A DNA stretch of 64,000 bases from contig CANLOY010000002.1 in NCBI GenBank assembly GCA_947493005.1, positions 124,001-188,000 on the forward strand, given 5' to 3'. The stretch's first letter is position 1, and every line of letters begins with the position of its first letter. Shown in pieces: positions 1-64,000 of this stretch. A program made the position numbers and the translations under genes. The notes beneath the pieces are model-generated. The model had not been told where the DNA came from. It saw only the letters and a program-made list of their open reading frames with translations, and did not search any database. The DNA comes from an uncultured Roseivirga sp. Its GTDB lineage: Bacteria; Bacteroidota; Bacteroidia; Cytophagales; Cyclobacteriaceae.

Positions 1-108
1 TATAATGGTTTTGCGGTTAATCAACTCAAATGGGAATCCTCTTTTATATGTGAAGCAACCGAACTTCCAGATAAAACCACGGCTTACTTAGCTCAGTTTG
101 AAAAGTAA
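1..108 (+). CDS. 3' end of an unidentified protein
   Basis: The first frame is open from base 1 and stops with TAA at 106-108, giving 35 C-terminal residues that end LAQFEK. The fragment is too short to assign. It lies on the + strand like every other gene of the first 6 kb and is followed 16 bases later by the first copy of the island repeat, so it may be one more accessory gene of the same array. It could also be a chance open frame; no start is visible. Confidence 0.4.
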   Translation, partial: YNGFAVNQLKWESSFICEATELPDKTTAYLAQFEK

Positions 109-124
109 AATGAAGCTGGAAACT

Positions 125-299
125 ATATTCCCAAAGGATAGCTTTAGGAAAAGTCTATTGGTTCAACACCACATTTCATTTGTAATTATATCAACAATTC
201 CTTTTCTTCATAGGAGATAGACGCGCAGCCCATCTTTTTAACAAGCTGTACTTTTCTGATAAATATTAAAAGGTGCTTATGGCCCAGTCATATTGGTTG
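125..299. repeat. Island repeat, copy 1
   Basis: About 175 bp clearly related to 2601-2775 and 5018-5195. Shared landmarks include CTATTGGTTC, CACCACATTT, CCTTTTCTTCATA, ACGCGCAGC, AACAAGCTGTACTTTTCTG and ATTAAAAGGTGCTTAT. The match to the other two copies ends exactly at TTGGTTG, where those copies run on into an attC-like site. Copy 1 therefore lacks that site. The first ~45 bp also resemble, in reverse, the end of the M14 peptidase gene at 6134. No intact frame is present. Confidence 0.8.
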
Positions 300-421
300 T
301 ATACCATTGAAAAAAAGAAAAGCCACCACACATTCAAGCACATTTAATTTTGCTCGTACCTCACAAAATCAAAAGAGCTTTCACTTCCCCACCTCTATCC
401 AAATTAATAATTCAAATATTT

Positions 422-451
422 GCCAGTGATTTCATTTACTGGCGTTTTTTT
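422..451 (+). terminator. Hairpin plus T-run
   Basis: GCCAGT (422-427) pairs with ACTGGC (438-443) around a 10-base loop and is followed by G and a run of seven T. This is a plausible intrinsic terminator that insulates the AbiE-like operon from upstream transcription. Confidence 0.5.
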
Positions 452-477
452 GATTTCTAATATTCGCCAATTATTAC

Positions 478-485
478 TATCTTTG
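478..485 (+). promoter_or_regulatory. Bacteroidota-type -7 element for the AbiE-like operon
   Basis: TATCTTTG fits the TAnnTTTG -7 consensus of Bacteroidota. It lies 18 bases upstream of the ATG at 504 and downstream of the hairpin at 422-451, predicting a very short leader. No convincing -33 TTTG is seen at the usual distance, so confidence is modest. Confidence 0.4.
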
Positions 486-503
486 GCATAAATTAGATTT
501 GAA

Positions 504-1268
504 ATGCCGAAAATCATTGAAAATAGACTCATAGAGGAATTTAAAAACAGAGATGCTTTCTCAAGAGAAGAGTTATTTGATTTTTTTAGGTATTTCGAAC
601 CAAACCTGAAGGAAGGCACATTTGGCTGGAGAATATATGACCTCAAGAATAAGAATATAATCAAGTCTATTCAAAGAGGTTATTACACCATTTCATATAA
701 ACCAAAATACAAACCCGAAATTTCTGTAAAAATTTTAAAACTTGCTAAAGTAATTACTGAGCGTTTTGAAGATGTAAAACATTGTATTTGGGACACTGAT
801 TGGATAAATGAATTTGCTCAACATCAATCAGGAAAAAAGTTAATCATTATTGAAATAGAAAAAGACTTTGTTGAATCGCTCTATTATGAATTGAAAGATT
901 CTTTTCGATTTGACTTCTATTTAAATCCTGATGAAAAGGCAATTGATTTCTATATCTCCGAAAGTCAAAGTCCTGTTGTGATAAAAAAACTCATCACTAG
1001 ATCACCTATTTCAAAAAGGACAGAAAAGAGAACTAAATTCTATACTCCTCTACTTGAAAAAATATTGGTTGACCTATATACAGAAAATAAATTATTCTAT
1101 TTCTATCAAGGTGCAGAACTGATGCACGTATATGAAAACGCCTTAAAAAACTACACACTTAATTACACTAAACTATTCAGTTACGCCAAACGAAGAGACA
1201 GAGAACAAGACATTAAGCAGTTTATGACCAACAATATGTACCACCTAGTTAAAGACATAATCGAATGA
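504..1268 (+). CDS. AbiEi/DUF6577-like putative antitoxin
   Basis: 254 residues with no signal peptide or membrane segment. The N-terminal ~70 residues (FSREELFDFF, then GTFGWRIYDL and GYYTIS) look like the winged-helix region of AbiEi-type antitoxins and of the DUF6577 family. The rest is alpha/beta with a conserved-looking IWDTDWINEF block. The stop overlaps the start of the next gene by 4 bases (ATGA), and that gene carries AbiEii nucleotidyltransferase motifs, so translational coupling of an antitoxin-toxin pair is the natural reading. AbiEi proteins neutralise the toxin and repress the operon; here that role is inferred from position and fold resemblance only. Confidence 0.7.
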   Translation: MPKIIENRLIEEFKNRDAFSREELFDFFRYFEPNLKEGTFGWRIYDLKNKNIIKSIQRGYYTISYKPKYKPEISVKILKLAKVITERFEDVKHCIWDTDWINEFAQHQSGKKLIIIEIEKDFVESLYYELKDSFRFDFYLNPDEKAIDFYISESQSPVVIKKLITRSPISKRTEKRTKFYTPLLEKILVDLYTENKLFYFYQGAELMHVYENALKNYTLNYTKLFSYAKRRDREQDIKQFMTNNMYHLVKDIIE

Positions 1269-2368
1269 TAAAAGAACATTGCTTTACAGATGAGTGGCTA
1301 GACTCCTTCAAGAAACAGAAGGAACATAAACGAATAGACAAGGCTATTCTAGAGAAAATGATTTATGCATTGCATTTACTGGAACGTATTAAAGCAAATG
1401 GACTTGAATTCACCTTTAAAGGTGGGACAAGTTTAGTCCTGCTATTAGAAGAAGGAAATAGATTCTCTATTGATATTGATATCATCTGTAATACGGACAG
1501 AGAAACTCTAGAAACAATACTGAAAAAGGTTATTGATTCATCAAACTTCAAATCATTTGAATTAGATGAACACCGCAGTTATAAAGAGGGCGTGCCAAAA
1601 GCACATTATTCTTTTGCTTTTGATTCTGCAACGAAAGGAAAACATTCTGGAACTATTCTGTTAGATGTATTAATTGAAGATTCTATATATCCAGAATTAA
1701 CTGAAAAACCTGTTCAAACCAAATGGATTGAAACGGAAAATGAAACAAAGATTATAGTACCCTCTATTGATGCTATTACAGGAGACAAACTAACGGCTTT
1801 TGCTCCAAATACCATTGGCATTCCATATTTTAAAGGGAAAGATCAACAACCATTCTCAATGGAGATTTGCAAACAATTATTTGATTTAAGCAAACTCTTT
1901 GAAAGAATAGAAAATATAGAGATTGTTGCTCAAAGTTTTGAAGCCTTCGCTATACAAGAAATTGAATATCGTAAAACTGAAACATCGGAATTATCCACAG
2001 AAAAAGTTTTGCAAGACACAATTGACACTTGTTTAATTCTAGCTAAAAAAGGGAAAGGTTCAGAAGATGAAAAACAAAAATTCACTGAATTACAAAAAGG
2101 TATAAGAGCTTTCGGCACAGGTTTTCTTATGAATGGGAATTTTAGGATTGATGATGCTGTACCAGCAGCTGCAAGAATAGCTTACTTAGCTGCAAAGATT
2201 TTGCATAACGACTTATCCCCCATCGAATATTACGAAGGACAAGACATAAAAGAATGGAATATTGAAAATCAAGACTGGAACTTCTTGAATCGATTAAAAA
2301 AACAACCCGATAAATCAGGTTTTTACTACTGGTTTAAAGCCATAGAAGTAATGAATTTGATTAAATAA
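1265..2368 (+). CDS. AbiEii/AbiGii-family nucleotidyltransferase toxin
   Basis: 367 residues, cytoplasmic. The DNA polymerase beta-like nucleotidyltransferase signature is intact: FKGGTSL at residues 51-57, then RFSIDIDI at 66-73 with Asp70 and Asp72 as probable metal ligands. A later GDKLTAFAP block is typical of AbiEii. Related toxins transfer nucleotides to tRNA and cause growth arrest during phage infection. The first codon overlaps the stop of the putative antitoxin. The gene sits between two copies of the island repeat, which supports an accessory defence-cassette origin. The substrate is unknown. Confidence 0.88.
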   Translation: MIKEHCFTDEWLDSFKKQKEHKRIDKAILEKMIYALHLLERIKANGLEFTFKGGTSLVLLLEEGNRFSIDIDIICNTDRETLETILKKVIDSSNFKSFELDEHRSYKEGVPKAHYSFAFDSATKGKHSGTILLDVLIEDSIYPELTEKPVQTKWIETENETKIIVPSIDAITGDKLTAFAPNTIGIPYFKGKDQQPFSMEICKQLFDLSKLFERIENIEIVAQSFEAFAIQEIEYRKTETSELSTEKVLQDTIDTCLILAKKGKGSEDEKQKFTELQKGIRAFGTGFLMNGNFRIDDAVPAAARIAYLAAKILHNDLSPIEYYEGQDIKEWNIENQDWNFLNRLKKQPDKSGFYYWFKAIEVMNLIK

Positions 2369-2600
2369 GAATAAAAAATACTAATTGAAGAAAATATAAG
2401 GCACAATCAATAGAACCGAATATTGCAGATTTAGCCAACGGATGATTGAGTAGAATAAAAACCTTTGGCAATATTGTATGAAAATATAGCCGAGACAGAA
2501 GCAAATTAAAAGGTTGTAGCCCGTTTCAACTTTCTCATAACTTGATAGGAAAGTGCATTGCAATCGGTTACTATTCTTATGCTAACCGTTACTCTAAAAC
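2369..2600. other. Non-coding stretch after the AbiE-like pair
   Basis: No credible gene. It contains a small inverted repeat GGTTA...TAACC near 2567-2588 and ends with a GTTACTC core-like box (2588-2594) immediately before island repeat copy 2. In the equivalent place the other junctions have GTTACCC (4982) and GTTAGCC (6109). It may be the decayed end of an attC-like site, but I cannot draw a convincing full hairpin. Confidence 0.4.
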
Positions 2601-2774
2601 ATATTCCCCAAGGATAGCTTAAGGAAAAGTCTATTGGTTCCACACCACATTTTATTTGTAATTATATCAATAATTCCTTTTCTTCATAGAAGATAAACGC
2701 GCAGCTAATCTTTTTTAACAAGCTGTACTTTTCTGAGAAATATTAAAAGGTGCTTATAGTCCGCCATTTTGGTT
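2601..2774. repeat. Island repeat, copy 2
   Basis: Second copy of the ~175-bp repeat, close to copy 1 from ATATTCCC through TTGGTTG. It continues directly into an attC-like site at 2775, as copy 3 does. It has no open frame, and its left part resembles the reversed 3' end of the M14 peptidase gene at 6134. Confidence 0.8.
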
Positions 2775-2845
2775 GGCCAACGTGCACAAACTCAAATTAT
2801 ATGAAATATATCGTGTATAAAACTGCACGTTACACAACGTTGTGC
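2775..2845 (+). other. attC-like recombination site
   Basis: 71 bp bounded by GGCCAAC (2775-2781) and GTTGTGC (2839-2845), which match the layout of the integron R'' (RYYYAAC) and R' (GTTRRRY) boxes. Inside, CAACGTGCA is answered by TGCACGTT, so one strand can fold into a long imperfect hairpin. The same-length site at 5195-5265 keeps this pairing with a G-T wobble in place of a G-C pair. The last bases of R' differ between the two sites, as expected if they belong to the next cassette. Family assignment is inference. Confidence 0.55.
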
Positions 2846-2894
2846 TTCATTATTGGAAACAAACAACACATTATAATCAGTTTAATTCATCATT

Positions 2895-3932
2895 ATGGCT
2901 AGAAAACCTTCACTTAAGTTCGCTACATTTAATCTGTATAATTTGCAGGTACCGAACGAACCAATGTACCACGGCAATAAATACACCAAAGCCCAGTATG
3001 AGAAAAAAATCAAATGGACTGCTGGATTACTAAGAAGAATCGATGCTGATATAATTGGATTTCAAGAACTATGGCATCCAGATGCTTTGAAGGAAGCTTT
3101 TGAAGCTTCAGAATTAGCAGACGATTATACCCTTGTAACAAAAGTATTTAACAGAAGTATTGGAACCGCTCTAGCAGTAAAAAAGGCTCATGAAATAAAA
3201 TCAACAAAGTGGATTAAAGACTTTCCCGATGAGCTAGTACTTAAAAAACGAAAATCATCTTCAAACTCAGGAATCCCTGATTATAAAATCTCAGTATCTG
3301 CAGAATATTTTGCGAGACCTATACTAAAAGTAAAAATCAAACCATTTCAAGGAACAAAAAATACCCCAGAGATACTAGTTTATGTCGCACACTTTAAATC
3401 TAAATTACCAATGGATTTAGACAAGGTTGAAAAGCAAAAACCATCAATTAAAGTTCATCAAACAGCCATTGGAAACGCCTTGTCCACCATAAGAAGAACT
3501 GCAGAGGCAGCAGCTTTAAGAGTTCTATTGAATAAGGACATGAAAGGAACTAGCATTCCAGTAGTTGTTATGGGTGATCTTAACGATACTGAACATAGTG
3601 TAACTAATACTTTGGTAACAGGAGATCCAAATTATAGGCTATTCCATAGTAGCAGGGGGGGTAATTCAGACACTGGTTTATTTTCGTCATCTTCTCTTCA
3701 AGAATATAGAAATCTTCGTGATGTAAATTACACTCATATTTTTAAAGGAAGGCATGAAACTTTAGATCATATTCTGGTTTCAGAACAGTTCTACGATTAT
3801 TCTAAAAAAAGAATATGGAGCTTTAAAGAAGTTCGTGTTTATAATGATTATTTGGAAGATCATGATGATAAGTCATCAGGAGATCATGGGGTAGTGACTT
3901 CAGAATTTGTATTTCATCCTTATAATGATTGA
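2895..3932 (+). CDS. Endonuclease/exonuclease/phosphatase-fold protein
   Basis: 345 residues, no signal peptide. The metal-dependent EEP (DNase I/AP endonuclease-like) motifs occur in order: FNLYN near residue 12, IGFQELW near 53, VVVMGDLND near 225, LDHILVSEQF near 295 and SSGDHGVV near 332. The catalytic Glu, Asp-x-Asn and terminal Asp-His are all present. The substrate could be nucleic acid or a phosphoester and is not predictable. It is the only gene between attC-like sites at 2775-2845 and 3972-4050, so it would form a one-gene cassette. Start chosen at the ATG of MARKPSLKF; an overlapping frame from 2842 is shorter and shows no family motif. Confidence 0.85.
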   Translation: MARKPSLKFATFNLYNLQVPNEPMYHGNKYTKAQYEKKIKWTAGLLRRIDADIIGFQELWHPDALKEAFEASELADDYTLVTKVFNRSIGTALAVKKAHEIKSTKWIKDFPDELVLKKRKSSSNSGIPDYKISVSAEYFARPILKVKIKPFQGTKNTPEILVYVAHFKSKLPMDLDKVEKQKPSIKVHQTAIGNALSTIRRTAEAAALRVLLNKDMKGTSIPVVVMGDLNDTEHSVTNTLVTGDPNYRLFHSSRGGNSDTGLFSSSSLQEYRNLRDVNYTHIFKGRHETLDHILVSEQFYDYSKKRIWSFKEVRVYNDYLEDHDDKSSGDHGVVTSEFVFHPYND

Positions 3933-3971
3933 CTTAAGAAACATAGTTATTTAAAGCAAACAATAACAAAA

Positions 3972-4050
3972 GCGCAACAAGGTATATAGTTCGTAGTTCT
4001 CCTTCGGGATAGCAACGCACCATACGTAGAACACTAAACACAATTAGCGC
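3972..4050 (+). other. attC-like recombination site ending at a start codon
   Basis: GCGCAAC (3972-3978) and ATTAGCGC (4043-4050) frame an imperfect hairpin whose tip is CTCCTTCGGGA. The arms include GTATA/CATAC-type pairs. The right box is degenerate (ATTAGCG instead of GTTAGCG). The next gene starts at the following base, the tight packing typical of gene cassettes. Layout resembles the site at 6056-6115. Confidence 0.5.
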
Positions 4051-4677
4051 ATGACAGAGTTAACTCTAAAATTGATAATTATTTTAATTCCAGGAGCAAT
4101 TGCCACAATTGTATTCGGTAAGTTAATTCTGCATAAAGAATGGAGTAATTTCAGGTTTACCCTTTATTCAGTACTCTTTGGAATATTCTCTTATTTGATT
4201 CTTCAAATAATCATCGAATCAATAAATTTAGCTTTAAAATGCTCGATCCCAGATTTGTCAATTTGGAAAACTTTGACCAACACGAAATTAATCCCGTATA
4301 AGGAGGTTTTATACTCCTCTATCATTTCCATCATTCTAGCATTCATTGTATCATTAATGGAAAACAAAAAATGGATTTATCGATTCGCAAAAACATTAAA
4401 GGTTTCCAATAAATACGGAGGTGAAAACCTCTTTTCAAGATTTCTGAACGAATCAGATACTGAGTATATTTATTTACGAGACATCAAAAACAACTTGACT
4501 TATCATGGTTGGGTAAAATCCTTTTCAGAAAATGCAACATTATCAGAAATCAAACTAGCGGAAGTATCCGTTTACTCGTATGAAGAGTCCGAATCACTTT
4601 ATGAAGTAGATGAGATTTACCTATCTCTCGACAAAGCGAATATTATAATTGAAAAGGCTAAAATAGTCGAACCTTAA
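4051..4677 (+). CDS. DUF6338-like membrane protein
   Basis: 208 residues. Three hydrophobic stretches (about residues 6-25, 35-58 and 85-105) put the N-terminal half in the membrane. The C-terminal half (about 125-208) is soluble and beta-rich, with a YHGWVKSFSEN segment. This layout fits the DUF6338 family, whose function is unknown; the assignment is from memory of the family pattern and is tentative. The ATG follows the attC-like right box with no spacer, so the ribosome site lies inside that hairpin. A 43-residue gene follows 10 bases downstream. Confidence 0.65.
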   Translation: MTELTLKLIIILIPGAIATIVFGKLILHKEWSNFRFTLYSVLFGIFSYLILQIIIESINLALKCSIPDLSIWKTLTNTKLIPYKEVLYSSIISIILAFIVSLMENKKWIYRFAKTLKVSNKYGGENLFSRFLNESDTEYIYLRDIKNNLTYHGWVKSFSENATLSEIKLAEVSVYSYEESESLYEVDEIYLSLDKANIIIEKAKIVEP

Positions 4678-4687
4678 ATTCTATATC

Positions 4688-4819
4688 ATGGAAAAGAAAA
4701 CTCCAAAAAATACACCAAAAACGATCATAACTGAAAAAAAGAGTTATGGCTCAGACAAGCCTGCTCCAAAATCACCTAAGGCGAGTACTCAATCTCCACC
4801 AGCACCAAAAAAGAAATGA
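4688..4819 (+). CDS. 43-residue Lys/Pro-rich small protein
   Basis: ATG at 4688 to TGA at 4817-4819. The product is rich in Lys, Pro, Ser and Thr (TPKTIITEKKSYG early, ending APKKK) and should be basic and disordered. It starts 10 bases after the DUF6338-like gene and is probably co-transcribed. I recall small Pro-rich partners beside DUF6338 genes, but cannot verify that here. No function is assigned. Confidence 0.5.
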   Translation: MEKKTPKNTPKTIITEKKSYGSDKPAPKSPKASTQSPPAPKKK

Positions 4820-5017
4820 AAAGTATGTAACAAAAGATAAAGAAACATAGTGATGATCTGCAATCCGAAGTTCATTGGATTCTAGAATATCGGCCAAGTA
4901 GAAAAAATTTTAAAAACTGTTCTTGACTCGTAGGCCAAGGAAAGCGAGGTGCTTTTTAATCCCTACGTTTTTTATCAAGACGTTACCCCAAAAGCAATCC
5001 CCTCAAGTTATATCGCC
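4820..5017. other. Non-coding spacer before repeat copy 3
   Basis: No gene is seen. From 4982 (GTTACCCCAAAAGCAAT) the sequence aligns with 6109 onward (GTTAGCCCAAAGCAATT), the bases just after the last attC-like site and downstream of the M14 stop codon. The shared block therefore begins at a GTTA core and runs into repeat copy 3. A long degenerate attC between 4826 and 4988 is possible but not convincing. Confidence 0.45.
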
Positions 5018-5194
5018 ATATTTCCAATAAATATGACATCAAAGAAAACACTCATTGGTTCCACACCACATTTCATTTGTAATTATATTAACAATTCCTT
5101 TTCTTCATAGGAGATAAACGCGCAGCCCATCTTTTTAACAAGCTGTACTTTTCTGAGAAATATTAAAAGGTGCTTATAGCCCACCATGTTGGTT
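5018..5194. repeat. Island repeat, copy 3, with M14-tail similarity
   Basis: Third copy of the ~175-bp repeat. Read in reverse, 5018-5072 matches the last ~20 codons of the M14 peptidase gene (ATGTGG, GG.ACCAAT and GGAAATATGGC landmarks), but a stop codon and a one-base insertion break the frame. It is a decayed fragment of that gene or of a paralogue. The rest has no recognised coding content. Confidence 0.75.
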
Positions 5195-5265
5195 GGCTAA
5201 CGTGCATAAACTCAAATTGTATGAGATATATCGTGCATAAAAGTGTACGTTATACAACGTTAACC
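5195..5265 (+). other. attC-like recombination site
   Basis: GGCTAAC (5195-5201) and GTTAACC (5259-5265) are near-complementary outer boxes. TAACGTGCA (5198-5206) pairs with TGTACGTTA (5244-5252). Length is 71 bp, identical to the site after copy 2. The PLD-like gene starts 16 bases after the right box. Confidence 0.55.
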
Positions 5266-5281
5266 ACAATATATTAACAGA

Positions 5282-6052
5282 ATGAGTGATTTTACTTACG
5301 AATTACCCCCAGACCAAGATTTTCATAAAACTCTTATCGAATATGTAGAACATAAAGGTCAAAATGAAATCGCTGAATTACTCAAAAAGTGCACAATGAC
5401 GTTTGAAAAAACAAGCACGTTTACAGAGAAAATTTGGAATACGTTTTGGTGTTCTATTACTTTTTCATTGCCAGTATCAGAACTTGCAAATATTGAACAA
5501 AGTACACATTCTTTGGTGAAAGAATTTTGTGGTCAATTACTGCCCACGAAATCTGGGTATCTAATCGAAGAAATAAATTTTGTACCTCAAATTGTTAATC
5601 AAACAGTTGAACAACCTGCAGATGTAGAAGTAGTCTTTGAAGAACAAAAAAGTAAGATTATTGAAGAAATCAATAAAGCAAAATTTACAATTTGGATTGC
5701 TGTTGCTTGGTTTACATTGGATGAAATTTATGACCTATTGGTTCAAAAAGCTGAAGAAGGTATAGATGTCCGAATAATTGTGAGTAAAGATGAAATAAAC
5801 AAACCAAAATGGGAGAAATATAAAGACCGATTAAACATCAAAGGATACCCCAAATTTGGAGCTTTTAATGACAATTTAATGCACAACAAATTTTGCGTAA
5901 TTGATTTGAAAAAAGTAGTTCACGGTTCATATAACTGGTCAAAAAGGGCTGGATACAATAAAGAAACTGTTGAAATTGTTGATGATAGAACTGTTGCTGA
6001 AGAATTTGCTGAACAATTCAAGCAACTTCAAATTGATATAAACAAAAAATAA
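5282..6052 (+). CDS. Phospholipase D-like protein with a single HKD motif
   Basis: 256 residues, no signal peptide. The C-terminal ~130 residues form a PLD domain: ITFEEQKSKII-type lead-in, KFTIWIAVAWFT, then HNKFCVID (H-x-K-x4-D, about residues 201-208) and HGSYNWSKRAGYN. One HKD per chain implies a dimer, as in Nuc-type nucleases and mitochondrial cardiolipin hydrolase. The N-terminal ~110 residues are an unrecognised, mainly helical domain. It lies alone between two attC-like sites, so a defence or nuclease role is plausible but inferred. Confidence 0.8.
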   Translation: MSDFTYELPPDQDFHKTLIEYVEHKGQNEIAELLKKCTMTFEKTSTFTEKIWNTFWCSITFSLPVSELANIEQSTHSLVKEFCGQLLPTKSGYLIEEINFVPQIVNQTVEQPADVEVVFEEQKSKIIEEINKAKFTIWIAVAWFTLDEIYDLLVQKAEEGIDVRIIVSKDEINKPKWEKYKDRLNIKGYPKFGAFNDNLMHNKFCVIDLKKVVHGSYNWSKRAGYNKETVEIVDDRTVAEEFAEQFKQLQIDINKK

Positions 6053-6055
6053 AGT

Positions 6056-6115
6056 GGTTAACAAGATGTATAATGCATACCCTGCGGGATACGCACTATA
6101 CGCAAACCGTTAGCC
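6056..6115 (+). other. attC-like recombination site, best example
   Basis: GGTTAAC (6056-6062) and GTTAGCC (6109-6115) form complementary outer boxes with one G-T pair. Inside, GTATAATGC (6068-6076) pairs with GCACTATAC (6093-6101) with one mismatch, and CCC-TGC-GGG closes the tip. Size and layout match classical 60-base elements. It begins 3 bases after the PLD-like stop codon and ends 18 bases before the M14 gene's stop, at the edge of the island. Confidence 0.65.
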
Positions 6116-6133
6116 CAAAGCAATTCCATGAAG

Positions 6134-8686
6134 TTACTTTGCCATATTCCCCATAAACAAAGCATTTAAAAAGAGCTTATTGGTGCCATACCACATCCCT
6201 CTGAAGTTAGGGTTGTCAGCAAACATAATTACGTTACCTCTACCTATACCACTTACAATTAAGGAGGCTGTCCCTCCTATTTTCGCCAGATTAGTCTTGT
6301 TTACATAACCACTTAACAATGGATTCTCTTTATACCTCACCACAGTGCTAAATGGGCTACTGCTTGGTGCTAAAAAGATGGAATGATTACGATAAACAGG
6401 AAGGTCTCTTTGTGTATATCCAAAAGCTAACGGGTGTGTAATATCCACATCGGTCATATACATAGATCCACCGATGGCATTGGAGCCGTTAAAATCTCTT
6501 GAGGTCACAAAGTCCATACGTTCGGGTATATCTCTTTGCGGTCTTTCGGCAAATTTCTCGTTCACAAATTTAGCCCGTACCGCCCAGCTGGTCGCATTTC
6601 TAATGGTGATCACTGTTCCGCCTTCTCGCACCCATTGTTTAATTCTGTCTAAGGTATTCTTACCCAAACTACTGTAATTACCTGATGGTAAAATCAACGT
6701 GTTATACTTACTCCAGTCAATTCTACCCACATTGTTTGTCATCACTTTGGTAACAGGCATTCCCACTTTGGAGTCCAATAAGTGCCAGATTTCACCAGCT
6801 TCATAACTGCTCACATTTCCTCCTATCAGCATGAGTGCTTTTGGCTTTCTGATGGTTCTAAAGTTTCCGCTACCCAAATCTATACCGCTAGCACTATAGC
6901 CTGATTTCACGCTAAAAGCACCAATACCAGCAAGTTCGGTGGCCTCCTCTATAAACGCATGTACAATGTTAGCATCTACCTCTTGTCTGTTTACCGGAAT
7001 CATTAAAGTGCCATAACCGAAACGCTTCATTCCTTTGTCTGTCTCAATACTAAACTCTTTGAAGGCCGTATTTACATACAAGCCTTTTTCCAAAAGGTAA
7101 TGCAGTGCCTTGGGCGCATAATACTCATCCCATTCAATAAGGTATGCGTAGTTGGATTGGCTTACACTGCTGTAGGTAGAACTATTAAAAGTTCGGTCTA
7201 TCTCTTTTCCTCCCAGCTCATTTCTTCCAGAATAACGTTCATAAGGCATGTTATAAGTCAAAGCAGTAGTCCAGGAAGAAGCATCATAAAAAATGCTATC
7301 ATGAAACTCCGTCACTTTTTCAAACATGGTTCGTACCATGCGATACTGGCTTTGCTCATTGGGTACATAAAAGGCATTTCCTGCTTTGAACTCTTTGCCA
7401 TTCAGGGTGATATCTTCGTTCAGTTGGATAGTCTTTATTTTATGTCTTGTCAACAGGTCAATAAACTCACCGTTTCTTCCTTCATCTTTCTGATCACCAA
7501 AAACCCAACCTCCAGAAGCCTTCTTGCCTTCTTCTACTGCCGTTCTGAAAAACTTGCGCTGATGATTCACCAGTGTCTCCCGCTCTCCTACTGCTCCCCG
7601 AACAGTAGCAATACTCGAAGTCAGATGGTTTTTAATAGTAAATGCAAAGGCTACTTTGCCCATACGAGAATCTTGCAAATGCCCTCTGGAACTAGCTTGT
7701 TCAAATACTAAACCCAGGGCTCCATGGATATCGGGATAAGTGGAGCCATATCCGGGGTAGCTATTATCATATTGTTCTTTTGTGAAGTAAAGGGAGCCAA
7801 TTTCATCTAGTGCTTCGTGAAAGTACTCTGCAAACAGATTGTTCAACCCATCATAATTATCTCTTGGTACTACAGGGTTTTCTGAACCGAAGGGTTTTGT
7901 AGGTTCAAAGAAATAGGTGGAGTTGGTACCCATTTCGTGAAAATCGGTTACCACATGAGGGTACCATTGGTGGTAAAAATCAATTCTCGACTGAGACTCT
8001 ACATGTGCCAATGGCAACCAGTCCCTGTTTAAGTCGAACCAATAATGGTTTGTTCTTCCTCTTGGCCACATTTCGTTATGTTCTGCATCAATAGGGTCTG
8101 ACACCAACGGATCACCTTTGAAGCTATTGGCCCAGGTAGTATGTCTATCTCTGCCATCGGGGTTAAATGTTGGGTCAATGAGTAAAACTGCATCATTCAA
8201 TGCTTCTCTCACCTCAGCATGCTGACCTGCTACATAATAATAGGCCGTAAGCAAAGCGGCTTCACTACTTGAAGGCTCATTTCCATGCACATTATAACCT
8301 AACAACACAACTGACTTCTGGTTGCTCAGATCTTCTTCATTAATCGGTGGAGTAATGGCACGAACATGCTCTGATCTTATCTGCTCAAGATTAGACATGT
8401 TTTCAGGAGAAGTAACAGTTAGAACAACCAATTGCCTATGCTCATAAGTTTCACCTATAGTATCCAACCTTGCCCTGTCAGACAATCTCGCTAACTCTCT
8501 CATGTACCCTAGAATCGCATCATGTCTGGTATGCAGCGTTCCAATCGGATAGCCCAGATACTCTTCAGGAGTTGGAATACTCTTATCGAAGCGGGCATTC
8601 TGTGGAAAGAAATAATCGGTTTGTGATTGCAGTAAGCTCGCTGTGAAAACAAGTACCAGGGCGGTTAAGATAATTCTGTATTTCAT
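6134..8686 (-). CDS. Secreted M14-family zinc carboxypeptidase-like protein
   Basis: 850 residues with an N-terminal signal peptide (about residues 1-22, ending LLQSQ). Zinc-binding HGNE at 134-137, a DPTFNPDGRDRH block near 171, LNRDW near 219, third ligand His about 250 in VTDFHEMG, and catalytic Glu in LGLVFEQASSRG are all visible, so the peptidase should be active. Residues ~615-740 form a class-I GATase-like domain (LMLIGG, LILPSGNY) common in Bacteroidota M14 proteins. Probably periplasmic or secreted peptide degradation. Its 3' end borders the cassette-like island, whose repeats carry a decayed copy of its tail. Confidence 0.92.
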   Translation of the reverse strand: MKYRIILTALVLVFTASLLQSQTDYFFPQNARFDKSIPTPEEYLGYPIGTLHTRHDAILGYMRELARLSDRARLDTIGETYEHRQLVVLTVTSPENMSNLEQIRSEHVRAITPPINEEDLSNQKSVVLLGYNVHGNEPSSSEAALLTAYYYVAGQHAEVREALNDAVLLIDPTFNPDGRDRHTTWANSFKGDPLVSDPIDAEHNEMWPRGRTNHYWFDLNRDWLPLAHVESQSRIDFYHQWYPHVVTDFHEMGTNSTYFFEPTKPFGSENPVVPRDNYDGLNNLFAEYFHEALDEIGSLYFTKEQYDNSYPGYGSTYPDIHGALGLVFEQASSRGHLQDSRMGKVAFAFTIKNHLTSSIATVRGAVGERETLVNHQRKFFRTAVEEGKKASGGWVFGDQKDEGRNGEFIDLLTRHKIKTIQLNEDITLNGKEFKAGNAFYVPNEQSQYRMVRTMFEKVTEFHDSIFYDASSWTTALTYNMPYERYSGRNELGGKEIDRTFNSSTYSSVSQSNYAYLIEWDEYYAPKALHYLLEKGLYVNTAFKEFSIETDKGMKRFGYGTLMIPVNRQEVDANIVHAFIEEATELAGIGAFSVKSGYSASGIDLGSGNFRTIRKPKALMLIGGNVSSYEAGEIWHLLDSKVGMPVTKVMTNNVGRIDWSKYNTLILPSGNYSSLGKNTLDRIKQWVREGGTVITIRNATSWAVRAKFVNEKFAERPQRDIPERMDFVTSRDFNGSNAIGGSMYMTDVDITHPLAFGYTQRDLPVYRNHSIFLAPSSSPFSTVVRYKENPLLSGYVNKTNLAKIGGTASLIVSGIGRGNVIMFADNPNFRGMWYGTNKLFLNALFMGNMAK

Positions 8687-8750
8687 ACTAACAGGTTATT
8701 GGTTATCAGTGATCAGAAATCAGGAGGCCTGTTAACTGATTACCATTTTA

Positions 8751-9686
8751 CTAGTCAACTACCTTAATGGGTGGTTGATTATTCACTTTAAATTCAAATA
8801 TATCAGGCCGATGATAGTGTCCTATCGGGTCAAAGTCAAGCTTGCTTTGTACGATCAGGTCAGGGTTGATTTCTGCGGTAAGTATGCCTTCTTTACCCCA
8901 AAGTGGTTCTGCCAAAACATTCCCTAGTGGGTCGACTATAATTGAGCCTCCATTAGCCATTATTTCTGGTTGCCCCTCTAAATCAGCACCTCCCGGAAGA
9001 TCATCCGGATACATATCTTTTGTAACAAACTGATTGCACCCTAAAACAAAACACCTTCCTTCAAGTGCTATATGCCTCATGGTTTGTTGCCAACCTTCTC
9101 TGTTATCTGCCGTAGGCGCAAGGTAAAGTTGCACCCCTTTTTGATACATGGCCATTCTGGCCAATGGCATATAGTTTTCCCAGCAAATAAGTCCTCCTAT
9201 TTTTCCAAGGACTGTATCAAAAGTAGACAATGTACTCCCGTTGTCTTCCCCCCAAATCACTCTCTCTTGAGCCGTAGGCTTGACTTTCCTGTGTTTTCCA
9301 AGGAATTGTCCATCAGGACCAAAGTAGAACATGCTACAATATAGTGTGCCAGCAACCTCATCCTTTTCGTTGACGCCTATTACCAAAAATACTTTCGCAT
9401 CTTTAGCAATGTCTCCCAAACGCTTACATGCCTGATCTCCTTCTGTAACAGATGATTCCCAGTACCGCTGCCACAACTCTCTTCCATGTGATTGTCTACT
9501 CCCCACTACGGTCCCAAAACTCAGGCCTCTTGGGTAAGCCGAGATAAAGGCTTCCGGAAAGAGCACAAGCTTTGCTCCGTTAGAAACGGCTTCACTAACC
9601 AGTTTTTCTGTTTTGTCTAGTGTTTTGCTTAAATCAAATAATATCGGAGCAGCCTGAACTACTGCAACTTTATACTTTGTGGACAT
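8751..9686 (-). CDS. Nitrilase-family carbon-nitrogen hydrolase
   Basis: 311 residues, cytoplasmic. The Glu-Lys-Cys triad is complete: Glu45 in FPEAFISAYPRG, Lys134 in KHRKVKPT and Cys168 in GGLICWENYMPLAR. The FPEAFI..YPRG and ICWENYMPL context is that of true nitrilases (nitrile to acid plus ammonia) rather than amidases. Arylacetonitrile or aliphatic nitrile specificity cannot be told. It lies 64 bases upstream of the M14 gene on the same strand, which may allow read-through but not an obvious shared pathway. Confidence 0.9.
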   Translation of the reverse strand: MSTKYKVAVVQAAPILFDLSKTLDKTEKLVSEAVSNGAKLVLFPEAFISAYPRGLSFGTVVGSRQSHGRELWQRYWESSVTEGDQACKRLGDIAKDAKVFLVIGVNEKDEVAGTLYCSMFYFGPDGQFLGKHRKVKPTAQERVIWGEDNGSTLSTFDTVLGKIGGLICWENYMPLARMAMYQKGVQLYLAPTADNREGWQQTMRHIALEGRCFVLGCNQFVTKDMYPDDLPGGADLEGQPEIMANGGSIIVDPLGNVLAEPLWGKEGILTAEINPDLIVQSKLDFDPIGHYHRPDIFEFKVNNQPPIKVVD

Positions 9687-9850
9687 AGTGTGAAGTTAGA
9701 AAATCTAGAGAAGCATCACTCAGGAAATTACATAAGCTTTTTTGGATGTAATTTGACAGACTTATTGTCTAAAATCTATAATTCAAATAGTCCTTTCAAA
9801 TCGAATCTACTACATTCGAACAATCCTTTCATACCCTTAAAATCACTTCC

Positions 9851-10570
9851 ATGAGTCAAACATCAATTGCCGAAGCCAGAGGCCTACTCAATGCAAAAGA
9901 TTTTGGAATACTTTCTACCATTTCATTGAAGCTAGAAGGTTTCCCTTTTGGTTCAGTTGTTCCCTACTGCCTTGATGAACAAGGTATGCCTGTCGTTTTG
10001 ATATCCACTATCGCGGAGCATACCAAAAACATAGCAAGTGATAATCGTTGTTCCATTACTATCATTGCTGATAATAGTGATGTACAAACCAAAGGTAGGC
10101 TATGCGTAATTGGAAATATGGAATTGCTTGAAACCGAGGAAGAACATACAAAGGAACGGTATTACAGACACTTCCCTAAGTCAAGAGGCTATAGTCAAAC
10201 TCATAACTTCTTCTTTTATCGACTACGTCCTGTCTCTATAAGATTCATTGGAGGTTTTGGTGCAATTCACTGGATAGAGGCTTCAGATTTTTTAATCCAA
10301 AACCCTTTTCATGGACAAGGAGAGGAACGAGTAGTGAATCATATGAATGAAGATCACCTCAAAGATCTTATCAGCTATTGTGAATGTTTCAAAGACATGA
10401 CTATTGACTCAAACGATATTGTTAGAATGGTAGGTATTGACCGTTGGGGTTTTGATGTTTTTGTGAATGATCAAAAAGTCAGGTTTAACCTTGAATCACC
10501 TATTACAAATGCAATGGAGGCAAGAGAAAGCTTAGTTGCTTTATCTAAAGCAGCTAGACAGACGCATTAA
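9851..10570 (+). CDS. HugZ-like haem-utilisation/PPOX family protein
   Basis: 239 residues. Residues ~5-150 are a split-barrel flavin/haem-binding PPOX-type domain (LSTISLKLEGFPFGSVVPY near the start). The C-terminal part carries the DUF2470 signature VNHMNEDHLKDL followed by GIDRWGFDVFV. That domain order is seen in HugZ/HutZ haem oxygenases and in uncharacterised relatives, so haem binding or degradation is likely but unproven. Transcribed divergently from the nitrilase across a 164-bp gap. Confidence 0.8.
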   Translation: MSQTSIAEARGLLNAKDFGILSTISLKLEGFPFGSVVPYCLDEQGMPVVLISTIAEHTKNIASDNRCSITIIADNSDVQTKGRLCVIGNMELLETEEEHTKERYYRHFPKSRGYSQTHNFFFYRLRPVSIRFIGGFGAIHWIEASDFLIQNPFHGQGEERVVNHMNEDHLKDLISYCECFKDMTIDSNDIVRMVGIDRWGFDVFVNDQKVRFNLESPITNAMEARESLVALSKAARQTH

Positions 10571-10591
10571 AAGGAATTGTCAAAACCTTAA

Positions 10592-10724
10592 AAGAGGGTG
10601 TTTCAAAAGGTGTATTCGTCATTCCCGGGTATGCGGGAATCTCCTTAATTAGGCATTTAACCTATTTTGAGATTCCCATTTTCATGGGAATGACGTCCGT
10701 TTTAACTTTTTTAGACACCCTCTT
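10592..10724. mobile_element. MITE-like palindromic element
   Basis: 133 bp with ~19-bp terminal inverted repeats: AAGAGGGTGTTTCAAAAGG on the left, and AAGAGGGTGTCTAAAAAAG when the right end is reversed. An inner pair reads CGTCATTCCCG...CGGGAATCTC then GAGATTCCC...GGGAATGACG, so the element folds almost end to end. It has no gene and lies between two convergent stop codons (10570 and 10741). The form is that of a non-autonomous transposon mobilised by an IS encoded elsewhere. No clean target duplication could be identified. Confidence 0.75.
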
Positions 10725-10740
10725 ATACTCTAATTTAGGT

Positions 10741-12147
10741 CTAGGCCTCTGCGAAGCTCACATCAATTGAAGCTATGATATCGGTATTTGGTCCAGAGGC
10801 TAATGGTACATTGACTGTCTTACCACTGAAAGCCACAATAGCATGACCGCTCGGAGGCGTGGGACTAGTAAAGGCTACTTTAGAGGATGCATTATTCATA
10901 CTTCCATAAGGCCCATATACCTTGCCATTTTTTGTGGTAAAGCTTATTTGCAATACACAATCCCATCCAAACCAGACTCCAGTATAGCCAGAAATACCTA
11001 CGAGATAATCTCCAGAATCCAGAACTATTTCAGGAGCTGCCGTACCACTATCGCCCCCATGCATGGGCATATTATAGTCCAGCACTACAGGTTGATTTTC
11101 AGGGTTTATAAATGTTACCGAATTATTGACTTGAATTGCGTTAAGCACATCTCCGAAACGTATATTTAAAGATGTGATTTGCGGAGCATTAGGTGTCTTG
11201 CTCGGATCTGTAGCTGCAGTTACGATAGGCATATCATCAAATGAGTTACCCTTTGGTCCATGCATCAGTTCGAAAAGGATCATCTGTTGTGCCTGCTCGA
11301 AAGCAAAATCTCCAGAGTTCACTCTCCATTGAGTAATCCCTGCTTTGTAATCATCTGCATTGTACCCATCATACGCTTGCTTAGCAGTCTGATAAGGGAC
11401 AACATCCCCATTCCCAATACTCTCGAACTTAGCACCATAAGCAAGTAACGATTTATCTATTCCATTCTGTATACATGTAGTCCCAATGTAACTATTCCCG
11501 TAAAGCTGAAGGTTTACCAAATCCATTTTGGTATTTACTGTATCAGCCACCATAGTTCCATAAGATGCCGGTGAAATAGTGATATAATACTTTGAAGCAC
11601 CTGTCAGACTATCAAACTCAGTTCTTAGTGCATTAATGAGAATTGTAAAACGAGCGGTCGAAATCTCATCCTGAATTGGCCATTCCCAGTCTAAATCAAC
11701 ACCATCCATTTTATTGGTGGTCAAAAACGTTCCTACATTTTTCGCAAACTGAGTTGCGCACATTTCATCTGTTATAGTTACTCCATGAGCATTTACTTTG
11801 CCTGACGACTTAAAAATGTTTGAGTAGATACCTGAGTTGTACCCAATCGTAGCCACTATTGGTAAGCTACTGTTTATCGCTCTTGCATCTGTCAAGGTAG
11901 ATGATAAGTAATCTTGATTAGTCAAGCCTCCCGGATGTGTCCCAGGCATAATGTCGAACCCCATATAATCACTACCTGTAATATCTACAGAAGTGAAGAA
12001 CCCTAAAAAAAGGATATCCAGATAATTGTAAGTCTTGTTTCTGATTAAACTTTGATAACAACTGGTTGGGTCATTGTAATTGGTACCTGAAGGAGCGTCA
12101 TCGCCTATGTACATCCAGGCGTTGACTGGTTTTTGATTAGAATTCAT
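10741..12147 (-). CDS. Leaderless GH18 chitinase-like protein with jacalin-type lectin domain
   Basis: 468 residues. The GH18 TIM barrel (about 8-290) carries the catalytic DxxDxDxE motif intact as DGVDLDWE at 148-155. Residues ~325-468 look like a jacalin lectin fold (IRFGDVLNAIQV, then GG near 365, DYLVGISGY, GKVYGPYG, ending IDVSF). Chitin or N-glycan cleavage with sugar targeting is expected. No signal peptide, lipobox or C-terminal sorting domain is present, and a stop codon lies 54 bases upstream in frame without another Met, so the missing leader is not a start-site error. Confidence 0.85.
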   Translation of the reverse strand: MNSNQKPVNAWMYIGDDAPSGTNYNDPTSCYQSLIRNKTYNYLDILFLGFFTSVDITGSDYMGFDIMPGTHPGGLTNQDYLSSTLTDARAINSSLPIVATIGYNSGIYSNIFKSSGKVNAHGVTITDEMCATQFAKNVGTFLTTNKMDGVDLDWEWPIQDEISTARFTILINALRTEFDSLTGASKYYITISPASYGTMVADTVNTKMDLVNLQLYGNSYIGTTCIQNGIDKSLLAYGAKFESIGNGDVVPYQTAKQAYDGYNADDYKAGITQWRVNSGDFAFEQAQQMILFELMHGPKGNSFDDMPIVTAATDPSKTPNAPQITSLNIRFGDVLNAIQVNNSVTFINPENQPVVLDYNMPMHGGDSGTAAPEIVLDSGDYLVGISGYTGVWFGWDCVLQISFTTKNGKVYGPYGSMNNASSKVAFTSPTPPSGHAIVAFSGKTVNVPLASGPNTDIIASIDVSFAEA

Positions 12148-12294
12148 GAATTTGTGTGTGTTAGTGTGTGTAAGTTCAAGGTGATCATTTGTTTCTTAAT
12201 TTCCATAGCTGTACTCTGCTATTTCTTTGTTTAGCAGCTCCATTTTTCTTAAGTCCCACCCATTTCATTTCATCAGTTAAATCCATTTTTAGGT

Positions 12295-12302
12295 TACCTT
12301 TG
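12295..12302 (+). promoter_or_regulatory. -7 element of rluF
   Basis: TACCTTTG matches TAnnTTTG and sits 10 bases before the ATG at 12313, implying a nearly leaderless transcript. Confidence 0.45.
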
Positions 12303-12312
12303 TCACACCATT

Positions 12313-13044
12313 ATGTCAGAAGTAAAATCTACTCGTATCAATAAGTATCTTAGTGAAGTTGGCTTTTGCTCTCGCAGAGCAGCAGACAAGCTTATTGAGC
12401 AAGGAAAAGTCACCATTAATGGGAAAGTTCCTGAAATGGGCACAAAAATCATTGAGGGTGATGAGGTAAGAGTTGACGGGAAGCTGATCTCGGAACCTAA
12501 ATCAAAACACGTATATATTGCTTTTAACAAACCTGTAGGAATAGTATGTACTACCGATACTCGGGTAGAAAAGGACAATATCATCGACTTTATTAATCAT
12601 CCTCAGCGGATATTTCCGATTGGAAGACTGGACAAGCCTAGTGAAGGGTTGATTTTTCTAACAAATGATGGAGACATAGTAAACAAGATACTAAGGGCCA
12701 GAAATCACCATGAGAAAGAATACATGGTTACCGTAAATAAACCAATTCGAGCTGATTTTGGAGAAAAAATGAGTAATGGAATTCCAATACTGGGTACTGT
12801 TACCAGAAAGTGCGAGGTTGAAGTATTAAGTAAATTAAAATTTCGAATTATACTTACTCAAGGACTCAACCGGCAAATCCGAAGAATGTGCGAGTATCTT
12901 GGGTATCGTGTTACCAAATTGAAGAGAACACGGATTATGAATGTGGGTCTGGATATTCCAGTTGGTCGGTGGCGCGACCTAACTGAAAAGGAACTGAAAG
13001 AGATAAATAGATTGGTATCAGACTCTGCCAAGACTCATGATTAA
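12313..13044 (+). CDS. rluF: 23S rRNA pseudouridine synthase RluF
   Basis: 243 residues. An N-terminal S4 RNA-binding domain (about 6-60, [15 protein letters not shown]) precedes the catalytic domain with Asp107 in [13 protein letters not shown]. The run [19 protein letters not shown] and later [16 protein letters not shown] are those of E. coli RluF (modifies U2604 of 23S rRNA) rather than RluB or RsuA. Length is slightly shorter than the E. coli protein because the C-terminal tail is brief. Confidence 0.9.
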
Positions 13045-13082
13045 AACCATATTAATTAATTTATCAGTTCATAATTAATTCT

Positions 13083-13514
13083 GTGGCCAAGAAGAATTTT
13101 CCTTATTATGCTAGTTGGGATTTGAACAACATAAAATGGATAGCTATCATATCGATCCTTATTTTAGGTTTTGTAGCCTATTTCCCTGTTAAAAGACACA
13201 TTAGAGCCAATAAGTTAGATAGCTATAAAGGTGAGGCCATTGCTACTATCTATGAGGTAGTGGAAAACAAGAAATTTGAACAGAGCTATGAGGGGAATAA
13301 AATGGTTATTACCTCTTACAAAGTCAGCTACACTTACAATGTTAATAATGCCATTATCAATAATACTGAATATATCAATCCGAATGATTGGATTTATCAC
13401 AACAAAGCCATTTCAAGAGACACCTCACTGATCCCATTTAAAGTAAAGTATGATCTGGATAATCATTGGAAATCCGTTTTAGTGCTTTATGACCTCTCAT
13501 CTAAAACTCGTTAG
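13083..13514 (+). CDS. Hypothetical single-TM protein
   Basis: 143 residues from a GTG start at 13083 (CTGTGGCCAAG); no ATG gives a frame that keeps the membrane helix. One TM segment (about 18-38, WIAIISILILGFVAYF) is followed by a soluble beta-rich domain with repeated Tyr (SYKVSYTYNV). This vaguely recalls DUF3592-type proteins, but I do not recognise a family. It lies 38 bases after rluF and may be co-transcribed. Confidence 0.6.
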   Translation: MAKKNFPYYASWDLNNIKWIAIISILILGFVAYFPVKRHIRANKLDSYKGEAIATIYEVVENKKFEQSYEGNKMVITSYKVSYTYNVNNAIINNTEYINPNDWIYHNKAISRDTSLIPFKVKYDLDNHWKSVLVLYDLSSKTR

Positions 13515-13570
13515 TGTATAAGAACTAATTGTTTTAGATTCACCCCTGTTCATTAACAACCAATCTTGAC

Positions 13571-16500
13571 ATGAAGAAATTTCTCATGGCCATTCTGGCC
13601 CTGACCGTTACTTTCTCTGCAATAGGGCAAGATGCTCCTGCCAAGAAAGACACTACAAAAACAGAAAAGAAAAAGAAGAAAGGACTCCCCCTGGAGCCTG
13701 GTCGTACATTTGATTTTGATCTTACCGAGGGTTCCTGGATAGCTCTTGATGTAAGCCCCGATGGTAAAACAATCGTGTTCGACTTCTTAGGAGACCTTTA
13801 TACCATACCAATGAGTGGTGGTAATGCCACTCAGCTAACTGAGGGAATGCAATTTGATTCTCAACCTCGATTTAGCCCTGACGGTAAGAAGATCATCTAT
13901 ATCTCCGATGAATCTGGAGGTGAAAACGTATGGACGATAGAAGTTTCTTCAAAAGAGAAAAAGCAAATCACAAAAGGCAACCACAGTGCTTATCAAGGAC
14001 CGGAATGGACTCCGGATGGTAAATATATGATTGCCTCAAAACAAGGAGGCGGTGGTTCCCATAAAATCTGGTTGTACCATGTAGATGGTGGTTCTGGAAC
14101 GGCTTTAGTAAGAGAGCCTGGACAACTAAGGATGTTGGAAGGAGCCTTCGGGAAAGAAGATCGGTATGTATGGTTTTCGAGAAGAAATGGTACCTGGGAT
14201 TACAATGCTTCAATGCCTCAGTATCAAATCAGCAGATATGACCGAGTTACCGGTGAGATGATTACTCAAACTTCCCGTTATGGCTCTGCATTCAGACCTA
14301 CTCCGAGTAGCGATGGAAAATGGCTGGTTTATGCCACAAGGCATGACACCGAAACGGGACTTATTCTTAGAAATTTAACCACTGGTGATGAAAGTTGGTT
14401 GGCCTACCCTATTCAACATGATGATCAGGAATCAAGAGCATCACGAGATGTATTGCCTGGTTTTTCCTGGACACCAGACAACAAAAGTATTGTAATTTCC
14501 TACGGAGGGAAAATTCACAAAATAGAGGTTAGTTCTAAAAGAGCTACAGAGATTCCGTTTAGAGTTAAAGGACATATTGAACTAGGCCCAGAGTTGGACT
14601 TTGATTACCCCATTTCTGATGATGCTCAGTTTACCGTAACCCAAATCAGGGATATAGCTCCTTCACCTGATGGAAAACAGCTTGCTTTTACTGCCTTAAA
14701 CGAGGTTTACCTGATGGATTTACCAAATGGTACACCTCGGAAACTGGTAGAACTTAACGAAACCCAAGCGGAACCTGTCTGGTCTCCTGATGGTGAATGG
14801 CTTGCTTTTGTGACCTGGCAATCAGCAGGTGGAAAAGTATATAAAGTAAGACCTAATGGTCGCAACCTCACTCAACTAAATAAGGAGGATGGTGTTTTCC
14901 AAAGTCCGGTGTGGAATAATGATGGCTCTCGAATTGTACTTATAAAGGGGCAATCCGAAGACTTCAGAAATGCGCTTCAAAGAACTGCATTCAGAGGCAC
15001 AAGTGATTTAGTCTGGATTTCAGCCGAAGGCTCTAACAATAACTTTATCGCTTATACTAACGGAAGAAGTAATCCTCATTTTATCAAAGATTCTGACAGA
15101 ATCTATCTATCAAGCTTCAGAGGATTGCTTTCCATAAGATGGGATGGAACAGATGAAAAAGCACATGTACAGGTAAGAGGAAAAGCTGCTGCTGGTTCTT
15201 CTAATGCACCGAGAGCCTCGTGGATAGAAATGGCACGTGAAGGTGATCAGGCACTGGCAGCGGTTGGTACCGATTTATATGTTGTCACTGTACCTCAGGT
15301 TAGCGATCAGGCTCCTACCATTTCCGTTGCCAATGCAAAGAATGCTGCTTTCCCTTCCAGAAAACTGACTGATATTGGTGGGCAATTCCCGGCATGGAGT
15401 TGGGACACCAATCAAGTACACTGGGCCATTGGAAACGCCCATGTAACATATGACCTGGCTGATGCCAAAGCGTTTGATCAGCAAAAAGCAGAAGAGGCCA
15501 AGGCAAAAAAAGAAGGAGAAACTAACAAAGAAGGTGACTCTAAGGATGAAAAAGATAAGAAACCAAAGGACTATGAACCTACTGAGAACAGAATAGAAGT
15601 GAAAGCGGATAGAGATATCCCAAAAGGAACGATTCTTCTAAAAAATGCTCGCTTGATCACCATGAAAGGAAATGAGGTTTTAGAGGGCACCGATATTCTG
15701 ATAGAGAATAATAGAATTAAAAGAATTGGTAAAAATCTTCAGACTGGCCGAAGAGTTAAGGTAATGGATATGACTGGTAAGACCATTATACCAGGTTTTG
15801 TGGACACACACTCTCATTTCCGTCATCCTGTGAATTTGCATAGAGGTCAATTCTGGCCATACCTTACTAATCTGGCCTTTGGAGTAACCGCCACACGTGA
15901 CCCGCAAACTGCAACCACAGATGTACTTACTTATGGTGACCTGGTAGATGCAGGGAAACTTATAGGGCCGAGAATATATTCTACAGGCCCTGGGATTTTC
16001 AGAGGTGAAGGCATCAGTAGTCTCGAGCATGCAAGAAAAGTGATGAAACGTTATAGCTCATACTATAATACCAAAACCATAAAAATGTATGGTGCTGGTA
16101 ATCGTCAACAAAGGCAGTGGATCATTCAAGCGGCTTTTGAGCAAAGCATTATGCCTACAACTGAAGGTGGTCTTGACTTTAAAAATAACCTGACCCAAGT
16201 GATTGATGGGTATCCAGGACACGAGCACTCCTTCCCTATCTTTCCTCTTTATAAAGATGTGATTGACCTGGTAGCTTTTTCCAGAACCGTTTACACGCCT
16301 ACTCTTTTGGTAGCGTATGGTGGGCCATGGACTGAGAATTACTTTTATGCCACCGAAAACCCTCATGCTGATCCTAAACTAACTCACTTCATGCCTCATT
16401 CTAACCTTGACTCAAGGACCAGAAGGAGAAATGCAGGATGGTTTATGGAAGATGAGTATGTGCATGTTGAGCAATCGGGATTTGCAAAAGATTTGGTTGA

Positions 16501-16876
16501 AGCAGGCGGACGCGCTGGAGTTGGTAGTCATGGACAACTTCAAGGGCTTGGATATCATTGGGAACTTTGGGCAGTACAATCAGGTGGAATGACTGAGTAT
16601 GATGCTTTAAGGGCTGCAACAATTCTTGGTGCCGAAGCTATTGGACTAGATCAAGATCTTGGCTCAATAGAAGTTGGAAAACTTGGTGATTTAGTTATTC
16701 TTAATAGCAATCCACTGGATAACATTAAAAATTCCAAAGACATAAGTCATGTCATGTTCAATGGCAGGTTATATGAAGGAGATACTCTCAATGAAGTTCA
16801 TCCGCAACAGAAAACAATGCCTAAATTCTGGTGGCAAGAATTTGCTCCTAAAAATGTCCCCGGCATAAAGAAATAA
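13571..16876 (+). CDS. Exported beta-propeller/amidohydrolase fusion
   Basis: 1101 residues with a signal peptide ending at FSAIGQ (residue 20) and a Lys-rich mature N terminus. Residues ~50-600 contain repeated PD40/TolB-like blades (SPDGK-type repeats at several places). A highly charged linker (about 630-690) follows, then an amidohydrolase domain starting ILLKNARLITMKG with the metal motif GFVDTHSHFRHP near 739-750, EHSFPIF near 875 and VGSHGQLQGLGYHWE near 980. The architecture is that of putative exported dipeptidases/prolidase-like amidohydrolases; substrate unknown. A strong terminator follows at 16890. Confidence 0.9.
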   Translation: MKKFLMAILALTVTFSAIGQDAPAKKDTTKTEKKKKKGLPLEPGRTFDFDLTEGSWIALDVSPDGKTIVFDFLGDLYTIPMSGGNATQLTEGMQFDSQPRFSPDGKKIIYISDESGGENVWTIEVSSKEKKQITKGNHSAYQGPEWTPDGKYMIASKQGGGGSHKIWLYHVDGGSGTALVREPGQLRMLEGAFGKEDRYVWFSRRNGTWDYNASMPQYQISRYDRVTGEMITQTSRYGSAFRPTPSSDGKWLVYATRHDTETGLILRNLTTGDESWLAYPIQHDDQESRASRDVLPGFSWTPDNKSIVISYGGKIHKIEVSSKRATEIPFRVKGHIELGPELDFDYPISDDAQFTVTQIRDIAPSPDGKQLAFTALNEVYLMDLPNGTPRKLVELNETQAEPVWSPDGEWLAFVTWQSAGGKVYKVRPNGRNLTQLNKEDGVFQSPVWNNDGSRIVLIKGQSEDFRNALQRTAFRGTSDLVWISAEGSNNNFIAYTNGRSNPHFIKDSDRIYLSSFRGLLSIRWDGTDEKAHVQVRGKAAAGSSNAPRASWIEMAREGDQALAAVGTDLYVVTVPQVSDQAPTISVANAKNAAFPSRKLTDIGGQFPAWSWDTNQVHWAIGNAHVTYDLADAKAFDQQKAEEAKAKKEGETNKEGDSKDEKDKKPKDYEPTENRIEVKADRDIPKGTILLKNARLITMKGNEVLEGTDILIENNRIKRIGKNLQTGRRVKVMDMTGKTIIPGFVDTHSHFRHPVNLHRGQFWPYLTNLAFGVTATRDPQTATTDVLTYGDLVDAGKLIGPRIYSTGPGIFRGEGISSLEHARKVMKRYSSYYNTKTIKMYGAGNRQQRQWIIQAAFEQSIMPTTEGGLDFKNNLTQVIDGYPGHEHSFPIFPLYKDVIDLVAFSRTVYTPTLLVAYGGPWTENYFYATENPHADPKLTHFMPHSNLDSRTRRRNAGWFMEDEYVHVEQSGFAKDLVEAGGRAGVGSHGQLQGLGYHWELWAVQSGGMTEYDALRAATILGAEAIGLDQDLGSIEVGKLGDLVILNSNPLDNIKNSKDISHVMFNGRLYEGDTLNEVHPQQKTMPKFWWQEFAPKNVPGIKK

Positions 16877-16889
16877 TTTATAATGACCG

Positions 16890-16932
16890 AAAAGCCTCAC
16901 TAGCCCGAAAATCGATTTAGTGAGGCTTTTTT
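16890..16932 (+). terminator. Intrinsic terminator after the amidohydrolase
   Basis: AAAAGCCTCACTA (16890-16902) pairs perfectly with TAGTGAGGCTTTT (16918-16930), followed by more T. It separates the amidohydrolase gene from the small monooxygenase-like gene; the A-run on the left would let it act in both directions. Confidence 0.85.
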
Positions 16933-16955
16933 GTTAATCCAATTTAAATTGAAAG

Positions 16956-17261
16956 TTGATGATATCGAGGCAGTGGAAATGTATTCTCAAAGAAGAAGAA
17001 CATGACAATTATATCAGATTTCTTAATGAGGTAGTATTCAAAAAAGCTAAATCTTTATCTGGCTTTGTCTCATTTCAAATATGCAAACGCCCTCTGAAGC
17101 AAAACATTGAGTTTATGGTTATCACTCAATGGTCTGATTTAAAATCGATCGAAGCCTTTTCTGGAAAAGACATCAATCTTGCCATGGTGCCAGAAGAAGC
17201 ACAACAAATGATGATCTCGTACGATTCACATGTTACCCATTACGAAATTAATGTTGATTAA
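16956..17261 (+). CDS. Antibiotic-biosynthesis-monooxygenase-like small protein
   Basis: 101 residues. MISRQWKCILK at the start, SGFVSFQICKR in the middle and FMVITQWSDLKSIEAFSG fit the ABM/YgiN-type dimeric alpha-beta barrel. Such proteins are haem- or quinol-handling monooxygenases or simply of unknown role. The second of two adjacent Met codons (16959) could be the true start. Free-standing between a terminator and the RES-Xre pair. Confidence 0.6.
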   Translation: MMISRQWKCILKEEEHDNYIRFLNEVVFKKAKSLSGFVSFQICKRPLKQNIEFMVITQWSDLKSIEAFSGKDINLAMVPEEAQQMMISYDSHVTHYEINVD

Positions 17262-17316
17262 ATGAGGTAAGTATGTAACTAACCAGAAAGAAAAGCGTAT
17301 ATTTACATATTAATAA

Positions 17317-17330
17317 GTGTAATTTTACAC
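17317..17330. promoter_or_regulatory. Palindrome, candidate operator of the RES-Xre pair
   Basis: GTGTAATTTTACAC is a perfect 14-bp inverted repeat located 16 bases upstream of the antitoxin ATG. Xre-type antitoxins repress their own operon by binding short palindromes at the promoter, so this is the natural candidate. A TATATTTA sequence just upstream could be the -7 element. Confidence 0.5.
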
Positions 17331-17346
17331 CAAACTTTAAAAAAAA

Positions 17347-17763
17347 ATGGCTAATGCTTATAAAACCCCAGAAGACAAAAGCGCACTTCAAGAGCCATTA
17401 ATAGCCTATGGGCATACCAATTATTATAGGCTTGCTCAAAGGAATATATCAAAAGACTACATTAAACATGTTCTTGTTATTTCAAAGCTCACTATTAGTG
17501 AGTTAATTACTCTGATTCCTATCTCAGTAGATACTTACAAGCGTAAGAGTGAATTCAACCCTGCAGTCACGGAAAAAATCTTAGAAATTGAGGAAGTATA
17601 CAGAAAGGGCATTGAAGCATTTGGAGAGGGTTTTCATCAATGGATGAACACCGAAAACATTGCTTTGGGGGGTGTTATTCCAAAAGCTCTTTTGTCTAAT
17701 AGCTTTGGAACACGTAGGCTTTTAAATGAGATTGGCCGAATGGAACACGGTGTACTGGCTTAA
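17347..17763 (+). CDS. Xre/ParS-type antitoxin of a RES toxin
   Basis: 138 residues. A central helix-turn-helix-like region (about 40-75, TISELITLIPISVDTYKR) is followed by the C-terminal toxin-binding DUF2384 domain (EKILEIEEVYRKG, FHQWMNTENIALGG, GTRRLLNEIGRMEHG). This is the MbcA/ParS/Xre antitoxin layout. The TAA stop overlaps the toxin ATG by one base, indicating coupled translation. Expected to bind and inhibit the RES protein and to repress the operon. Confidence 0.88.
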   Translation: MANAYKTPEDKSALQEPLIAYGHTNYYRLAQRNISKDYIKHVLVISKLTISELITLIPISVDTYKRKSEFNPAVTEKILEIEEVYRKGIEAFGEGFHQWMNTENIALGGVIPKALLSNSFGTRRLLNEIGRMEHGVLA

Positions 17764-18230
17764 TGGTTGTTTACAGAATAAGCAAAAAACGGTACTCCAA
17801 TGACCTATCGGGTACAGGTGCTGCACTATATGGAGGCAGGTGGAACCCTCAGGGGGTTAATATTTTGTATACTGCTGGTAGTATCTCTTTAGCTTGTCTG
17901 GAATACTTAGTACACAATTTTCATATTATGTCATCAAAGGACATTTGTCTAAGTAAGATTAACATTCCCCGATCTAAGTCAATTCAAGAATTCTCTAAAA
18001 ATGATTTACCCTCTGACTGGCAAGAAAAATCATATGAGCCTTTGTCTACTCAACAAATTGGTCTTGATTTTATTCAGAGAATGGATGCATACATACTGAA
18101 AGTACCTTCTGTAGTAGTTCCTGATGAGTTTAATTATTTACTGAATCCATTACACCCCGATCACAAAAAGACTATTATCGAAGAGCAGATATTCCCTTTT
18201 GAGATAGATGCACGGTTATTCAACCGTTGA
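17763..18230 (+). CDS. RES-family NAD+-degrading toxin
   Basis: 155 residues. The residues naming the family are present: Arg26 in YGGRWNPQG, Glu47 in CLEYLVHN and Ser116 in VPSVVVPDEFNYLLNP. Characterised RES toxins (MbcT, Res) deplete cellular NAD+ by phosphorolysis or hydrolysis. The gene follows its antitoxin with a one-base overlap. Nothing suggests inactivation. Confidence 0.9.
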   Translation: MVVYRISKKRYSNDLSGTGAALYGGRWNPQGVNILYTAGSISLACLEYLVHNFHIMSSKDICLSKINIPRSKSIQEFSKNDLPSDWQEKSYEPLSTQQIGLDFIQRMDAYILKVPSVVVPDEFNYLLNPLHPDHKKTIIEEQIFPFEIDARLFNR

Positions 18231-18327
18231 GAGTCAAGTTCTTTCGCTTACCTTATTCTCAAACCTTAGATGACTTTCTACTAAGAAAAATGTAAACCAA
18301 CCGTATACCAAAGAAACAATTAAAAGC

Positions 18328-18519
18328 ATGGGATTATTCTGGGATCTAATTCAACAAAGTCAAATTGAAAATCAAAAAGCAAGAGCCAGTACTTTAGAAG
18401 ATAGAGTCACTCACCTCGAGCATGAGTTAAGAGAAACACAGGTACTTTTGGTAAAAACACTCAAAGCGTTAGAAAAAGCAACAAATCAGGATATTGACGG
18501 AGATGGTATAGCTGGGTAG
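18328..18519 (+). CDS. Small coiled-coil protein with an acidic DxDxDG tail
   Basis: 63 residues. Residues ~13-52 form a heptad-rich helix (ARASTLEDRVTHLEHEL). The C terminus DIDGDGIAG looks like a Ca2+-binding loop of dockerin or EF-hand type. Coding is supported by clean amphipathic structure and a free-standing ATG. Family unknown; it could be a small structural or scaffold protein. Confidence 0.55.
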   Translation: MGLFWDLIQQSQIENQKARASTLEDRVTHLEHELRETQVLLVKTLKALEKATNQDIDGDGIAG

Positions 18520-18564
18520 TTCTTTCCGTACATCAATCTAGGTTAAAGATAAAGGTTTATTTAT

Positions 18565-20793
18565 CTATCTGAACTTACCTTTAAGTGCTGCCAGTTTTGA
18601 CACCATGTCGGTTTCAGGTTGTTTTCTCTGTTTCTGTCTTTGATTTTTTTTGGTCTTTGGTTTAGATTCTCCCTTCATAGAAAGTGAAATTCTTTTTCTA
18701 GCCACATCAACTGCAGTAACAGTAACTTGAACCTTTTGCTGTACTGAAAGGATATCTGCGGGATTACTCACAAAAGTGTCTGACATCTCGCTAATATGGA
18801 TTAAACCATCCTGATGCACACCAATATCCACAAAGGCTCCAAAATTAGTTACGTTAGTAACTATCCCAGGAAGTTTCATACCTTCTTTCAGGTCTTCCAT
18901 TGTATGTACATCATCTGCAAAACTAAAAGCTTCAAATTGCTCTCTAGGGTCTCTCCCTGGTTTTGACAATTCCGATATGATATCTTTTAAAGTAGGTAAC
19001 CCTATGGTATCTGTCACATACTCCTTTAGCTGTATCCCTTTTAAAAGAGATTCATTATTTAGTAAATCCGAGACTCCACACTTTAAATCCTTCGCCATCT
19101 TTGTTACAATTCCATACGACTCAGGATGAACAGCACTTTGGTCCAGAGGATTTTTTGCTTTTCTGATTCTCAAAAACCCTGCTGCCTGTTCATAAGCCTT
19201 ATCACCAAGTCTACTTACTTTCTTGATAGCATTCCTATCCTTAAATGGACCGTTCTCATTTCTGTATTCTACGATATTCTTAGCCAGTTGCGGCCCTAAA
19301 CCAGAAACATAAGTTAAGAGCTGTTCGGAAGCCGTATTCACTTCAACCCCAACCGCATTAACACAACTCATTACTACATCATCCAGTGATTTCTTTAAAG
19401 CACTTTGATCAACGTCATGCTGATATTGTCCTACACCGATTGATTTAGGGTCAATCTTCACAAGTTCGGCAAGAGGATCCATTAGACGCCTGCCTATAGA
19501 AACAGATCCTCTGACTGTAACATCCTCATTTGGAAACTCATTTCTGGCAATCTCTGAAGCAGAGTAGATTGATGCTCCACTCTCGTTAACCATTACAATC
19601 AATACTTCTTTCGGAAGCCCAATATTTCTTACAAAATCCTCGGTTTCTCTACTAGCAGTACCATTTCCAATGGCTATGGCTTCTATAGCAAACTCTTTTA
19701 CCAGATGTTCTATAACAGCTGCAGATCTTCCGATCTGTTTTTGTGGTTCATTTGGAAAGATTGCTTCGAAGTGAAGTAGTTTCCCTTGCTTATCAAGACA
19801 TACTACTTTACAGCCCGTTCTAAAACCAGGATCAATAGCAAGCACTCTTTTACCTCCCAGAGGAGCAGCCATTAGTAGTTCTTTCAGGTTTTTTGCAAAA
19901 ACATTAATTGCCTCTTCATCTGCCTTCTTCTTGGAAGTCATTCTTAATTCCGTTTCCATAGAAGGGCTTAAGAGTCTTTTATAGGCATCTTTTATAGTAA
20001 GCTCCATTTGCCGGCTAGTTTCTCCCGATCCTGATATGAATTGCCTTTCGAGCAGCGCAATAGCTTCTTCTTCTGGGGGAAGTATATCAAGCATTAACAA
20101 CATCTCTGCCTCTCCTCTTCTCATTGCCAATACTCTATGAGATGGAGCCTTACTTATTTGTTCTTCCCATTCGAAATAATCTTTGTACTTCTGAGCTTCC
20201 TGCTCCTTCCCAGACATAACCCTGGATTTAATGGTAGCTGTTTGCAAGAACAGTTTTCTCATCCGATCTCTTGCTTCGGCATTCTCATTAATATTTTCAG
20301 CTATGATATCGCGAGCACCTTTCAATGCATCATCAGTATTTTCTACTCCCTTTTCAATATTGACATATTTCAAAGCTTCCTCCTCAATATCAAATGCCTT
20401 TTGTGCAAATATCATTTCAGCCAAAGGTTCCAAACCTTTTTCCCTGGCCATGCTTCCACGTGTTTTACGTTTTGGCTTATATGGCAAATAGATATCTTCC
20501 AGTTTAGACATGGTTTCAGCTTCCAAAACCTTTGCTTCAAGTTCGCCTGTGAGCTTATCTTGCTCTTTCAAGGATTTAATGATCGCTTCTCTCCTTTTCT
20601 CTAAATCTCTTAGCTGTTGTACTCTATCCCTTATAGCGGCAATACTTACTTCATCTAAACTGCCTGTAACTTCTTTTCTATATCGGGAAATAAAAGGTAC
20701 TGTTCCCCCTTCATCTAATAATTTAATAGTTGCTGAAACCTGCTGTGTACTGAGTTTCAATTCTGATGCTATAAGTTGTAGGAGTTTTGTCAT
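18565..20793 (-). CDS. tex: Tex-family RNA-binding transcription accessory protein
   Basis: 742 residues, matching the usual Tex length. The order is: helical Tex N-domain (SRYRKEVTGSLDEV near 36), YqgF/RNase H-like domain (LAIDPGFRTGCKVV near 320), helix-hairpin-helix region (LLTYVSGLGPQLAKNIVEYR near 495) and a C-terminal S1 domain (GIVTNVTNFGAFVDIGVHQD near 640). The tail is Lys/Gln-rich. Tex binds RNA and the transcription machinery and is broadly conserved. Confidence 0.95.
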   Translation of the reverse strand: MTKLLQLIASELKLSTQQVSATIKLLDEGGTVPFISRYRKEVTGSLDEVSIAAIRDRVQQLRDLEKRREAIIKSLKEQDKLTGELEAKVLEAETMSKLEDIYLPYKPKRKTRGSMAREKGLEPLAEMIFAQKAFDIEEEALKYVNIEKGVENTDDALKGARDIIAENINENAEARDRMRKLFLQTATIKSRVMSGKEQEAQKYKDYFEWEEQISKAPSHRVLAMRRGEAEMLLMLDILPPEEEAIALLERQFISGSGETSRQMELTIKDAYKRLLSPSMETELRMTSKKKADEEAINVFAKNLKELLMAAPLGGKRVLAIDPGFRTGCKVVCLDKQGKLLHFEAIFPNEPQKQIGRSAAVIEHLVKEFAIEAIAIGNGTASRETEDFVRNIGLPKEVLIVMVNESGASIYSASEIARNEFPNEDVTVRGSVSIGRRLMDPLAELVKIDPKSIGVGQYQHDVDQSALKKSLDDVVMSCVNAVGVEVNTASEQLLTYVSGLGPQLAKNIVEYRNENGPFKDRNAIKKVSRLGDKAYEQAAGFLRIRKAKNPLDQSAVHPESYGIVTKMAKDLKCGVSDLLNNESLLKGIQLKEYVTDTIGLPTLKDIISELSKPGRDPREQFEAFSFADDVHTMEDLKEGMKLPGIVTNVTNFGAFVDIGVHQDGLIHISEMSDTFVSNPADILSVQQKVQVTVTAVDVARKRISLSMKGESKPKTKKNQRQKQRKQPETDMVSKLAALKGKFR

Positions 20794-20947
20794 TCAATCG
20801 AAGATTAAAATTTGAGGTGGACAAATGTAAATAAAGCGCTGAGTCGTGAAAATCGTTTTTTGACTTTTTTCATTTTTTGAGAACCGATACTAGCGCAAAG
20901 CTGTTGACAGAAAAACTTTCATTACTTTTCTCTGGAAACAATATACT

Positions 20948-21490
20948 ATGGCAAAATTCTACGATAAACTTGAACCTCAACTGATTGACTTTATAAAAGA
21001 GCAAAAAATATTTTTCACCGGGACTGCGGCTCCAGAAGGAAGGGTTAATGTTTCTCCCAAGGGCATGGATTCCATGAAAGTGCTATCTCCTAATGAAATG
21101 GTCTGGTTAAACCTAACAGGTAGTGGAAACGAAACTGCTTCCCATATTAAACTTGTTAACCGAATAACTTTAATGTTTTGCTCTTTTGAAGGAAAACCTC
21201 TTATTCTGAGGGTTTATGGAACAGTAAAGACAATTCACAAACAGGATAAAGAATGGAATGATTACATTAATGAGTTTCCAGAAAGCCATTCGGCAAGGAA
21301 CATCTTTCTTGTTAGAATAGATTCTGTTCAAACATCTTGCGGTTTTGGTGTTCCACTAATGAATTATCAGGAAGATCGTGACACACTGAATATTTGGGCT
21401 AAGAATAAAAGTCCTGAGGACATACAAGCGTACTGGCAACAAAAGAACACTACCAGTATTGATGGTTTTCCCACAGGCATTTTCGATTGA
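20948..21490 (+). CDS. Pyridoxamine 5'-phosphate oxidase-family protein
   Basis: 180 residues, soluble. FFTGTAAPEGRVNVSPKG near residue 22 and VWLNLTGSGNETASHI near 56 mark a split beta-barrel FMN-binding fold. The variant with C-terminal helix and QTSCGFGVPLM resembles uncharacterised PPOX proteins rather than true PdxH. The upstream TTGACA and TACTTTTC about 19 bases later may be the promoter. Substrate unknown. Confidence 0.8.
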   Translation: MAKFYDKLEPQLIDFIKEQKIFFTGTAAPEGRVNVSPKGMDSMKVLSPNEMVWLNLTGSGNETASHIKLVNRITLMFCSFEGKPLILRVYGTVKTIHKQDKEWNDYINEFPESHSARNIFLVRIDSVQTSCGFGVPLMNYQEDRDTLNIWAKNKSPEDIQAYWQQKNTTSIDGFPTGIFD

Positions 21491-21647
21491 GTGTACAATC
21501 TACTGGCTTTTAATATTATGGGTTCATTGCAACTCAGAAGCAGTATCAAGTGTCTAAGTAGGTGTCTTTGATACTACAATTGTTTAGTTAAGGACATGTT
21601 GCTATCCAATATGACTGCGTTATATTAGCGCATGACACGTTTTTGTA

Positions 21648-21655
21648 TAAATTTG
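21648..21655 (+). promoter_or_regulatory. -7 element of the lipoprotein gene
   Basis: TAAATTTG fits the TAnnTTTG consensus and lies 22 bases upstream of the first ATG at 21678. Confidence 0.4.
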
Positions 21656-21677
21656 TGACTTTGATAACCCTACTAAA

Positions 21678-22283
21678 ATGATGAAAAAGATTACTCTACT
21701 TTCTTTAATAGTATTAACAGTGATGAGCTGTGGTTCTGGAAATGGTGATGATGGCTCCGGTGGAGCACTTCCATTTTTAATCACTGGCAGACTGGAGCAA
21801 GCCGGAGTAACTTACATTACTGATGTCACTGAGATAAGCTTTTCTCAAACAAGTCAAGATGGGGACTCTACCTTTTTTGAGGCTAACTTAGATGTTGATG
21901 CTAACAATTCTACCGACTTAAAATTTCAACTGGTTACGTGGACCGATAATACCGTACTCACTATAAGACCTATTGGTTATGCCATAACTGCCAGTTCAGA
22001 CAACTTCGAACTAATTGGAACTGAAGTCTCACTAGAAAGTCTTCAGCTATTCCCAGCTGAAACAGAGTTGAATTCAAGCATTTCTGGTTTTACAACTGGA
22101 AAGGACTTGTTTATCAGTCATATCCTTAATGGCAACCTTACCACAGCTAGTCAGAGTATTTGGAATGGTATTGCTTACCTACCTTTTGCTTCCGCAACCA
22201 GATCGGGATGGGTTGGACTTAATATTAAGGCTAATGGCAATGACATTCAAGGAATTGGTATTAACACCATAGCTTTTAGATAA
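21678..22283 (+). CDS. Hypothetical lipoprotein
   Basis: 201 residues. The N-terminal hydrophobic segment ends in TVMSCGSG, a signal peptidase II lipobox with Cys about residue 18, followed by a Gly/Asp-rich linker. The rest is beta-rich and not recognised. The acidic GDDG after the Cys is compatible with surface-exported Bacteroidota lipoproteins. The second ATG (21681) is an equally good start. A hairpin follows the stop. Confidence 0.7.
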   Translation: MMKKITLLSLIVLTVMSCGSGNGDDGSGGALPFLITGRLEQAGVTYITDVTEISFSQTSQDGDSTFFEANLDVDANNSTDLKFQLVTWTDNTVLTIRPIGYAITASSDNFELIGTEVSLESLQLFPAETELNSSISGFTTGKDLFISHILNGNLTTASQSIWNGIAYLPFASATRSGWVGLNIKANGNDIQGIGINTIAFR

Positions 22284-22298
22284 GCTCCTGCCTTTTAC

Positions 22299-22336
22299 AG
22301 GTGCAATGTTCCTTCAATATTAAAGTCATTGCACCT
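22299..22336 (+). terminator. Hairpin after the lipoprotein gene
   Basis: AGGTGCAATG (22299-22308) pairs perfectly with CATTGCACCT (22327-22336). Only scattered T follow, so it is a weak intrinsic terminator or a 3'-end stabilising stem. Confidence 0.5.
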
Positions 22337-22379
22337 GAACTATTATTTCTCTACAATCGTCTGATCCAAAGATTAAATT

Positions 22380-25226
22380 ATGAAAAGGTTCAGACTATAT
22401 TTTTCCATTGCCCTATCTCTATGCTTATTAATATCGGCTTGTCAATCGCCAAAATCGACAAGTGAGCCCTCTTTAAGCATCGATTATGAAAAAATCATAC
22501 TTGACAACGGACTTGAAGTAATTCTTCATGTCGACAAATCAGATCCGGTAGTTGCCGTAGCCCTAACCGCTCATGTTGGATCTGCCCGTGAAAAAGAAGG
22601 GAGAACTGGTTTTGCTCACCTTTTTGAACACCTTTTGTTTCTTGAGTCTGAAAACCTTGGTAAAGGTGGACTTGATAAAATGAGTGCCCGAATTGGTGGT
22701 TCTGGAGCCAATGGTTCTACAAACAGAGACAGAACAAACTACTTTCAAACAGTTCCTAAAGATGCTTTAGAAAAAATGATTTGGGCAGAAGCCGACAAAT
22801 TGGGTTGGTTCATTAATACTGTTACAGACCCTGTTTTGGCTAAAGAAAAGCAGGTAGTAAAAAATGAAAAGCGTCAAAGTAATGACAATCGCCCTTATGG
22901 GCATACTTCTTATGTTATAGACAAGCACCTCTACCCCGCTGATCACCCTTATAACTGGCAAGTAATTGGTTCTCTCGAAGACTTACAGGCCGCTACTTTG
23001 GATGATGTGAAGGAGTTTTTCAGAAAGTGGTATGTGCCTAACAATACAACCCTGGTAATAGCCGGAGATTTTGATCCACAACAAGCCAAACAGTGGGTAA
23101 AAAAGTACTTTGACGAAATTCCTAAGGGAGAAGAAATAGCCAACTTATCGAAACGTGCCGGAGTGGTTAATGAAACCATTAAACTATACCACGAAGATAA
23201 CTTTGCCAGACTACCTGAACTAACACTTACATGGCCTACAGTTGAATTATATCATCCGGATTCCTACGCATTAAATGTTCTTACACAGTATTTAACAAGA
23301 GGTAAGCAAGCACCCTTCTATCAGGTGTTGGTAGAGGATAAGAAGCTTTCTTCAGGAGCAAGGATGTTTAACAGGACTTCTGAACTAGCTGGTCAGCTGC
23401 AATTATCTGTAAGAGCTTTTCCAGATAAAGATTTAGATGAAGTGGAAGGTGCTATTCAAGAAGCATTCACAAAGTTTGAAACTGAAGGTATGCCTCAAAA
23501 GGATTTAGATAGAATAAAAGCAGGTCAGGAAACCGGTTTCTATAATGGTCTAAGCAGTGTTTTAGGCAAAGGTTTTAGGTTGGCTCAGTATAACATCTTT
23601 GCAAATGATCCGGGTTTTGTAGAACAAGATGTTAAGCGAATTCTGGATGTTACCACTCAGGATGTCATGGATGTTTACAATAAGTACATAAAAGGAAAAA
23701 ACTTCATAGCTACAAGCTTTGTTCCTAAAGGAAGACTTAATCAGGCTCTTGAAGGTTCCATAAAGGCTAATGTGGTAGAAGAAGCAATTGTACAAGGAGC
23801 TGAAGAGCGCTTTGATGCTTCTATTCAAGCAAACTATGAAAGAACGCCATCTAGTTTCGATAGAACTGTGGAGCCTCCATATGGTGAAACTCCGGAAATC
23901 GCCATACCTGATGTATGGGAGTCGAAGCTTAGCAACGGCATGAGAGTTTTCGGTATAGAAAATGATGAAGTTCCGTTGGTTCAGTTCAATATTTCCATAA
24001 AAGGCGGTCTTCTTATGGATGATATTAATAAAGTAGGTATTGCTAACCTTACCGCTGATTTAATGAACCAGGGAACCAAAAACAAGTCCCCTAAAGAACT
24101 TGAAGAAGCTATTGCTCAACTAGGAGCCTCAATAGGTATTTTTGCCAGTTCAGAAAGTATAACAATAACCGGGAACACTTTAAAAAGAAACTACCTTAAG
24201 ACTATTGACCTTGTAAAAGAGGTGCTATTAGAACCCAGATGGGATGAAAAAGAGTTTGAACTGCAAAAGCAAAGTACCATTTCCAGTATTAAACAACAAG
24301 AAGCAAACCCTAATGCTATAGCATCTAATGCTTACAACATTCTTGTTTATGGCAAAGACAACATTAGATCTAAAAACATTCTCGGTTCTGAATCTTCTGT
24401 TTCAGGTTTTACTGTAAATGACTTAAAAGCATATTACCAAAAGAACTTCTCTCCTAGTATAGCTACCATGCATATAGTTGGAGATATCAGTCAAGAAGAC
24501 GTTTTGGCCTCTTTGAAAAGTATTGAGAGCGAATGGAAAGCTAAGGATGTTCAAATTCCTGAATATACTTCACCCCAGCCTCCAAAAGAATCGCAAGTCT
24601 ACTTCTATGATGTACCGAATGCCAAACAATCGGTATTGAATATTGGTTATCCTGCGCTTGCTGTAACCGATAAAGATTATTACCCGGCTACCGTTATGAA
24701 CTACATTTTAGGAGGTGGTGGTTTTGCTTCACAGTTAACCCAGCAACTAAGAGAAGGCAAAGGATACACTTACGGAATTCGTTCTGGTTTCTCAGGTACA
24801 ACTAGTAAAGGTGCATTTACCATTTCAAGTGGTGTAAGAAGTAATGTAACGTATGAGTCTACCCAACTCGTAAAAGATATTCTTGAGGATTATGGTGAAA
24901 ACTATAGTGCTAAGGATTTAGAAACTACTAAGAGTTTTCTGATCAAAAGTAATGCTAGAGCATTTGAAACTGCCGGAGCTAAACTTGGTATGCTTCAGAA
25001 TATGAGCAGGTATGGTTGGTCTAATGACTATATCAAAGAAAGAGAAGCTATTGTACAGGGTATGACTGTTGGGAAAATTCAGGAACTAGCTAACAAATAT
25101 CTGGATACAGATAAAATGTTCTGGTTAGTTGTTGGCGATGCAAAAACACAAATGAAGAGCCTAGAGAAACTTGGATTTGGAAAGCCAGTGTTAATTAATG
25201 ATATGGTTTCTCCTGAGAAAAAATAA
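22380..25226 (+). CDS. M16-family (insulinase-like) zinc peptidase, lipoprotein
   Basis: 948 residues. A lipobox (LLISAC, Cys21) anchors it to a membrane. The N-terminal half carries the inverted zinc motif HLFEH at 80-84 and a downstream Glu in NEKRQSNDN. The C-terminal half (from about 505) repeats the fold without HxxEH but with the substrate-binding GKGYTYGIRSGF segment. This is a full two-half M16 arrangement in one chain. It probably degrades peptides in the periplasm. Free-standing, with terminator-like hairpins on both sides. Confidence 0.93.
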   Translation: MKRFRLYFSIALSLCLLISACQSPKSTSEPSLSIDYEKIILDNGLEVILHVDKSDPVVAVALTAHVGSAREKEGRTGFAHLFEHLLFLESENLGKGGLDKMSARIGGSGANGSTNRDRTNYFQTVPKDALEKMIWAEADKLGWFINTVTDPVLAKEKQVVKNEKRQSNDNRPYGHTSYVIDKHLYPADHPYNWQVIGSLEDLQAATLDDVKEFFRKWYVPNNTTLVIAGDFDPQQAKQWVKKYFDEIPKGEEIANLSKRAGVVNETIKLYHEDNFARLPELTLTWPTVELYHPDSYALNVLTQYLTRGKQAPFYQVLVEDKKLSSGARMFNRTSELAGQLQLSVRAFPDKDLDEVEGAIQEAFTKFETEGMPQKDLDRIKAGQETGFYNGLSSVLGKGFRLAQYNIFANDPGFVEQDVKRILDVTTQDVMDVYNKYIKGKNFIATSFVPKGRLNQALEGSIKANVVEEAIVQGAEERFDASIQANYERTPSSFDRTVEPPYGETPEIAIPDVWESKLSNGMRVFGIENDEVPLVQFNISIKGGLLMDDINKVGIANLTADLMNQGTKNKSPKELEEAIAQLGASIGIFASSESITITGNTLKRNYLKTIDLVKEVLLEPRWDEKEFELQKQSTISSIKQQEANPNAIASNAYNILVYGKDNIRSKNILGSESSVSGFTVNDLKAYYQKNFSPSIATMHIVGDISQEDVLASLKSIESEWKAKDVQIPEYTSPQPPKESQVYFYDVPNAKQSVLNIGYPALAVTDKDYYPATVMNYILGGGGFASQLTQQLREGKGYTYGIRSGFSGTTSKGAFTISSGVRSNVTYESTQLVKDILEDYGENYSAKDLETTKSFLIKSNARAFETAGAKLGMLQNMSRYGWSNDYIKEREAIVQGMTVGKIQELANKYLDTDKMFWLVVGDAKTQMKSLEKLGFGKPVLINDMVSPEKK

Positions 25227-25255
25227 GCTACAGACAGGTTAACGGAAATCAATCG

Positions 25256-25288
25256 AGGCCTGTGATTAGTTTCATAGGCCTTTCTTTT
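25256..25288 (+). terminator. Terminator after the M16 peptidase
   Basis: AGGCCTGTGA (25256-25265) pairs with TCATAGGCCT (25272-25281) with one mismatch, followed by TTCTTTT. Confidence 0.6.
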
Positions 25289-25399
25289 AAATGACTTTGT
25301 GACTCCCAAGAAAGCAATGTTGATCAAGCCTCTTATTCAACATTCTTGTAATCCGTTGCTTACTAGCATTGAATTATAATCCAATCTTCTAATTGAGCA

Positions 25400-25431
25400 C
25401 AAAAAAAGCATCCTCATTCCTGAAGATGCTC
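25400..25431 (-). terminator. Terminator of the nqr operon
   Basis: On the minus strand AGCATCTTCA is answered by GAGGATGCT and then seven T (the A-run 25401-25407). It lies 23 bases beyond the nqrE stop, so the operon ends with nqrE. Confidence 0.75.
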
Positions 25432-25453
25432 TTAATATCTAATTAGGGAATTC

Positions 25454-26065
25454 TTATATCGAAATCCCCATAAAACTCATAAATGCAATCCCCATTAATC
25501 CAGTAATGAACATTGTAATACCTAAGCCTTTCAAGCCATCTGGAACATTTGAGTATCTAAGTTTTTCACGAATGGCAGCCAATGCTATTATCGCCAGGAA
25601 GAAACCTATTCCAGAACCAAATCCGAAAACAGTTGCTTCTCCAATTGTGTAATCTCTTTGTGCCATAAAAAGTGATGACCCTAAGATTGCGCAGTTTACA
25701 GCAATCAATGGTAAGAAGATACCCAGTGAACCATAAAGCGAAGGTGAAAACTTCTCAATTGTCATTTCTACTAGCTGTACCATGGCAGCGATAATGGCTA
25801 TAAACATGATAAATCGTAGAAAAGAAAGATCAATTTCAGCGAAGTTAGACCCTAGCCATGAAAGCGCCCCCTCGTTAAGGACAAACTCATTCAACAACCA
25901 GTTCATTGGTACTGTTATGCCTAAAACAAAAACTACTGCTAGCCCCAAACCAAAGGCCGTTGAAACCTTTTTAGAAACCGCGAGGAAAGAACACATTCCC
26001 AAGAAATAGGAAAACACCATGTTCTCAATAAAAATCGATTTAATACCTAAGTTTAATAAATCCAT
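25454..26065 (-). CDS. nqrE: Na+-translocating NADH:quinone reductase subunit E
   Basis: 203 residues with six hydrophobic segments and Cys residues in the first and fourth helices ([19 protein letters not shown]), which in the family hold the intramembrane iron centre. The length matches NqrE. Last gene of the operon; a terminator follows directly and no nqrF is found downstream. Confidence 0.95.
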
Positions 26066-26077
26066 GATTCAAATTTC

Positions 26078-26743
26078 TTAATGTTCTACGTATCCGGTTT
26101 TACTTCTCTGTACCCATATAATAAATCCGAGTACGATAAACGCTCCAACTGGTGAAACCATCAGTCCATTTGCAGCAAAATTCTCGAAGCCAATAGCTCC
26201 CATCAGGTCATATCCAAATACCTTCCCTGATCCCCATAGCTCTCTAAAGAAAGCCACGGCTAAAATAATCCAGGAATAGCCCAAGCCACTTCCCAGTCCA
26301 TCAAGCACAGAATCGTAAGGCTTATTACCTAGAGCAAATGCCTCTAGGCGTCCCATCACAATACAGTTAGTAATGATCAAACCAATAAAAACTGACAATT
26401 GCTTATATATGTCGAAAGCATATGCTTTCAATACTTCATTTACTAGCGTAACAAGAGTTGCAACAACGGCTAACTGTACTATAATCCTAACCCTTCCTGG
26501 AATAGCATTTCTCATTAGAGAAATGATAAGGTTAGAAAAGATCAGTACGAAAATTACCGACATAGCCATTACCATAGTTGGCTTCATCTGAGTTGTTACC
26601 GCTAATGCAGAACAAATACCGAGTACTTGTACAGTTACTGGGTTGTCATCATTCAAAGGGTCGGTAACGAACTTTTTGCGTCTTTTCGATAGTAGAGATT
26701 CTGACTCTTTTGCTACCGGTGCTTCTATAGTTTCAGTACTCAT
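26078..26743 (-). CDS. nqrD: Na+-translocating NADH:quinone reductase subunit D
   Basis: 221 residues. A short soluble N-terminus (about 35 residues) leads into six TM helices with Cys in VLGICSALAV and TNCIVMGRLEAFA, the counterpart of NqrE's iron-centre cysteines. The paired NqrD/NqrE fold is inverted in the membrane. Spaced 4 bases from nqrC and 12 from nqrE, so one transcript. Confidence 0.95.
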   Translation of the reverse strand: MSTETIEAPVAKESESLLSKRRKKFVTDPLNDDNPVTVQVLGICSALAVTTQMKPTMVMAMSVIFVLIFSNLIISLMRNAIPGRVRIIVQLAVVATLVTLVNEVLKAYAFDIYKQLSVFIGLIITNCIVMGRLEAFALGNKPYDSVLDGLGSGLGYSWIILAVAFFRELWGSGKVFGYDLMGAIGFENFAANGLMVSPVGAFIVLGFIIWVQRSKTGYVEH

Positions 26744-26747
26744 TGTC

Positions 26748-27515
26748 TTATTGATTATTCATGGTTAAAGCCTTACCTCTTACCTGCTTATCAAAATACT
26801 TTTGATAGTATCCTATATAATTCAAAAGCATATCATTGACACCATTAGCTGTCAAGGTTGCTCCTGCCATTCCATCTACCTTATTTGGCCCTAACATACT
26901 CTCAGGAGTTTTTTCACCCTTAACCATGGAAATCGATACGAACTCTCCGTTTGTATCGTAAAGATCCTTTTGTTGGTAGCGTGCCTGAATTTCGTCAGTA
27001 GTAATTCTAGCTCCCAACCCAGGAGTTTCTCCCTTATGGTCTAAGCTAATTCCAATTACGCTCTTGAGATCGGGAGTAAGTGCCACAAACCCCCAAATTG
27101 CATCCCAAAGTCCTGCTCCAAAAGTAGGAATGATGTATGCTTCCTGGCCGTTTGCATTGTACTTAAACACCGGGAACATCCTATCTTCTACAGACTTTTT
27201 GTAATTCTTCTCAATGTTAACCTCTTCGGCTACCATTGGGCCTCCTTTCTCATTTGTATCAACCAAGTTCCCTTGGAAGTCAGAAACAACACTGCTGATT
27301 ACCTCTTCATAGCGAGCCAGAATCTGCTCTGCTTCCATATCAGCCAAAGCTTCTTTTTCTGACGGAATAGCACCTAAAATCTGCTTTTTAGTGTCTAAAT
27401 CCTGAGCTTTCTTCTGTAATGGTCCTAACCCTTGAGATACTCCAGCCAACAAAAGGGCAAGAACAATTGTAAGGGAAAGTGAGAATAAAATTATGTATCG
27501 ATTAGACTGTTGCAC
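26748..27515 (-). CDS. nqrC: Na+-translocating NADH:quinone reductase subunit C
   Basis: 255 residues: one N-terminal TM helix (about 8-28) and a periplasmic domain. The covalent FMN site is in VDGMAGATLTANGV, where the Thr of GAT carries the flavin; this is the family's S/AGAT-T motif. The start overlaps nqrB by 14 bases. Confidence 0.95.
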   Translation of the reverse strand: MQQSNRYIILFSLSLTIVLALLLAGVSQGLGPLQKKAQDLDTKKQILGAIPSEKEALADMEAEQILARYEEVISSVVSDFQGNLVDTNEKGGPMVAEEVNIEKNYKKSVEDRMFPVFKYNANGQEAYIIPTFGAGLWDAIWGFVALTPDLKSVIGISLDHKGETPGLGARITTDEIQARYQQKDLYDTNGEFVSISMVKGEKTPESMLGPNKVDGMAGATLTANGVNDMLLNYIGYYQKYFDKQVRGKALTMNNQ

Positions 27516-28722
27516 GAGATAACCTCCTTTTCTTATTTGCTTGTACTACATAGTAATCTATTAATGGAGCGAATACATTCATAAAAAGAACTGCCAACAT
27601 TATGCCTTCCGGGTATGCAGGGTTCACCACCCTGATCAAGACTGTCAACATTCCAATTAACAAACCATATATCCATTTTCCTACTTCCGTCTGCGCTGCA
27701 GATACAGGATCTGTCGCCATAAAGACAGCACCAAATGCTAAACCTCCCATTACAAGGTGGTAATGAGCTGGTAAATCCATAAATGCGTTAGCACCTGCAA
27801 GATTAAAGATTGTTCCCATGGCAAACGCCCCTGCAAAAACGCTAACAATAATTTTCCAACTGCCAACTCCCGTAGCTATAAGTATTAAAGCACCTATTAA
27901 TGCCATTAACGTTGAGGTCTCCCCGATAGATCCCGGTATACCTCCAATAAGCATATTCTGAAAGCTAAAGAAACCATCACTGAAAGGAGCAGCCAAAGCA
28001 CTATTTGCCTTATTCAACCCTTCCACGACTGACTGTGCACCTTCAATAGATGTGCTGTTGGCAACGGCCAATGCAGTGGCTCCAGAGAATCCATCAACTG
28101 CTTCTTCACCAGCTAACTGAGTCCAAACATCTCCTGATATCTGTAAAGGGTAAGCGAAGTATAAAAATGCTCTTGATGTCATTGCTACATTCAGAACGTT
28201 CATACCCGTACCACCAAAAATCTCTTTTCCAACAACAACACCAAAAATTGTAGCTAATGCCACTTGCCAAAGCGGGATTGTTGGAGGAACAATTAAAGGA
28301 ATTAACATTCCTGTCACCAAGAAGCCCTCATTGATAGGGTGTTTTCTTATTACTGCAAAAACAGCCTCAATAATGCCTCCGGCAGCATAGGCTACCAATA
28401 CAATAGGTAATACCCATCTTGCACCAAACAATAAGTTATCTATTGAAAAGAATGTTGTTGCTTGCCCAGTAGCCACATTGTGCTGATACCCTACATTAAA
28501 AATCCCCCAGATAAGACAAGGTACCATGGCAATCACCACGGTCATCATCATACGCTTAAGGTCTATGGCATCTTTAATCTGAACTCCCTTACTATTAGTA
28601 GTACTTGCAGGAGAGAACATAAACGTTTCACCAGCTTCAAAAAGGTAGTACAGCTTTTCAAGCTTACCTCCCTTTTCAAACATTGGCTTTTGCTTCTCTA
28701 AAATTTTATGTAAAAACTTCAT
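27502..28722 (-). CDS. nqrB: Na+-translocating NADH:quinone reductase subunit B
   Basis: 406 residues with about ten TM helices. FMN attaches to Thr of SGAT in VDGFSGATALAVAN, and the GGTGMNVLN and DPVSAAQTEVGKW blocks are typical. It forms the main Na+ channel subunit. Situated 5 bases from nqrA. Confidence 0.95.
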   Translation of the reverse strand: MKFLHKILEKQKPMFEKGGKLEKLYYLFEAGETFMFSPASTTNSKGVQIKDAIDLKRMMMTVVIAMVPCLIWGIFNVGYQHNVATGQATTFFSIDNLLFGARWVLPIVLVAYAAGGIIEAVFAVIRKHPINEGFLVTGMLIPLIVPPTIPLWQVALATIFGVVVGKEIFGGTGMNVLNVAMTSRAFLYFAYPLQISGDVWTQLAGEEAVDGFSGATALAVANSTSIEGAQSVVEGLNKANSALAAPFSDGFFSFQNMLIGGIPGSIGETSTLMALIGALILIATGVGSWKIIVSVFAGAFAMGTIFNLAGANAFMDLPAHYHLVMGGLAFGAVFMATDPVSAAQTEVGKWIYGLLIGMLTVLIRVVNPAYPEGIMLAVLFMNVFAPLIDYYVVQANKKRRLSRATV

Positions 28723-28727
28723 CCGAA

Positions 28728-30095
28728 TTATCCGTTTTGCATCAATTCAAGTCCTTCCCTAACTACTTGTTGTATATCATGTTTCGAAACATCAACATAC
28801 TCACAAAGTGCTAAGTCTTCTTCAACTACTTCGTAAATACCAAGAGCTTCCATATTATCATAATCTTCAGCCATAATAGCTTTAACCAGATAAGTTGGAT
28901 AAATATCCATAGGGGTTACCTTTTCAAAAGTTCCCGTTTGAACAAAAGCACGTGGTTCACCATTGGTATTAGTATCAAGAACATATTCTTTATTCTTTCC
29001 ATTAAGGAAAGAGAAAAGCCCCCATGCTCTGTGAAAACTCAATACTTCTTTCCTTGGCATAATCCATCCAAGAAAATCAGCATGGTCACCTTCAGGAATT
29101 ACTGTAAGCAAATTGCTATAGAACCCCATGCAACCACTTTCATCAATTCTTTCGCCAGTTAAAACATTACCGGAAATGAACCTAACATGGTCACTCTTGA
29201 GATTACCATCAATAAACTTGTTGATAGATGCTCCTGTATAAGTTTTATAATATTGAGGTGACTTTACTTCAGAACCTGCCACTGCAATAACTCTGGAAGC
29301 ATCATAGACTCCTTTAAGGAAAAGTTTTCCTATCTGAGCTACACCAAACGGAGAAATAGTCCAAACAATCTCACCTTTAGAAATTGGTGCAATATGATGA
29401 ATCTGCACACCTACATTCCCTGCTGGGTGAGGCCCACTGATTTTATTATTCTCTATACCTTCGACATTCGCAAAAACACTGGAAACCTCTCCATTAAGGT
29501 CGTGGTTCAAGTGAATTTTTCCAGATGTGAACTTCTTCAATACACTAATACCTGCTTTAAAGGCATCCTCCTCACCTTTTAAGGTAAAAGCAGAATCTGC
29601 TGCTAACGGGTGTGTATCGAACGAAGAAATAAAGATGGCTTTTGGAGTATCAGCCTCATTGGCCACAATACCATAAGGTCTCTGAATCAAATTAGACCAT
29701 ACTCCACCTTTCAGCATCTGCTCTTGTGCCTCTTCTCGAGAAAGGCTATGCAGTTCTGAAACATTGTAGGTCTTAAATGTCTCATATTCAATTTCCTTGT
29801 CGGCCAAAATCTTAACTTCTAATAGTTTTCTCTTGGCTCCCCTCTTCACTTCAACAATTTCTCCACTTACTGGCGAACAAATCATCACATTTTCCTGCAT
29901 TTTATCATATAACACAGGTGTACCGGCCTTCACGTTGTCACCTTCAGCTACAAATAGCTTAGGTCTTTTCATACCTACAAAGTCTGTAGGCTTGATAGCA
30001 AACGTTTCCGAAGGTGGAGTACTAGCGATTGTCTTTTGTGCCTTTCCAGCGAGGTTAATGTCAAAGCCTTTTTTAAGCTTTACAGTTTTAGACAT
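28728..30095 (-). CDS. nqrA: Na+-translocating NADH:quinone reductase subunit A
   Basis: 455 residues, soluble, no TM helix. LKKGFDINLAGKAQ at the start and PSGPHPAG-like ISGPHPAGNVGVQIHH in the middle are NqrA landmarks. It sits on the cytoplasmic face near the quinone site. First gene of the operon, with a -7 element about 45 bases upstream. Confidence 0.95.
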   Translation of the reverse strand: MSKTVKLKKGFDINLAGKAQKTIASTPPSETFAIKPTDFVGMKRPKLFVAEGDNVKAGTPVLYDKMQENVMICSPVSGEIVEVKRGAKRKLLEVKILADKEIEYETFKTYNVSELHSLSREEAQEQMLKGGVWSNLIQRPYGIVANEADTPKAIFISSFDTHPLAADSAFTLKGEEDAFKAGISVLKKFTSGKIHLNHDLNGEVSSVFANVEGIENNKISGPHPAGNVGVQIHHIAPISKGEIVWTISPFGVAQIGKLFLKGVYDASRVIAVAGSEVKSPQYYKTYTGASINKFIDGNLKSDHVRFISGNVLTGERIDESGCMGFYSNLLTVIPEGDHADFLGWIMPRKEVLSFHRAWGLFSFLNGKNKEYVLDTNTNGEPRAFVQTGTFEKVTPMDIYPTYLVKAIMAEDYDNMEALGIYEVVEEDLALCEYVDVSKHDIQQVVREGLELMQNG

Positions 30096-30137
30096 ACTCT
30101 TTTAGTTGCGAATCACTAAGGTTGATCAAAATCGAGG

Positions 30138-30145
30138 CAAAAATA
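30138..30145 (-). promoter_or_regulatory. -7 element of the nqr operon
   Basis: On the minus strand the sequence is TATTTTTG, a match to TAnnTTTG, 42 bases before the nqrA ATG. The 141-bp gap to ispH leaves room for it. Confidence 0.45.
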
Positions 30146-30236
30146 ATACTTTTAAAGTCATATAAAAGGTTAATTCGCCCTTTTCGAACGGAAATTTAGC
30201 CCAAAAAAAATTGTGGATGAAAAGCTAAGTGAAATA

Positions 30237-31130
30237 TTATGCTGAGACCGTTTCTGAGAATGTTTTTTCGATGTACTCCGCCACATTTTTCATCAACCAC
30301 ATTGGTGTTGATGTAGCACCACATACTCCAACAGTATCATCGGCATTGAACCAGCTCATCTTCACTTCATTTTCATTCTCAACAAAGTAACTTCTTGAGT
30401 TCTGTTGTTGACAAACGCCATAAAGTGCTTTACCATTGGAACTCTTTTTTCCGCTGACAAATACAATCACATCGACATCCGTAGAAAATTTCTTCAATTG
30501 AGGCTCTCGATTAGAAACCTGACGGCAAATACTATCATTTGCTGTAAAGTCTAATTCCCGTAAAGTTCCGTTCTGAGCCTTGATGCGCTCTTCTATCATA
30601 GAACGTATTCTATAAAAGCCCTTGGTACTCTTGGTTGTCTGAGAGAATAAAGTCACTGGTTTTGAGAAATCGATTTTCTCAAGGTCCTCGTCTTCCATAA
30701 CAATAATAGCATTGTTATTTGTCTGACCAGTTAATCCAATTACCTCGGCATGCCCTGGCTTTCCATAGATTACGATCTGACCATCGATTTTATTCATTTT
30801 ATCGTAGGCCACTTTAACTCGGTTTTGGAGCTTAAGTACTACGGGACATGAAGCGTCTATCAATTCAATATTATTCTCCAGAGCTACTTGATATGTTTCG
30901 GGTGGCTCTCCATGAGCTCTTATAAGTACTTTTGAATCTCGGATCTCTTTTAGCTTGTCTCTGTCGATTATCTCCAGGCCTTGTTCGTTAAGGCGCTTAA
31001 CCTCCATACTATTATGTACAATATCACCTAAACAATAAAGAGGACCATCAACCATTTCATCTTCTGCCATTTGGATGGCAAACTCAACACCAAAGCAATA
31101 CCCGGAATTTTGATCAATGATTACTTCCAT
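30237..31130 (-). CDS. ispH: 4-hydroxy-3-methylbut-2-enyl diphosphate reductase
   Basis: 297 residues. The three Cys of the iron-sulfur cluster are visible in GYCFGVEFA (Cys12), IDASCPVVLKLQ (about 95) and NDSICRQVSNREPQL (about 198). RAHGEPPE and GATSTPMWL complete the signature. It makes IPP and DMAPP in the last MEP-pathway step. It lies 6 bases after cmk, forming a likely two-gene operon. Confidence 0.95.
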   Translation of the reverse strand: MEVIIDQNSGYCFGVEFAIQMAEDEMVDGPLYCLGDIVHNSMEVKRLNEQGLEIIDRDKLKEIRDSKVLIRAHGEPPETYQVALENNIELIDASCPVVLKLQNRVKVAYDKMNKIDGQIVIYGKPGHAEVIGLTGQTNNNAIIVMEDEDLEKIDFSKPVTLFSQTTKSTKGFYRIRSMIEERIKAQNGTLRELDFTANDSICRQVSNREPQLKKFSTDVDVIVFVSGKKSSNGKALYGVCQQQNSRSYFVENENEVKMSWFNADDTVGVCGATSTPMWLMKNVAEYIEKTFSETVSA

Positions 31131-31136
31131 TCTTCT

Positions 31137-31829
31137 CTACTCTCTGTTTAGACTTCCGATTCGATCTTGAGCCAAATCTAATACTTTTTGAACTTGCTCT
31201 TCAAAAACCTGATCAGAAGTATCTATTTCAATCGCATCGGCCACTTTTATAAGAGGACTCTCCGCTCTGGTAGAATCCTGATTATCTCTGGACTCAAGGT
31301 TAGCCATAATCTGTTCCAAAGAAGCCACTTCTCCTTTCTCTTTCAACTCTAACAGTCTCCTTTTTGCGCGAACTTCGGTTGATGCTGTCATAAAAACCTT
31401 TAATTCAGCCTCGGGAAAAACAACAGACCCAATATCTCGACCATCCATGACTACGCCTTTGTTCCTACCCATTTCCTGCTGTTGAGCCACCATAGCCACT
31501 CTCACAGCCTTTATAGCCGAAACAGGGCTCACCATTTCTGAAACATACATTTTACGAATCTCTTCTTCAACATTTTGTTGATTCAGTATTGTTTCATTTT
31601 TTTTAGATTCTTTGTTAAACACAAAGTCAATCTCAATATTGCCTAGGGCATCAGTCACTTGCTGATCAGAACTCAAATCAACATTATTCTGAAGAAAATA
31701 CAGTGTAACTGCTCTATACATTGCTCCGGTATCTATAAACTTATAGTTGAGTTCTTTAGCTACTGCTTTTGCAGTACTACTTTTCCCACAACCAGATAGT
31801 CCGTCAATAGCAATGTTTATTTTCTTCAT
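31137..31829 (-). CDS. cmk: Cytidylate kinase
   Basis: 230 residues when started at MKKINIAIDG (31829). A frame extends 15 codons further up, to 31874, but those residues show no family resemblance and the kinase normally begins right at the beta-strand before the P-loop. Walker A is GLSGCGKSSTAK. DTGAMYRAVT and MDGRDIGSVVFPEA are typical CMP kinase blocks. Makes CDP/dCDP for nucleic acid synthesis. Confidence 0.95.
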   Translation of the reverse strand: MKKINIAIDGLSGCGKSSTAKAVAKELNYKFIDTGAMYRAVTLYFLQNNVDLSSDQQVTDALGNIEIDFVFNKESKKNETILNQQNVEEEIRKMYVSEMVSPVSAIKAVRVAMVAQQQEMGRNKGVVMDGRDIGSVVFPEAELKVFMTASTEVRAKRRLLELKEKGEVASLEQIMANLESRDNQDSTRAESPLIKVADAIEIDTSDQVFEEQVQKVLDLAQDRIGSLNRE

Positions 31830-32005
31830 GTCTAAGTTTTGGACAAAGGTAAGACATGAATATTCAGACCACATATTTACTCAGGCAATTTATTTGCAAA
31901 AGCTTCAATCAAATTGAGAGTCAATTTATCAGAGAACCCCTACCTTCAAGTCGAAATTGGTTCTTAAGTTTCTTTTAAAGAAATTCCGAAAACATTGATC
32001 AATAA

Positions 32006-33013
32006 ATGAAATCGCTCCGCTCTCTTTCTTCAATCATTTCCTTCTTAGCAATTATCTCATTAAGCTCTTGTAGTCCTGATGAAAAAAAACAGGCTGAAAA
32101 TGAAAAAAGGGAATCTCATGATTTTAAAATCTCATTAGCACAATGGTCTTTACATAAAAAGTATTTTGGAGACGTTGAAGCCAGGGGTGGCTATGATTGG
32201 TTTATTAAAACGTTAATGGAATCGCCTGATCATGCCATTGTGGAAGGGCAAGATCCTATGGACTTCCCTATAGAGGCTTCAAAGTTTGGAGTAAACTCTA
32301 TAGAGTTGGTGAATACTTTCTATTTCGGTAAAGTAGGAGACAAAGCATACTGGACCGAATTCAAACAAAAGTGTAAAGAAGCAAATGTAAATGTAGGCCT
32401 AATCATGTGTGACCTATTAGGTAATCTGGGAGATTCCGATCCATCTGCTCGAAATGAAGCCATTGAAAAACACTACAAATGGGTAGATCTCGCCAAATTC
32501 CTGGGTGCTCATACTATAAGAGTAAACGCAGCTGGTAATGGAACTGCGGAAGAGGTTGCGAAAAATGCGACTGATGGCCTGAGAAGATTGGGCGAATATG
32601 GTGCCGAGAAAGGAATTAATATAGTAGTAGAAAACCATGGCAGTTACTCCTCAGATGGCGCCTGGTTAGCTGGAGTTATAAAAGCGGTTGGAATGGATAA
32701 CGTAGGCACGCTACCCGACTTTGGTAACTTCTGTATTGAAAACGGACCAAACGGCTGTGTCAATGAATACGATCGATACAAAGGTATTGCCGAGTTAATG
32801 CCCTATGCAAAAGCGGTCAGTGCAAAAGCTCATGAATTTAATGAGAATGGAGATGAGGTAAACTCTGACTTTTACCGTATTATGAAGATTGTGAAAGATT
32901 CAGGCTATAAAGGGTACATTGGGATTGAATATGAAGGGAATGGACTTTCAGAAGAGGAAGGTATTAAAATGACAAAACTCCTTTTGGAAAAAGCATTCAG
33001 TAAAATCAACTGA
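32006..33013 (+). CDS. Lipoprotein with xylose-isomerase-like TIM barrel
   Basis: 335 residues. The lipobox is SLSSCSPD (Cys about 22), followed by an acidic/Lys-rich linker. The barrel shows ISLAQWSLHKKYF, TIRVNAAG, NIVVENHGSYSS and LPDFGNFC, the pattern of sugar phosphate isomerase/epimerase (AP endonuclease family 2) proteins. Being lipid-anchored, it probably acts on sugars in the periplasm; the reaction is unknown. A C-terminal GYIGIEYEGNGLSEEEG ends the barrel. Confidence 0.85.
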   Translation: MKSLRSLSSIISFLAIISLSSCSPDEKKQAENEKRESHDFKISLAQWSLHKKYFGDVEARGGYDWFIKTLMESPDHAIVEGQDPMDFPIEASKFGVNSIELVNTFYFGKVGDKAYWTEFKQKCKEANVNVGLIMCDLLGNLGDSDPSARNEAIEKHYKWVDLAKFLGAHTIRVNAAGNGTAEEVAKNATDGLRRLGEYGAEKGINIVVENHGSYSSDGAWLAGVIKAVGMDNVGTLPDFGNFCIENGPNGCVNEYDRYKGIAELMPYAKAVSAKAHEFNENGDEVNSDFYRIMKIVKDSGYKGYIGIEYEGNGLSEEEGIKMTKLLLEKAFSKIN

Positions 33014-33068
33014 TGCTCGATCAATTAGCTAGCTAATCCTCCCGAATAAGTACCCCATAACAGGTTAA

Positions 33069-34700
33069 ATGATAGAAATGAAAATAAGCGGTCATATTAT
33101 AGATGTAAGAAACAGAAGAATCTTCGATGGACGAGTAACTGTAGAGGGTCAATATATTACCCACATTGAAGAAACAGATCAGGTAACTGACCAATACATC
33201 TTACCTGGCTTTATCGATTCACACGTTCATGTAGAAAGCTCTATGTTGGTACCATCAGAATTTGCCAGACTCGCTGTAGTACATGGAACTGTTGGCACTG
33301 TATCAGACCCACACGAGATTGGGAATGTAATGGGCGTAGAAGGTGTTGAGTACATGATTGAAAATGGCAAAAAGGTCAATTTCAAATTCAATTTTGGAGC
33401 CCCCTCCTGTGTGCCAGCCACAACATTCGAAACTGCTGGCGCAGAAATCACCCCTGATGAAGTTGAGTACCTTTTGAAAAAACCAGAAATAAAGTATCTG
33501 GCTGAAATGATGAACTGGCCTGGGGTACTGTATAAGGATGAAACAGTTTATCAAAAACTAAACATTGCTAAAAAGCTTGGAAAGCCAATTGACGGGCATG
33601 CCCCCGGATTGCGAGGCGATCAAGCAGAACAATACATTAAAGCTGGCATCTATACTGATCATGAATGTTTCACGGCAGATGAAGCTAGGGACAAGCTGAA
33701 ACATGGGATGAAGATTGCCATAAGAGAAGGTTCCGCTGCAAAAAACTTTGAGGCTTTAGTTGGGCTCTTCAATGAAGCACCTGAAATGCTTATGTTTTGT
33801 TCTGACGACAAACATCCTGATAACCTGGTTGAAAACCATATCGATGAACTAGTCAGAAGAGCACTTGCCAAAGGACATGACTTGCTTGATGTGCTTAATG
33901 CTGCTTGTATTACTCCAGTTGACCATTATAACCTTGATATTGGAACGCTTCGAAAAGGAGATTTTGCTGATTTTATCGTAATAGATAACCTACAAGACTT
34001 CAGTGTAAAATCTACCTTTATCAATGGAGAAATAGTCGCAGAAAATGGGATTACTAAAATTCCAAAGGTTTCAAATGACATCATTAATCAGTTCAATTGT
34101 GACCCAATTGAAGAAGATAGTATTCGGGTAAAGGCTGAAGCCACTAAAGTACATGTTATAGAAGCTCTAGATGGCCAGTTGATCACCAATTGCCTTTCTC
34201 TGGATTGCATGGTCGATAATCAAGGCAATGTTATCTCTGATACGGACAACGACATATTAAAAATGGTTGTTGTTAACCGTTATCAAAATGCTCAGCCGGC
34301 AGTTGCCTTTATTAAGAACTTTCAATTAAAAGAAGGAGCAATTGCCTCTTCGGTTGGTCACGATTCTCATAACATCATTGCAGTTGGAGTTGACGATACT
34401 TCTATTGTAAAAGCAATTAATAAGGTAATAGATGCTAAAGGTGGAATAAGTGCTATATCTACCAAAGAAGAAATGATACTTCCACTGCCCGTTGCTGGAA
34501 TCATGTCTGCCGATGACGGATATGAAGTAGCCAAATCATACACGGCTATTGACAAGCTTTCTAAAGATATGGGTAGTACACTTAACTCTCCATTTATGAC
34601 ATTATCGTTTATGGCTCTGTTGGTCATTCCTAAATTAAAGTTGAGTGACAAAGGGCTTTTTGATGGCGAAAAGTTCCAGTTCACAACACTTTTCCCTTAA
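33069..34700 (+). CDS. ade: Adenine deaminase
   Basis: 543 residues. YILPGFIDSHVHVESSML near 43 contains the first metal His pair, and HGTVGTVSDPHEIGNVMG, IDGHAPGLRG and CSDDKHPDNL follow in the order of bacterial Ade. The C-terminal domain has SVGHDSHNIIAVG. Converts adenine to hypoxanthine in purine salvage, usually with Mn or Fe. The second Met (33078) is an alternative start. Confidence 0.95.
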   Translation: MIEMKISGHIIDVRNRRIFDGRVTVEGQYITHIEETDQVTDQYILPGFIDSHVHVESSMLVPSEFARLAVVHGTVGTVSDPHEIGNVMGVEGVEYMIENGKKVNFKFNFGAPSCVPATTFETAGAEITPDEVEYLLKKPEIKYLAEMMNWPGVLYKDETVYQKLNIAKKLGKPIDGHAPGLRGDQAEQYIKAGIYTDHECFTADEARDKLKHGMKIAIREGSAAKNFEALVGLFNEAPEMLMFCSDDKHPDNLVENHIDELVRRALAKGHDLLDVLNAACITPVDHYNLDIGTLRKGDFADFIVIDNLQDFSVKSTFINGEIVAENGITKIPKVSNDIINQFNCDPIEEDSIRVKAEATKVHVIEALDGQLITNCLSLDCMVDNQGNVISDTDNDILKMVVVNRYQNAQPAVAFIKNFQLKEGAIASSVGHDSHNIIAVGVDDTSIVKAINKVIDAKGGISAISTKEEMILPLPVAGIMSADDGYEVAKSYTAIDKLSKDMGSTLNSPFMTLSFMALLVIPKLKLSDKGLFDGEKFQFTTLFP

Positions 34701-34772
34701 CCAACTAACACATTAGTTTAATCTTGGCATATTTTTGGCTACCTTGGTAGGTGAACCTTAAATTAAAATGCC

Positions 34773-36062
34773 ATGAGAGTTTTAAGCACCATGCTATTAT
34801 CTCTTATTGTATTGTCTGGTGCGTATGCACAAGATGCTACTTTAAGAAAGGAAATTGAGAACAAATATGTAGTCGCAAGTGATGCTGAAGATTTAGGTCA
34901 GCCAGAAAAAGGACTTGCTTCTCTGCATTGGCTTTTGAAGAATGCTCCTGAGTATTCTAAAAGTGTTCAAAACATGGCTATTAAAGCTTTTGAAGCAGTG
35001 GCCATCAAAACAAAAGATGCCAAGCAAAAAGCAACGTTGTTAGATTCGATGATAATCGCTTATAAATCGAAAGAAAAACACTTTGGGTTGAGCGATTTGG
35101 ATAAGAACAAACTTGCTTTTCGATATTTCAAGTATTTCCGAAAGGATAAAACCAAGCTTGAACCTGCATTGAAGAGTTTTCAAGATGCATTCAACACACC
35201 TGAAAAAGTAATCAATAATAATCTTGTACCATACATGTATATGGCTCAGCAATTTCATAAAAAAGTAAGGCCCCTTTCTAAAGAGGAGGTTCTGAAAATT
35301 TATGATCAGCTGGATGTGATCATTACCAATAAAAGGTCTGCGGGAGTGGATGCAAAAAGACTGGATAAGTATATGGCAGATATTGATAACATCCTGGCTT
35401 CTACTTTAAAAGAGAATATATCATGCGATGTTGTTGAAAGGCTGTCTAAAGGTTTACTCAGAGCAGATAGCTTAAAAGTATCTAAAAGAGTAATGGGCTT
35501 GTCTTTAGAAGCAAAGTGTGGGAGAACTCCGGCTTATGAAGATGCTCTTCAAATCTTGGCGAGAAATGAACCTACACCAGGCTTATTGAAGATTCAGGCA
35601 CAATATAAAGCTTCTGAGAAGCGCTACCCTGAGGCTATTGCTTTATACGAACAGGCTCTTGAGTTGGAAATTGATGATGCTAAAAAGGCCAATATTCATT
35701 TTGATATAGCACAAATACATTTTCTGAATTTGAACAAACCTCTTGCCAGAGCCGCTGCACTGGCTGCATTGGAACTGGATAAAGAGAAATCCGCAACGGT
35801 ATACACTTTCATAGGGAACTTATATATGGCAAGTTTCGATGAATGTGCAGAGTCTGATAACATAGTAGAAGACAGGGCAGTGTTTTTTGCAGCCTACGAT
35901 ATGTTTGAAAAAGCAGGAGATGCCAAAGGTAAAGAAGATGCCAAGGCTCAATTCCCTACACAATCAGAAGCATTTAACCAAAACATGTATGCCGGAGACC
36001 CTATTACTGTAGAGTGCTGGATAAATGTTAAAACGAAAATAAGAACCCGCAAAAGCAATTAG
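34773..36062 (+). CDS. Exported TPR protein, paralogue 1
   Basis: 429 residues with a signal peptide ending SGAYAQ (residue 20). TPR-like helices run through the middle, clearest near 285-335 (YPEAIALYEQALELE, KANIHFDIAQIHF). The C terminus has FDECAESDNIVEDRAVFFAAYDMF and ends VECWINVKTKIR. The next gene shares this whole layout, so they are a tandem duplication. Probably a periplasmic scaffold; partner unknown. Confidence 0.75.
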   Translation: MRVLSTMLLSLIVLSGAYAQDATLRKEIENKYVVASDAEDLGQPEKGLASLHWLLKNAPEYSKSVQNMAIKAFEAVAIKTKDAKQKATLLDSMIIAYKSKEKHFGLSDLDKNKLAFRYFKYFRKDKTKLEPALKSFQDAFNTPEKVINNNLVPYMYMAQQFHKKVRPLSKEEVLKIYDQLDVIITNKRSAGVDAKRLDKYMADIDNILASTLKENISCDVVERLSKGLLRADSLKVSKRVMGLSLEAKCGRTPAYEDALQILARNEPTPGLLKIQAQYKASEKRYPEAIALYEQALELEIDDAKKANIHFDIAQIHFLNLNKPLARAAALAALELDKEKSATVYTFIGNLYMASFDECAESDNIVEDRAVFFAAYDMFEKAGDAKGKEDAKAQFPTQSEAFNQNMYAGDPITVECWINVKTKIRTRKSN

Positions 36063-36197
36063 GATCAATGACTCGACTCTAATTGCTTTGATTTTATATA
36101 CATTGTAACAACCTCAGCTTTTTAAACGTTTGCCAGCAGAATAGAAAAGCAACAATTTGATAATAACCTCATAAGTTTTTAATTTCTGAGTTAACAT

Positions 36198-36205
36198 TAA
36201 ATTTG
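36198..36205 (+). promoter_or_regulatory. Possible -7 element of TPR paralogue 2
   Basis: TAAATTTG matches TAnnTTTG, 58 bases before the ATG at 36264. The 201-bp gap after paralogue 1 suggests that the second copy has its own promoter. Confidence 0.35.
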
Positions 36206-36263
36206 CGGCCTGTTAATTTGGAATAGGCTTTGCTATAGTAAAAACGGTCAAAAACAAAAGAAG

Positions 36264-37583
36264 ATGAAACAACTGTTACGCATAACAACTTTTGGATTAA
36301 TATTAATCCAGGCTTTTCAGCTTAGTGCTCAAAAGCTGAACCTACCCCCTGACGAAGATCTTGCCTCTGAAGCTTCAAGAAGATTTGCCCTTTCTGTTGA
36401 CGCCATGGCTATAGAGGACTACAGAGGAGCAGCCAATGCTTTGCACTGGATGCTTAAAAATGTACCTAATCTATATGACGGTCAATATATAAATGCATAT
36501 AAGGCTTATGAAGAACTTGCAAAAGCCACTTCTGACAAAGCTGAAAAGCAGGTTTTTCTGGACTCAATGATATTGAGTTTTGACAAAAAAGAAGAAATAT
36601 ATGGGTTAACCACCAGGGAAAAGAACAATAAGGCATATAGATATTACAAGTACTGGAAGAGTGATAAATCCAAAATTGATAATGGGCTTGAAGCTTACAA
36701 AGTAGCCTATCAAGAACCAGAAAAAGTAATTAACAATAATATAGTCTCATATATTGATCTGGTCAGAAGATACAGAGCCATGGGAAATGAGTTTTCCAAT
36801 ACCGATGTTATTGATGTTTATAGTAAGGTTATGAACGTTATTGACTTAAAAGCTGCCGAAGGTGAAGACGCTGCCAAACTAGATCGTTACAAATCTGCTG
36901 TCAATGGTCTTTTAACCAAAATAATGGGAGATGAATTGAACTGTGAATTTATCAATGAGAACCTGGCTCCAGCACTCGATCAAGGAGAAGATTTAACCAT
37001 GGCAAAAAAGGTTTTTGGTTTACTATTGGAAAGAGGATGCGGAGACAGCCCCTATCTGGAAGTAGCTGCTAAAATCATTCAAAAGCAGGAACCTACTGAA
37101 GGCATAGCCAAAGTATTAGCCCAAAGAGCATACGCTAACAAAGATTATGAAAGCTCTGCAGCATATTACCAGGAGGCACTGAAGCTTTCTACAGATCCTG
37201 AGAAAAAAGCTGACCTTCAAATGAATATCGCTCAGCTCAACTTAATGAAAGGTGATAAACCAGCTGCAAGAGCTGCTGCAATGGAAGCTGCAAAGTTGGA
37301 TCCGGAAAAAGCAAAAGAAGCTTACACCTACATCGCCAACATGTATATGAATAGTTTCGATGACTGTTCTCAAAAGAAGAGTATGGTTGATGACAGGTCA
37401 ATATTCATGGCTGCATACGACCTTTACCAAAAAGCTGGAAATACTAAAGGAATGGCCGAAGCCAAAGCACAGTTCCCTACCGTTTCTGATATTTTTACAG
37501 CAAACAAAGAAGAGGGACAATCAATCAGAGTAGGTTGCTGGATTAACGTAACCACTACAATTAAAGCTAGACCAACTAACTAA
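36264..37583 (+). CDS. Exported TPR protein, paralogue 2
   Basis: 439 residues with a signal peptide ending QLSAQ (residue 23). It aligns end to end with paralogue 1: ALHWMLKNVP versus SLHWLLKNAP, EKVINNNIV versus EKVINNNLV, and VGCWINVTT versus VECWINVKT at the C terminus. The conserved late Cys in both may be functional. Its stop overlaps the following small coiled-coil gene by one base. Confidence 0.75.
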   Translation: MKQLLRITTFGLILIQAFQLSAQKLNLPPDEDLASEASRRFALSVDAMAIEDYRGAANALHWMLKNVPNLYDGQYINAYKAYEELAKATSDKAEKQVFLDSMILSFDKKEEIYGLTTREKNNKAYRYYKYWKSDKSKIDNGLEAYKVAYQEPEKVINNNIVSYIDLVRRYRAMGNEFSNTDVIDVYSKVMNVIDLKAAEGEDAAKLDRYKSAVNGLLTKIMGDELNCEFINENLAPALDQGEDLTMAKKVFGLLLERGCGDSPYLEVAAKIIQKQEPTEGIAKVLAQRAYANKDYESSAAYYQEALKLSTDPEKKADLQMNIAQLNLMKGDKPAARAAAMEAAKLDPEKAKEAYTYIANMYMNSFDDCSQKKSMVDDRSIFMAAYDLYQKAGNTKGMAEAKAQFPTVSDIFTANKEEGQSIRVGCWINVTTTIKARPTN

Positions 37584-37861
37584 TGGATTCAGACAAAATA
37601 CTTAAGGAAATCAGAGAGAAGATAGATGAGTTGGTAGATAAGGCCAAAGATGCCAGCGAAGAAGTTCGTGAAGAAATGGAAGAAGCTATAGAAAGCCTGA
37701 AAAACCAAAGAGACAAGCTCGAAGAAAAGATGTCTGATTTCAGGTTAAAGAACGAACCTAAAATTGAAGAAGCTAAACATCATTTAAAGTCTGCAGCTGA
37801 AGAAATTGGAAAGGCTTTTGAAAAACTTTTTAGAAAAGGGCCTGGTGCTGAAGAAGTTTGA
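37583..37861 (+). CDS. Small charged coiled-coil protein
   Basis: 92 residues, almost all Glu/Lys/Asp-rich helix (KIDELVDKAKDASEEV) without membrane segment. The ATG overlaps the TPR gene stop, so it is translationally coupled and may work with the TPR protein. The low-complexity helix prevents family assignment. A strong terminator follows. Confidence 0.65.
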   Translation: MDSDKILKEIREKIDELVDKAKDASEEVREEMEEAIESLKNQRDKLEEKMSDFRLKNEPKIEEAKHHLKSAAEEIGKAFEKLFRKGPGAEEV

Positions 37862-37889
37862 TAAAACCAAACCCCGTAACTAATAAAAT

Positions 37890-37930
37890 TGCCCCAAAAG
37901 ATTGATTTGATTTTGGGGCACTTTTTGTTT
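37890..37930 (+). terminator. Terminator after the TPR operon
   Basis: TGCCCCAAAA (37890-37899) pairs perfectly with TTTTGGGGCA (37911-37920), followed by CTTTTTG. Confidence 0.85.
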
Positions 37931-38032
37931 TTCTCCCCCTTTCACTCTCCATTTACTACATATTAGGGTGATAAAAACCCTACTGATGTACAGATTCTTT
38001 TGAGAAACCTAAATTCGAGTTATCTTCAATGC

Positions 38033-38509
38033 ATGTCTACATCAAAAGGTGAAAAGCTAACTCAAGTTGCGGTAGTCATTATCGCAATATCGGCAGTAGT
38101 TGTTTCTGTTTGGCAAGGAAGGATTTCGCAACAGCAGCTTGAATTAACTCAACAACATAATAGGCTAACTGTTAAGCCATATTTAGATATTACTAGATTT
38201 ACCAACAGTTCTACAAATACCTATGAAGTAATAATGACCAATCAAGGTTATGGACCTGCTATTATCAAAAAGTTTGAGTTAATGCACAATGGAACAGCTT
38301 ACAAAAACTGGAACGCTGTTTTAAGAGCCGCTGGCGAAAACAATAATATTCGCTACTTAAATAATTTTGATTCAGGTTCAGTTTTATCGTCTGGAAAAGA
38401 GGAAACACTAATAAGACTTCAAACCAAATCAAGTAAAAAAGGAATCACCATTAAAATCATCTATGAATCTATATATCAAGATGAACAAGAATTAGAGTTC
38501 ACCTTTTAG
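38033..38509 (+). CDS. Single-TM protein, tandem copy 1
   Basis: 158 residues from the ATG of MSTSKGEKLTQ. A TTG-initiated extension to 38000 is rejected because the neighbouring copy begins at the equivalent point. One TM helix (about 12-31, VAVVIIAISAVVVSVWQ) and a soluble beta domain with NQGYGPAIIKKFEL. The next gene repeats the layout (MNEGIGPAIIKSTEL). Family unknown; the C-terminal part may face the periplasm. Confidence 0.65.
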   Translation: MSTSKGEKLTQVAVVIIAISAVVVSVWQGRISQQQLELTQQHNRLTVKPYLDITRFTNSSTNTYEVIMTNQGYGPAIIKKFELMHNGTAYKNWNAVLRAAGENNNIRYLNNFDSGSVLSSGKEETLIRLQTKSSKKGITIKIIYESIYQDEQELEFTF

Positions 38510-38530
38510 GTATTTTAACCCCTACAGTCA

Positions 38531-38989
38531 ATGAATAAAACCGAGAAACTAACACAACTTGCGGTAATGATTATAGCTGTTTGCGCAGTAGTTGTTTCCG
38601 TTTGGCAAGTTCAAATCTCGCAAAAACACAATAGGTTAAGCGTGATGCCATACCTGAACCATCTATCTGGCTGGGCAAGCGATAGTACATGGAGACTTAA
38701 CATTATGAATGAAGGTATTGGGCCCGCAATAATCAAGTCAACTGAACTTAAGTATAAGGGGAATACTTATATCCATTGGGACGCTGTTTTAGATGCTGCT
38801 GGCATTAGAGATTTGCGAGTTAATTCCACCAACCTTGGAAATGATGCTCCTTTTAGAACCGAGAAAGAGGTTATATTTCTAGAAATTAAATCGGATCCTT
38901 ATAACCCTAAACACTTCGGAATTGACATTACAATAAAGTACACTTCCATTTATGGTGCGGAAGTATACGAGTTGAAAACCAGTTTTTAA
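38531..38989 (+). CDS. Single-TM protein, tandem copy 2
   Basis: 152 residues. TM helix about 8-26 (LAVMIIAVCAVVVSVWQ) and the same GIGPAIIKSTELKYKG and WDAVLDAAG pattern as the preceding gene, 21 bases upstream. The two have diverged most in the C-terminal 60 residues. A recent local duplication rather than a known system. Confidence 0.65.
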   Translation: MNKTEKLTQLAVMIIAVCAVVVSVWQVQISQKHNRLSVMPYLNHLSGWASDSTWRLNIMNEGIGPAIIKSTELKYKGNTYIHWDAVLDAAGIRDLRVNSTNLGNDAPFRTEKEVIFLEIKSDPYNPKHFGIDITIKYTSIYGAEVYELKTSF

Positions 38990-39083
38990 AAGCTGTCTTT
39001 AGCTGAAATCAGGTCAAATTTGATCGGAATTTCCCTTGTTATATTTAGCATATAGTAGTTTAGGTTATCTAAACTCAGGTAAA

Positions 39084-39971
39084 ATGAAACGAATCATATA
39101 CATCATTTCCATGTTTGCTATGATAGGCCAATTGGTCGGGCAAGAACTTAAAACAACTGCACTTCAACATTTCAATAATCAGGAATGGAAAGAGGCTGCA
39201 AAGAATTATTCCAAATACTTAAAGAAAAACAATGGTGACTCGTCAGACTGGTACAATCTCGCCTTCAGTAAGACGCAATTGTCTCAATACACGGACGCTA
39301 TCAAGTATTATAAAGAAGCCAGAAAAAGAAACTACCCCGCCCCATTTATTGTAATTGGTTTAAGTAAAGCTTATGCACTCAGCAATGATCAGCAAAGTAT
39401 GTTCGCCACGCTAGAGGAAGGAGCAAAAAACGGACTTGGAGCTTATAAGTTATTGAAAACGGATCCTGTTTTTTCTCAATATCAAAACTCGCCAGAGTTT
39501 GTAAATATTTTAAACAAAGTGGAACTCAATGCCTATCCATGCTTAGGTAATCAGAATTACAGACACTTTGATTTTTGGCTAGGCGAATGGGATGTAATGG
39601 TGAATGGACGTAAAGTTGGTGATAACTCTATCACTATGCCCACAGGTGGTTGTGCCATACATGAAAATTACACCACCGCAGGAAACTATGCAGGACAGAG
39701 TATCAACTTCTACGATCCAATTGATAAGAAATGGCACCAACACTGGGTCGGGAGCGGTGGAGATGTATATAATTACCTTGAAACCAAACGTGAAGAAGGA
39801 CTACTACAATTTGAGAGTAAGTTTATGAATCCAAATGGAAACATTTCATTATCAAGACTCACATTTACGCTTAATCCAGATGGCACTGTCAGACAGTTAT
39901 TTGAAAACTCAAATGACAATGGTAAAACCTGGACACCAGCTTTCGATGGGCTTTATGTAAGGAAGAAATAA
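39084..39971 (+). CDS. Exported TPR protein with DUF1579-like C-terminal domain
   Basis: 295 residues from MKRIIYIISM. The frame extends 16 codons upstream but only the inner start leaves a proper signal peptide (ending QLVGQ). Residues ~25-130 hold TPR-type repeats (WYNLAFSKTQLSQYTDAI). The C-terminal ~150 residues (HFDFWLGEWDVMV, WHQHWVGSGGDVYNY) resemble DUF1579-type lipocalin-like domains of unknown ligand. Ends 14 bases before the convergent permease gene. Confidence 0.7.
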   Translation: MKRIIYIISMFAMIGQLVGQELKTTALQHFNNQEWKEAAKNYSKYLKKNNGDSSDWYNLAFSKTQLSQYTDAIKYYKEARKRNYPAPFIVIGLSKAYALSNDQQSMFATLEEGAKNGLGAYKLLKTDPVFSQYQNSPEFVNILNKVELNAYPCLGNQNYRHFDFWLGEWDVMVNGRKVGDNSITMPTGGCAIHENYTTAGNYAGQSINFYDPIDKKWHQHWVGSGGDVYNYLETKREEGLLQFESKFMNPNGNISLSRLTFTLNPDGTVRQLFENSNDNGKTWTPAFDGLYVRKK

Positions 39972-39985
39972 CCAGGTTTTGTCTG

Positions 39986-42355
39986 TTATTCTTCTCTAAG
40001 TGTATCAGCTGGGTTTTCTCGTGTAACTTTCAATGATTGACTTAGTGTAACCAACCAACAAAGCACTAAGAAACTAGAGAATATTCCTACAAAGAGAAAT
40101 GGTGAAATCGTAATTCTATACTCGAATTCAGTTAACCAACCTTGCATTGCGTAAAATGCTACCGGGGAAGCTATAATAAATGCTAAAAAAACAAGAATAG
40201 AATACTCTCTATTAAGCATTAGAAGCAGACGCTTTAGGGATGCTCCCAGTATTTTTCTAATGCTCACCTCTTTTCTACGTTGTTCAATAGTGAAAATTGT
40301 CAACGCAAAAAGTCCTAATAAGGAGATTGATATAGCCAGCGTAGCAAAAACCTTGAACAACCTAAACTGTCCTTCTTCTTTTCTATAGAATTCCCTTATC
40401 TCATCATCTACATAGTGGAATTCAAATGGGCGATTGAAAATATTCTCATATGACTCTCCTACCTTCGCCAATACTTCATTTTGATTCTGACTATTCAGTC
40501 TGAGTAGTAAATTTCTTGTTCCCCAATCATTAAGGTATTGGATACTAGTAGGGTTTACTGATTCCTTTAGAGGCTGTAGATGAAAATCTTTAACGATTGC
40601 CACCAATTCCAATCCAACTTGATCATTCCAACGATATAGTCTTTTACCATCAGGCTTATCCAACAATTCAAGCTTTCTAGCCAACGATTCATTTATAATC
40701 ACCTGGTTTTCTGTGAATTCATTTGTTCTAAAATGTGGAGACTTCCAAAGAACTTCAATTTGTGTAGTTTCTAAAAAGTTGTTGTCCCCAAACACCAAGT
40801 CTGTGCTTGATGAGATACTCCCTTCAGCTTTTCTATCTGAGCTATTACTAATAGAAGTCATCATCTTACTTCCTGGTTGAAAGCCACCTAAACTCACAGA
40901 CTCCAAGCCAGAGACCGAACTGAGTTCATTCTTAATTGTCTGGTAAGACCTTACAGAATCTTGATATAGAGGTACATTTACCAGAAGTTCAGATGTAAAA
41001 CCGAGCTCCTTAGATTTTAGGAAATTCATTTGTTGTGAGATGATCACAAGAACTGTCAAAAGAATACCAGAAGTTACAAATTGAAATAGAACCAAAGTTT
41101 TACGGAGCCATCCTTTACCACCTGTAGTGGTATTCTTTTGTAAAAGGGTTAAAGGTTTAAATCTGGTAATATAGAAGGCTGGATAGGCTCCAGAAAGTAT
41201 GCCAATTGCAACTCCAATGATCAACACCCATATCAAGAAATCCAAACTGAAATACTCCAGTTTAATCTCCTTATCAAGTATTGTATTTATTGATGGAATA
41301 AGTCTTTCCGTCAAAGCAAATGACAAACAGAAAGAAATAACCGTTACAGTAATGGATTCTGCAAACTGATATGCAACCAATTGTCCTCTGGAAGCTCCAA
41401 CAACTTTTCTAAGGCCAACCTCCTTGTACCTTCTAATTGCCTGGGCAGTGACTAAATTCACATAATTAATAATAGCCAATAGCAACACTGACACTCCTAT
41501 TGCAATAAACATCAGAACATAGGATATGCTATTTGTCTCAAAATAGTCAGCTGGATAAGGAGCATATAATCTCTGGTTCTCAAACGGGAATATTCCAAAA
41601 TTCTGACCCTCTAAAAAATCACGATACACGGGAAGGGTTTTGGCTTCATTAAGCAGGTTTTCAACTTCATTAACTCTGGCATTATTTTCTAAAGTGACGT
41701 AAGTCATAACTGTCATTCCACCTGACTTATCAAAACCGTCTGAGAATAAACCTTCATCATACCTCAACATATCAAATTGAATAGAACTGTTTTTTTCTGC
41801 TGGCTCTACTAGAGCTGAGACAAACAGCGTTTCTTTTTTATCGAACTCAATAGCTTGGCCAATGGGATTCTCATCTCCAAATAATTTCTCTGCTAACTCA
41901 GTCGTGATCACCACAGTAGATGAATTATTGAATACCGATTCTGGTTTAGCATTCTTTAGCTCGAAGTTGAAAAATTCAAAGAAATTTGGATCCACTCGCA
42001 ATACCTTGTTTGAATAAATACTACTCTCTCCCACCGTAAGCAACTGTGGATTGTTATAATTAGTAATTCTACTAAATCGAGTGATTTGTGGAATATTATC
42101 TCCTACTATTTCAAGATAATTAGAAGCTAAACGCCCTCTGATCCCCCATTCCTTATGTTCATAATAGATCCGATAAGTATTATCATATTTTGCAATTCCT
42201 TTATCAAAGCTAAGTTCGTCTTTGACATAAAGTGCAATTATCAAAAAGGCGGTCAAACCAATTGTCAAACCAAAAATATTGACAAAGCTATAAACCTTCT
42301 CCTTCTTTAATTTTCTTAAAACAAGCTTAAGGTGGTTCTTTAACATACTATTCAT
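39986..42355 (-). CDS. FtsX/MacB-type permease 7 (last of unit 2)
   Basis: 789 residues. Like its six neighbours it has TM1 at about 20-42, a MacB-like periplasmic domain, a three-helix FtsX block near 285-400 after RRYKEVGLRKVVGA, then a second MacB/FtsX half (IRKILGAS) and the family C terminus, here NPADTLREE. No nucleotide-binding domain. The start at 42355 overlaps permease 6 by 8 bases; the internal ATG at 42346 (MLKNHLK) matches the paralogues better and may be the true start. Confidence 0.88.
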   Translation of the reverse strand: MNSMLKNHLKLVLRKLKKEKVYSFVNIFGLTIGLTAFLIIALYVKDELSFDKGIAKYDNTYRIYYEHKEWGIRGRLASNYLEIVGDNIPQITRFSRITNYNNPQLLTVGESSIYSNKVLRVDPNFFEFFNFELKNAKPESVFNNSSTVVITTELAEKLFGDENPIGQAIEFDKKETLFVSALVEPAEKNSSIQFDMLRYDEGLFSDGFDKSGGMTVMTYVTLENNARVNEVENLLNEAKTLPVYRDFLEGQNFGIFPFENQRLYAPYPADYFETNSISYVLMFIAIGVSVLLLAIINYVNLVTAQAIRRYKEVGLRKVVGASRGQLVAYQFAESITVTVISFCLSFALTERLIPSINTILDKEIKLEYFSLDFLIWVLIIGVAIGILSGAYPAFYITRFKPLTLLQKNTTTGGKGWLRKTLVLFQFVTSGILLTVLVIISQQMNFLKSKELGFTSELLVNVPLYQDSVRSYQTIKNELSSVSGLESVSLGGFQPGSKMMTSISNSSDRKAEGSISSSTDLVFGDNNFLETTQIEVLWKSPHFRTNEFTENQVIINESLARKLELLDKPDGKRLYRWNDQVGLELVAIVKDFHLQPLKESVNPTSIQYLNDWGTRNLLLRLNSQNQNEVLAKVGESYENIFNRPFEFHYVDDEIREFYRKEEGQFRLFKVFATLAISISLLGLFALTIFTIEQRRKEVSIRKILGASLKRLLLMLNREYSILVFLAFIIASPVAFYAMQGWLTEFEYRITISPFLFVGIFSSFLVLCWLVTLSQSLKVTRENPADTLREE

Positions 42356-44723
42356 TCCTCAGGGTATTAATAGGGTTCAATCTACCTGTCTTGATCGATT
42401 GAAATAAAACCGTTCCAACAGCTATAACTATTGAAAAGAAAGCCGCTATAAGGAAAATACCAATTGTTATAGGAATTCTCTGAACAAATCCCTGTAACCA
42501 AAGGTCTACTCCATATATTGCAAGGGGTACTGAAATGAGAAAAGCCACGAGTATTAATTTGATAAAATGAAAACTAAAAAGCTTGACAAGATTTTTAACA
42601 CTTGCTCCAAGCACCTTTCTAACACCAAACTCATGCACTCTTTGATCGGCAACAAAAGAAGCTAATCCAAAGAGGCCAAGGCAGGAAATAAAAATGGCAA
42701 GGATGGTAAACAACAATACTGCATCTGCATCTTGTTTTTCTTTGGCCAACTGGCTTTCAAAGTTTTGGTTCAAATAGTAATAGTCAAAAGGTTCATTAGT
42801 GAACTCATTCCAAACCTTTTCGATTTCGGTTAAAGGCGCAATGTCAGCGTTTATTCTTAATGTAAGGCGATTATGATGCTCAGGACTATGCATAAACATT
42901 ACAGGCCCTATTTCATTCCTGAAATCGTCATAGTAAAAATCTTCTACGACTCCGACTATCCTCCAATAATCACCCAATACTTTGCCAATAGGCTCTTCAA
43001 AACCAAGTTGTCTTAAAGCCGCCTGGTTAATCACAATCAAGGAATCGGCCTGTTCTTTTTGAGTATTAAACCATTCCCCTTCTAAGAGTTTAAAATCAAG
43101 TACTTGCTGTAAATATTGGTCTGTTTGAAAGCCTTCAAAAGACATGCTAGTTTCTTCATCCAACATTGTCGAAGTGATATTGGACGAACCATCCGCAGGA
43201 AGTCTATAAGTAAAACTACTAGCTTCAACTCCGGATAATCTTAGGAGCTCTGTACGAAGTGCATATTTGTTTTCGCCTAGTACACCGGCAGCAGGTAAGA
43301 CAATCACTTGATCCTTTTCAAAACCCAGATTTAGATTCTTTAGAAACTTGAGTTGACTATAGACAAATAATGCTCCGATAATTAACGTTGATGAAATTGT
43401 AAATTGAAGAACCACTAAACCATTCCTTAAAAATTTAGCAGAGCCCAAGTTTAATACATTTCCCAACTTCATTCCCTTTAGCAATGGAAGCATTTTGACT
43501 GATGATAAATAGAAGGCTGGATAAATTCCTGCAACTAAGCCCAGAGAGAATGTACCAAAGGCAAAGTAAATAAGTAAAGCAGGATAGTTCATAAGAGAGA
43601 CCCCAATGACTTCTCCCATTGATTGATTAATCAACTTTATGAATAGTTCTGACAAGCCTCCGGCAATTAATGCCGATAAGAAAGTGATCAATAAGGACTC
43701 GAAAAGAAACTGTCTGATTAAACTTGAACGTTCAACACCGAGTACTTTTCTAACTCCAATCTCTTTTGTCCTCAATGATGACCTCGCTGTTGTAAGGTTC
43801 ATAAAATTGATTGCCGCAATCACCAAAATAAAGATTGATATTAAACTCAGTGTAATTCGAGTCTGTCTATCACCATTATTTCCTATTTCAAATTGCAGGT
43901 TAGACTCAAGGTATATATCTCTGATAGGCTTAGCATAAAACCTCACCGTATTCTCAGAGTTTAGCCATTCTTCTACAGATAGTCCGCCATTTCCATGTAC
44001 CACTGGATAAGCATGCTTTTCACTTAAAGCATCCAACTTTACATTGAGGACCTCTTTCTCAATCTTGTTAGTGGTTTTGACATAAGTGTAACCACCGATA
44101 TTAAACCATTTATTAACATCATAAGCATCTGGTTCGCCTTTAAACCTTGCTAAATCAAAATCTAAATGGCTATTTATGACGGAGCTTTTTATAACACCAG
44201 AGATAAAGAAATCTCCATTATTTTCGAAATGTATTTTTTCACCAAGTACATTTACCCTGTTAAAGAACTTTATCGCAGCACTCTCGGAAATAACGATATC
44301 ACCCGGCTTTGACAAGGCCGTTTCAGGGTCTCCATACAGGAATTGATAGTCGAATACTTTAAAGAAACTCGTATCTGCAATCAAGGTTCTTTTCGTTTTG
44401 AATGCTATTTCATTAATAAAAAATTCACCATTCGAGAATTGCTGAAAACGAGTAAATTGTTCGACTTCAGGTATTTCATCAATAACATGTTGAAGATTGG
44501 AATTTGACCATGCCAACCTACCCATACTTAAAAAATGCTCCTCTACTCTATATATCCTATCATAATCTGAAAAGCCTTTTTCATAAGAGTTTTCCTGGAA
44601 TAAATAGAGGCTAATTACCAAAAATGCAGAAAGGCCAATGCTCAACCCTGTTACGTTGAGCAAGGAAAGCAATGGTCTTTTCAGAAATGATCTTACTGTA
44701 ACTTTTAGATGATGTCTTAACAT
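42348..44723 (-). CDS. FtsX/MacB-type permease 6
   Basis: 791 residues. Begins MLRHHLKVTVRSFLKRP, has SLRTKEIGVRKVLGVERSSL before the first FtsX block and HEFGVRKVLGASVKNL before the second, ending NPINTLRNE. The two halves look like an internal duplication. Starts 1 base after permease 5 ends, so translation is coupled. Confidence 0.88.
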   Translation of the reverse strand: MLRHHLKVTVRSFLKRPLLSLLNVTGLSIGLSAFLVISLYLFQENSYEKGFSDYDRIYRVEEHFLSMGRLAWSNSNLQHVIDEIPEVEQFTRFQQFSNGEFFINEIAFKTKRTLIADTSFFKVFDYQFLYGDPETALSKPGDIVISESAAIKFFNRVNVLGEKIHFENNGDFFISGVIKSSVINSHLDFDLARFKGEPDAYDVNKWFNIGGYTYVKTTNKIEKEVLNVKLDALSEKHAYPVVHGNGGLSVEEWLNSENTVRFYAKPIRDIYLESNLQFEIGNNGDRQTRITLSLISIFILVIAAINFMNLTTARSSLRTKEIGVRKVLGVERSSLIRQFLFESLLITFLSALIAGGLSELFIKLINQSMGEVIGVSLMNYPALLIYFAFGTFSLGLVAGIYPAFYLSSVKMLPLLKGMKLGNVLNLGSAKFLRNGLVVLQFTISSTLIIGALFVYSQLKFLKNLNLGFEKDQVIVLPAAGVLGENKYALRTELLRLSGVEASSFTYRLPADGSSNITSTMLDEETSMSFEGFQTDQYLQQVLDFKLLEGEWFNTQKEQADSLIVINQAALRQLGFEEPIGKVLGDYWRIVGVVEDFYYDDFRNEIGPVMFMHSPEHHNRLTLRINADIAPLTEIEKVWNEFTNEPFDYYYLNQNFESQLAKEKQDADAVLLFTILAIFISCLGLFGLASFVADQRVHEFGVRKVLGASVKNLVKLFSFHFIKLILVAFLISVPLAIYGVDLWLQGFVQRIPITIGIFLIAAFFSIVIAVGTVLFQSIKTGRLNPINTLRNE

Positions 44724-44724
44724 A

Positions 44725-47118
44725 CTACTCGTCTCTTAATGATGTTACTGGATTGGCCGATGCCGCTTTCAGAGACCTGTAACTGGTGGTAAGCATAGCT
44801 ATTAATACGGACAGGCCTATACTGGCAATAAAAATAACTGGGCCAATACTGATACTGTACGCATACTCCTGAAGCCATGAATTCATACCAAAATATCCGA
44901 GTGGAGCCGCAAACAAGAATGCAATACCTACAAGTTTTAAAAACTCCAATGAGAAGTTCGAAACCAAACTTCTGACAGAAGCCCCCAGCACCTTTCTAAT
45001 TCCTATTTCTTTAGATTTCTGATTGGCCATAAAAGCAACCAAACCATACAATCCAAGGCAACCTATGAAAATGGATATTCCTGCAAATGTGGTTAGCATC
45101 TGAGACATCTTCTTTTCAGTTTCATAGAATTCCTGAATCTCCTGATCAATGAATCGGTAGTCAAATTCATATTCCTCATGCATATCGAACCAAATGCTTT
45201 CCAAAGATGATATTATCTCATCTGCTCTTCCCGCGTTTATCTTCAGTGCCACGGTATAATTTTGAGTTGCATCTGCAAACATCACCATAGGTTCTATCGC
45301 ATCAGAAAGTGTAGTTTGATGAAAGTCTTCAACAACACCCACTATTGGAAACTTTCTTCCCCAAACATTCATTGTTTCACCTATTGCCTCTTCAGGGCTT
45401 TTTACACCAGCTTTTGCAAGGAACCTTTCATTCACCACAAATTGGTTCATAGTATCACTCTTTGCTATCCAGTCGCCAGCAAGCATTCGAAGCCCGTAAG
45501 TCTCAGCATAAGACTCGTCTACTCTTTTAAATTGAACATCAATTTCAATCCTTGAAGTATCAGAATCATAGTAATATGCATTTGTTCCACTTATACTACC
45601 TGAGAATGGTGGGTGAGAATTTACAGAGCTTGCCTTAACACCTGGTAAGTCTGCAATCCTTGATTTCCACAGCTTTTGTTTTTCCAGGTCATTTTCGGCC
45701 ATATTGAAGAAAAGTACCCACTCCTTATCATAACCCATATCCACAGAGTTAAAATAGTTCATTTGCTTTACAGCTACTATGGTTCCAAAAATCAGTAGCT
45801 GACAAAGGAAGAACTGAAAGGCTACTAAAGCCCTTCTCAGAAACATGTTGTTTCCCTTAGAGTCTAAAGCTCCTTTTAATGCTGTAATAGGCCTGGCGCC
45901 AGACAACACAAATGCAGGGTATAAGCCGGCTAATAATGAAACGGAGATCAGAATAATCAAAAGGTATAATACAAGCATACCATCATTGATCAAGGAGAAG
46001 GTAATTTGTCTATCAACGAAATCGTTGATCACCATTGGGATTAAACGCTCGGTAATGGCAATGGATAATAAAAGAGAAACAAGTGTGATAAAGAAAGTCT
46101 CTCCTAAAAAGCGCGCAACCAATTGCTTTCTGCTACTGCCCAACACCTTACGCATCCCCACTTCTTTTGCTCTTTTAACAGCCATAGCCGTTGACATATT
46201 GATGAAGTTAAAACAAGCAGTTACGATAAGGAAAAGACCTATAGCAGCGTATGTCCAAAGTAATTGCTTGGAAGAGCTACCTCCGAAAGTATTGAACCTG
46301 TCATCAAAATGGTAATCCTCTAAAGCAGATAAAACAAAAGCTCTTTCTTCCCTTTGTTCCTTATCCCAGTGCTTTTCTACGAAATCAGGAAATTGAGCCT
46401 CCACATCCTCAGGAAGTGTGTTTGGAGCCAATTGAACAAACATTACATTGTCACTACTAATGCTATTCCATGTATTAAAATTATCTACACTCCTTTTGGT
46501 TTCCATAGAAATAAAGATTCCAAATGGGAAATCAGAATCCTTTCGAGCATCCTCAAGAACTGCTGTCACTAGTAAGTCTCTCTCTTTGTTAAGTCTTATT
46601 GTTTTCCCAACTGCAGACTCATTTGGAAAATACTTCTCCGCTACCTTCTTGCTCAGCGCCACCGTATTAGGCTCATTGAAAGACTTTTCAACAGCACCTT
46701 CCAATATATCCCAATCGAACATTTCGAAAAAGCTAGGTTCCACATAAACTAATTCAGGAGATTCTTCATAGTATTTAATCTGACCGTCTTTTTCTGTAAC
46801 GGAAATCAAGCCATATCTTCTATGAGATATCAAAGTGGTGTTTACCAAACCTACTATCTCATCGGCTACAGCTTCCTCCATCACCAATGGAACCCCACCC
46901 TGTGGATATTCATTACCATCAACATAATCGATATGACCAACTCTGTAAATAGAATTGAGATTACTATGATATTGGTTAAAACTGAGTTCCTCTTTTACAA
47001 TCAGAAATATGATAAGGCTGCAAGTAATCCCTAGTGTTAAACCCAATACATTGATTAATGTGAAGGCCTTGTTTCTTACTATGTTCCTAATTAAGATTTT
47101 GAAGTAGTTCTTAAACAT
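44725..47118 (-). CDS. FtsX/MacB-type permease 5 (first of unit 2)
   Basis: 797 residues. KRAKEVGMRKVLGSSRKQL and KEIGIRKVLGASVRSL mark the two FtsX blocks; the end is NPVTSLRDE. It belongs with permeases 1 and 2 by shared NLSTA/NMSTA and GCLGLYGLVAFMANQK segments. A 157-bp gap upstream carries its own promoter with regulator boxes (47149-47269). Confidence 0.9.
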   Translation of the reverse strand: MFKNYFKILIRNIVRNKAFTLINVLGLTLGITCSLIIFLIVKEELSFNQYHSNLNSIYRVGHIDYVDGNEYPQGGVPLVMEEAVADEIVGLVNTTLISHRRYGLISVTEKDGQIKYYEESPELVYVEPSFFEMFDWDILEGAVEKSFNEPNTVALSKKVAEKYFPNESAVGKTIRLNKERDLLVTAVLEDARKDSDFPFGIFISMETKRSVDNFNTWNSISSDNVMFVQLAPNTLPEDVEAQFPDFVEKHWDKEQREERAFVLSALEDYHFDDRFNTFGGSSSKQLLWTYAAIGLFLIVTACFNFINMSTAMAVKRAKEVGMRKVLGSSRKQLVARFLGETFFITLVSLLLSIAITERLIPMVINDFVDRQITFSLINDGMLVLYLLIILISVSLLAGLYPAFVLSGARPITALKGALDSKGNNMFLRRALVAFQFFLCQLLIFGTIVAVKQMNYFNSVDMGYDKEWVLFFNMAENDLEKQKLWKSRIADLPGVKASSVNSHPPFSGSISGTNAYYYDSDTSRIEIDVQFKRVDESYAETYGLRMLAGDWIAKSDTMNQFVVNERFLAKAGVKSPEEAIGETMNVWGRKFPIVGVVEDFHQTTLSDAIEPMVMFADATQNYTVALKINAGRADEIISSLESIWFDMHEEYEFDYRFIDQEIQEFYETEKKMSQMLTTFAGISIFIGCLGLYGLVAFMANQKSKEIGIRKVLGASVRSLVSNFSLEFLKLVGIAFLFAAPLGYFGMNSWLQEYAYSISIGPVIFIASIGLSVLIAMLTTSYRSLKAASANPVTSLRDE

Positions 47119-47148
47119 GAGCTTATTTGTTCTAACGTTTCACCTTTC

Positions 47149-47167
47149 TTACCAATTAAAATGCCAA
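47149..47167 (-). promoter_or_regulatory. Sigma-54-like -24/-12 promoter of permease unit 2
   Basis: On the minus strand: TTGGCATTTTAATTGGTAA, that is GG-N10-GG where sigma-54 promoters have GG-N10-GC. The same TTGG-N8-TTGGTAA occurs before permease 1 at the same distance from the upstream boxes. Located about 34 bases before the start codon. Confidence 0.65.
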
Positions 47168-47230
47168 TCTTTCAATAGATTGATTTTCAATTAATTATGC
47201 TCAAAAACCAAACTGAAGTAAATTGATTTA

Positions 47231-47269
47231 GTTTGTTTTTATAACACTGAACTGTTTGTTTTTGATACA
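47231..47269. promoter_or_regulatory. Paired enhancer boxes upstream of unit 2
   Basis: GTTTGTTTTTATAACA (47231-47246) and GTTTGTTTTTGATACA (47254-47269), start-to-start 23 bp. The second is identical to a box at 57051; the first differs from it at 3 of 16 positions. The near edge is 66 bp from the -24 GG, a typical place for binding of a sigma-54 activator. Confidence 0.65.
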
Positions 47270-47275
47270 GTTGAT

Positions 47276-49636
47276 TTACTGGTTTCTGAGTACTTGTGCT
47301 GGGTTTACTCTACTGGTTTTAAGCACTTGCAGTAATAACACAACAAGCACCAAAGTGATAGTAGTAATGATAGAAAAAGAGAACTCAGCCACTCCAGGTT
47401 GTATTCTATATACAAACTCTTCCAACCAACCGGAGATCATATAGTATACAACAGGTGCGGCAATCACAAAGCCTAAAGCTATCATGACGAGATAACCCTT
47501 TGCAAACAATGAGAATATTTGCTTGAATTCAGCACCTAAAACACGCCTTAAACTGATCTCTTTTGATCGTTGCTCTAGCGTGAAAGTTGAAAGTCCTATG
47601 AGTCCTAAGAGTGCTATAAATATGGCAAGCCCTGCAAACGAAAGGAATAACTTTCCGAGTCTCGATTCAGCCTTGTATTTGTTATCATAGTCCTGATCAT
47701 AGAATTTGAAGTCTAGGGGTCTTCCGCTATTAAGCTCATTCCATTTATCTTCAATCTGTGTCATTGTCTCCTTAATATTCAAAGGGGACAGCCTAACTAT
47801 TACATGACTTGATGAGTTTTTATTCAATGCAATACCGGTGGATCGTATTTCGCTCTTAAGTGATTCATTGTGAAAGTCTTTAACTACCCCAATTACTTTA
47901 AATTTCTTACCCCAAGCCTCAATACTCTTTCCTTCAAAACTATCCCATCCGAATTCCTTAACAGCAGCTTGATTAATTATCATCACTTTTTCATCCGTCT
48001 CGATAAAATCTCTCCCCTCAGCAATTTCCATTTTCAAGGTTTTTAAAAAGTCTTTATCCACGTTAAAAAAGTCAAAGACTACGCTCAATTCCAGATCACT
48101 TTCCAAATGATCATTGGTTAAGAAAGCAATATCATTCCAGTCGATTGCACTATTGGCCACGGAAACGGAATTAACTCCAGAAAGACGCTGTAACTCTGTT
48201 TTAAAAACATCTTCTTTCCCTATTATTTTGTCATGTGTCTTAATTTCAATCAGATGCTCTCTGTCGTATCCCAGGTTTTTATTCTGAATAAAATTCAACT
48301 GTTGCTGGATAATTACTGTTGCGACAATCAGTAATTGGGCTATGAAAAACTGAGAAACTATCAAGAACTTCCTCACTCTGTTCTTAGACTGAGTTCTGCT
48401 TCCCTGAAGTGCCTGAAGCGGGTTTGCTTTAGACAGGAAAAAAGCGGGATAAACTCCAGCAAAAAGACCAATAACAAGAGTTGTCCCTAGTATTATAAGT
48501 AAAAACTCTGTTGAGAAATAATCCAATGACATTTCTCTTTCCATCAACTGATTCAACAATGGTAAAACTCTTTCTGCAATTGCAAATGCGAACACCGAAC
48601 TGATAAATACCATTACAAATGACTCTGCCAGATAGAACCTTACCATTTGACTTTTAGATGCACCAACCACCTTCCTCAGTCCAACTTCTTTGGATCTCTT
48701 CATAGATTGTGCTGTGGTCAGGTTTGTATAGTTTATGATGGCTATCAAAAGAATAAGAAAGCCAATAGCTGTAAACAAGTAAACATACCTGATATCGCTT
48801 GTATTTATTCTGGTAAAGTTAAGGTCCGACCTAAGATGAACATCAGTCAGATTCAACAGATGGTAGGGTAATTCAGGGCCAGACTCTTCATATATAGAGT
48901 TGTAGAACATAGACTCTTTGATTAGCTCGGCCATCTGTGTTCTTACTTGTTCAATATTATGTTCAGGATTAAGAAGTAACCAGTTTTGCGTAGGAAAGTA
49001 TCCATACTTTGAGTCCTTTTGACTAATCTCTCTCTCAAACATAGTTTCCCCAGACAACAGAAAATCAAATTCAATGCTTGAATTGGAAGGCAAATTGGCA
49101 AACACTCCTTTTACTTCGTAGGAAGTCTTCTCTTCAACCTTTAACACTTTCCCCATGGCGTTTTCAACACTTCCGAAGTATTTCGCAGCCGCAACTTCAG
49201 AGATCATTGCTATACCTGGCTGTTCAAAAGCATCTTCTTTTCCTGCTAAAAGATTAATATCGAAGACCTTGAAAATATCCCTCGATGTATAAGCTACATT
49301 GTTATTATAAAATGACTCCTCACCATTAGAAACCAGTTCGTTTCTACTTTGCAAACTAACAAGAGCCTCTACTGAAGGTACTTCCTCCCTGATTTCCTTG
49401 GCCATTCTGTAAGGTACACGAGAAGAATTCTGACCACTTTTCTGTCCTTCTTGCCATAGTAGAAAAACATTATCCTTTCTACTATTGTGTTGATCAAAGC
49501 TTAATTCACTCTTAATAAAAAGGGCTATCAGTAAAACAGTAGCCAATCCTACTGTAAGGCCACTTAAATTGAGAAGAGTAAAAAGTTTCTCTCTTTTAAA
49601 TTTTCTAAAAAATGTACGTAGGTAAGTTTTAAGCAT
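47276..49636 (-). CDS. FtsX/MacB-type permease 4 (last of unit 1)
   Basis: 786 residues, the shortest of the seven. MKRSKEVGLRKVVGASKSQM and RSKEISLRRVLGAEFKQI precede the FtsX blocks. The C terminus is NPAQVLRNQ, the only one ending in Gln. Lies 11 bases after permease 3; the following gap carries the unit 2 regulatory boxes. Confidence 0.88.
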   Translation of the reverse strand: MLKTYLRTFFRKFKREKLFTLLNLSGLTVGLATVLLIALFIKSELSFDQHNSRKDNVFLLWQEGQKSGQNSSRVPYRMAKEIREEVPSVEALVSLQSRNELVSNGEESFYNNNVAYTSRDIFKVFDINLLAGKEDAFEQPGIAMISEVAAAKYFGSVENAMGKVLKVEEKTSYEVKGVFANLPSNSSIEFDFLLSGETMFEREISQKDSKYGYFPTQNWLLLNPEHNIEQVRTQMAELIKESMFYNSIYEESGPELPYHLLNLTDVHLRSDLNFTRINTSDIRYVYLFTAIGFLILLIAIINYTNLTTAQSMKRSKEVGLRKVVGASKSQMVRFYLAESFVMVFISSVFAFAIAERVLPLLNQLMEREMSLDYFSTEFLLIILGTTLVIGLFAGVYPAFFLSKANPLQALQGSRTQSKNRVRKFLIVSQFFIAQLLIVATVIIQQQLNFIQNKNLGYDREHLIEIKTHDKIIGKEDVFKTELQRLSGVNSVSVANSAIDWNDIAFLTNDHLESDLELSVVFDFFNVDKDFLKTLKMEIAEGRDFIETDEKVMIINQAAVKEFGWDSFEGKSIEAWGKKFKVIGVVKDFHNESLKSEIRSTGIALNKNSSSHVIVRLSPLNIKETMTQIEDKWNELNSGRPLDFKFYDQDYDNKYKAESRLGKLFLSFAGLAIFIALLGLIGLSTFTLEQRSKEISLRRVLGAEFKQIFSLFAKGYLVMIALGFVIAAPVVYYMISGWLEEFVYRIQPGVAEFSFSIITTITLVLVVLLLQVLKTSRVNPAQVLRNQ

Positions 49637-49647
49637 GACAGGTTTGT

Positions 49648-52032
49648 TTATTCGTTTCTAAGTGCCTTAATCGGGTTTGCAGCAGCCGTCTTAACAGATC
49701 TTAAGACTACAATAACCAAGTTCAATAGCATTGCGGTAAAGGCAACCACAACAAAAGGTTTTACACTTATTGAGGTATGGTAAGCAAAGTCATTCATCCA
49801 TGACGAGACTATGTAATAAGATAGTGGTACTGAAATCAAAAGCGCTATTCCTACAAGTACTAAAAGCTCTTTGCTAAGCATGGAGAGGATTTGAGCAACT
49901 GTAGCTCCTAATACCTTTCTGATGCCAATTTCTTTGATTCGCTGATCAAGTTTGTAGCTTATTAAACCAATCAAACCCAAAACGGCCACAAATACAGCAA
50001 GTCCTGTAAACAGGCTAATAATCTGCCCCAACCTTTCTTCTTTCTCAAAAAGCCTGTCAAATCTTTGATCAAAGAAATAATAATCAAAAGGTTGATTGCT
50101 AAAACCAGCATAAACTGATTTTATATGGTCGATAGTTTCTCTCAAGTCTCCGCTGACCCTGATATTTATTTGAGACGTAAGCGGTCTGTAGAAAAAAGCA
50201 ACAGGGCCAATAGCTCTGCTGAAATCCTGAAAATGGAAGTCTTCAACTACCCCAACAATCTCTACATCCCTACCGTTAAAATTGGCATCAAACCTTCTTC
50301 CCAATACATCTCCACCCAACTGTTTTGCCAAAGATTCGTTCACTACCATGACATCCATGGATCGATCCATCTGATTATCAAAATCTCTTCCAGAAACCAA
50401 CTTCATTTTCATTGTAGATAAAAACTGCTCATCGGTATACTTATATTGGATTTGTTGGTATTCCGAATCAGGAGTAAGCTCAATCATGCCACTCAAAGGC
50501 AGTTGATTAATCATACTATAATGGCTATAGGATACTCCGCCTATTCCAGTATTCTTTAACAATTCATTTCTAAAAGGTTCAACGTTCTGATCTTCATCAC
50601 CAAGTTGGCTCTTACTGTTATCAACTATAATTACATTGTCCTTTTTAAAACCAAGATCTTTCTCCAAACTATAGTGTAACTGCTTTGATACAAACAATGT
50701 AAACACTGCCAAAAGCAGAGAAACAGCTATTTGAAATACCACAAGAGAACCTCTAAAGATTTTACTCTTGTTACCCACCTTAAAATCTCCTTTAAGAACA
50801 GCCGAAGGTTTAAATTTTGTCAAATAAAATGCAGGATAAATACCAGCCATAAACCCAGTAACAACCGCTATTAGCAACATTCCCCCTAAAAGTTCTGGGT
50901 GCTGAAATGTGTTAACTGAAAACTCATTTAAACCTATTGCTTCAATTACTTTTAAAGCTACTTCTGCCAAACCGAAGCCTATGATAACGGACATTATGGA
51001 CACTAAAATGGATTCCATTAAAAACCTGCCCATAAGTTGCTTCCTGAATGAGCCTAAAACAGTCCTTACCCCTATTTCTTTTGCTCGTTTTGAAGCTTGA
51101 GCTGTAGCAAGGTTCACATAATTAATAGCTGCCAGAACAATTATAAAAATGGCTACTGCAACAAAAATGTAGAGATGCTTCTCACTACCAGGTTCAGAAG
51201 CTTCGAACTGAATATCAGAATTCAAATGAATATCTTTCAAAGGAAGTACCCAAAGACCTGAACTATAATTCTCCTTAAATTCGTCCAGACTCTTACCTTC
51301 TCCAAACCTTTCATGGTCTACTACAGCAAAAACATCTTCAATTCTTTGCCTTAACCTTTTGATATCAGACTTGCCTCTTGTTTTAAAGTAGCTGTATCCA
51401 GTTGTATAGTTAAAATTTCCTCTTACATCATCAACCAGATTTTTGGGCGTCTTGGCGAGTAGTGAAAACCGTAAGTGAGTATTTCCTGGTAAATCAGGGA
51501 CAACGGCTTTCACCCTATAAATATCTTCCGAAAGCTGTGTAGAAACAGTAACCTCATTACCTATTGGGTTACTCTTGCCAAAAAGCTTCTCAGCAAGTGA
51601 AGCTGTCAAAACAAGTCCATCAGGCGTTGATAAAGCTTCATCTGTACTTCCATAAATTGCCTCCAGATCGAAAACATCAAAGTAATCTTCTCCGGCATAG
51701 TAAACAGAATTATCTACAAATTGCTGTCCATTATTCAGTGACAATGTCGCTGAAGGGTTTGGCATCAAACAGATTGTAGATTCGACCTCTGACATCTCCG
51801 CCTTAATCTTATCCATATGAGCAAGAGATGAAAAGGCAAAGCTCTTTGCGCTTAATCTGTAAATGCGCTCATGGTTATCGAAATGCCGATCGTAAGTAAT
51901 CTCTCCTACCACATAAACTGCTATGAGTAAAGCTGAGGCAAAACCAATGGCCAGGCCACTTATGTTAATAGCGGTATACCCCTTATTTTTCTTAAGGTTT
52001 CGGATTATAGAAATCAGATGGTTTTTGAACAT
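49648..52032 (-). CDS. FtsX/MacB-type permease 3
   Basis: 794 residues. Starts MFKNHLISIIRNLKKNKG; the FtsX blocks follow SKRAKEIGVRTVLGSFRKQL and KEIGIRKVLGATVAQIL; ends NPIKALRNE. The first periplasmic domain is the most divergent of the set. Only 2 bases separate it from permease 2. Confidence 0.88.
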   Translation of the reverse strand: MFKNHLISIIRNLKKNKGYTAINISGLAIGFASALLIAVYVVGEITYDRHFDNHERIYRLSAKSFAFSSLAHMDKIKAEMSEVESTICLMPNPSATLSLNNGQQFVDNSVYYAGEDYFDVFDLEAIYGSTDEALSTPDGLVLTASLAEKLFGKSNPIGNEVTVSTQLSEDIYRVKAVVPDLPGNTHLRFSLLAKTPKNLVDDVRGNFNYTTGYSYFKTRGKSDIKRLRQRIEDVFAVVDHERFGEGKSLDEFKENYSSGLWVLPLKDIHLNSDIQFEASEPGSEKHLYIFVAVAIFIIVLAAINYVNLATAQASKRAKEIGVRTVLGSFRKQLMGRFLMESILVSIMSVIIGFGLAEVALKVIEAIGLNEFSVNTFQHPELLGGMLLIAVVTGFMAGIYPAFYLTKFKPSAVLKGDFKVGNKSKIFRGSLVVFQIAVSLLLAVFTLFVSKQLHYSLEKDLGFKKDNVIIVDNSKSQLGDEDQNVEPFRNELLKNTGIGGVSYSHYSMINQLPLSGMIELTPDSEYQQIQYKYTDEQFLSTMKMKLVSGRDFDNQMDRSMDVMVVNESLAKQLGGDVLGRRFDANFNGRDVEIVGVVEDFHFQDFSRAIGPVAFFYRPLTSQINIRVSGDLRETIDHIKSVYAGFSNQPFDYYFFDQRFDRLFEKEERLGQIISLFTGLAVFVAVLGLIGLISYKLDQRIKEIGIRKVLGATVAQILSMLSKELLVLVGIALLISVPLSYYIVSSWMNDFAYHTSISVKPFVVVAFTAMLLNLVIVVLRSVKTAAANPIKALRNE

Positions 52033-52034
52033 GG

Positions 52035-54458
52035 CTATTCGTTTCTAAGTGAGTCAACAGGGTTGGACATGGCAGCCTGAAATGACCTGAGCCCCGTAGT
52101 TACCATTCCTATGACTACTGTAAAGCCAATAGCAATAATAAACATCCATACATTAAGAGATATACTATACTCAAAATTTGCCAGCCAGCTACTCATTAGG
52201 TAATAACCAATCGGAGCAGCTATGAGAAAGGCAATCAAAATCAGTACTAACAATTCCTTCGAGAAAATCTGAAGTATCTGATTTATCGAAGCTCCTAACA
52301 CCTTTCTTATACCTATTTCCTTCCTTTTTTGCGCGGCCATAAATGAAATCAGACCATAAAGTCCAAGACAACCTATGAGAATGGTGATTCCTGAGAAGAC
52401 CTGAAAAAGGGTTAGTGTATCAGACTCTTTTTTATAATTCCTCATAATTTGATCTGAAAGCAAATTGTAGTCAAAAAGAACTTCAGGATATTCTCTTGTC
52501 CAGACTTTTTCAAGCGTTGCTACTAAGTCATTGAATTGAGCATCAGAACCTTCAAAACGAATGGCTCCTTCATAGAAATACCCAGGAAACCTGACCATAA
52601 TCATTGGATCAATTTTTTCTCTTAAGCTCTTATTATGAAAATCCTTGAATACGCCTACTATCTTCTTGTCACTCCCAAAACCAGTTTGAATATTCAATCC
52701 TATAGCATCTTCTGGATTTTCAATTTCCATTAGCTTTAGTATCTCGGTAGATACTAAGGCCTCTGTTAAGGTATCTGTTAGTTTTATATCTCTTCCTGCC
52801 AATAATTCTACATCATACAACTTCAAGTAATTCTCGTCTATAACTTTAAAAGCCACATCAAATCTACCGTCTGTATCTAACGGTGCATAACCGAAGTCGG
52901 AGGATATGTTGGATTCATTCATTGGGCTGGCAAACGCATAGCTGACCAATTCAACACCCGGGAATCTCAGCAGCTCATTCTTCATTGGGTTAAGTTTTCC
53001 CACTTCGTTCGATGGTAGAGGAAATGTAATAATAGAAGTCTTCTTAAACCCAAGCTCCTGATTTTCAAAGTATTTCATTTGAGAAACTACTACCAAGGTG
53101 CAGATCACAAGTACCTGGGAAATGAAGAACTGAAAAATTACCAACCCTCTTCTTGTATTGATATTGCCAGACAAAGCAGACTGTCCTTTGCCTCTTAGCA
53201 CCGATACTGGCTTTAAAGATGAAAGGATCAACGAAGGATAAAGCCCTGCAAATAATGTTACACTTATTACTACAACTGCTACTAGCGTCAAGAGCGTGAG
53301 ATCACCGAATAAATCAAGAGATAAATTATATCCAATCAAACTTTCCATATTCGTCATAATCAACTCTGCAACGCCCATGGAAAGTATTACTGAAACCAAG
53401 GTTATCAAGAAGGTTTCGCCAAGAAACTGAAAAATAAGCTGAGCTTTAAAACCGCCAAGAACCTTACGTATACCTACTTCTTTTGACCTTTTAATAGCTA
53501 AAGCTGTAGATAAATTCACAAAATTGATACACGCTGTTAGTATCAAGAAAACACCAACAGCTATTCGAATACTCAATAATTCGTGAGTCTGAGCTAAATC
53601 CCCATAGTTATTAAATTCAGGTTCAAAATGAATATCCCCTAAAGCCTGTAACTCGTAGGTGGTTTTATTTCCAGTGGCGGGTATATATTTTTCTCCAAAA
53701 CCAGGCAGTACATCTCTAACCTGCTCTGGTCTTACATTCTCGTTTGTCAAAAAATAAACTTGTGCATTGGAGGATGTTGAAGTCCATGATTCAGGTTGAT
53801 AAAAATCAAATATTCCTTCTAAGGCTTCGTATTCCATTAAAATTTTAAAAGGAAGCGATGAGTTTTTCGGAGGGTCTGCTACCACGCCCGTTATAAACAC
53901 TTCCACCTTACTATTTAACTTGACTTTTTTTCCTAAAACCCTATCATATCCACCGTCTGTTACTCCAAACAACTTCTCTACCAGTGAAATAGAAATTACT
54001 GCGGAATTGGGTTTGGTCAAAGCCGTCCTAGCCTCTCCTATTTTCCATTCGTAGTCAAAGAGATCGAAGAATTCCGGATCAACAAATGCAATTCCATCCT
54101 TTTGTTCATAATGCGTCCAATCGCCAGTGATGTTCTCAACACTTAATTGATTCTCACCAATATAGAAAGTACGAACAGGCGTTCCCAGATCAGGGAAATC
54201 GGTTTTAAATGCTTTTGCGAATGGGTTTTGAATACCTGCTTCTCGCTCCACTAAATTTGGGCTCTCCACCTTTTTTATAAAACGGTAGAGTCTGTCATAT
54301 TTACTCTGATACTGATCAAAGCTCTTTTCAAACAAAACAATCTTGAAAAGTACCAAAGCGGCACTGATACCAAGCGCCAATCCAAATACATTGATAATAG
54401 TGAAACTCTTATTTCTGATAAGATTTCTTATTGCTGTTATAAAGTAGTTCTTTAACAT
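52035..54458 (-). CDS. FtsX/MacB-type permease 2
   Basis: 807 residues. IKRSKEVGIRKVLGGFKAQL and KEIGIRKVLGASINQILQI mark the two halves; ends NPVDSLRNE. Shares with permeases 1 and 5 the GCLGLYGLISFMAAQKRKE segment. Twenty-three bases downstream of permease 1 in the same unit. Confidence 0.88.
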   Translation of the reverse strand: MLKNYFITAIRNLIRNKSFTIINVFGLALGISAALVLFKIVLFEKSFDQYQSKYDRLYRFIKKVESPNLVEREAGIQNPFAKAFKTDFPDLGTPVRTFYIGENQLSVENITGDWTHYEQKDGIAFVDPEFFDLFDYEWKIGEARTALTKPNSAVISISLVEKLFGVTDGGYDRVLGKKVKLNSKVEVFITGVVADPPKNSSLPFKILMEYEALEGIFDFYQPESWTSTSSNAQVYFLTNENVRPEQVRDVLPGFGEKYIPATGNKTTYELQALGDIHFEPEFNNYGDLAQTHELLSIRIAVGVFLILTACINFVNLSTALAIKRSKEVGIRKVLGGFKAQLIFQFLGETFLITLVSVILSMGVAELIMTNMESLIGYNLSLDLFGDLTLLTLVAVVVISVTLFAGLYPSLILSSLKPVSVLRGKGQSALSGNINTRRGLVIFQFFISQVLVICTLVVVSQMKYFENQELGFKKTSIITFPLPSNEVGKLNPMKNELLRFPGVELVSYAFASPMNESNISSDFGYAPLDTDGRFDVAFKVIDENYLKLYDVELLAGRDIKLTDTLTEALVSTEILKLMEIENPEDAIGLNIQTGFGSDKKIVGVFKDFHNKSLREKIDPMIMVRFPGYFYEGAIRFEGSDAQFNDLVATLEKVWTREYPEVLFDYNLLSDQIMRNYKKESDTLTLFQVFSGITILIGCLGLYGLISFMAAQKRKEIGIRKVLGASINQILQIFSKELLVLILIAFLIAAPIGYYLMSSWLANFEYSISLNVWMFIIAIGFTVVIGMVTTGLRSFQAAMSNPVDSLRNE

Positions 54459-54481
54459 CTTTCGTTTCTTAAGAGTTTCAC

Positions 54482-56920
54482 TTACTCATCTCTAAGTGAG
54501 CTGATTGGATTGGCTGTAGCTGACCTGAATACCTTCAAACTAATTGTAATAGTGGCAATAAACAGAGTTGCTAAAATTCCGAGTACAAACACTTTTGCGC
54601 CTAATTGTATATGATAGACATAACCTTCCAACCATCCGTTCATAATGAAATATGAAAGTGGGCAAGCCAATGCAAAAGCAATTCCAACTAAGACAAGTAC
54701 TTCTCTAGAGAAAATTCCAAGAATACTTGAAACCGTTGCTCCCAAAACTTTTCTGATTCCAATCTCTTTTACTTTCTGATTGGCCATAAAAGACACTAAA
54801 CCATACAGTCCTAAACAACAGATGAATATGGCCATACCAGCAAAAATCTGGAAAAGACCTGCTACCTTTTGCTCAGATTCATACTGACCGGTAATCTTAT
54901 CTTCCATGAAGTCATAGGTAAACACATCGTTTAAAAACACATTACTCCATATACCTTCTACTTGATCTATCACCGCCCTATAGCTCTCTGACCCACCTTC
55001 CAGAGCTACACCCGCTTCAAAATACTGTTGAGGACCTTGCATCATGAATACTGGGTCAATTTCACTATGAAATGAATTATTATGAAAATCCTCAACTACT
55101 CCAACTATGTAAAAAGAAGCATTGTAAGTCATGTTAAAACGTTGCCCTATAGCATCCTGTGGATTGGTAAAACCAAGACTTTCAGCTAGTCTTCTGTTAA
55201 TCACTGTATGATCTCTTGGAGATTCTTCTTTGTAATAAGCTCCCGCTACTAGTTTTAAGTCGAACAATTCTCCATATGTCGGGTCAACATTTTTTCGGTT
55301 AGCCCTAATTCCATCCTGATTCTCTCCTTTTGGATCTTCAATCGTGTCTACATTATTGGTATTAGAAGCTCCAGGTGTAGCCACGAAGAAACTCATATCG
55401 CTGATACCTGCAATTGATGATAACTGTGTCCTGAGCAACTCCATATTCTCAGGAGTTCTATCCGGAATAGGAAAGGTCAACACACCTTTAGACTTAAACC
55501 CTATTGGTTGGTTTCTCATGTAGTCCATTTGAAACAAGACTACCAATGTACCAACGATCAGTGCTTGAGAAATCAAGAATTGAAAAACCACCAAGCCTCT
55601 TCTAATTGAGAAACTCGCCTTGTTTGTCTTAGTTGTCAAACTGCTATTTTTAATAGCATGAACCGGGTTATAATTGGCAAGTACCACTGATGGATAAAAG
55701 CCTGAAAGAATGGTAACCAGTATAAGAAGCCCAACTAAAAACAATATAGTACCTGGCTCTGAAATAAGGTTTAGTCCAAGGTTATATCCTAAAACAGGTT
55801 CTAACCTCATTAATACCCCCTCGCTCAAAGCAAGAGATATCAAAATAGAGACCAGTGTGATAATAGCTACTTCACCGAGAAACTGTGAAACTATCTGTTT
55901 CTTTCCACTTCCCAGAACCTTTCTAATTCCAACCTCCTTAGCTCGCTTAACAGATTGTGCGGTTGCCAGATTGATAAAGTTGATAGCGGCAATAACAATC
56001 AATATGATGGCAATAATACTCATGCTATCCAGAGCACTCTGATCAACATAGCCATAAGCTCCTAGATCCGGATCTAAGTGGATATCAACTAAAGGCTGTA
56101 AGCCAAAATAAACCCCGGCTTCAACAGCGTCTACCCCAATATTCTTCAAATATTTAATAGAAGATTCTTTTAAAGCTGTCTCAGCCTGTTCTTTTGTTTG
56201 GCCATTCGCAAGCTTTACAAACATGCGTGTAGAACCATTTCTTGTTCCCCATGAAGTCAATCCATTAGCATATGGGTAAATTTTGGCGCCCTCATAAGAC
56301 ATTAAATAATCAATACCATAATCAGAGTTCTTTGGTGGATTGGCATACACAGCAGATACACTTAAGTTAAGTTTATTCTCAAACTTTAGTGTTTTACCTA
56401 TTATCGATTGGTAATTGCTACCATTCAAACCAAACAACTTATCTGCTCCATCTGCAGAAAGTGCTATTGTATTTGGCTCACCAAGCACTCCTTCCGGATT
56501 TCCTGCGATAATGTCAAAATCAAACATTTCGAAAAAATCGGATTCCACAAAAGCCATATTATTAGGCTGTTTGATTTTAGTTTGTACACCCTGATCATTT
56601 TCAGAAATGAAAACACCATCATAATACCAATGGATTCTGGAAACCTTCCAATCGCCATAATCCAATGCAATGGCAGGTCCGAGTGGGTGCATTACAGAAG
56701 CAGATTTCTGAACATCGCCATCGTTGTCCTGAATAAGGTTGATTCGATAAACACTTTCGGCATCTGTATGATAAGAATCAAAGCTCTTTTCAAATGCAGT
56801 AATTCTGTATATCACAATTGTCCCTGTAATACCAAGTACAAGGCCTAACACATTGATAATTGCGAAAACACGGTTCCTCAATAGGTTCCTTACTGCGGTC
56901 TTCAAATAATTTCTGAACAT
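54482..56920 (-). CDS. FtsX/MacB-type permease 1 (first of unit 1)
   Basis: 812 residues, the longest. TM1 at about 20-42, periplasmic MacB-like domain to about 285, then FtsX helices after VKRAKEVGIRKVLGSGKKQI; the second half has KEIGIRKVLGATVSSIL and ends NPISSLRDE. In the family these proteins act with an ATPase in efflux, lipoprotein release or cell-envelope signalling; none is encoded nearby, so the partner is elsewhere or absent. Divergent from the response regulator, with a sigma-54-like promoter in between. Confidence 0.9.
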   Translation of the reverse strand: MFRNYLKTAVRNLLRNRVFAIINVLGLVLGITGTIVIYRITAFEKSFDSYHTDAESVYRINLIQDNDGDVQKSASVMHPLGPAIALDYGDWKVSRIHWYYDGVFISENDQGVQTKIKQPNNMAFVESDFFEMFDFDIIAGNPEGVLGEPNTIALSADGADKLFGLNGSNYQSIIGKTLKFENKLNLSVSAVYANPPKNSDYGIDYLMSYEGAKIYPYANGLTSWGTRNGSTRMFVKLANGQTKEQAETALKESSIKYLKNIGVDAVEAGVYFGLQPLVDIHLDPDLGAYGYVDQSALDSMSIIAIILIVIAAINFINLATAQSVKRAKEVGIRKVLGSGKKQIVSQFLGEVAIITLVSILISLALSEGVLMRLEPVLGYNLGLNLISEPGTILFLVGLLILVTILSGFYPSVVLANYNPVHAIKNSSLTTKTNKASFSIRRGLVVFQFLISQALIVGTLVVLFQMDYMRNQPIGFKSKGVLTFPIPDRTPENMELLRTQLSSIAGISDMSFFVATPGASNTNNVDTIEDPKGENQDGIRANRKNVDPTYGELFDLKLVAGAYYKEESPRDHTVINRRLAESLGFTNPQDAIGQRFNMTYNASFYIVGVVEDFHNNSFHSEIDPVFMMQGPQQYFEAGVALEGGSESYRAVIDQVEGIWSNVFLNDVFTYDFMEDKITGQYESEQKVAGLFQIFAGMAIFICCLGLYGLVSFMANQKVKEIGIRKVLGATVSSILGIFSREVLVLVGIAFALACPLSYFIMNGWLEGYVYHIQLGAKVFVLGILATLFIATITISLKVFRSATANPISSLRDE

Positions 56921-56945
56921 AATTGGGTTCTTTTATAAGCCTTTA

Positions 56946-56964
56946 TTACCAAAACTGAGACCAA
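56946..56964 (-). promoter_or_regulatory. Sigma-54-like -24/-12 promoter of permease unit 1
   Basis: On the minus strand: TTGGTCTCAGTTTTGGTAA, again GG-N10-GG, about 28 bases before the permease 1 start codon. Matches the unit 2 element in TTGG-N8-TTGGTAA and in its distance from the paired boxes. Confidence 0.65.
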
Positions 56965-57027
56965 ACTCGTAACAATCTATTAATCAATGATTTATAATTT
57001 TTAAATAATTAATTTAGGAGAATATCC

Positions 57028-57066
57028 GTTTGTTTTCAATACATTTAAGTGTTTGTTTTTGATACA
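57028..57066. promoter_or_regulatory. Paired enhancer boxes between permease 1 and its regulator
   Basis: GTTTGTTTTCAATACA (57028-57043) and GTTTGTTTTTGATACA (57051-57066), start-to-start 23 bp, 66 bp from the -24 GG of unit 1. The second box ends 8 bases before the regulator's ATG, so occupancy should also affect the regulator's own expression. Confidence 0.65.
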
Positions 57067-57074
57067 CCTATAAT

Positions 57075-58451
57075 ATGCCCAAAACCGAAGCCAAAATATT
57101 GGTTGTCGATGATGACATTGACATTTTAAATACAGCAAGAATGTATTTGAAACAGCAATTCACGCTGGTTCAAATAGAAAACAATCCAGAGAACATTCCT
57201 CTCCACTTCGAGAGAGAGTCATTTGATGTAGTATTGCTGGACATGAACTTCCGTAAGGGAGAAAACGATGGTTCTGACGGTCTCAAGTGGCTAAATACTG
57301 TTCTGGACATTGACCCTAATGCTATAGTTATACTCATCACAGCTTATGGTGAGTTCGACCTTGCTGTTAAAGCTATAAAAGCTGGTGCCACCGATTTTAT
57401 TACAAAACCATGGAAAAACGAAAAGCTGTTCGGCACCATAACTTCCGCTCTACAACTAAGAAAAAGTAAGCTCGAGGTTGATAAACTTAAAAGCACACAA
57501 AAGACCATTGCCAGTGATCTGGATCAAAAGCAAGGGAGTTTTCTTGGAGAATCGGAACCAATGCAAAGGGTGTTCTCACTAATAGACAAAGTAGGGCCTA
57601 CCGATGCTAACGTTTTGATACTGGGTGAAAATGGCACTGGAAAAGGGCTTGCTGCACGGGCGCTTCATAAACAATCCGATCGATCTGATAAGGTCTTTAT
57701 TAGTGTTGATTTAGGTTCTATCAGTGAAACACTCTTTGAAAGTGAGTTATTTGGCCATGTAAAAGGTGCCTTTACTGATGCCAAAGAAGATAAACCAGGT
57801 CGTTTTGAGTTAGCATCTGACGGTACTTTGTTTCTAGATGAAATAGGTAATCTATCTTTACCGCTTCAATCGAAGTTGCTTTCTGTTCTACAGCAGCGAA
57901 AGGTTAGCAGAGTAGGCTCTGGAAAAGAAATTGATATTAACATCCGGCTCATTTGTGCTACGAATATGCCATTATATGATATGGTTAAGGAGGGCACTTT
58001 CAGACAAGATTTACTTTACCGAATTAATACTGTTGAAGTAAGAATGCCATCACTGGCCGAACGCAAAGAAGACATGGAGTTTTTGGTTAAGCACTTTGTT
58101 GATACTTATTCCAAAAAGTATAAAAAGCAGAACATGAGAATTGACGCTGCTACCATGAACAAATTAAAACGTTACAACTGGCCAGGTAATATTCGTGAAT
58201 TGCAGCATGCTATAGAAAGGGCTATTATCTTATCGGATGACAACAAACTTTCTACCAATGACTTCCTTCTGCAAACCGCTAATAGTGGTTCCGAGAAAAC
58301 ACAGGATGAAACCTTGAACCTCACTGAAATGGAAAAAAGACTGATTCTAAAAGCGCTAGACAAAAATAATGGTAACGTAACACGTGCCGCAAAAGAATTA
58401 GGACTGGATAGGCTAGCACTCTATAGAAGGCTTCAGAAGTATGGGTTGTAA
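57075..58451 (+). CDS. Sigma-54-dependent response regulator (NtrC family)
   Basis: 458 residues. Receiver domain 1-~120 with phospho-acceptor Asp56 (DVVLLDMNF) and the TKPW Lys. AAA+ domain ~145-385: Walker A GENGTGKG (consensus GESGTGKE), loop GAFTDA (usual GAFTGA), Walker B GTLFLDEIG, and arginine finger region FRQDLLYRINTVEVRMP. A Fis-type helix-turn-helix ends the chain (GNVTRAAKELGLDRLALYRRL). It presumably activates both permease units through the paired boxes. Confidence 0.93.
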   Translation: MPKTEAKILVVDDDIDILNTARMYLKQQFTLVQIENNPENIPLHFERESFDVVLLDMNFRKGENDGSDGLKWLNTVLDIDPNAIVILITAYGEFDLAVKAIKAGATDFITKPWKNEKLFGTITSALQLRKSKLEVDKLKSTQKTIASDLDQKQGSFLGESEPMQRVFSLIDKVGPTDANVLILGENGTGKGLAARALHKQSDRSDKVFISVDLGSISETLFESELFGHVKGAFTDAKEDKPGRFELASDGTLFLDEIGNLSLPLQSKLLSVLQQRKVSRVGSGKEIDINIRLICATNMPLYDMVKEGTFRQDLLYRINTVEVRMPSLAERKEDMEFLVKHFVDTYSKKYKKQNMRIDAATMNKLKRYNWPGNIRELQHAIERAIILSDDNKLSTNDFLLQTANSGSEKTQDETLNLTEMEKRLILKALDKNNGNVTRAAKELGLDRLALYRRLQKYGL

Positions 58452-58529
58452 AAAGAATTTGATGAGAACTTATCTCCTACCTGCTTCTTCCAATTCCTTT
58501 TCATCAAATCACTGATAAACTATTAGAAA

Positions 58530-59882
58530 ATGGTATCTAAACGGTTTGCTTTCTTGGTCATTTTAAGGATAGTGTTGCTTATGCTAACCTTAACTGCCCT
58601 AGCATTTATTTTCGCTCGAACTGAATTGTTTTTCAATCAGATTATTTTATTGGGTGTAATTATTCTTCAGGTTTCTGAACTTATTAGGTTTATCACGCAC
58701 ACTAACAGAGAGTTGGCCAAACTTTTAATGGCCATTCGTTATTCAGATTTTTCTATCTCATTCAAAGGCAATAAAAAGGGTAAGTCATTCAAAGAACTTC
58801 AGGAAGCCTTTGTTGAGATTATAGAAGCTTTTAAAAAAGTTAGTGTAGAAAAAGAAGCTCAATTCAGGTTCCTCAAAGTAATGGTAGACAACATCAAAGT
58901 TGGTGTCATTGCTATTAAAGAGGAATACTCAATAGAATTAATCAATGAAGGGGCTCAGGGTTTACTCAAGATTGGCAGCCCAAATTACTGGAAACAATTT
59001 CAACAAATACTTCCACATTTTTCACAAGAAATATCGGACATGGAAGACGGTGAAAAGAGGCTCCTGGAGTTAAACATTAAAGGAGAAAGGCTACAAATTT
59101 CTGCTCAGGTTAACCGCCTTAAGATACTTAACTACAGGTATACAATTATCACTTTCCAGGATATCAAGAGTGAAATTGAGCAAAAAGAAATCGAGGCATG
59201 GCATAAACTGATAAGAATTCTGACTCATGAAATCATGAATTCTGTAACTCCAGTGACCTCCTTAACCGAAACGATGTTGATGCTACTTCAAAACGAAGGC
59301 AAACCATTGACCCTTCAAGAACTTTCAGAAGAAACCCTGGAAGACCTAAGGTTTTCTCTAAAAACTATTCAAAAACGTAGTGAAGGTTTATTGCACTTTG
59401 TAGACGACTATAGAAGTTTAACAAGGATTAAGTCTCTGGAATTGGAAGAAGTAGAAACCAGGGGGCTATTAGAAGAAATTGTGATGTTGTTAAAGACTGA
59501 GGCTGAAAAAGATGGAATTGAACTGCACATAAAATCTCCAAGCCATCTGTTTATTGATATGGATAGAAAACTTATTGAACAGGTCTTAATCAATCTTATT
59601 ACTAATGGGCGTCATGCAACACAAGGCAAACCAGACGGCCAAATTAGCATAAAAGCATACAGCGATAGGGATTCCAAAATAATTGAAATAACAGATAATG
59701 GTAATGGTATAGAAACAGCTAAACTAGAGCAAATTTTTATTCCTTTCTATTCAACAAAAGAGCAAGGTTCTGGTATAGGACTTAGTCTTTCTAAGCAGAT
59801 TATGAAGAAACATAAAGGGGATCTGAGTGTAAAGTCAGAACCAGGTGTTGGTTCTACTTTCTACCTCACTTTCAGGAGGTAA
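58530..59882 (+). CDS. NtrY-like sensor histidine kinase
   Basis: 450 residues. Two TM helices (about 8-28 and 34-52) enclose only a short loop, so there is no sizeable periplasmic sensor. A PAS-like region (~115-215) follows, then the H-box ILTHEIMNSVTPVTSL, N-box NLITNGRHAT and G-boxes DNGNGIE and GSGIGLSLSKQIM. It lies 78 bases after the response regulator and is its obvious partner. The stimulus is probably intracellular or within the membrane. Confidence 0.92.
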   Translation: MVSKRFAFLVILRIVLLMLTLTALAFIFARTELFFNQIILLGVIILQVSELIRFITHTNRELAKLLMAIRYSDFSISFKGNKKGKSFKELQEAFVEIIEAFKKVSVEKEAQFRFLKVMVDNIKVGVIAIKEEYSIELINEGAQGLLKIGSPNYWKQFQQILPHFSQEISDMEDGEKRLLELNIKGERLQISAQVNRLKILNYRYTIITFQDIKSEIEQKEIEAWHKLIRILTHEIMNSVTPVTSLTETMLMLLQNEGKPLTLQELSEETLEDLRFSLKTIQKRSEGLLHFVDDYRSLTRIKSLELEEVETRGLLEEIVMLLKTEAEKDGIELHIKSPSHLFIDMDRKLIEQVLINLITNGRHATQGKPDGQISIKAYSDRDSKIIEITDNGNGIETAKLEQIFIPFYSTKEQGSGIGLSLSKQIMKKHKGDLSVKSEPGVGSTFYLTFRR

Positions 59883-60036
59883 AATAAATCTACCTTCCTA
59901 ATTAATACAATTACCATTTCTACTTTAGATTAACTATACATATTTTCATCAGTTTCTTACATATTTGCAGTGAATAAGCATACAGTGTTTTAATCATGTT
60001 TGCCTTATCTCTCAACTAAAACTGTCAACATTGACC

Positions 60037-61281
60037 ATGGATGTATTTACTATCATCACTGTACTAATTGTGCTTTCCGCACTATTTGCTTACATCAATA
60101 CACGCTTTCTAAAGCTCCCATTTACAATTGGCCTGATGATCATTGCCATTCTATTCACCTTGGCAATTATCGTTCTTGGGCACTTTGAACATTGGGTTTT
60201 AGACGAGGCCAAGTTGTTGATTGAATCAATAGACTTCAAAACAGTCTTACTTGAGGTCATGCTAAGCTTTCTCCTTTTTGCAGGGGCACTTCATACCAAA
60301 CTGGACGAGTTAGCGAAACACAAGGCTCCAATCATGATGTTTGCCACTTTTGGAGTGTTTATTTCAACTTTTATTGTAGGAGGAATCTTCTATTTCATTG
60401 CTCAAGCTATTGGGCATGAAATACAGTTTATTTACTGTTTACTCTTTGGAGCATTAATATCTCCAACCGATCCCATAGCTGTTTTGGGCATTCTAAAAGA
60501 TGCTAAAGCACCAAAGAAATTAGAAATTAAAATTGTTGGGGAATCGCTCTTTAACGATGGAGTTGGGGTTGTAATTTTCCTTGTTATCTTATCAATTGCA
60601 CAAAAAGGAATCGCTTCTGTAGAGGCCGAGGAAGTCGGCTTTTTGTTCTTTGAAGAGGTGTTTGGCGGAATTGGATTAGGACTTGCCATGGGTTGGATTG
60701 GCTTTCAATTGATGAAGTCAATCGATCATTATGAAACGGAAGTAATCATAACGCTTGCTCTTGTGATGGGCATTTATTCCATAGCACATTTTGTTCATTT
60801 TTCTGGACCATTAGCTGTAGTCGTTGCAGGGATTTTTATTGGAAACAAATCACCTCAGATTGCCTGGTCAAAAACAACCCATGCCTATGTTGACAAATTC
60901 TGGGAACTGATTGATGTATTACTGAATGCGATTCTCTTCGTATTAATTGGTTTTGAACTACTAATCATCACTATCAACGGAGAGTATATTCTTCTTGGGT
61001 TATTGGCAATACCTGTCACATTGGTTGCTCGATATATTGCATTAGCTGGCCCAATATTCTTATTCAATAAGAAGCTTGATTTTATACCTAAAACCGACTT
61101 AATCATGACCTGGGGAGGTATCAGAGGTGGTATATCTATCGCGTTGGCATTGTCTCTTCAGCCAGAAATGGAAAGAGAATTGTTCCTAACAGTTACCTAT
61201 GTTATCGTGGTGTTCTCCATAATTGGGCAGGGACTAACGATTGGACCTTTAGTTAGGAAAATATTGAAAGGAAAAAGTTAG
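60037..61281 (+). CDS. CPA1-type Na+/H+ antiporter
   Basis: 414 residues and about 12 TM helices. [32 protein letters not shown] and [14 protein letters not shown] are the conserved transport-site blocks with the paired Asp of the NhaP/CPA1 group. The frame can be extended to a TTG at 60031, but the ATG of [10 protein letters not shown] at 60037 is preferred. Exchanges Na+ for H+; consistent with a marine sodium economy together with NQR. Confidence 0.93.
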
Positions 61282-61443
61282 GGTTGAAGCCAAAAGAGTT
61301 GTATGGTTCTAATTACGAGTTACGAGTTGTGAGCTTCAAGTTTCGAGTTGCACGTTACATGAAACGTGAAGCTTAGAACGTGGAACGCAGTACCCAATTC
61401 CTAATCCCTGTTTGCCAATCACTAACTCACTGCTCAATCATGT

Positions 61444-61478
61444 CCTCCCCAAGGGAGGTGTCCGAAGGACGGAGGGGG
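61444..61478. repeat. Compact multi-hairpin dispersed-type repeat
   Basis: Outer arms CCTCC and GGAGG enclose two small hairpins, CTCCC-CAA-GGGAG and TGTCC-GAA-GGACG. Similar cloverleaf-like intergenic repeats are scattered in many bacterial genomes; only one copy lies in this window. Confidence 0.5.
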
Positions 61479-61684
61479 AAGTTTAAGAAAAAAGTTGCAC
61501 GTTACTCGCTACATGAAGCCTGCAACCTGAAGCATGAAGCTTTAAAAACAGATTTCTCGTGCCTCGAAATGACTAGAAAAGGTAAAGAGTTGAGAGGTTC
61601 GAGTCATGCAACATTACTCAAAATGTCCATCCTGCGCATAGGCCACACGCGAAGTGCCCAGCGCAGTATTGAACTTTTGGTTCC

Positions 61685-61789
61685 TTAAAGTAGAAACCCC
61701 TGGTATAGTGTGGCTGTCAATATAATCCAAAACAGGGCCTGGAGAACATGAGCAATAGTTTTACGTTGGCTTTGAATTTGACCTTTCAT
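61685..61789 (-). CDS. Possible 34-residue membrane peptide
   Basis: ATG at 61789 to TAA at 61685-61687. The product starts MKGQIQSQRK and continues with one hydrophobic helix (about 14-34, HVLQALFWIILTATLYQG). Basic N-terminus plus one TM helix is a realistic small membrane protein, but the frame is short and could be chance. No family recognised. Confidence 0.3.
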   Translation of the reverse strand: MKGQIQSQRKTIAHVLQALFWIILTATLYQGFLL

Positions 61790-61805
61790 ATTTAAATTTT
61801 AAATG

Positions 61806-61830
61806 GGGCCTCCCTTTATGGAAGGCCCTT
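61806..61830. terminator. G+C-rich hairpin
   Basis: GGGCCTCCC (61806-61814) pairs with GGAAGGCCC (61820-61828) with one mismatch. Flanked by TTCT on the right, so a weak + strand terminator or an RNA-stability stem upstream of the small minus-strand frame. Confidence 0.4.
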
Positions 61831-61930
61831 CTAAATCAGAAAATTCGTTGACTGACTACTGACACTATCCTCTGACTTAAACATTTGTTACTTGACATTA
61901 TAAATGTGAAAAAAATGCAGATTCAACCAC

Positions 61931-61952
61931 CTACCCACAGCGGGTAGTTTTT
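61931..61952 (+). terminator. Short hairpin with T-run
   Basis: CTACCC (61931-61936) pairs with GGGTAG (61942-61947), followed by TTTTT. On the + strand; separates the intergenic stretch from the convergent sensor gene. Confidence 0.5.
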
Positions 61953-62038
61953 CATACAAACGACCATTTTCCCGAGTTAAACAGCATAAATAAAGGGTAG
62001 TTAACAAAATCAAGCTCTTAGCCTTTGCTGGCTATAAA

Positions 62039-64000
62039 CTAAATTTCCATTTTCTCCAGTACTTCGGAACGACTTGTAACCCCTAGTTTTCCGTATAGGT
62101 TTTTGATATGAAATTTAACGGTATTGGTAGATATGAAAAGTTGTTCACCAATTTGAGCATTAGTCAAACGTTTCTTTAAAAGTTCCATTACCTCCACCTC
62201 TCGTTCAGAAAGGTCGTATTTCTTTGAGAGTATCGATACATCCACTAGCTCTGAAGATTCAGCTACACTTTTAAATTCTCTCAGAATCTTAATTCTGTTT
62301 TCGAGAATATTTTTTATTCGCGCCAAAAACTCAGAAGCACTAAAAGGTTTGGTCAAATAGTCATCAATTCCCAAGGTTAATGCAAACAGCTTATCCTCTG
62401 GTTCTGCTCGGGCTGTTAACATAATGAGTGAAATTTTGTGCAGTGTTTCATCTTGCTTAATTGCTTCAAGCAATTCAAAGCCATCCATTACTGGCATCAT
62501 TACATCAGAAATGACTATATCTATTTGAGAAGATTTTAGAGTTTCCAGTGCCACCTTCCCATTTTCAGCTTGTTTGATCTCAAAATATGGATTGAGGGTT
62601 TGTGCAATAAACGCCCTCATTTCCGGATGGTCTTCTGTTATTAGTAATACGGGTTTATCCACATTGAAACAAACCTTGTACTTTGATATTGTTTCTTTCA
62701 AAGCCATTTCCAGGTGCTCACTATCAGTAGTTGCTAATGGCACCAAAGTAGTTTCCTTGACCTCTATAACAGGCAATTGAAAAACAAATTCGCTCCCTTT
62801 ACCATAATCACTTTGCACTGTTAAATTACCATTGTGCAAAAGTGCCAGTTCTCTGGCCAATGCCAGTCCAATACCTGTTCCACCTTCTGCTTTTTTCCCT
62901 GGTTGTTCTGATTGGTAGTAGCGATCGAAAATAAAAGGAAGGTCATTGACATGTATTCCTTCTCCATCATCTTTTACCGCAAAGAATACTCTGTTGGAAT
63001 CATCCTGGTGATGCCCTACAGAAACTGAAACCTCTCTTTTTGCAAACTTCAATGCATTGGACAGTAGGTTGCGAATCACTTTACCACACTTGTTTTCATC
63101 CAACAAAATGGTGTAGTCATCTTTAAGCTGAAAGTCAAAGCGCAAAGATATTCCTCTCTTATCAAAGCCAGTTCTGTAATCTTTCAAAAGGTCATTTAAA
63201 AACTCCTTTATACTGACTGGGTTTTCGACCAATTTGAGCTTTCCGGCCTCCAGTTTACCCAAATCCAGAATCTCTTCTACTAATGAAAGTAAGCTGACAC
63301 CATTTCGTTGAGCTGTTTTTAGGGTTTCCCTTATTGATTCATTCTCAATTTCTCCATTATGAATTAGCGACTCTAATGGAGCATTAATCAGAGTGAGCGG
63401 TGTCCTTAACTCATGAGAAATATTGGCAAAGAACCTGGACTTGACTTTATCGAGTTCTTTCAACCTGTCAGCTTGTTTTTGAATGAGTTCAGTAGCTTTC
63501 TCTGCCTCTTCTTTTTGCAGCCTTATTTCTTCAGTTCTCTCTTCAATGAGTTTTTCTAACTCCTTTTTTTCACGAACCAGTCTTCTTTCATTTAATTTAA
63601 TCAGTAACCAAACAAACCAAACAACAAGCATTCCATAAACTATGTATGCCAGGGTAGTAAAGTACCAAGGCGTCATGATGGTAAATGAATACTCATCGAT
63701 TTCACTGATCTGTCCATATAAATTTCTGGCCCTTACTTTAAACGTATAGTCGCCATGAGTAAGGTTTGTATAATTTCGATTTGACTCTGTGGTCCAGGAT
63801 GACCAACTATCCCCAGAGCCTTCCAAATAACTTTGGTATTCCGTCCTTTCAGCTTGGTCAAACCAAGTTGCTGAATAATTAAACCTGATTGCATTTTCAC
63901 TCTCTTCCAGCTCGACATTCTGAGTGACATCAGCTCCGGAAAATATCAAAGAATCGTTCTTATTAGAGATTTTGACACCTCTTATATGTGTTCGAAAATC
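62039..64000 (-). CDS. Hybrid two-component sensor with LuxR-type output, 5' end missing
   Basis: 653 residues visible; the frame stays open to the window edge, so the N-terminal sensor is cut off. In order: end of a Y_Y_Y domain (DYTFKVRARNLYGQ), one TM helix (WYFTTLAYIVYGMLVVWFVW), a coiled coil, HisKA with FFANISHELRTPL, ATPase with GGTGIGLALARELALL, a receiver domain with Asp in IDIVISDVMMPVMDG, and a C-terminal LuxR/GerE helix-turn-helix (LTNAQIGEQLFISTNTVKFH). HTCS regulators of polysaccharide loci usually end in an AraC domain, so the LuxR output is noteworthy. Confidence 0.9.
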   Translation of the reverse strand, partial: DFRTHIRGVKISNKNDSLIFSGADVTQNVELEESENAIRFNYSATWFDQAERTEYQSYLEGSGDSWSSWTTESNRNYTNLTHGDYTFKVRARNLYGQISEIDEYSFTIMTPWYFTTLAYIVYGMLVVWFVWLLIKLNERRLVREKKELEKLIEERTEEIRLQKEEAEKATELIQKQADRLKELDKVKSRFFANISHELRTPLTLINAPLESLIHNGEIENESIRETLKTAQRNGVSLLSLVEEILDLGKLEAGKLKLVENPVSIKEFLNDLLKDYRTGFDKRGISLRFDFQLKDDYTILLDENKCGKVIRNLLSNALKFAKREVSVSVGHHQDDSNRVFFAVKDDGEGIHVNDLPFIFDRYYQSEQPGKKAEGGTGIGLALARELALLHNGNLTVQSDYGKGSEFVFQLPVIEVKETTLVPLATTDSEHLEMALKETISKYKVCFNVDKPVLLITEDHPEMRAFIAQTLNPYFEIKQAENGKVALETLKSSQIDIVISDVMMPVMDGFELLEAIKQDETLHKISLIMLTARAEPEDKLFALTLGIDDYLTKPFSASEFLARIKNILENRIKILREFKSVAESSELVDVSILSKKYDLSEREVEVMELLKKRLTNAQIGEQLFISTNTVKFHIKNLYGKLGVTSRSEVLEKMEI

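Follow-up and report, generated by a model that had tools for sequence, protein, structure and literature searches.

The combination of an NtrC-type enhancer with a -24/-12 sigma-54 promoter is typified by E. coli glnAp2 and zraP. The locus described here is similar to this type in its paired upstream boxes, its AAA+ activator with a receiver and a Fis-type HTH domain, the GG-N10-G spacing of its promoters and the presence of rpoN in the genome. It differs in that G stands for C at position -12, the boxes have the form TGTATC..CAAACA, and the activator loop reads GAFTDA.

Passages of PMC12316311 predict, from promoter matrices, that FtsX-like permeases (COG0577) of Bacteroidia are under sigma-54 control; they describe a starting set of 720 validated promoters from 56 species, followed by per-class iteration, and give the usual single sigma-54 consensus as TGGCAC-N5-7-TTGCT. 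The target gene class and the sigma factor are the same as at our locus. Unlike our results, these passages contain no activator boxes, no fixed geometry and no -12 base other than C; for classes of Bacteroidota, the logos of that work may already include another -12 base. A Bacteroidota-specific -12 form was not found in the titles and abstract openings of the open-licence PMC literature searched, and a word look-up in PMC3162934 and PMC11704786 gave no mention of Bacteroidetes.

As in MacAB-type tripartite ABC export, the permeases carry a MacB core and FtsX domains (four tested, of the seven in the run), and paralogous activators adjoin HlyD-type and ABC ATPase genes (L050 and L196). Unlike MacAB-type export, seven permease-size ORFs lie in a row, and no ABC ATPase was found among the neighbouring ORFs tested (10 of the 13 at 27502-39971, and four rightward from 57075).

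Genes of the permease locus

In the window (the whole stretch of 64,000 nucleotides that was analysed), an NtrC-family response regulator is encoded at 57075-58451 on the plus strand, followed on the same strand by its predicted histidine kinase partner (58530-59882), whose translation has a HATPase_c domain. The original prediction had placed an NtrC-family activator beside the permeases, and the Pfam receiver, sigma-54 AAA+ and Fis-type HTH domains were indeed all present in the 57075 product. Its translated loop is GAFTDA, not GAFTGA, a point against the activator reading, though the variant is general in the family: GAFTDA was found in all 55 relatives that yielded a GAFTxA motif (80 were checked and 25 gave none). 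The genome of the window has one rpoN match above the cut-off, so that the sigma-54 reading, which the lack of this gene would have undermined, stands; it also has 10 strong activator domains.

The permeases are located on the minus strand in two units. The four-permease unit (unit 5) begins with a MacB/FtsX-type ABC permease at 54482-56920 (MacB_PCD and FtsX) and ends with another, identified by domain match, at 47276-49636; the two ORFs of the same size between them (52035-54458 and 49648-52032) are presumed permeases by position. The three-permease unit (unit 1) has MacB/FtsX-type ABC permeases with domain matches as its first (44725-47118) and last (39986-42355) members, and a same-size ORF at 42348-44723 that is likewise taken as a permease by position.

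Layout of the two putative switches

Both units are preceded, on the minus strand, by a box pair with starts 23 bp apart, then 63 bp, then TTGG-N8-TTGGTAA; from the near-box edge to the first G of the GG the distance is 66 bp at either unit. In unit 5, the putative far activator box (57051-57066, TGTATCAAAAACAAAC) is conserved in orthologs and stops 8 bp short of the regulator's ATG. The putative near box (57028-57043, TGTATTGAAAACAAAC) and the predicted sigma-54-type promoter (56946-56964, TTGGTCTCAGTTTTGGTAA) follow, and the ATG at 56920 lies 30 bp beyond the first G of the -12 GG. The putative far box of unit 1 (47254-47269) is identical to that of unit 5 and is situated 6 bp past the stop codon of the permease 47276-49636; the putative near box is at 47231-47246 (TGTTATAAAAACAAAC), the predicted sigma-54-type promoter at 47149-47167 (TTGGCATTTTAATTGGTAA) and the ATG at 47118, here 35 bp beyond the corresponding G. 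The layout had been described as identical at the two units. This is exact for the spacings (23, 63 and 66), but only the far box is the same at both; the near boxes differ, deviating from the far box at two positions (57028) and at three (47231).

Genome-wide (4.88 Mb), the box pair of period 23 with at most three mismatches occurred only at these two places, and the reversed control gave none. Single boxes with at most three mismatches numbered seven in the window versus 2.01 in window shuffles, a count of seven being reached by 1 of 100 shuffles. The proposed promoter pattern TTGG-N8-TTGGTAA, taken alone, showed no clear genome-wide excess over chance (12 versus 10 for the backwards pattern); the significance lies in the combination of elements and in their conservation. 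The 63-bp spacers of the two units are identical at 24 of 63 positions against a shuffled mean of 21.4 and are thus without similarity, so that nothing points to a recent duplication of the region as a whole. The -24 GG and the -13 G stand at the fixed sigma-54 spacing in both window promoters. The -12 base is G in both, so that the C of TTGC, a criterion of sigma-54 promoters, is absent.

Conservation in related genomes

Beside the activator, 13 of 14 Roseivirga-type orthologs have the two boxes at period 23 and the gap of 63, and in the fourteenth (L041) the far box is changed while the near box and the gap are not; the boxes are thus not missing from orthologous loci, although these ortholog counts are not independent events. 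The -12 exceptions among the 14 are T in L029 and C in L042. Three ortholog loci have a second unit, with a gap of 63 in L030 and L042 and of 64 in L029; the -12 base of these three second-unit promoters is A in two and G in one.

An unbiased count of 4-mer pairs was made in the upstream regions of 78 relatives, L059 and L067 (less than 300 bp upstream) being dropped from this and from the dyad analysis; L184, a neighbouring stretch, was excluded. TGGC-N7-TTGG ranked top (tied) with 44 of 78 loci, against a shuffled mean of 0.7, and no form of TGGC-Nk-TTGC reached as many as four loci in the same regions. Among 38 further relatives with such a promoter, 24 have a dyad whose centre is no more than 1 bp off -62.5, counted from the -24 GG, 15 have a dyad at -82.5 and 13 have both. 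In this wider promoter family the boxes are of other sequence and clearly symmetric. Those of the window are weakly symmetric, and in view of the clear dyads in relatives they are presumably dyads as well. Cytophagales-type promoters with two dyads at the proper distance have G at -12 in 23 of 25 cases, the -12 base not being a selection criterion.

The exact layout, the unique box pair, the conservation in orthologs, the presence of rpoN and the NtrC-type neighbour together indicate activator boxes and a sigma-54 promoter, in agreement with the original prediction that the neighbour acts from upstream sites. It is probable that both units have a sigma-54 promoter under the 57075 regulator, with a variable -12 base that likely results from the RpoN helix of Bacteroidota. 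From these sequence features we infer that the activator binds the boxes, that it activates and that transcription starts at these promoters. Held by a pair of boxes that lie roughly two helical turns from each other, at a constant 63 bp upstream of the -24 element, the regulator would remodel the sigma-54 polymerase at GG-N10-GG. It would activate the promoter heading each permease unit, so that a single regulator could switch on both MacB/FtsX-type permease runs. Autoregulation through the far box that adjoins the regulator's start codon is possible. The locus thus offers a named regulator with candidate sites and, as targets, two operons of MacB/FtsX-type permeases, all open to direct testing.

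Variability of the -12 base

Of 80 loci, 66 were treated as Cytophagales-type, some of them vaguely titled (e.g. L075, L083 and L092). The other 14 were removed by title and, where read, by RpoN residue 389: L094 and L104 were assigned from their titles alone, and the RpoN helix was not obtained for L102 and L107. L103, titled Cytophagales, is misplaced among the 14; it gave no site and therefore the counts stand. In this promoter family, G is at -12 in 42 of 49 sites from Cytophagales-type loci. The 14 Saprospirales-type and other loci gave five sites, four with C. In all, the sites outside Cytophagales-type loci number 18 (A 11, C 5, T 1, G 1), a small sample in which some weak sites may be chance (other spacings gave 2 to 7 matches versus 13).

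In the window's own genome, TTGGCAY-N5-TTG has 24 sites versus 12 for the reversed pattern, and 13 of the 24 are intergenic where about 9% would be expected (p ~1e-8). The -12 base of these 13 promoter-like sites is A in five, T in four, G in three and C in one, and three paralogous promoters within 1.8 kb of one contig have A, T and C there. For E. coli, published ChIP-seq motifs in intergenic sense orientation have C at -12 in 38 of 42, against the single C among the 13 own-genome sites (p ~5e-8); the same procedure, blind to the -12 base, gave C in 6 of 7 when run on 13 stretches of E. coli, or 10 of 14 with a looser score. The -12 base thus varies in the genome of the window and, with less certainty, in other Bacteroidota.

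A broader set of 120 hand-picked activator regions (9 from the own genome, 53 covering 55 of 63 places, and 58 of 105 places) was left out of the main counts because it held few strong promoters. At spacing N5 these were 3 in the own genome, the window included (-12 T1 A1 G1), 3 in the order or family (G3), 5 in the class (C3 G1 A1) and 6 in the phylum (C3 G2 T1). The L202 site is apparently on the same contig as L080 (both of length 354845; same promoter). Counting of TTGGCACNNNNNTTGGY across the class, where it matched in 133 of 197 genomes, was set aside for its low per-genome counts and poor reversed control, the latter because the reversed pattern contains a CpG.

The RpoN recognition helix and sigma-54 specificity

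The rpoN gene was present in 198 of 198 genomes sampled across Bacteroidota (at least 90% complete). Residue 377 is Asp and residue 378 is Ile, Val or Leu in 107 of 107 Bacteroidota RpoN helices, which comprise 70 distinct strings with at least two genomes doubled (G014 = G373 and G145 = G384, same contig coordinates); a 108th, L334, was an RpoN fragment without the helix and was dropped. His-377 and Glu-378 occur in E. coli and in the 9 of 9 other sequences of our 10-sequence non-Bacteroidota sample. A passage of PMC9770992 reports His-377 as a contact of the GC (-12) element. The replacement of His-377 and Glu-378 is, by inference, the likely cause of the -12 variability. The promoter retains its -24 element, spacing and TTG but lacks the usual -12 C, and G is the form mostly kept by this promoter family in Cytophagales-type loci. 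The phylum-wide feature may then be a relaxed -12 base with loss of the -12 C. The RpoN of the four genomes with C at -12 (Saprospirales-type and other loci) has Asp-377 in each case; Asp-377 therefore does not exclude C.

A stronger version, which we advance tentatively, is that Bacteroidota sigma-54 has been re-specified throughout the phylum. The helix would have lost His-377 and Glu-378, and C at -12, which hardly varies in E. coli, would therefore not be required; promoter families would have drifted to a -12 base of their own, G in the Cytophagales-type permease promoters and mostly A in the other relatives sampled. If this were true, a large part of the phylum's sigma-54 regulon would escape predictors trained on TTGC, so that Bacteroidota sigma-54 regulons would be under-predicted, and the phylum would offer a natural experiment on sigma-54 specificity.

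Somewhat unlikely, in our opinion, is ordinary promoter variation, with unchanged sigma-54 specificity, neutral Asp-377 and Ile-378, and a -12 G inherited within one promoter family. It would fit the four of 42 E. coli ChIP-seq promoters that have T or A at -12, the occurrence of G chiefly within one activator family, and the C mostly retained by Saprospirales-type loci with Asp-377. The scarcity of C in the own genome relative to E. coli and the reported role of His-377 argue against it.

The original prediction that GG replaces GC as a phylum-specific form was not borne out as worded and is now improbable. G prevails in the Cytophagales-type sites, and all 16 Cytophagales-type loci whose RpoN was read have Ser, Ala or Thr at residue 389, versus Tyr or Phe in the other Bacteroidota RpoN read, Saprospirales-type included. 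However, G was found in 1 of 18 sites outside Cytophagales-type loci, the own-genome sites served by the same RpoN carry mostly other bases, as do the three paralogous promoters, and at residue 389 Methylobacterium also has Ser and Rhodobacter Cys. A change from Tyr-389 to Ser, Ala or Thr as the cause of the -12 G is weakened by the A, T and C of those own-genome sites and by the two Pseudomonadota, and its basis is one lineage. The L077 genome has a second RpoN with Tyr at 389.

It is also quite doubtful that the promoters are canonical ones whose GC is shifted by one base (TTG-GC), with a spacer of 11 bp instead of 10 bp. TTGGC is the commonest form, TGGC-N7-TTGGC occurs in 37 of 78 loci, and some sites (L042 and L220) fit GG-N10-GC on another reading, but TTGGT stands in both promoters of the window and in several orthologs, without any GC there, and the over-represented part is TTG at the standard spacing, which TTGA sites elsewhere share. 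Finally, that the TTGG pairs are a housekeeping-type promoter or a repressor site is hardly credible: TTGG-N8-TTGGTAA alone lacks a clear genome-wide excess, yet the spacing, the boxes and the adjoining sigma-54 activator are conserved jointly.

A shared switch layout before both permease units

Upstream of the four-permease run (unit 5, first ATG 56920, minus strand) and the three-permease run (unit 1, first ATG 47118, minus strand), the layout of the original prediction was confirmed: on the minus strand, a far box is followed by a near box starting 23 bp on, 63 bp, and TTGG-N8-TTGGTAA. Both far boxes have the same sequence, from which the near boxes deviate at two and three positions, and the -12 GG lies 30 and 35 bp from the ATG at the two units. 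At unit 5, 8 bp separate the far box from the regulator's ATG; at unit 1, the far box lies 6 bp past the stop of the preceding permease. The 4.88-Mb genome has no further box pair (period 23, up to three mismatches), and the reversed control gave 0; TTGG-N8-TTGGTAA by itself is not rare, with 12 genome matches versus 10 reversed.

The neighbouring regulator (57075-58451), whose gene precedes that of a histidine kinase, combines a receiver with a sigma-54 AAA+ domain and a Fis-type HTH. Its activator loop is GAFTDA. MacB core and FtsX domains were detected in all four permease ORFs tested (39986, 44725, 47276 and 54482) of the seven. A search for rpoN, on which the predicted sigma-54 dependence hinged, found one copy in the genome. 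There are 13 activator-domain matches, ten strong (at least 218 bits) and three weak (28-34 bits); the loops of the ten activators (window, L002-L011) are GAFTDA (4), GAFTGA (3), GAFTSA (1), GSFTGA (1) and GSFTDA (1). At least four activators of this genome belong to the regulator's family (four candidates were scored per genome). Two of them (L194 and L197) each adjoin a MacB/FtsX permease, and another (L196) adjoins HlyD-type and ABC ATPase genes.

Judged from its sequence, the layout is that of an ordinary, predicted activator-plus-sigma-54 switch, and its odd part is the -12 base (the base after TTG). An earlier study predicted that FtsX-like permeases in Bacteroidia are under sigma-54 control (PMC12316311); the regulator, its boxes, the fixed geometry, and the -12 and RpoN comparison do not appear in the passages of that paper considered here.

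Conservation in relatives

Regulator relatives were collected by a GTDB contig scan, the best 80 of 127 being kept. The boxes recurred, as predicted, in orthologous loci: 13 of the 14 closest orthologs (79-89% identical) carry the box pair (period 23, gap 63) and promoter beside the regulator. The remaining one, L041, has an altered far box (TGTTTGTTTTCAAACA, centre -95.5) with near box and gap unchanged. Twelve of the 14 have G at -12; L029 has T there and L042 has C. Three of these loci contain a second unit: L030 (gap 63, -12 G), L042 (gap 63, -12 A) and L029 (gap 64, -12 A).

Many relatives about 55-60% identical bear different, clearly dyad boxes, such as TGTCCG-N4-CGGACA or CGTTCA-N4-TGAACG. 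Among 38 loci with a promoter of this form outside the closest 14, a dyad falls within 1 bp of -62.5 (relative to the -24 GG) in 24, of -82.5 in 15, and of both in 13. The activators' recognition helices vary alongside the boxes: ..LDRLALYRR.. was seen with TGTATC-type boxes and ..LTRSSLYRR.. is usual at loci with GTCCG/GTTC boxes, a split that is imperfect because box classes were assigned there by a loose pattern.

The -12 base

When all upstream 4-mer pairs were counted in 78 relatives with no motif assumed, TGGC-N7-TTGG and the GGCA-N6-TTGG that overlaps it shared first place, at 44 of 78 loci against a mean of 0.7 in shuffles, and TGGC-Nk-TTGC occurred in fewer than four loci at every spacing from 4 to 12. 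Sites were then scored on TTGGCAC-N5-TTG, leaving out the -12 base, with a minimum of 9 matching positions out of 10. Among the 66 Cytophagales-type loci the tally was G 42, A 4, C 2 and T 1; among the 14 others, Saprospirales-type included, C 4 and A 1; and among a further 40 loci from other orders of the same class A 10, C 1, T 1 and G 1, with 2 to 7 matches at each other spacing. Requiring two dyads at the proper distance, some of which appear weak, left G 23, T 1 and A 1; C 2; and A 6 and T 1 (other spacings 0 to 4), respectively. Dyad-validated sites in 120 other activator regions had G 4, C 1 and A 1.

In the window's own genome, TTGGCAY-N5-TTG occurs at 24 sites versus 12 reversed. Thirteen of the 24 are intergenic, against a noncoding share of 8.6% measured in the window (p ~1e-8), and the 12 besides unit 1 have a correctly oriented ORF of at least 80 aa starting 10 to 180 bp downstream. 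At -12, the thirteen intergenic sites carry A5 T4 G3 C1. The proposal of a phylum-wide GG at -12 thus fails, since other loci have mostly C or A and this genome is mixed. A fourteenth site, with C (L454), lies inside a short ORF and completes a set of three paralogous promoters on contig C8 (L452, L453 and L454, 13.2-15.0 kb), which have TTGGCAC..CATTG in common and A, T and C at -12. Their genes are three small paralogs; a Pfam search of one gave no match.

On contig C1 (L437/L483, ~526.4 kb), TTGGCATATAAATTGGTAA stands 37 bp before an ABC ATPase gene (PF00005); a box pair is absent there, though the promoter form matches that of the permease units. Its product could be the ATPase for the window's permeases. 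On contig C5 (L448, 123.1 kb), TTGGCACAACCATTGAT lies 51 bp ahead of the start of a dnaK-type gene (HSP70); a sigma-54 link of heat-shock genes in Bacteroidota has been reported (PMC12316311).

The same blind score was applied to 13 E. coli K-12 stretches that we take to be sigma-54 targets, giving C 6 and T 1 at 9/10 matches and, at 8/10, C 10, T 2, A 1 and G 1. Counted from the intergenic-sense list of an E. coli ChIP-seq study (n=42, PMC4591121), the base is C 38, T 3 and A 1, a list biased to consensus because it was obtained by a motif program; limited to the present score threshold, 13 of 16 have C. The one C in thirteen of the window's genome differs from the restricted set at p ~1e-4 and from the whole set at p ~5e-8, relatedness and site selection being ignored in both. 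The -12 oddity looks like a lost requirement for C, which would be clearest in the window's own genome.

The RpoN recognition helix

All 107 Bacteroidota RpoN helices (70 distinct) have Asp-377, Ile/Val/Leu-378, Ser-379 and Arg-383. E. coli RpoN has His-377 and Glu-378, as do nine of nine further non-Bacteroidota proteins (eight Pseudomonadota, one Bacillota). Structural work attributes recognition of the conserved GC at -12 to His-377, Ser-379 and Arg-383 (PMC9770992), and Glu-378 and Arg-383 have been termed highly conserved (PMC5505868); thus one reported contact and one neighbour are changed in the Bacteroidota protein. From this comparison we infer that Asp-377/Ile-378 may be the cause of the -12 base change. 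Saprospirales-type loci with Asp-377 mostly retain C at -12, so the helix change would permit, not force, other bases.

Contigs L107 and L104 are filed as Thalassovita and Thermoanaerobaculia MAGs, yet carry Bacteroidota-like activators; a search of the L107 genome found no rpoN, and both contigs may therefore be misbinned. The genome of another relative, L077, bears a second, divergent rpoN (L335) with the helix DLSTVSRITCNKY.
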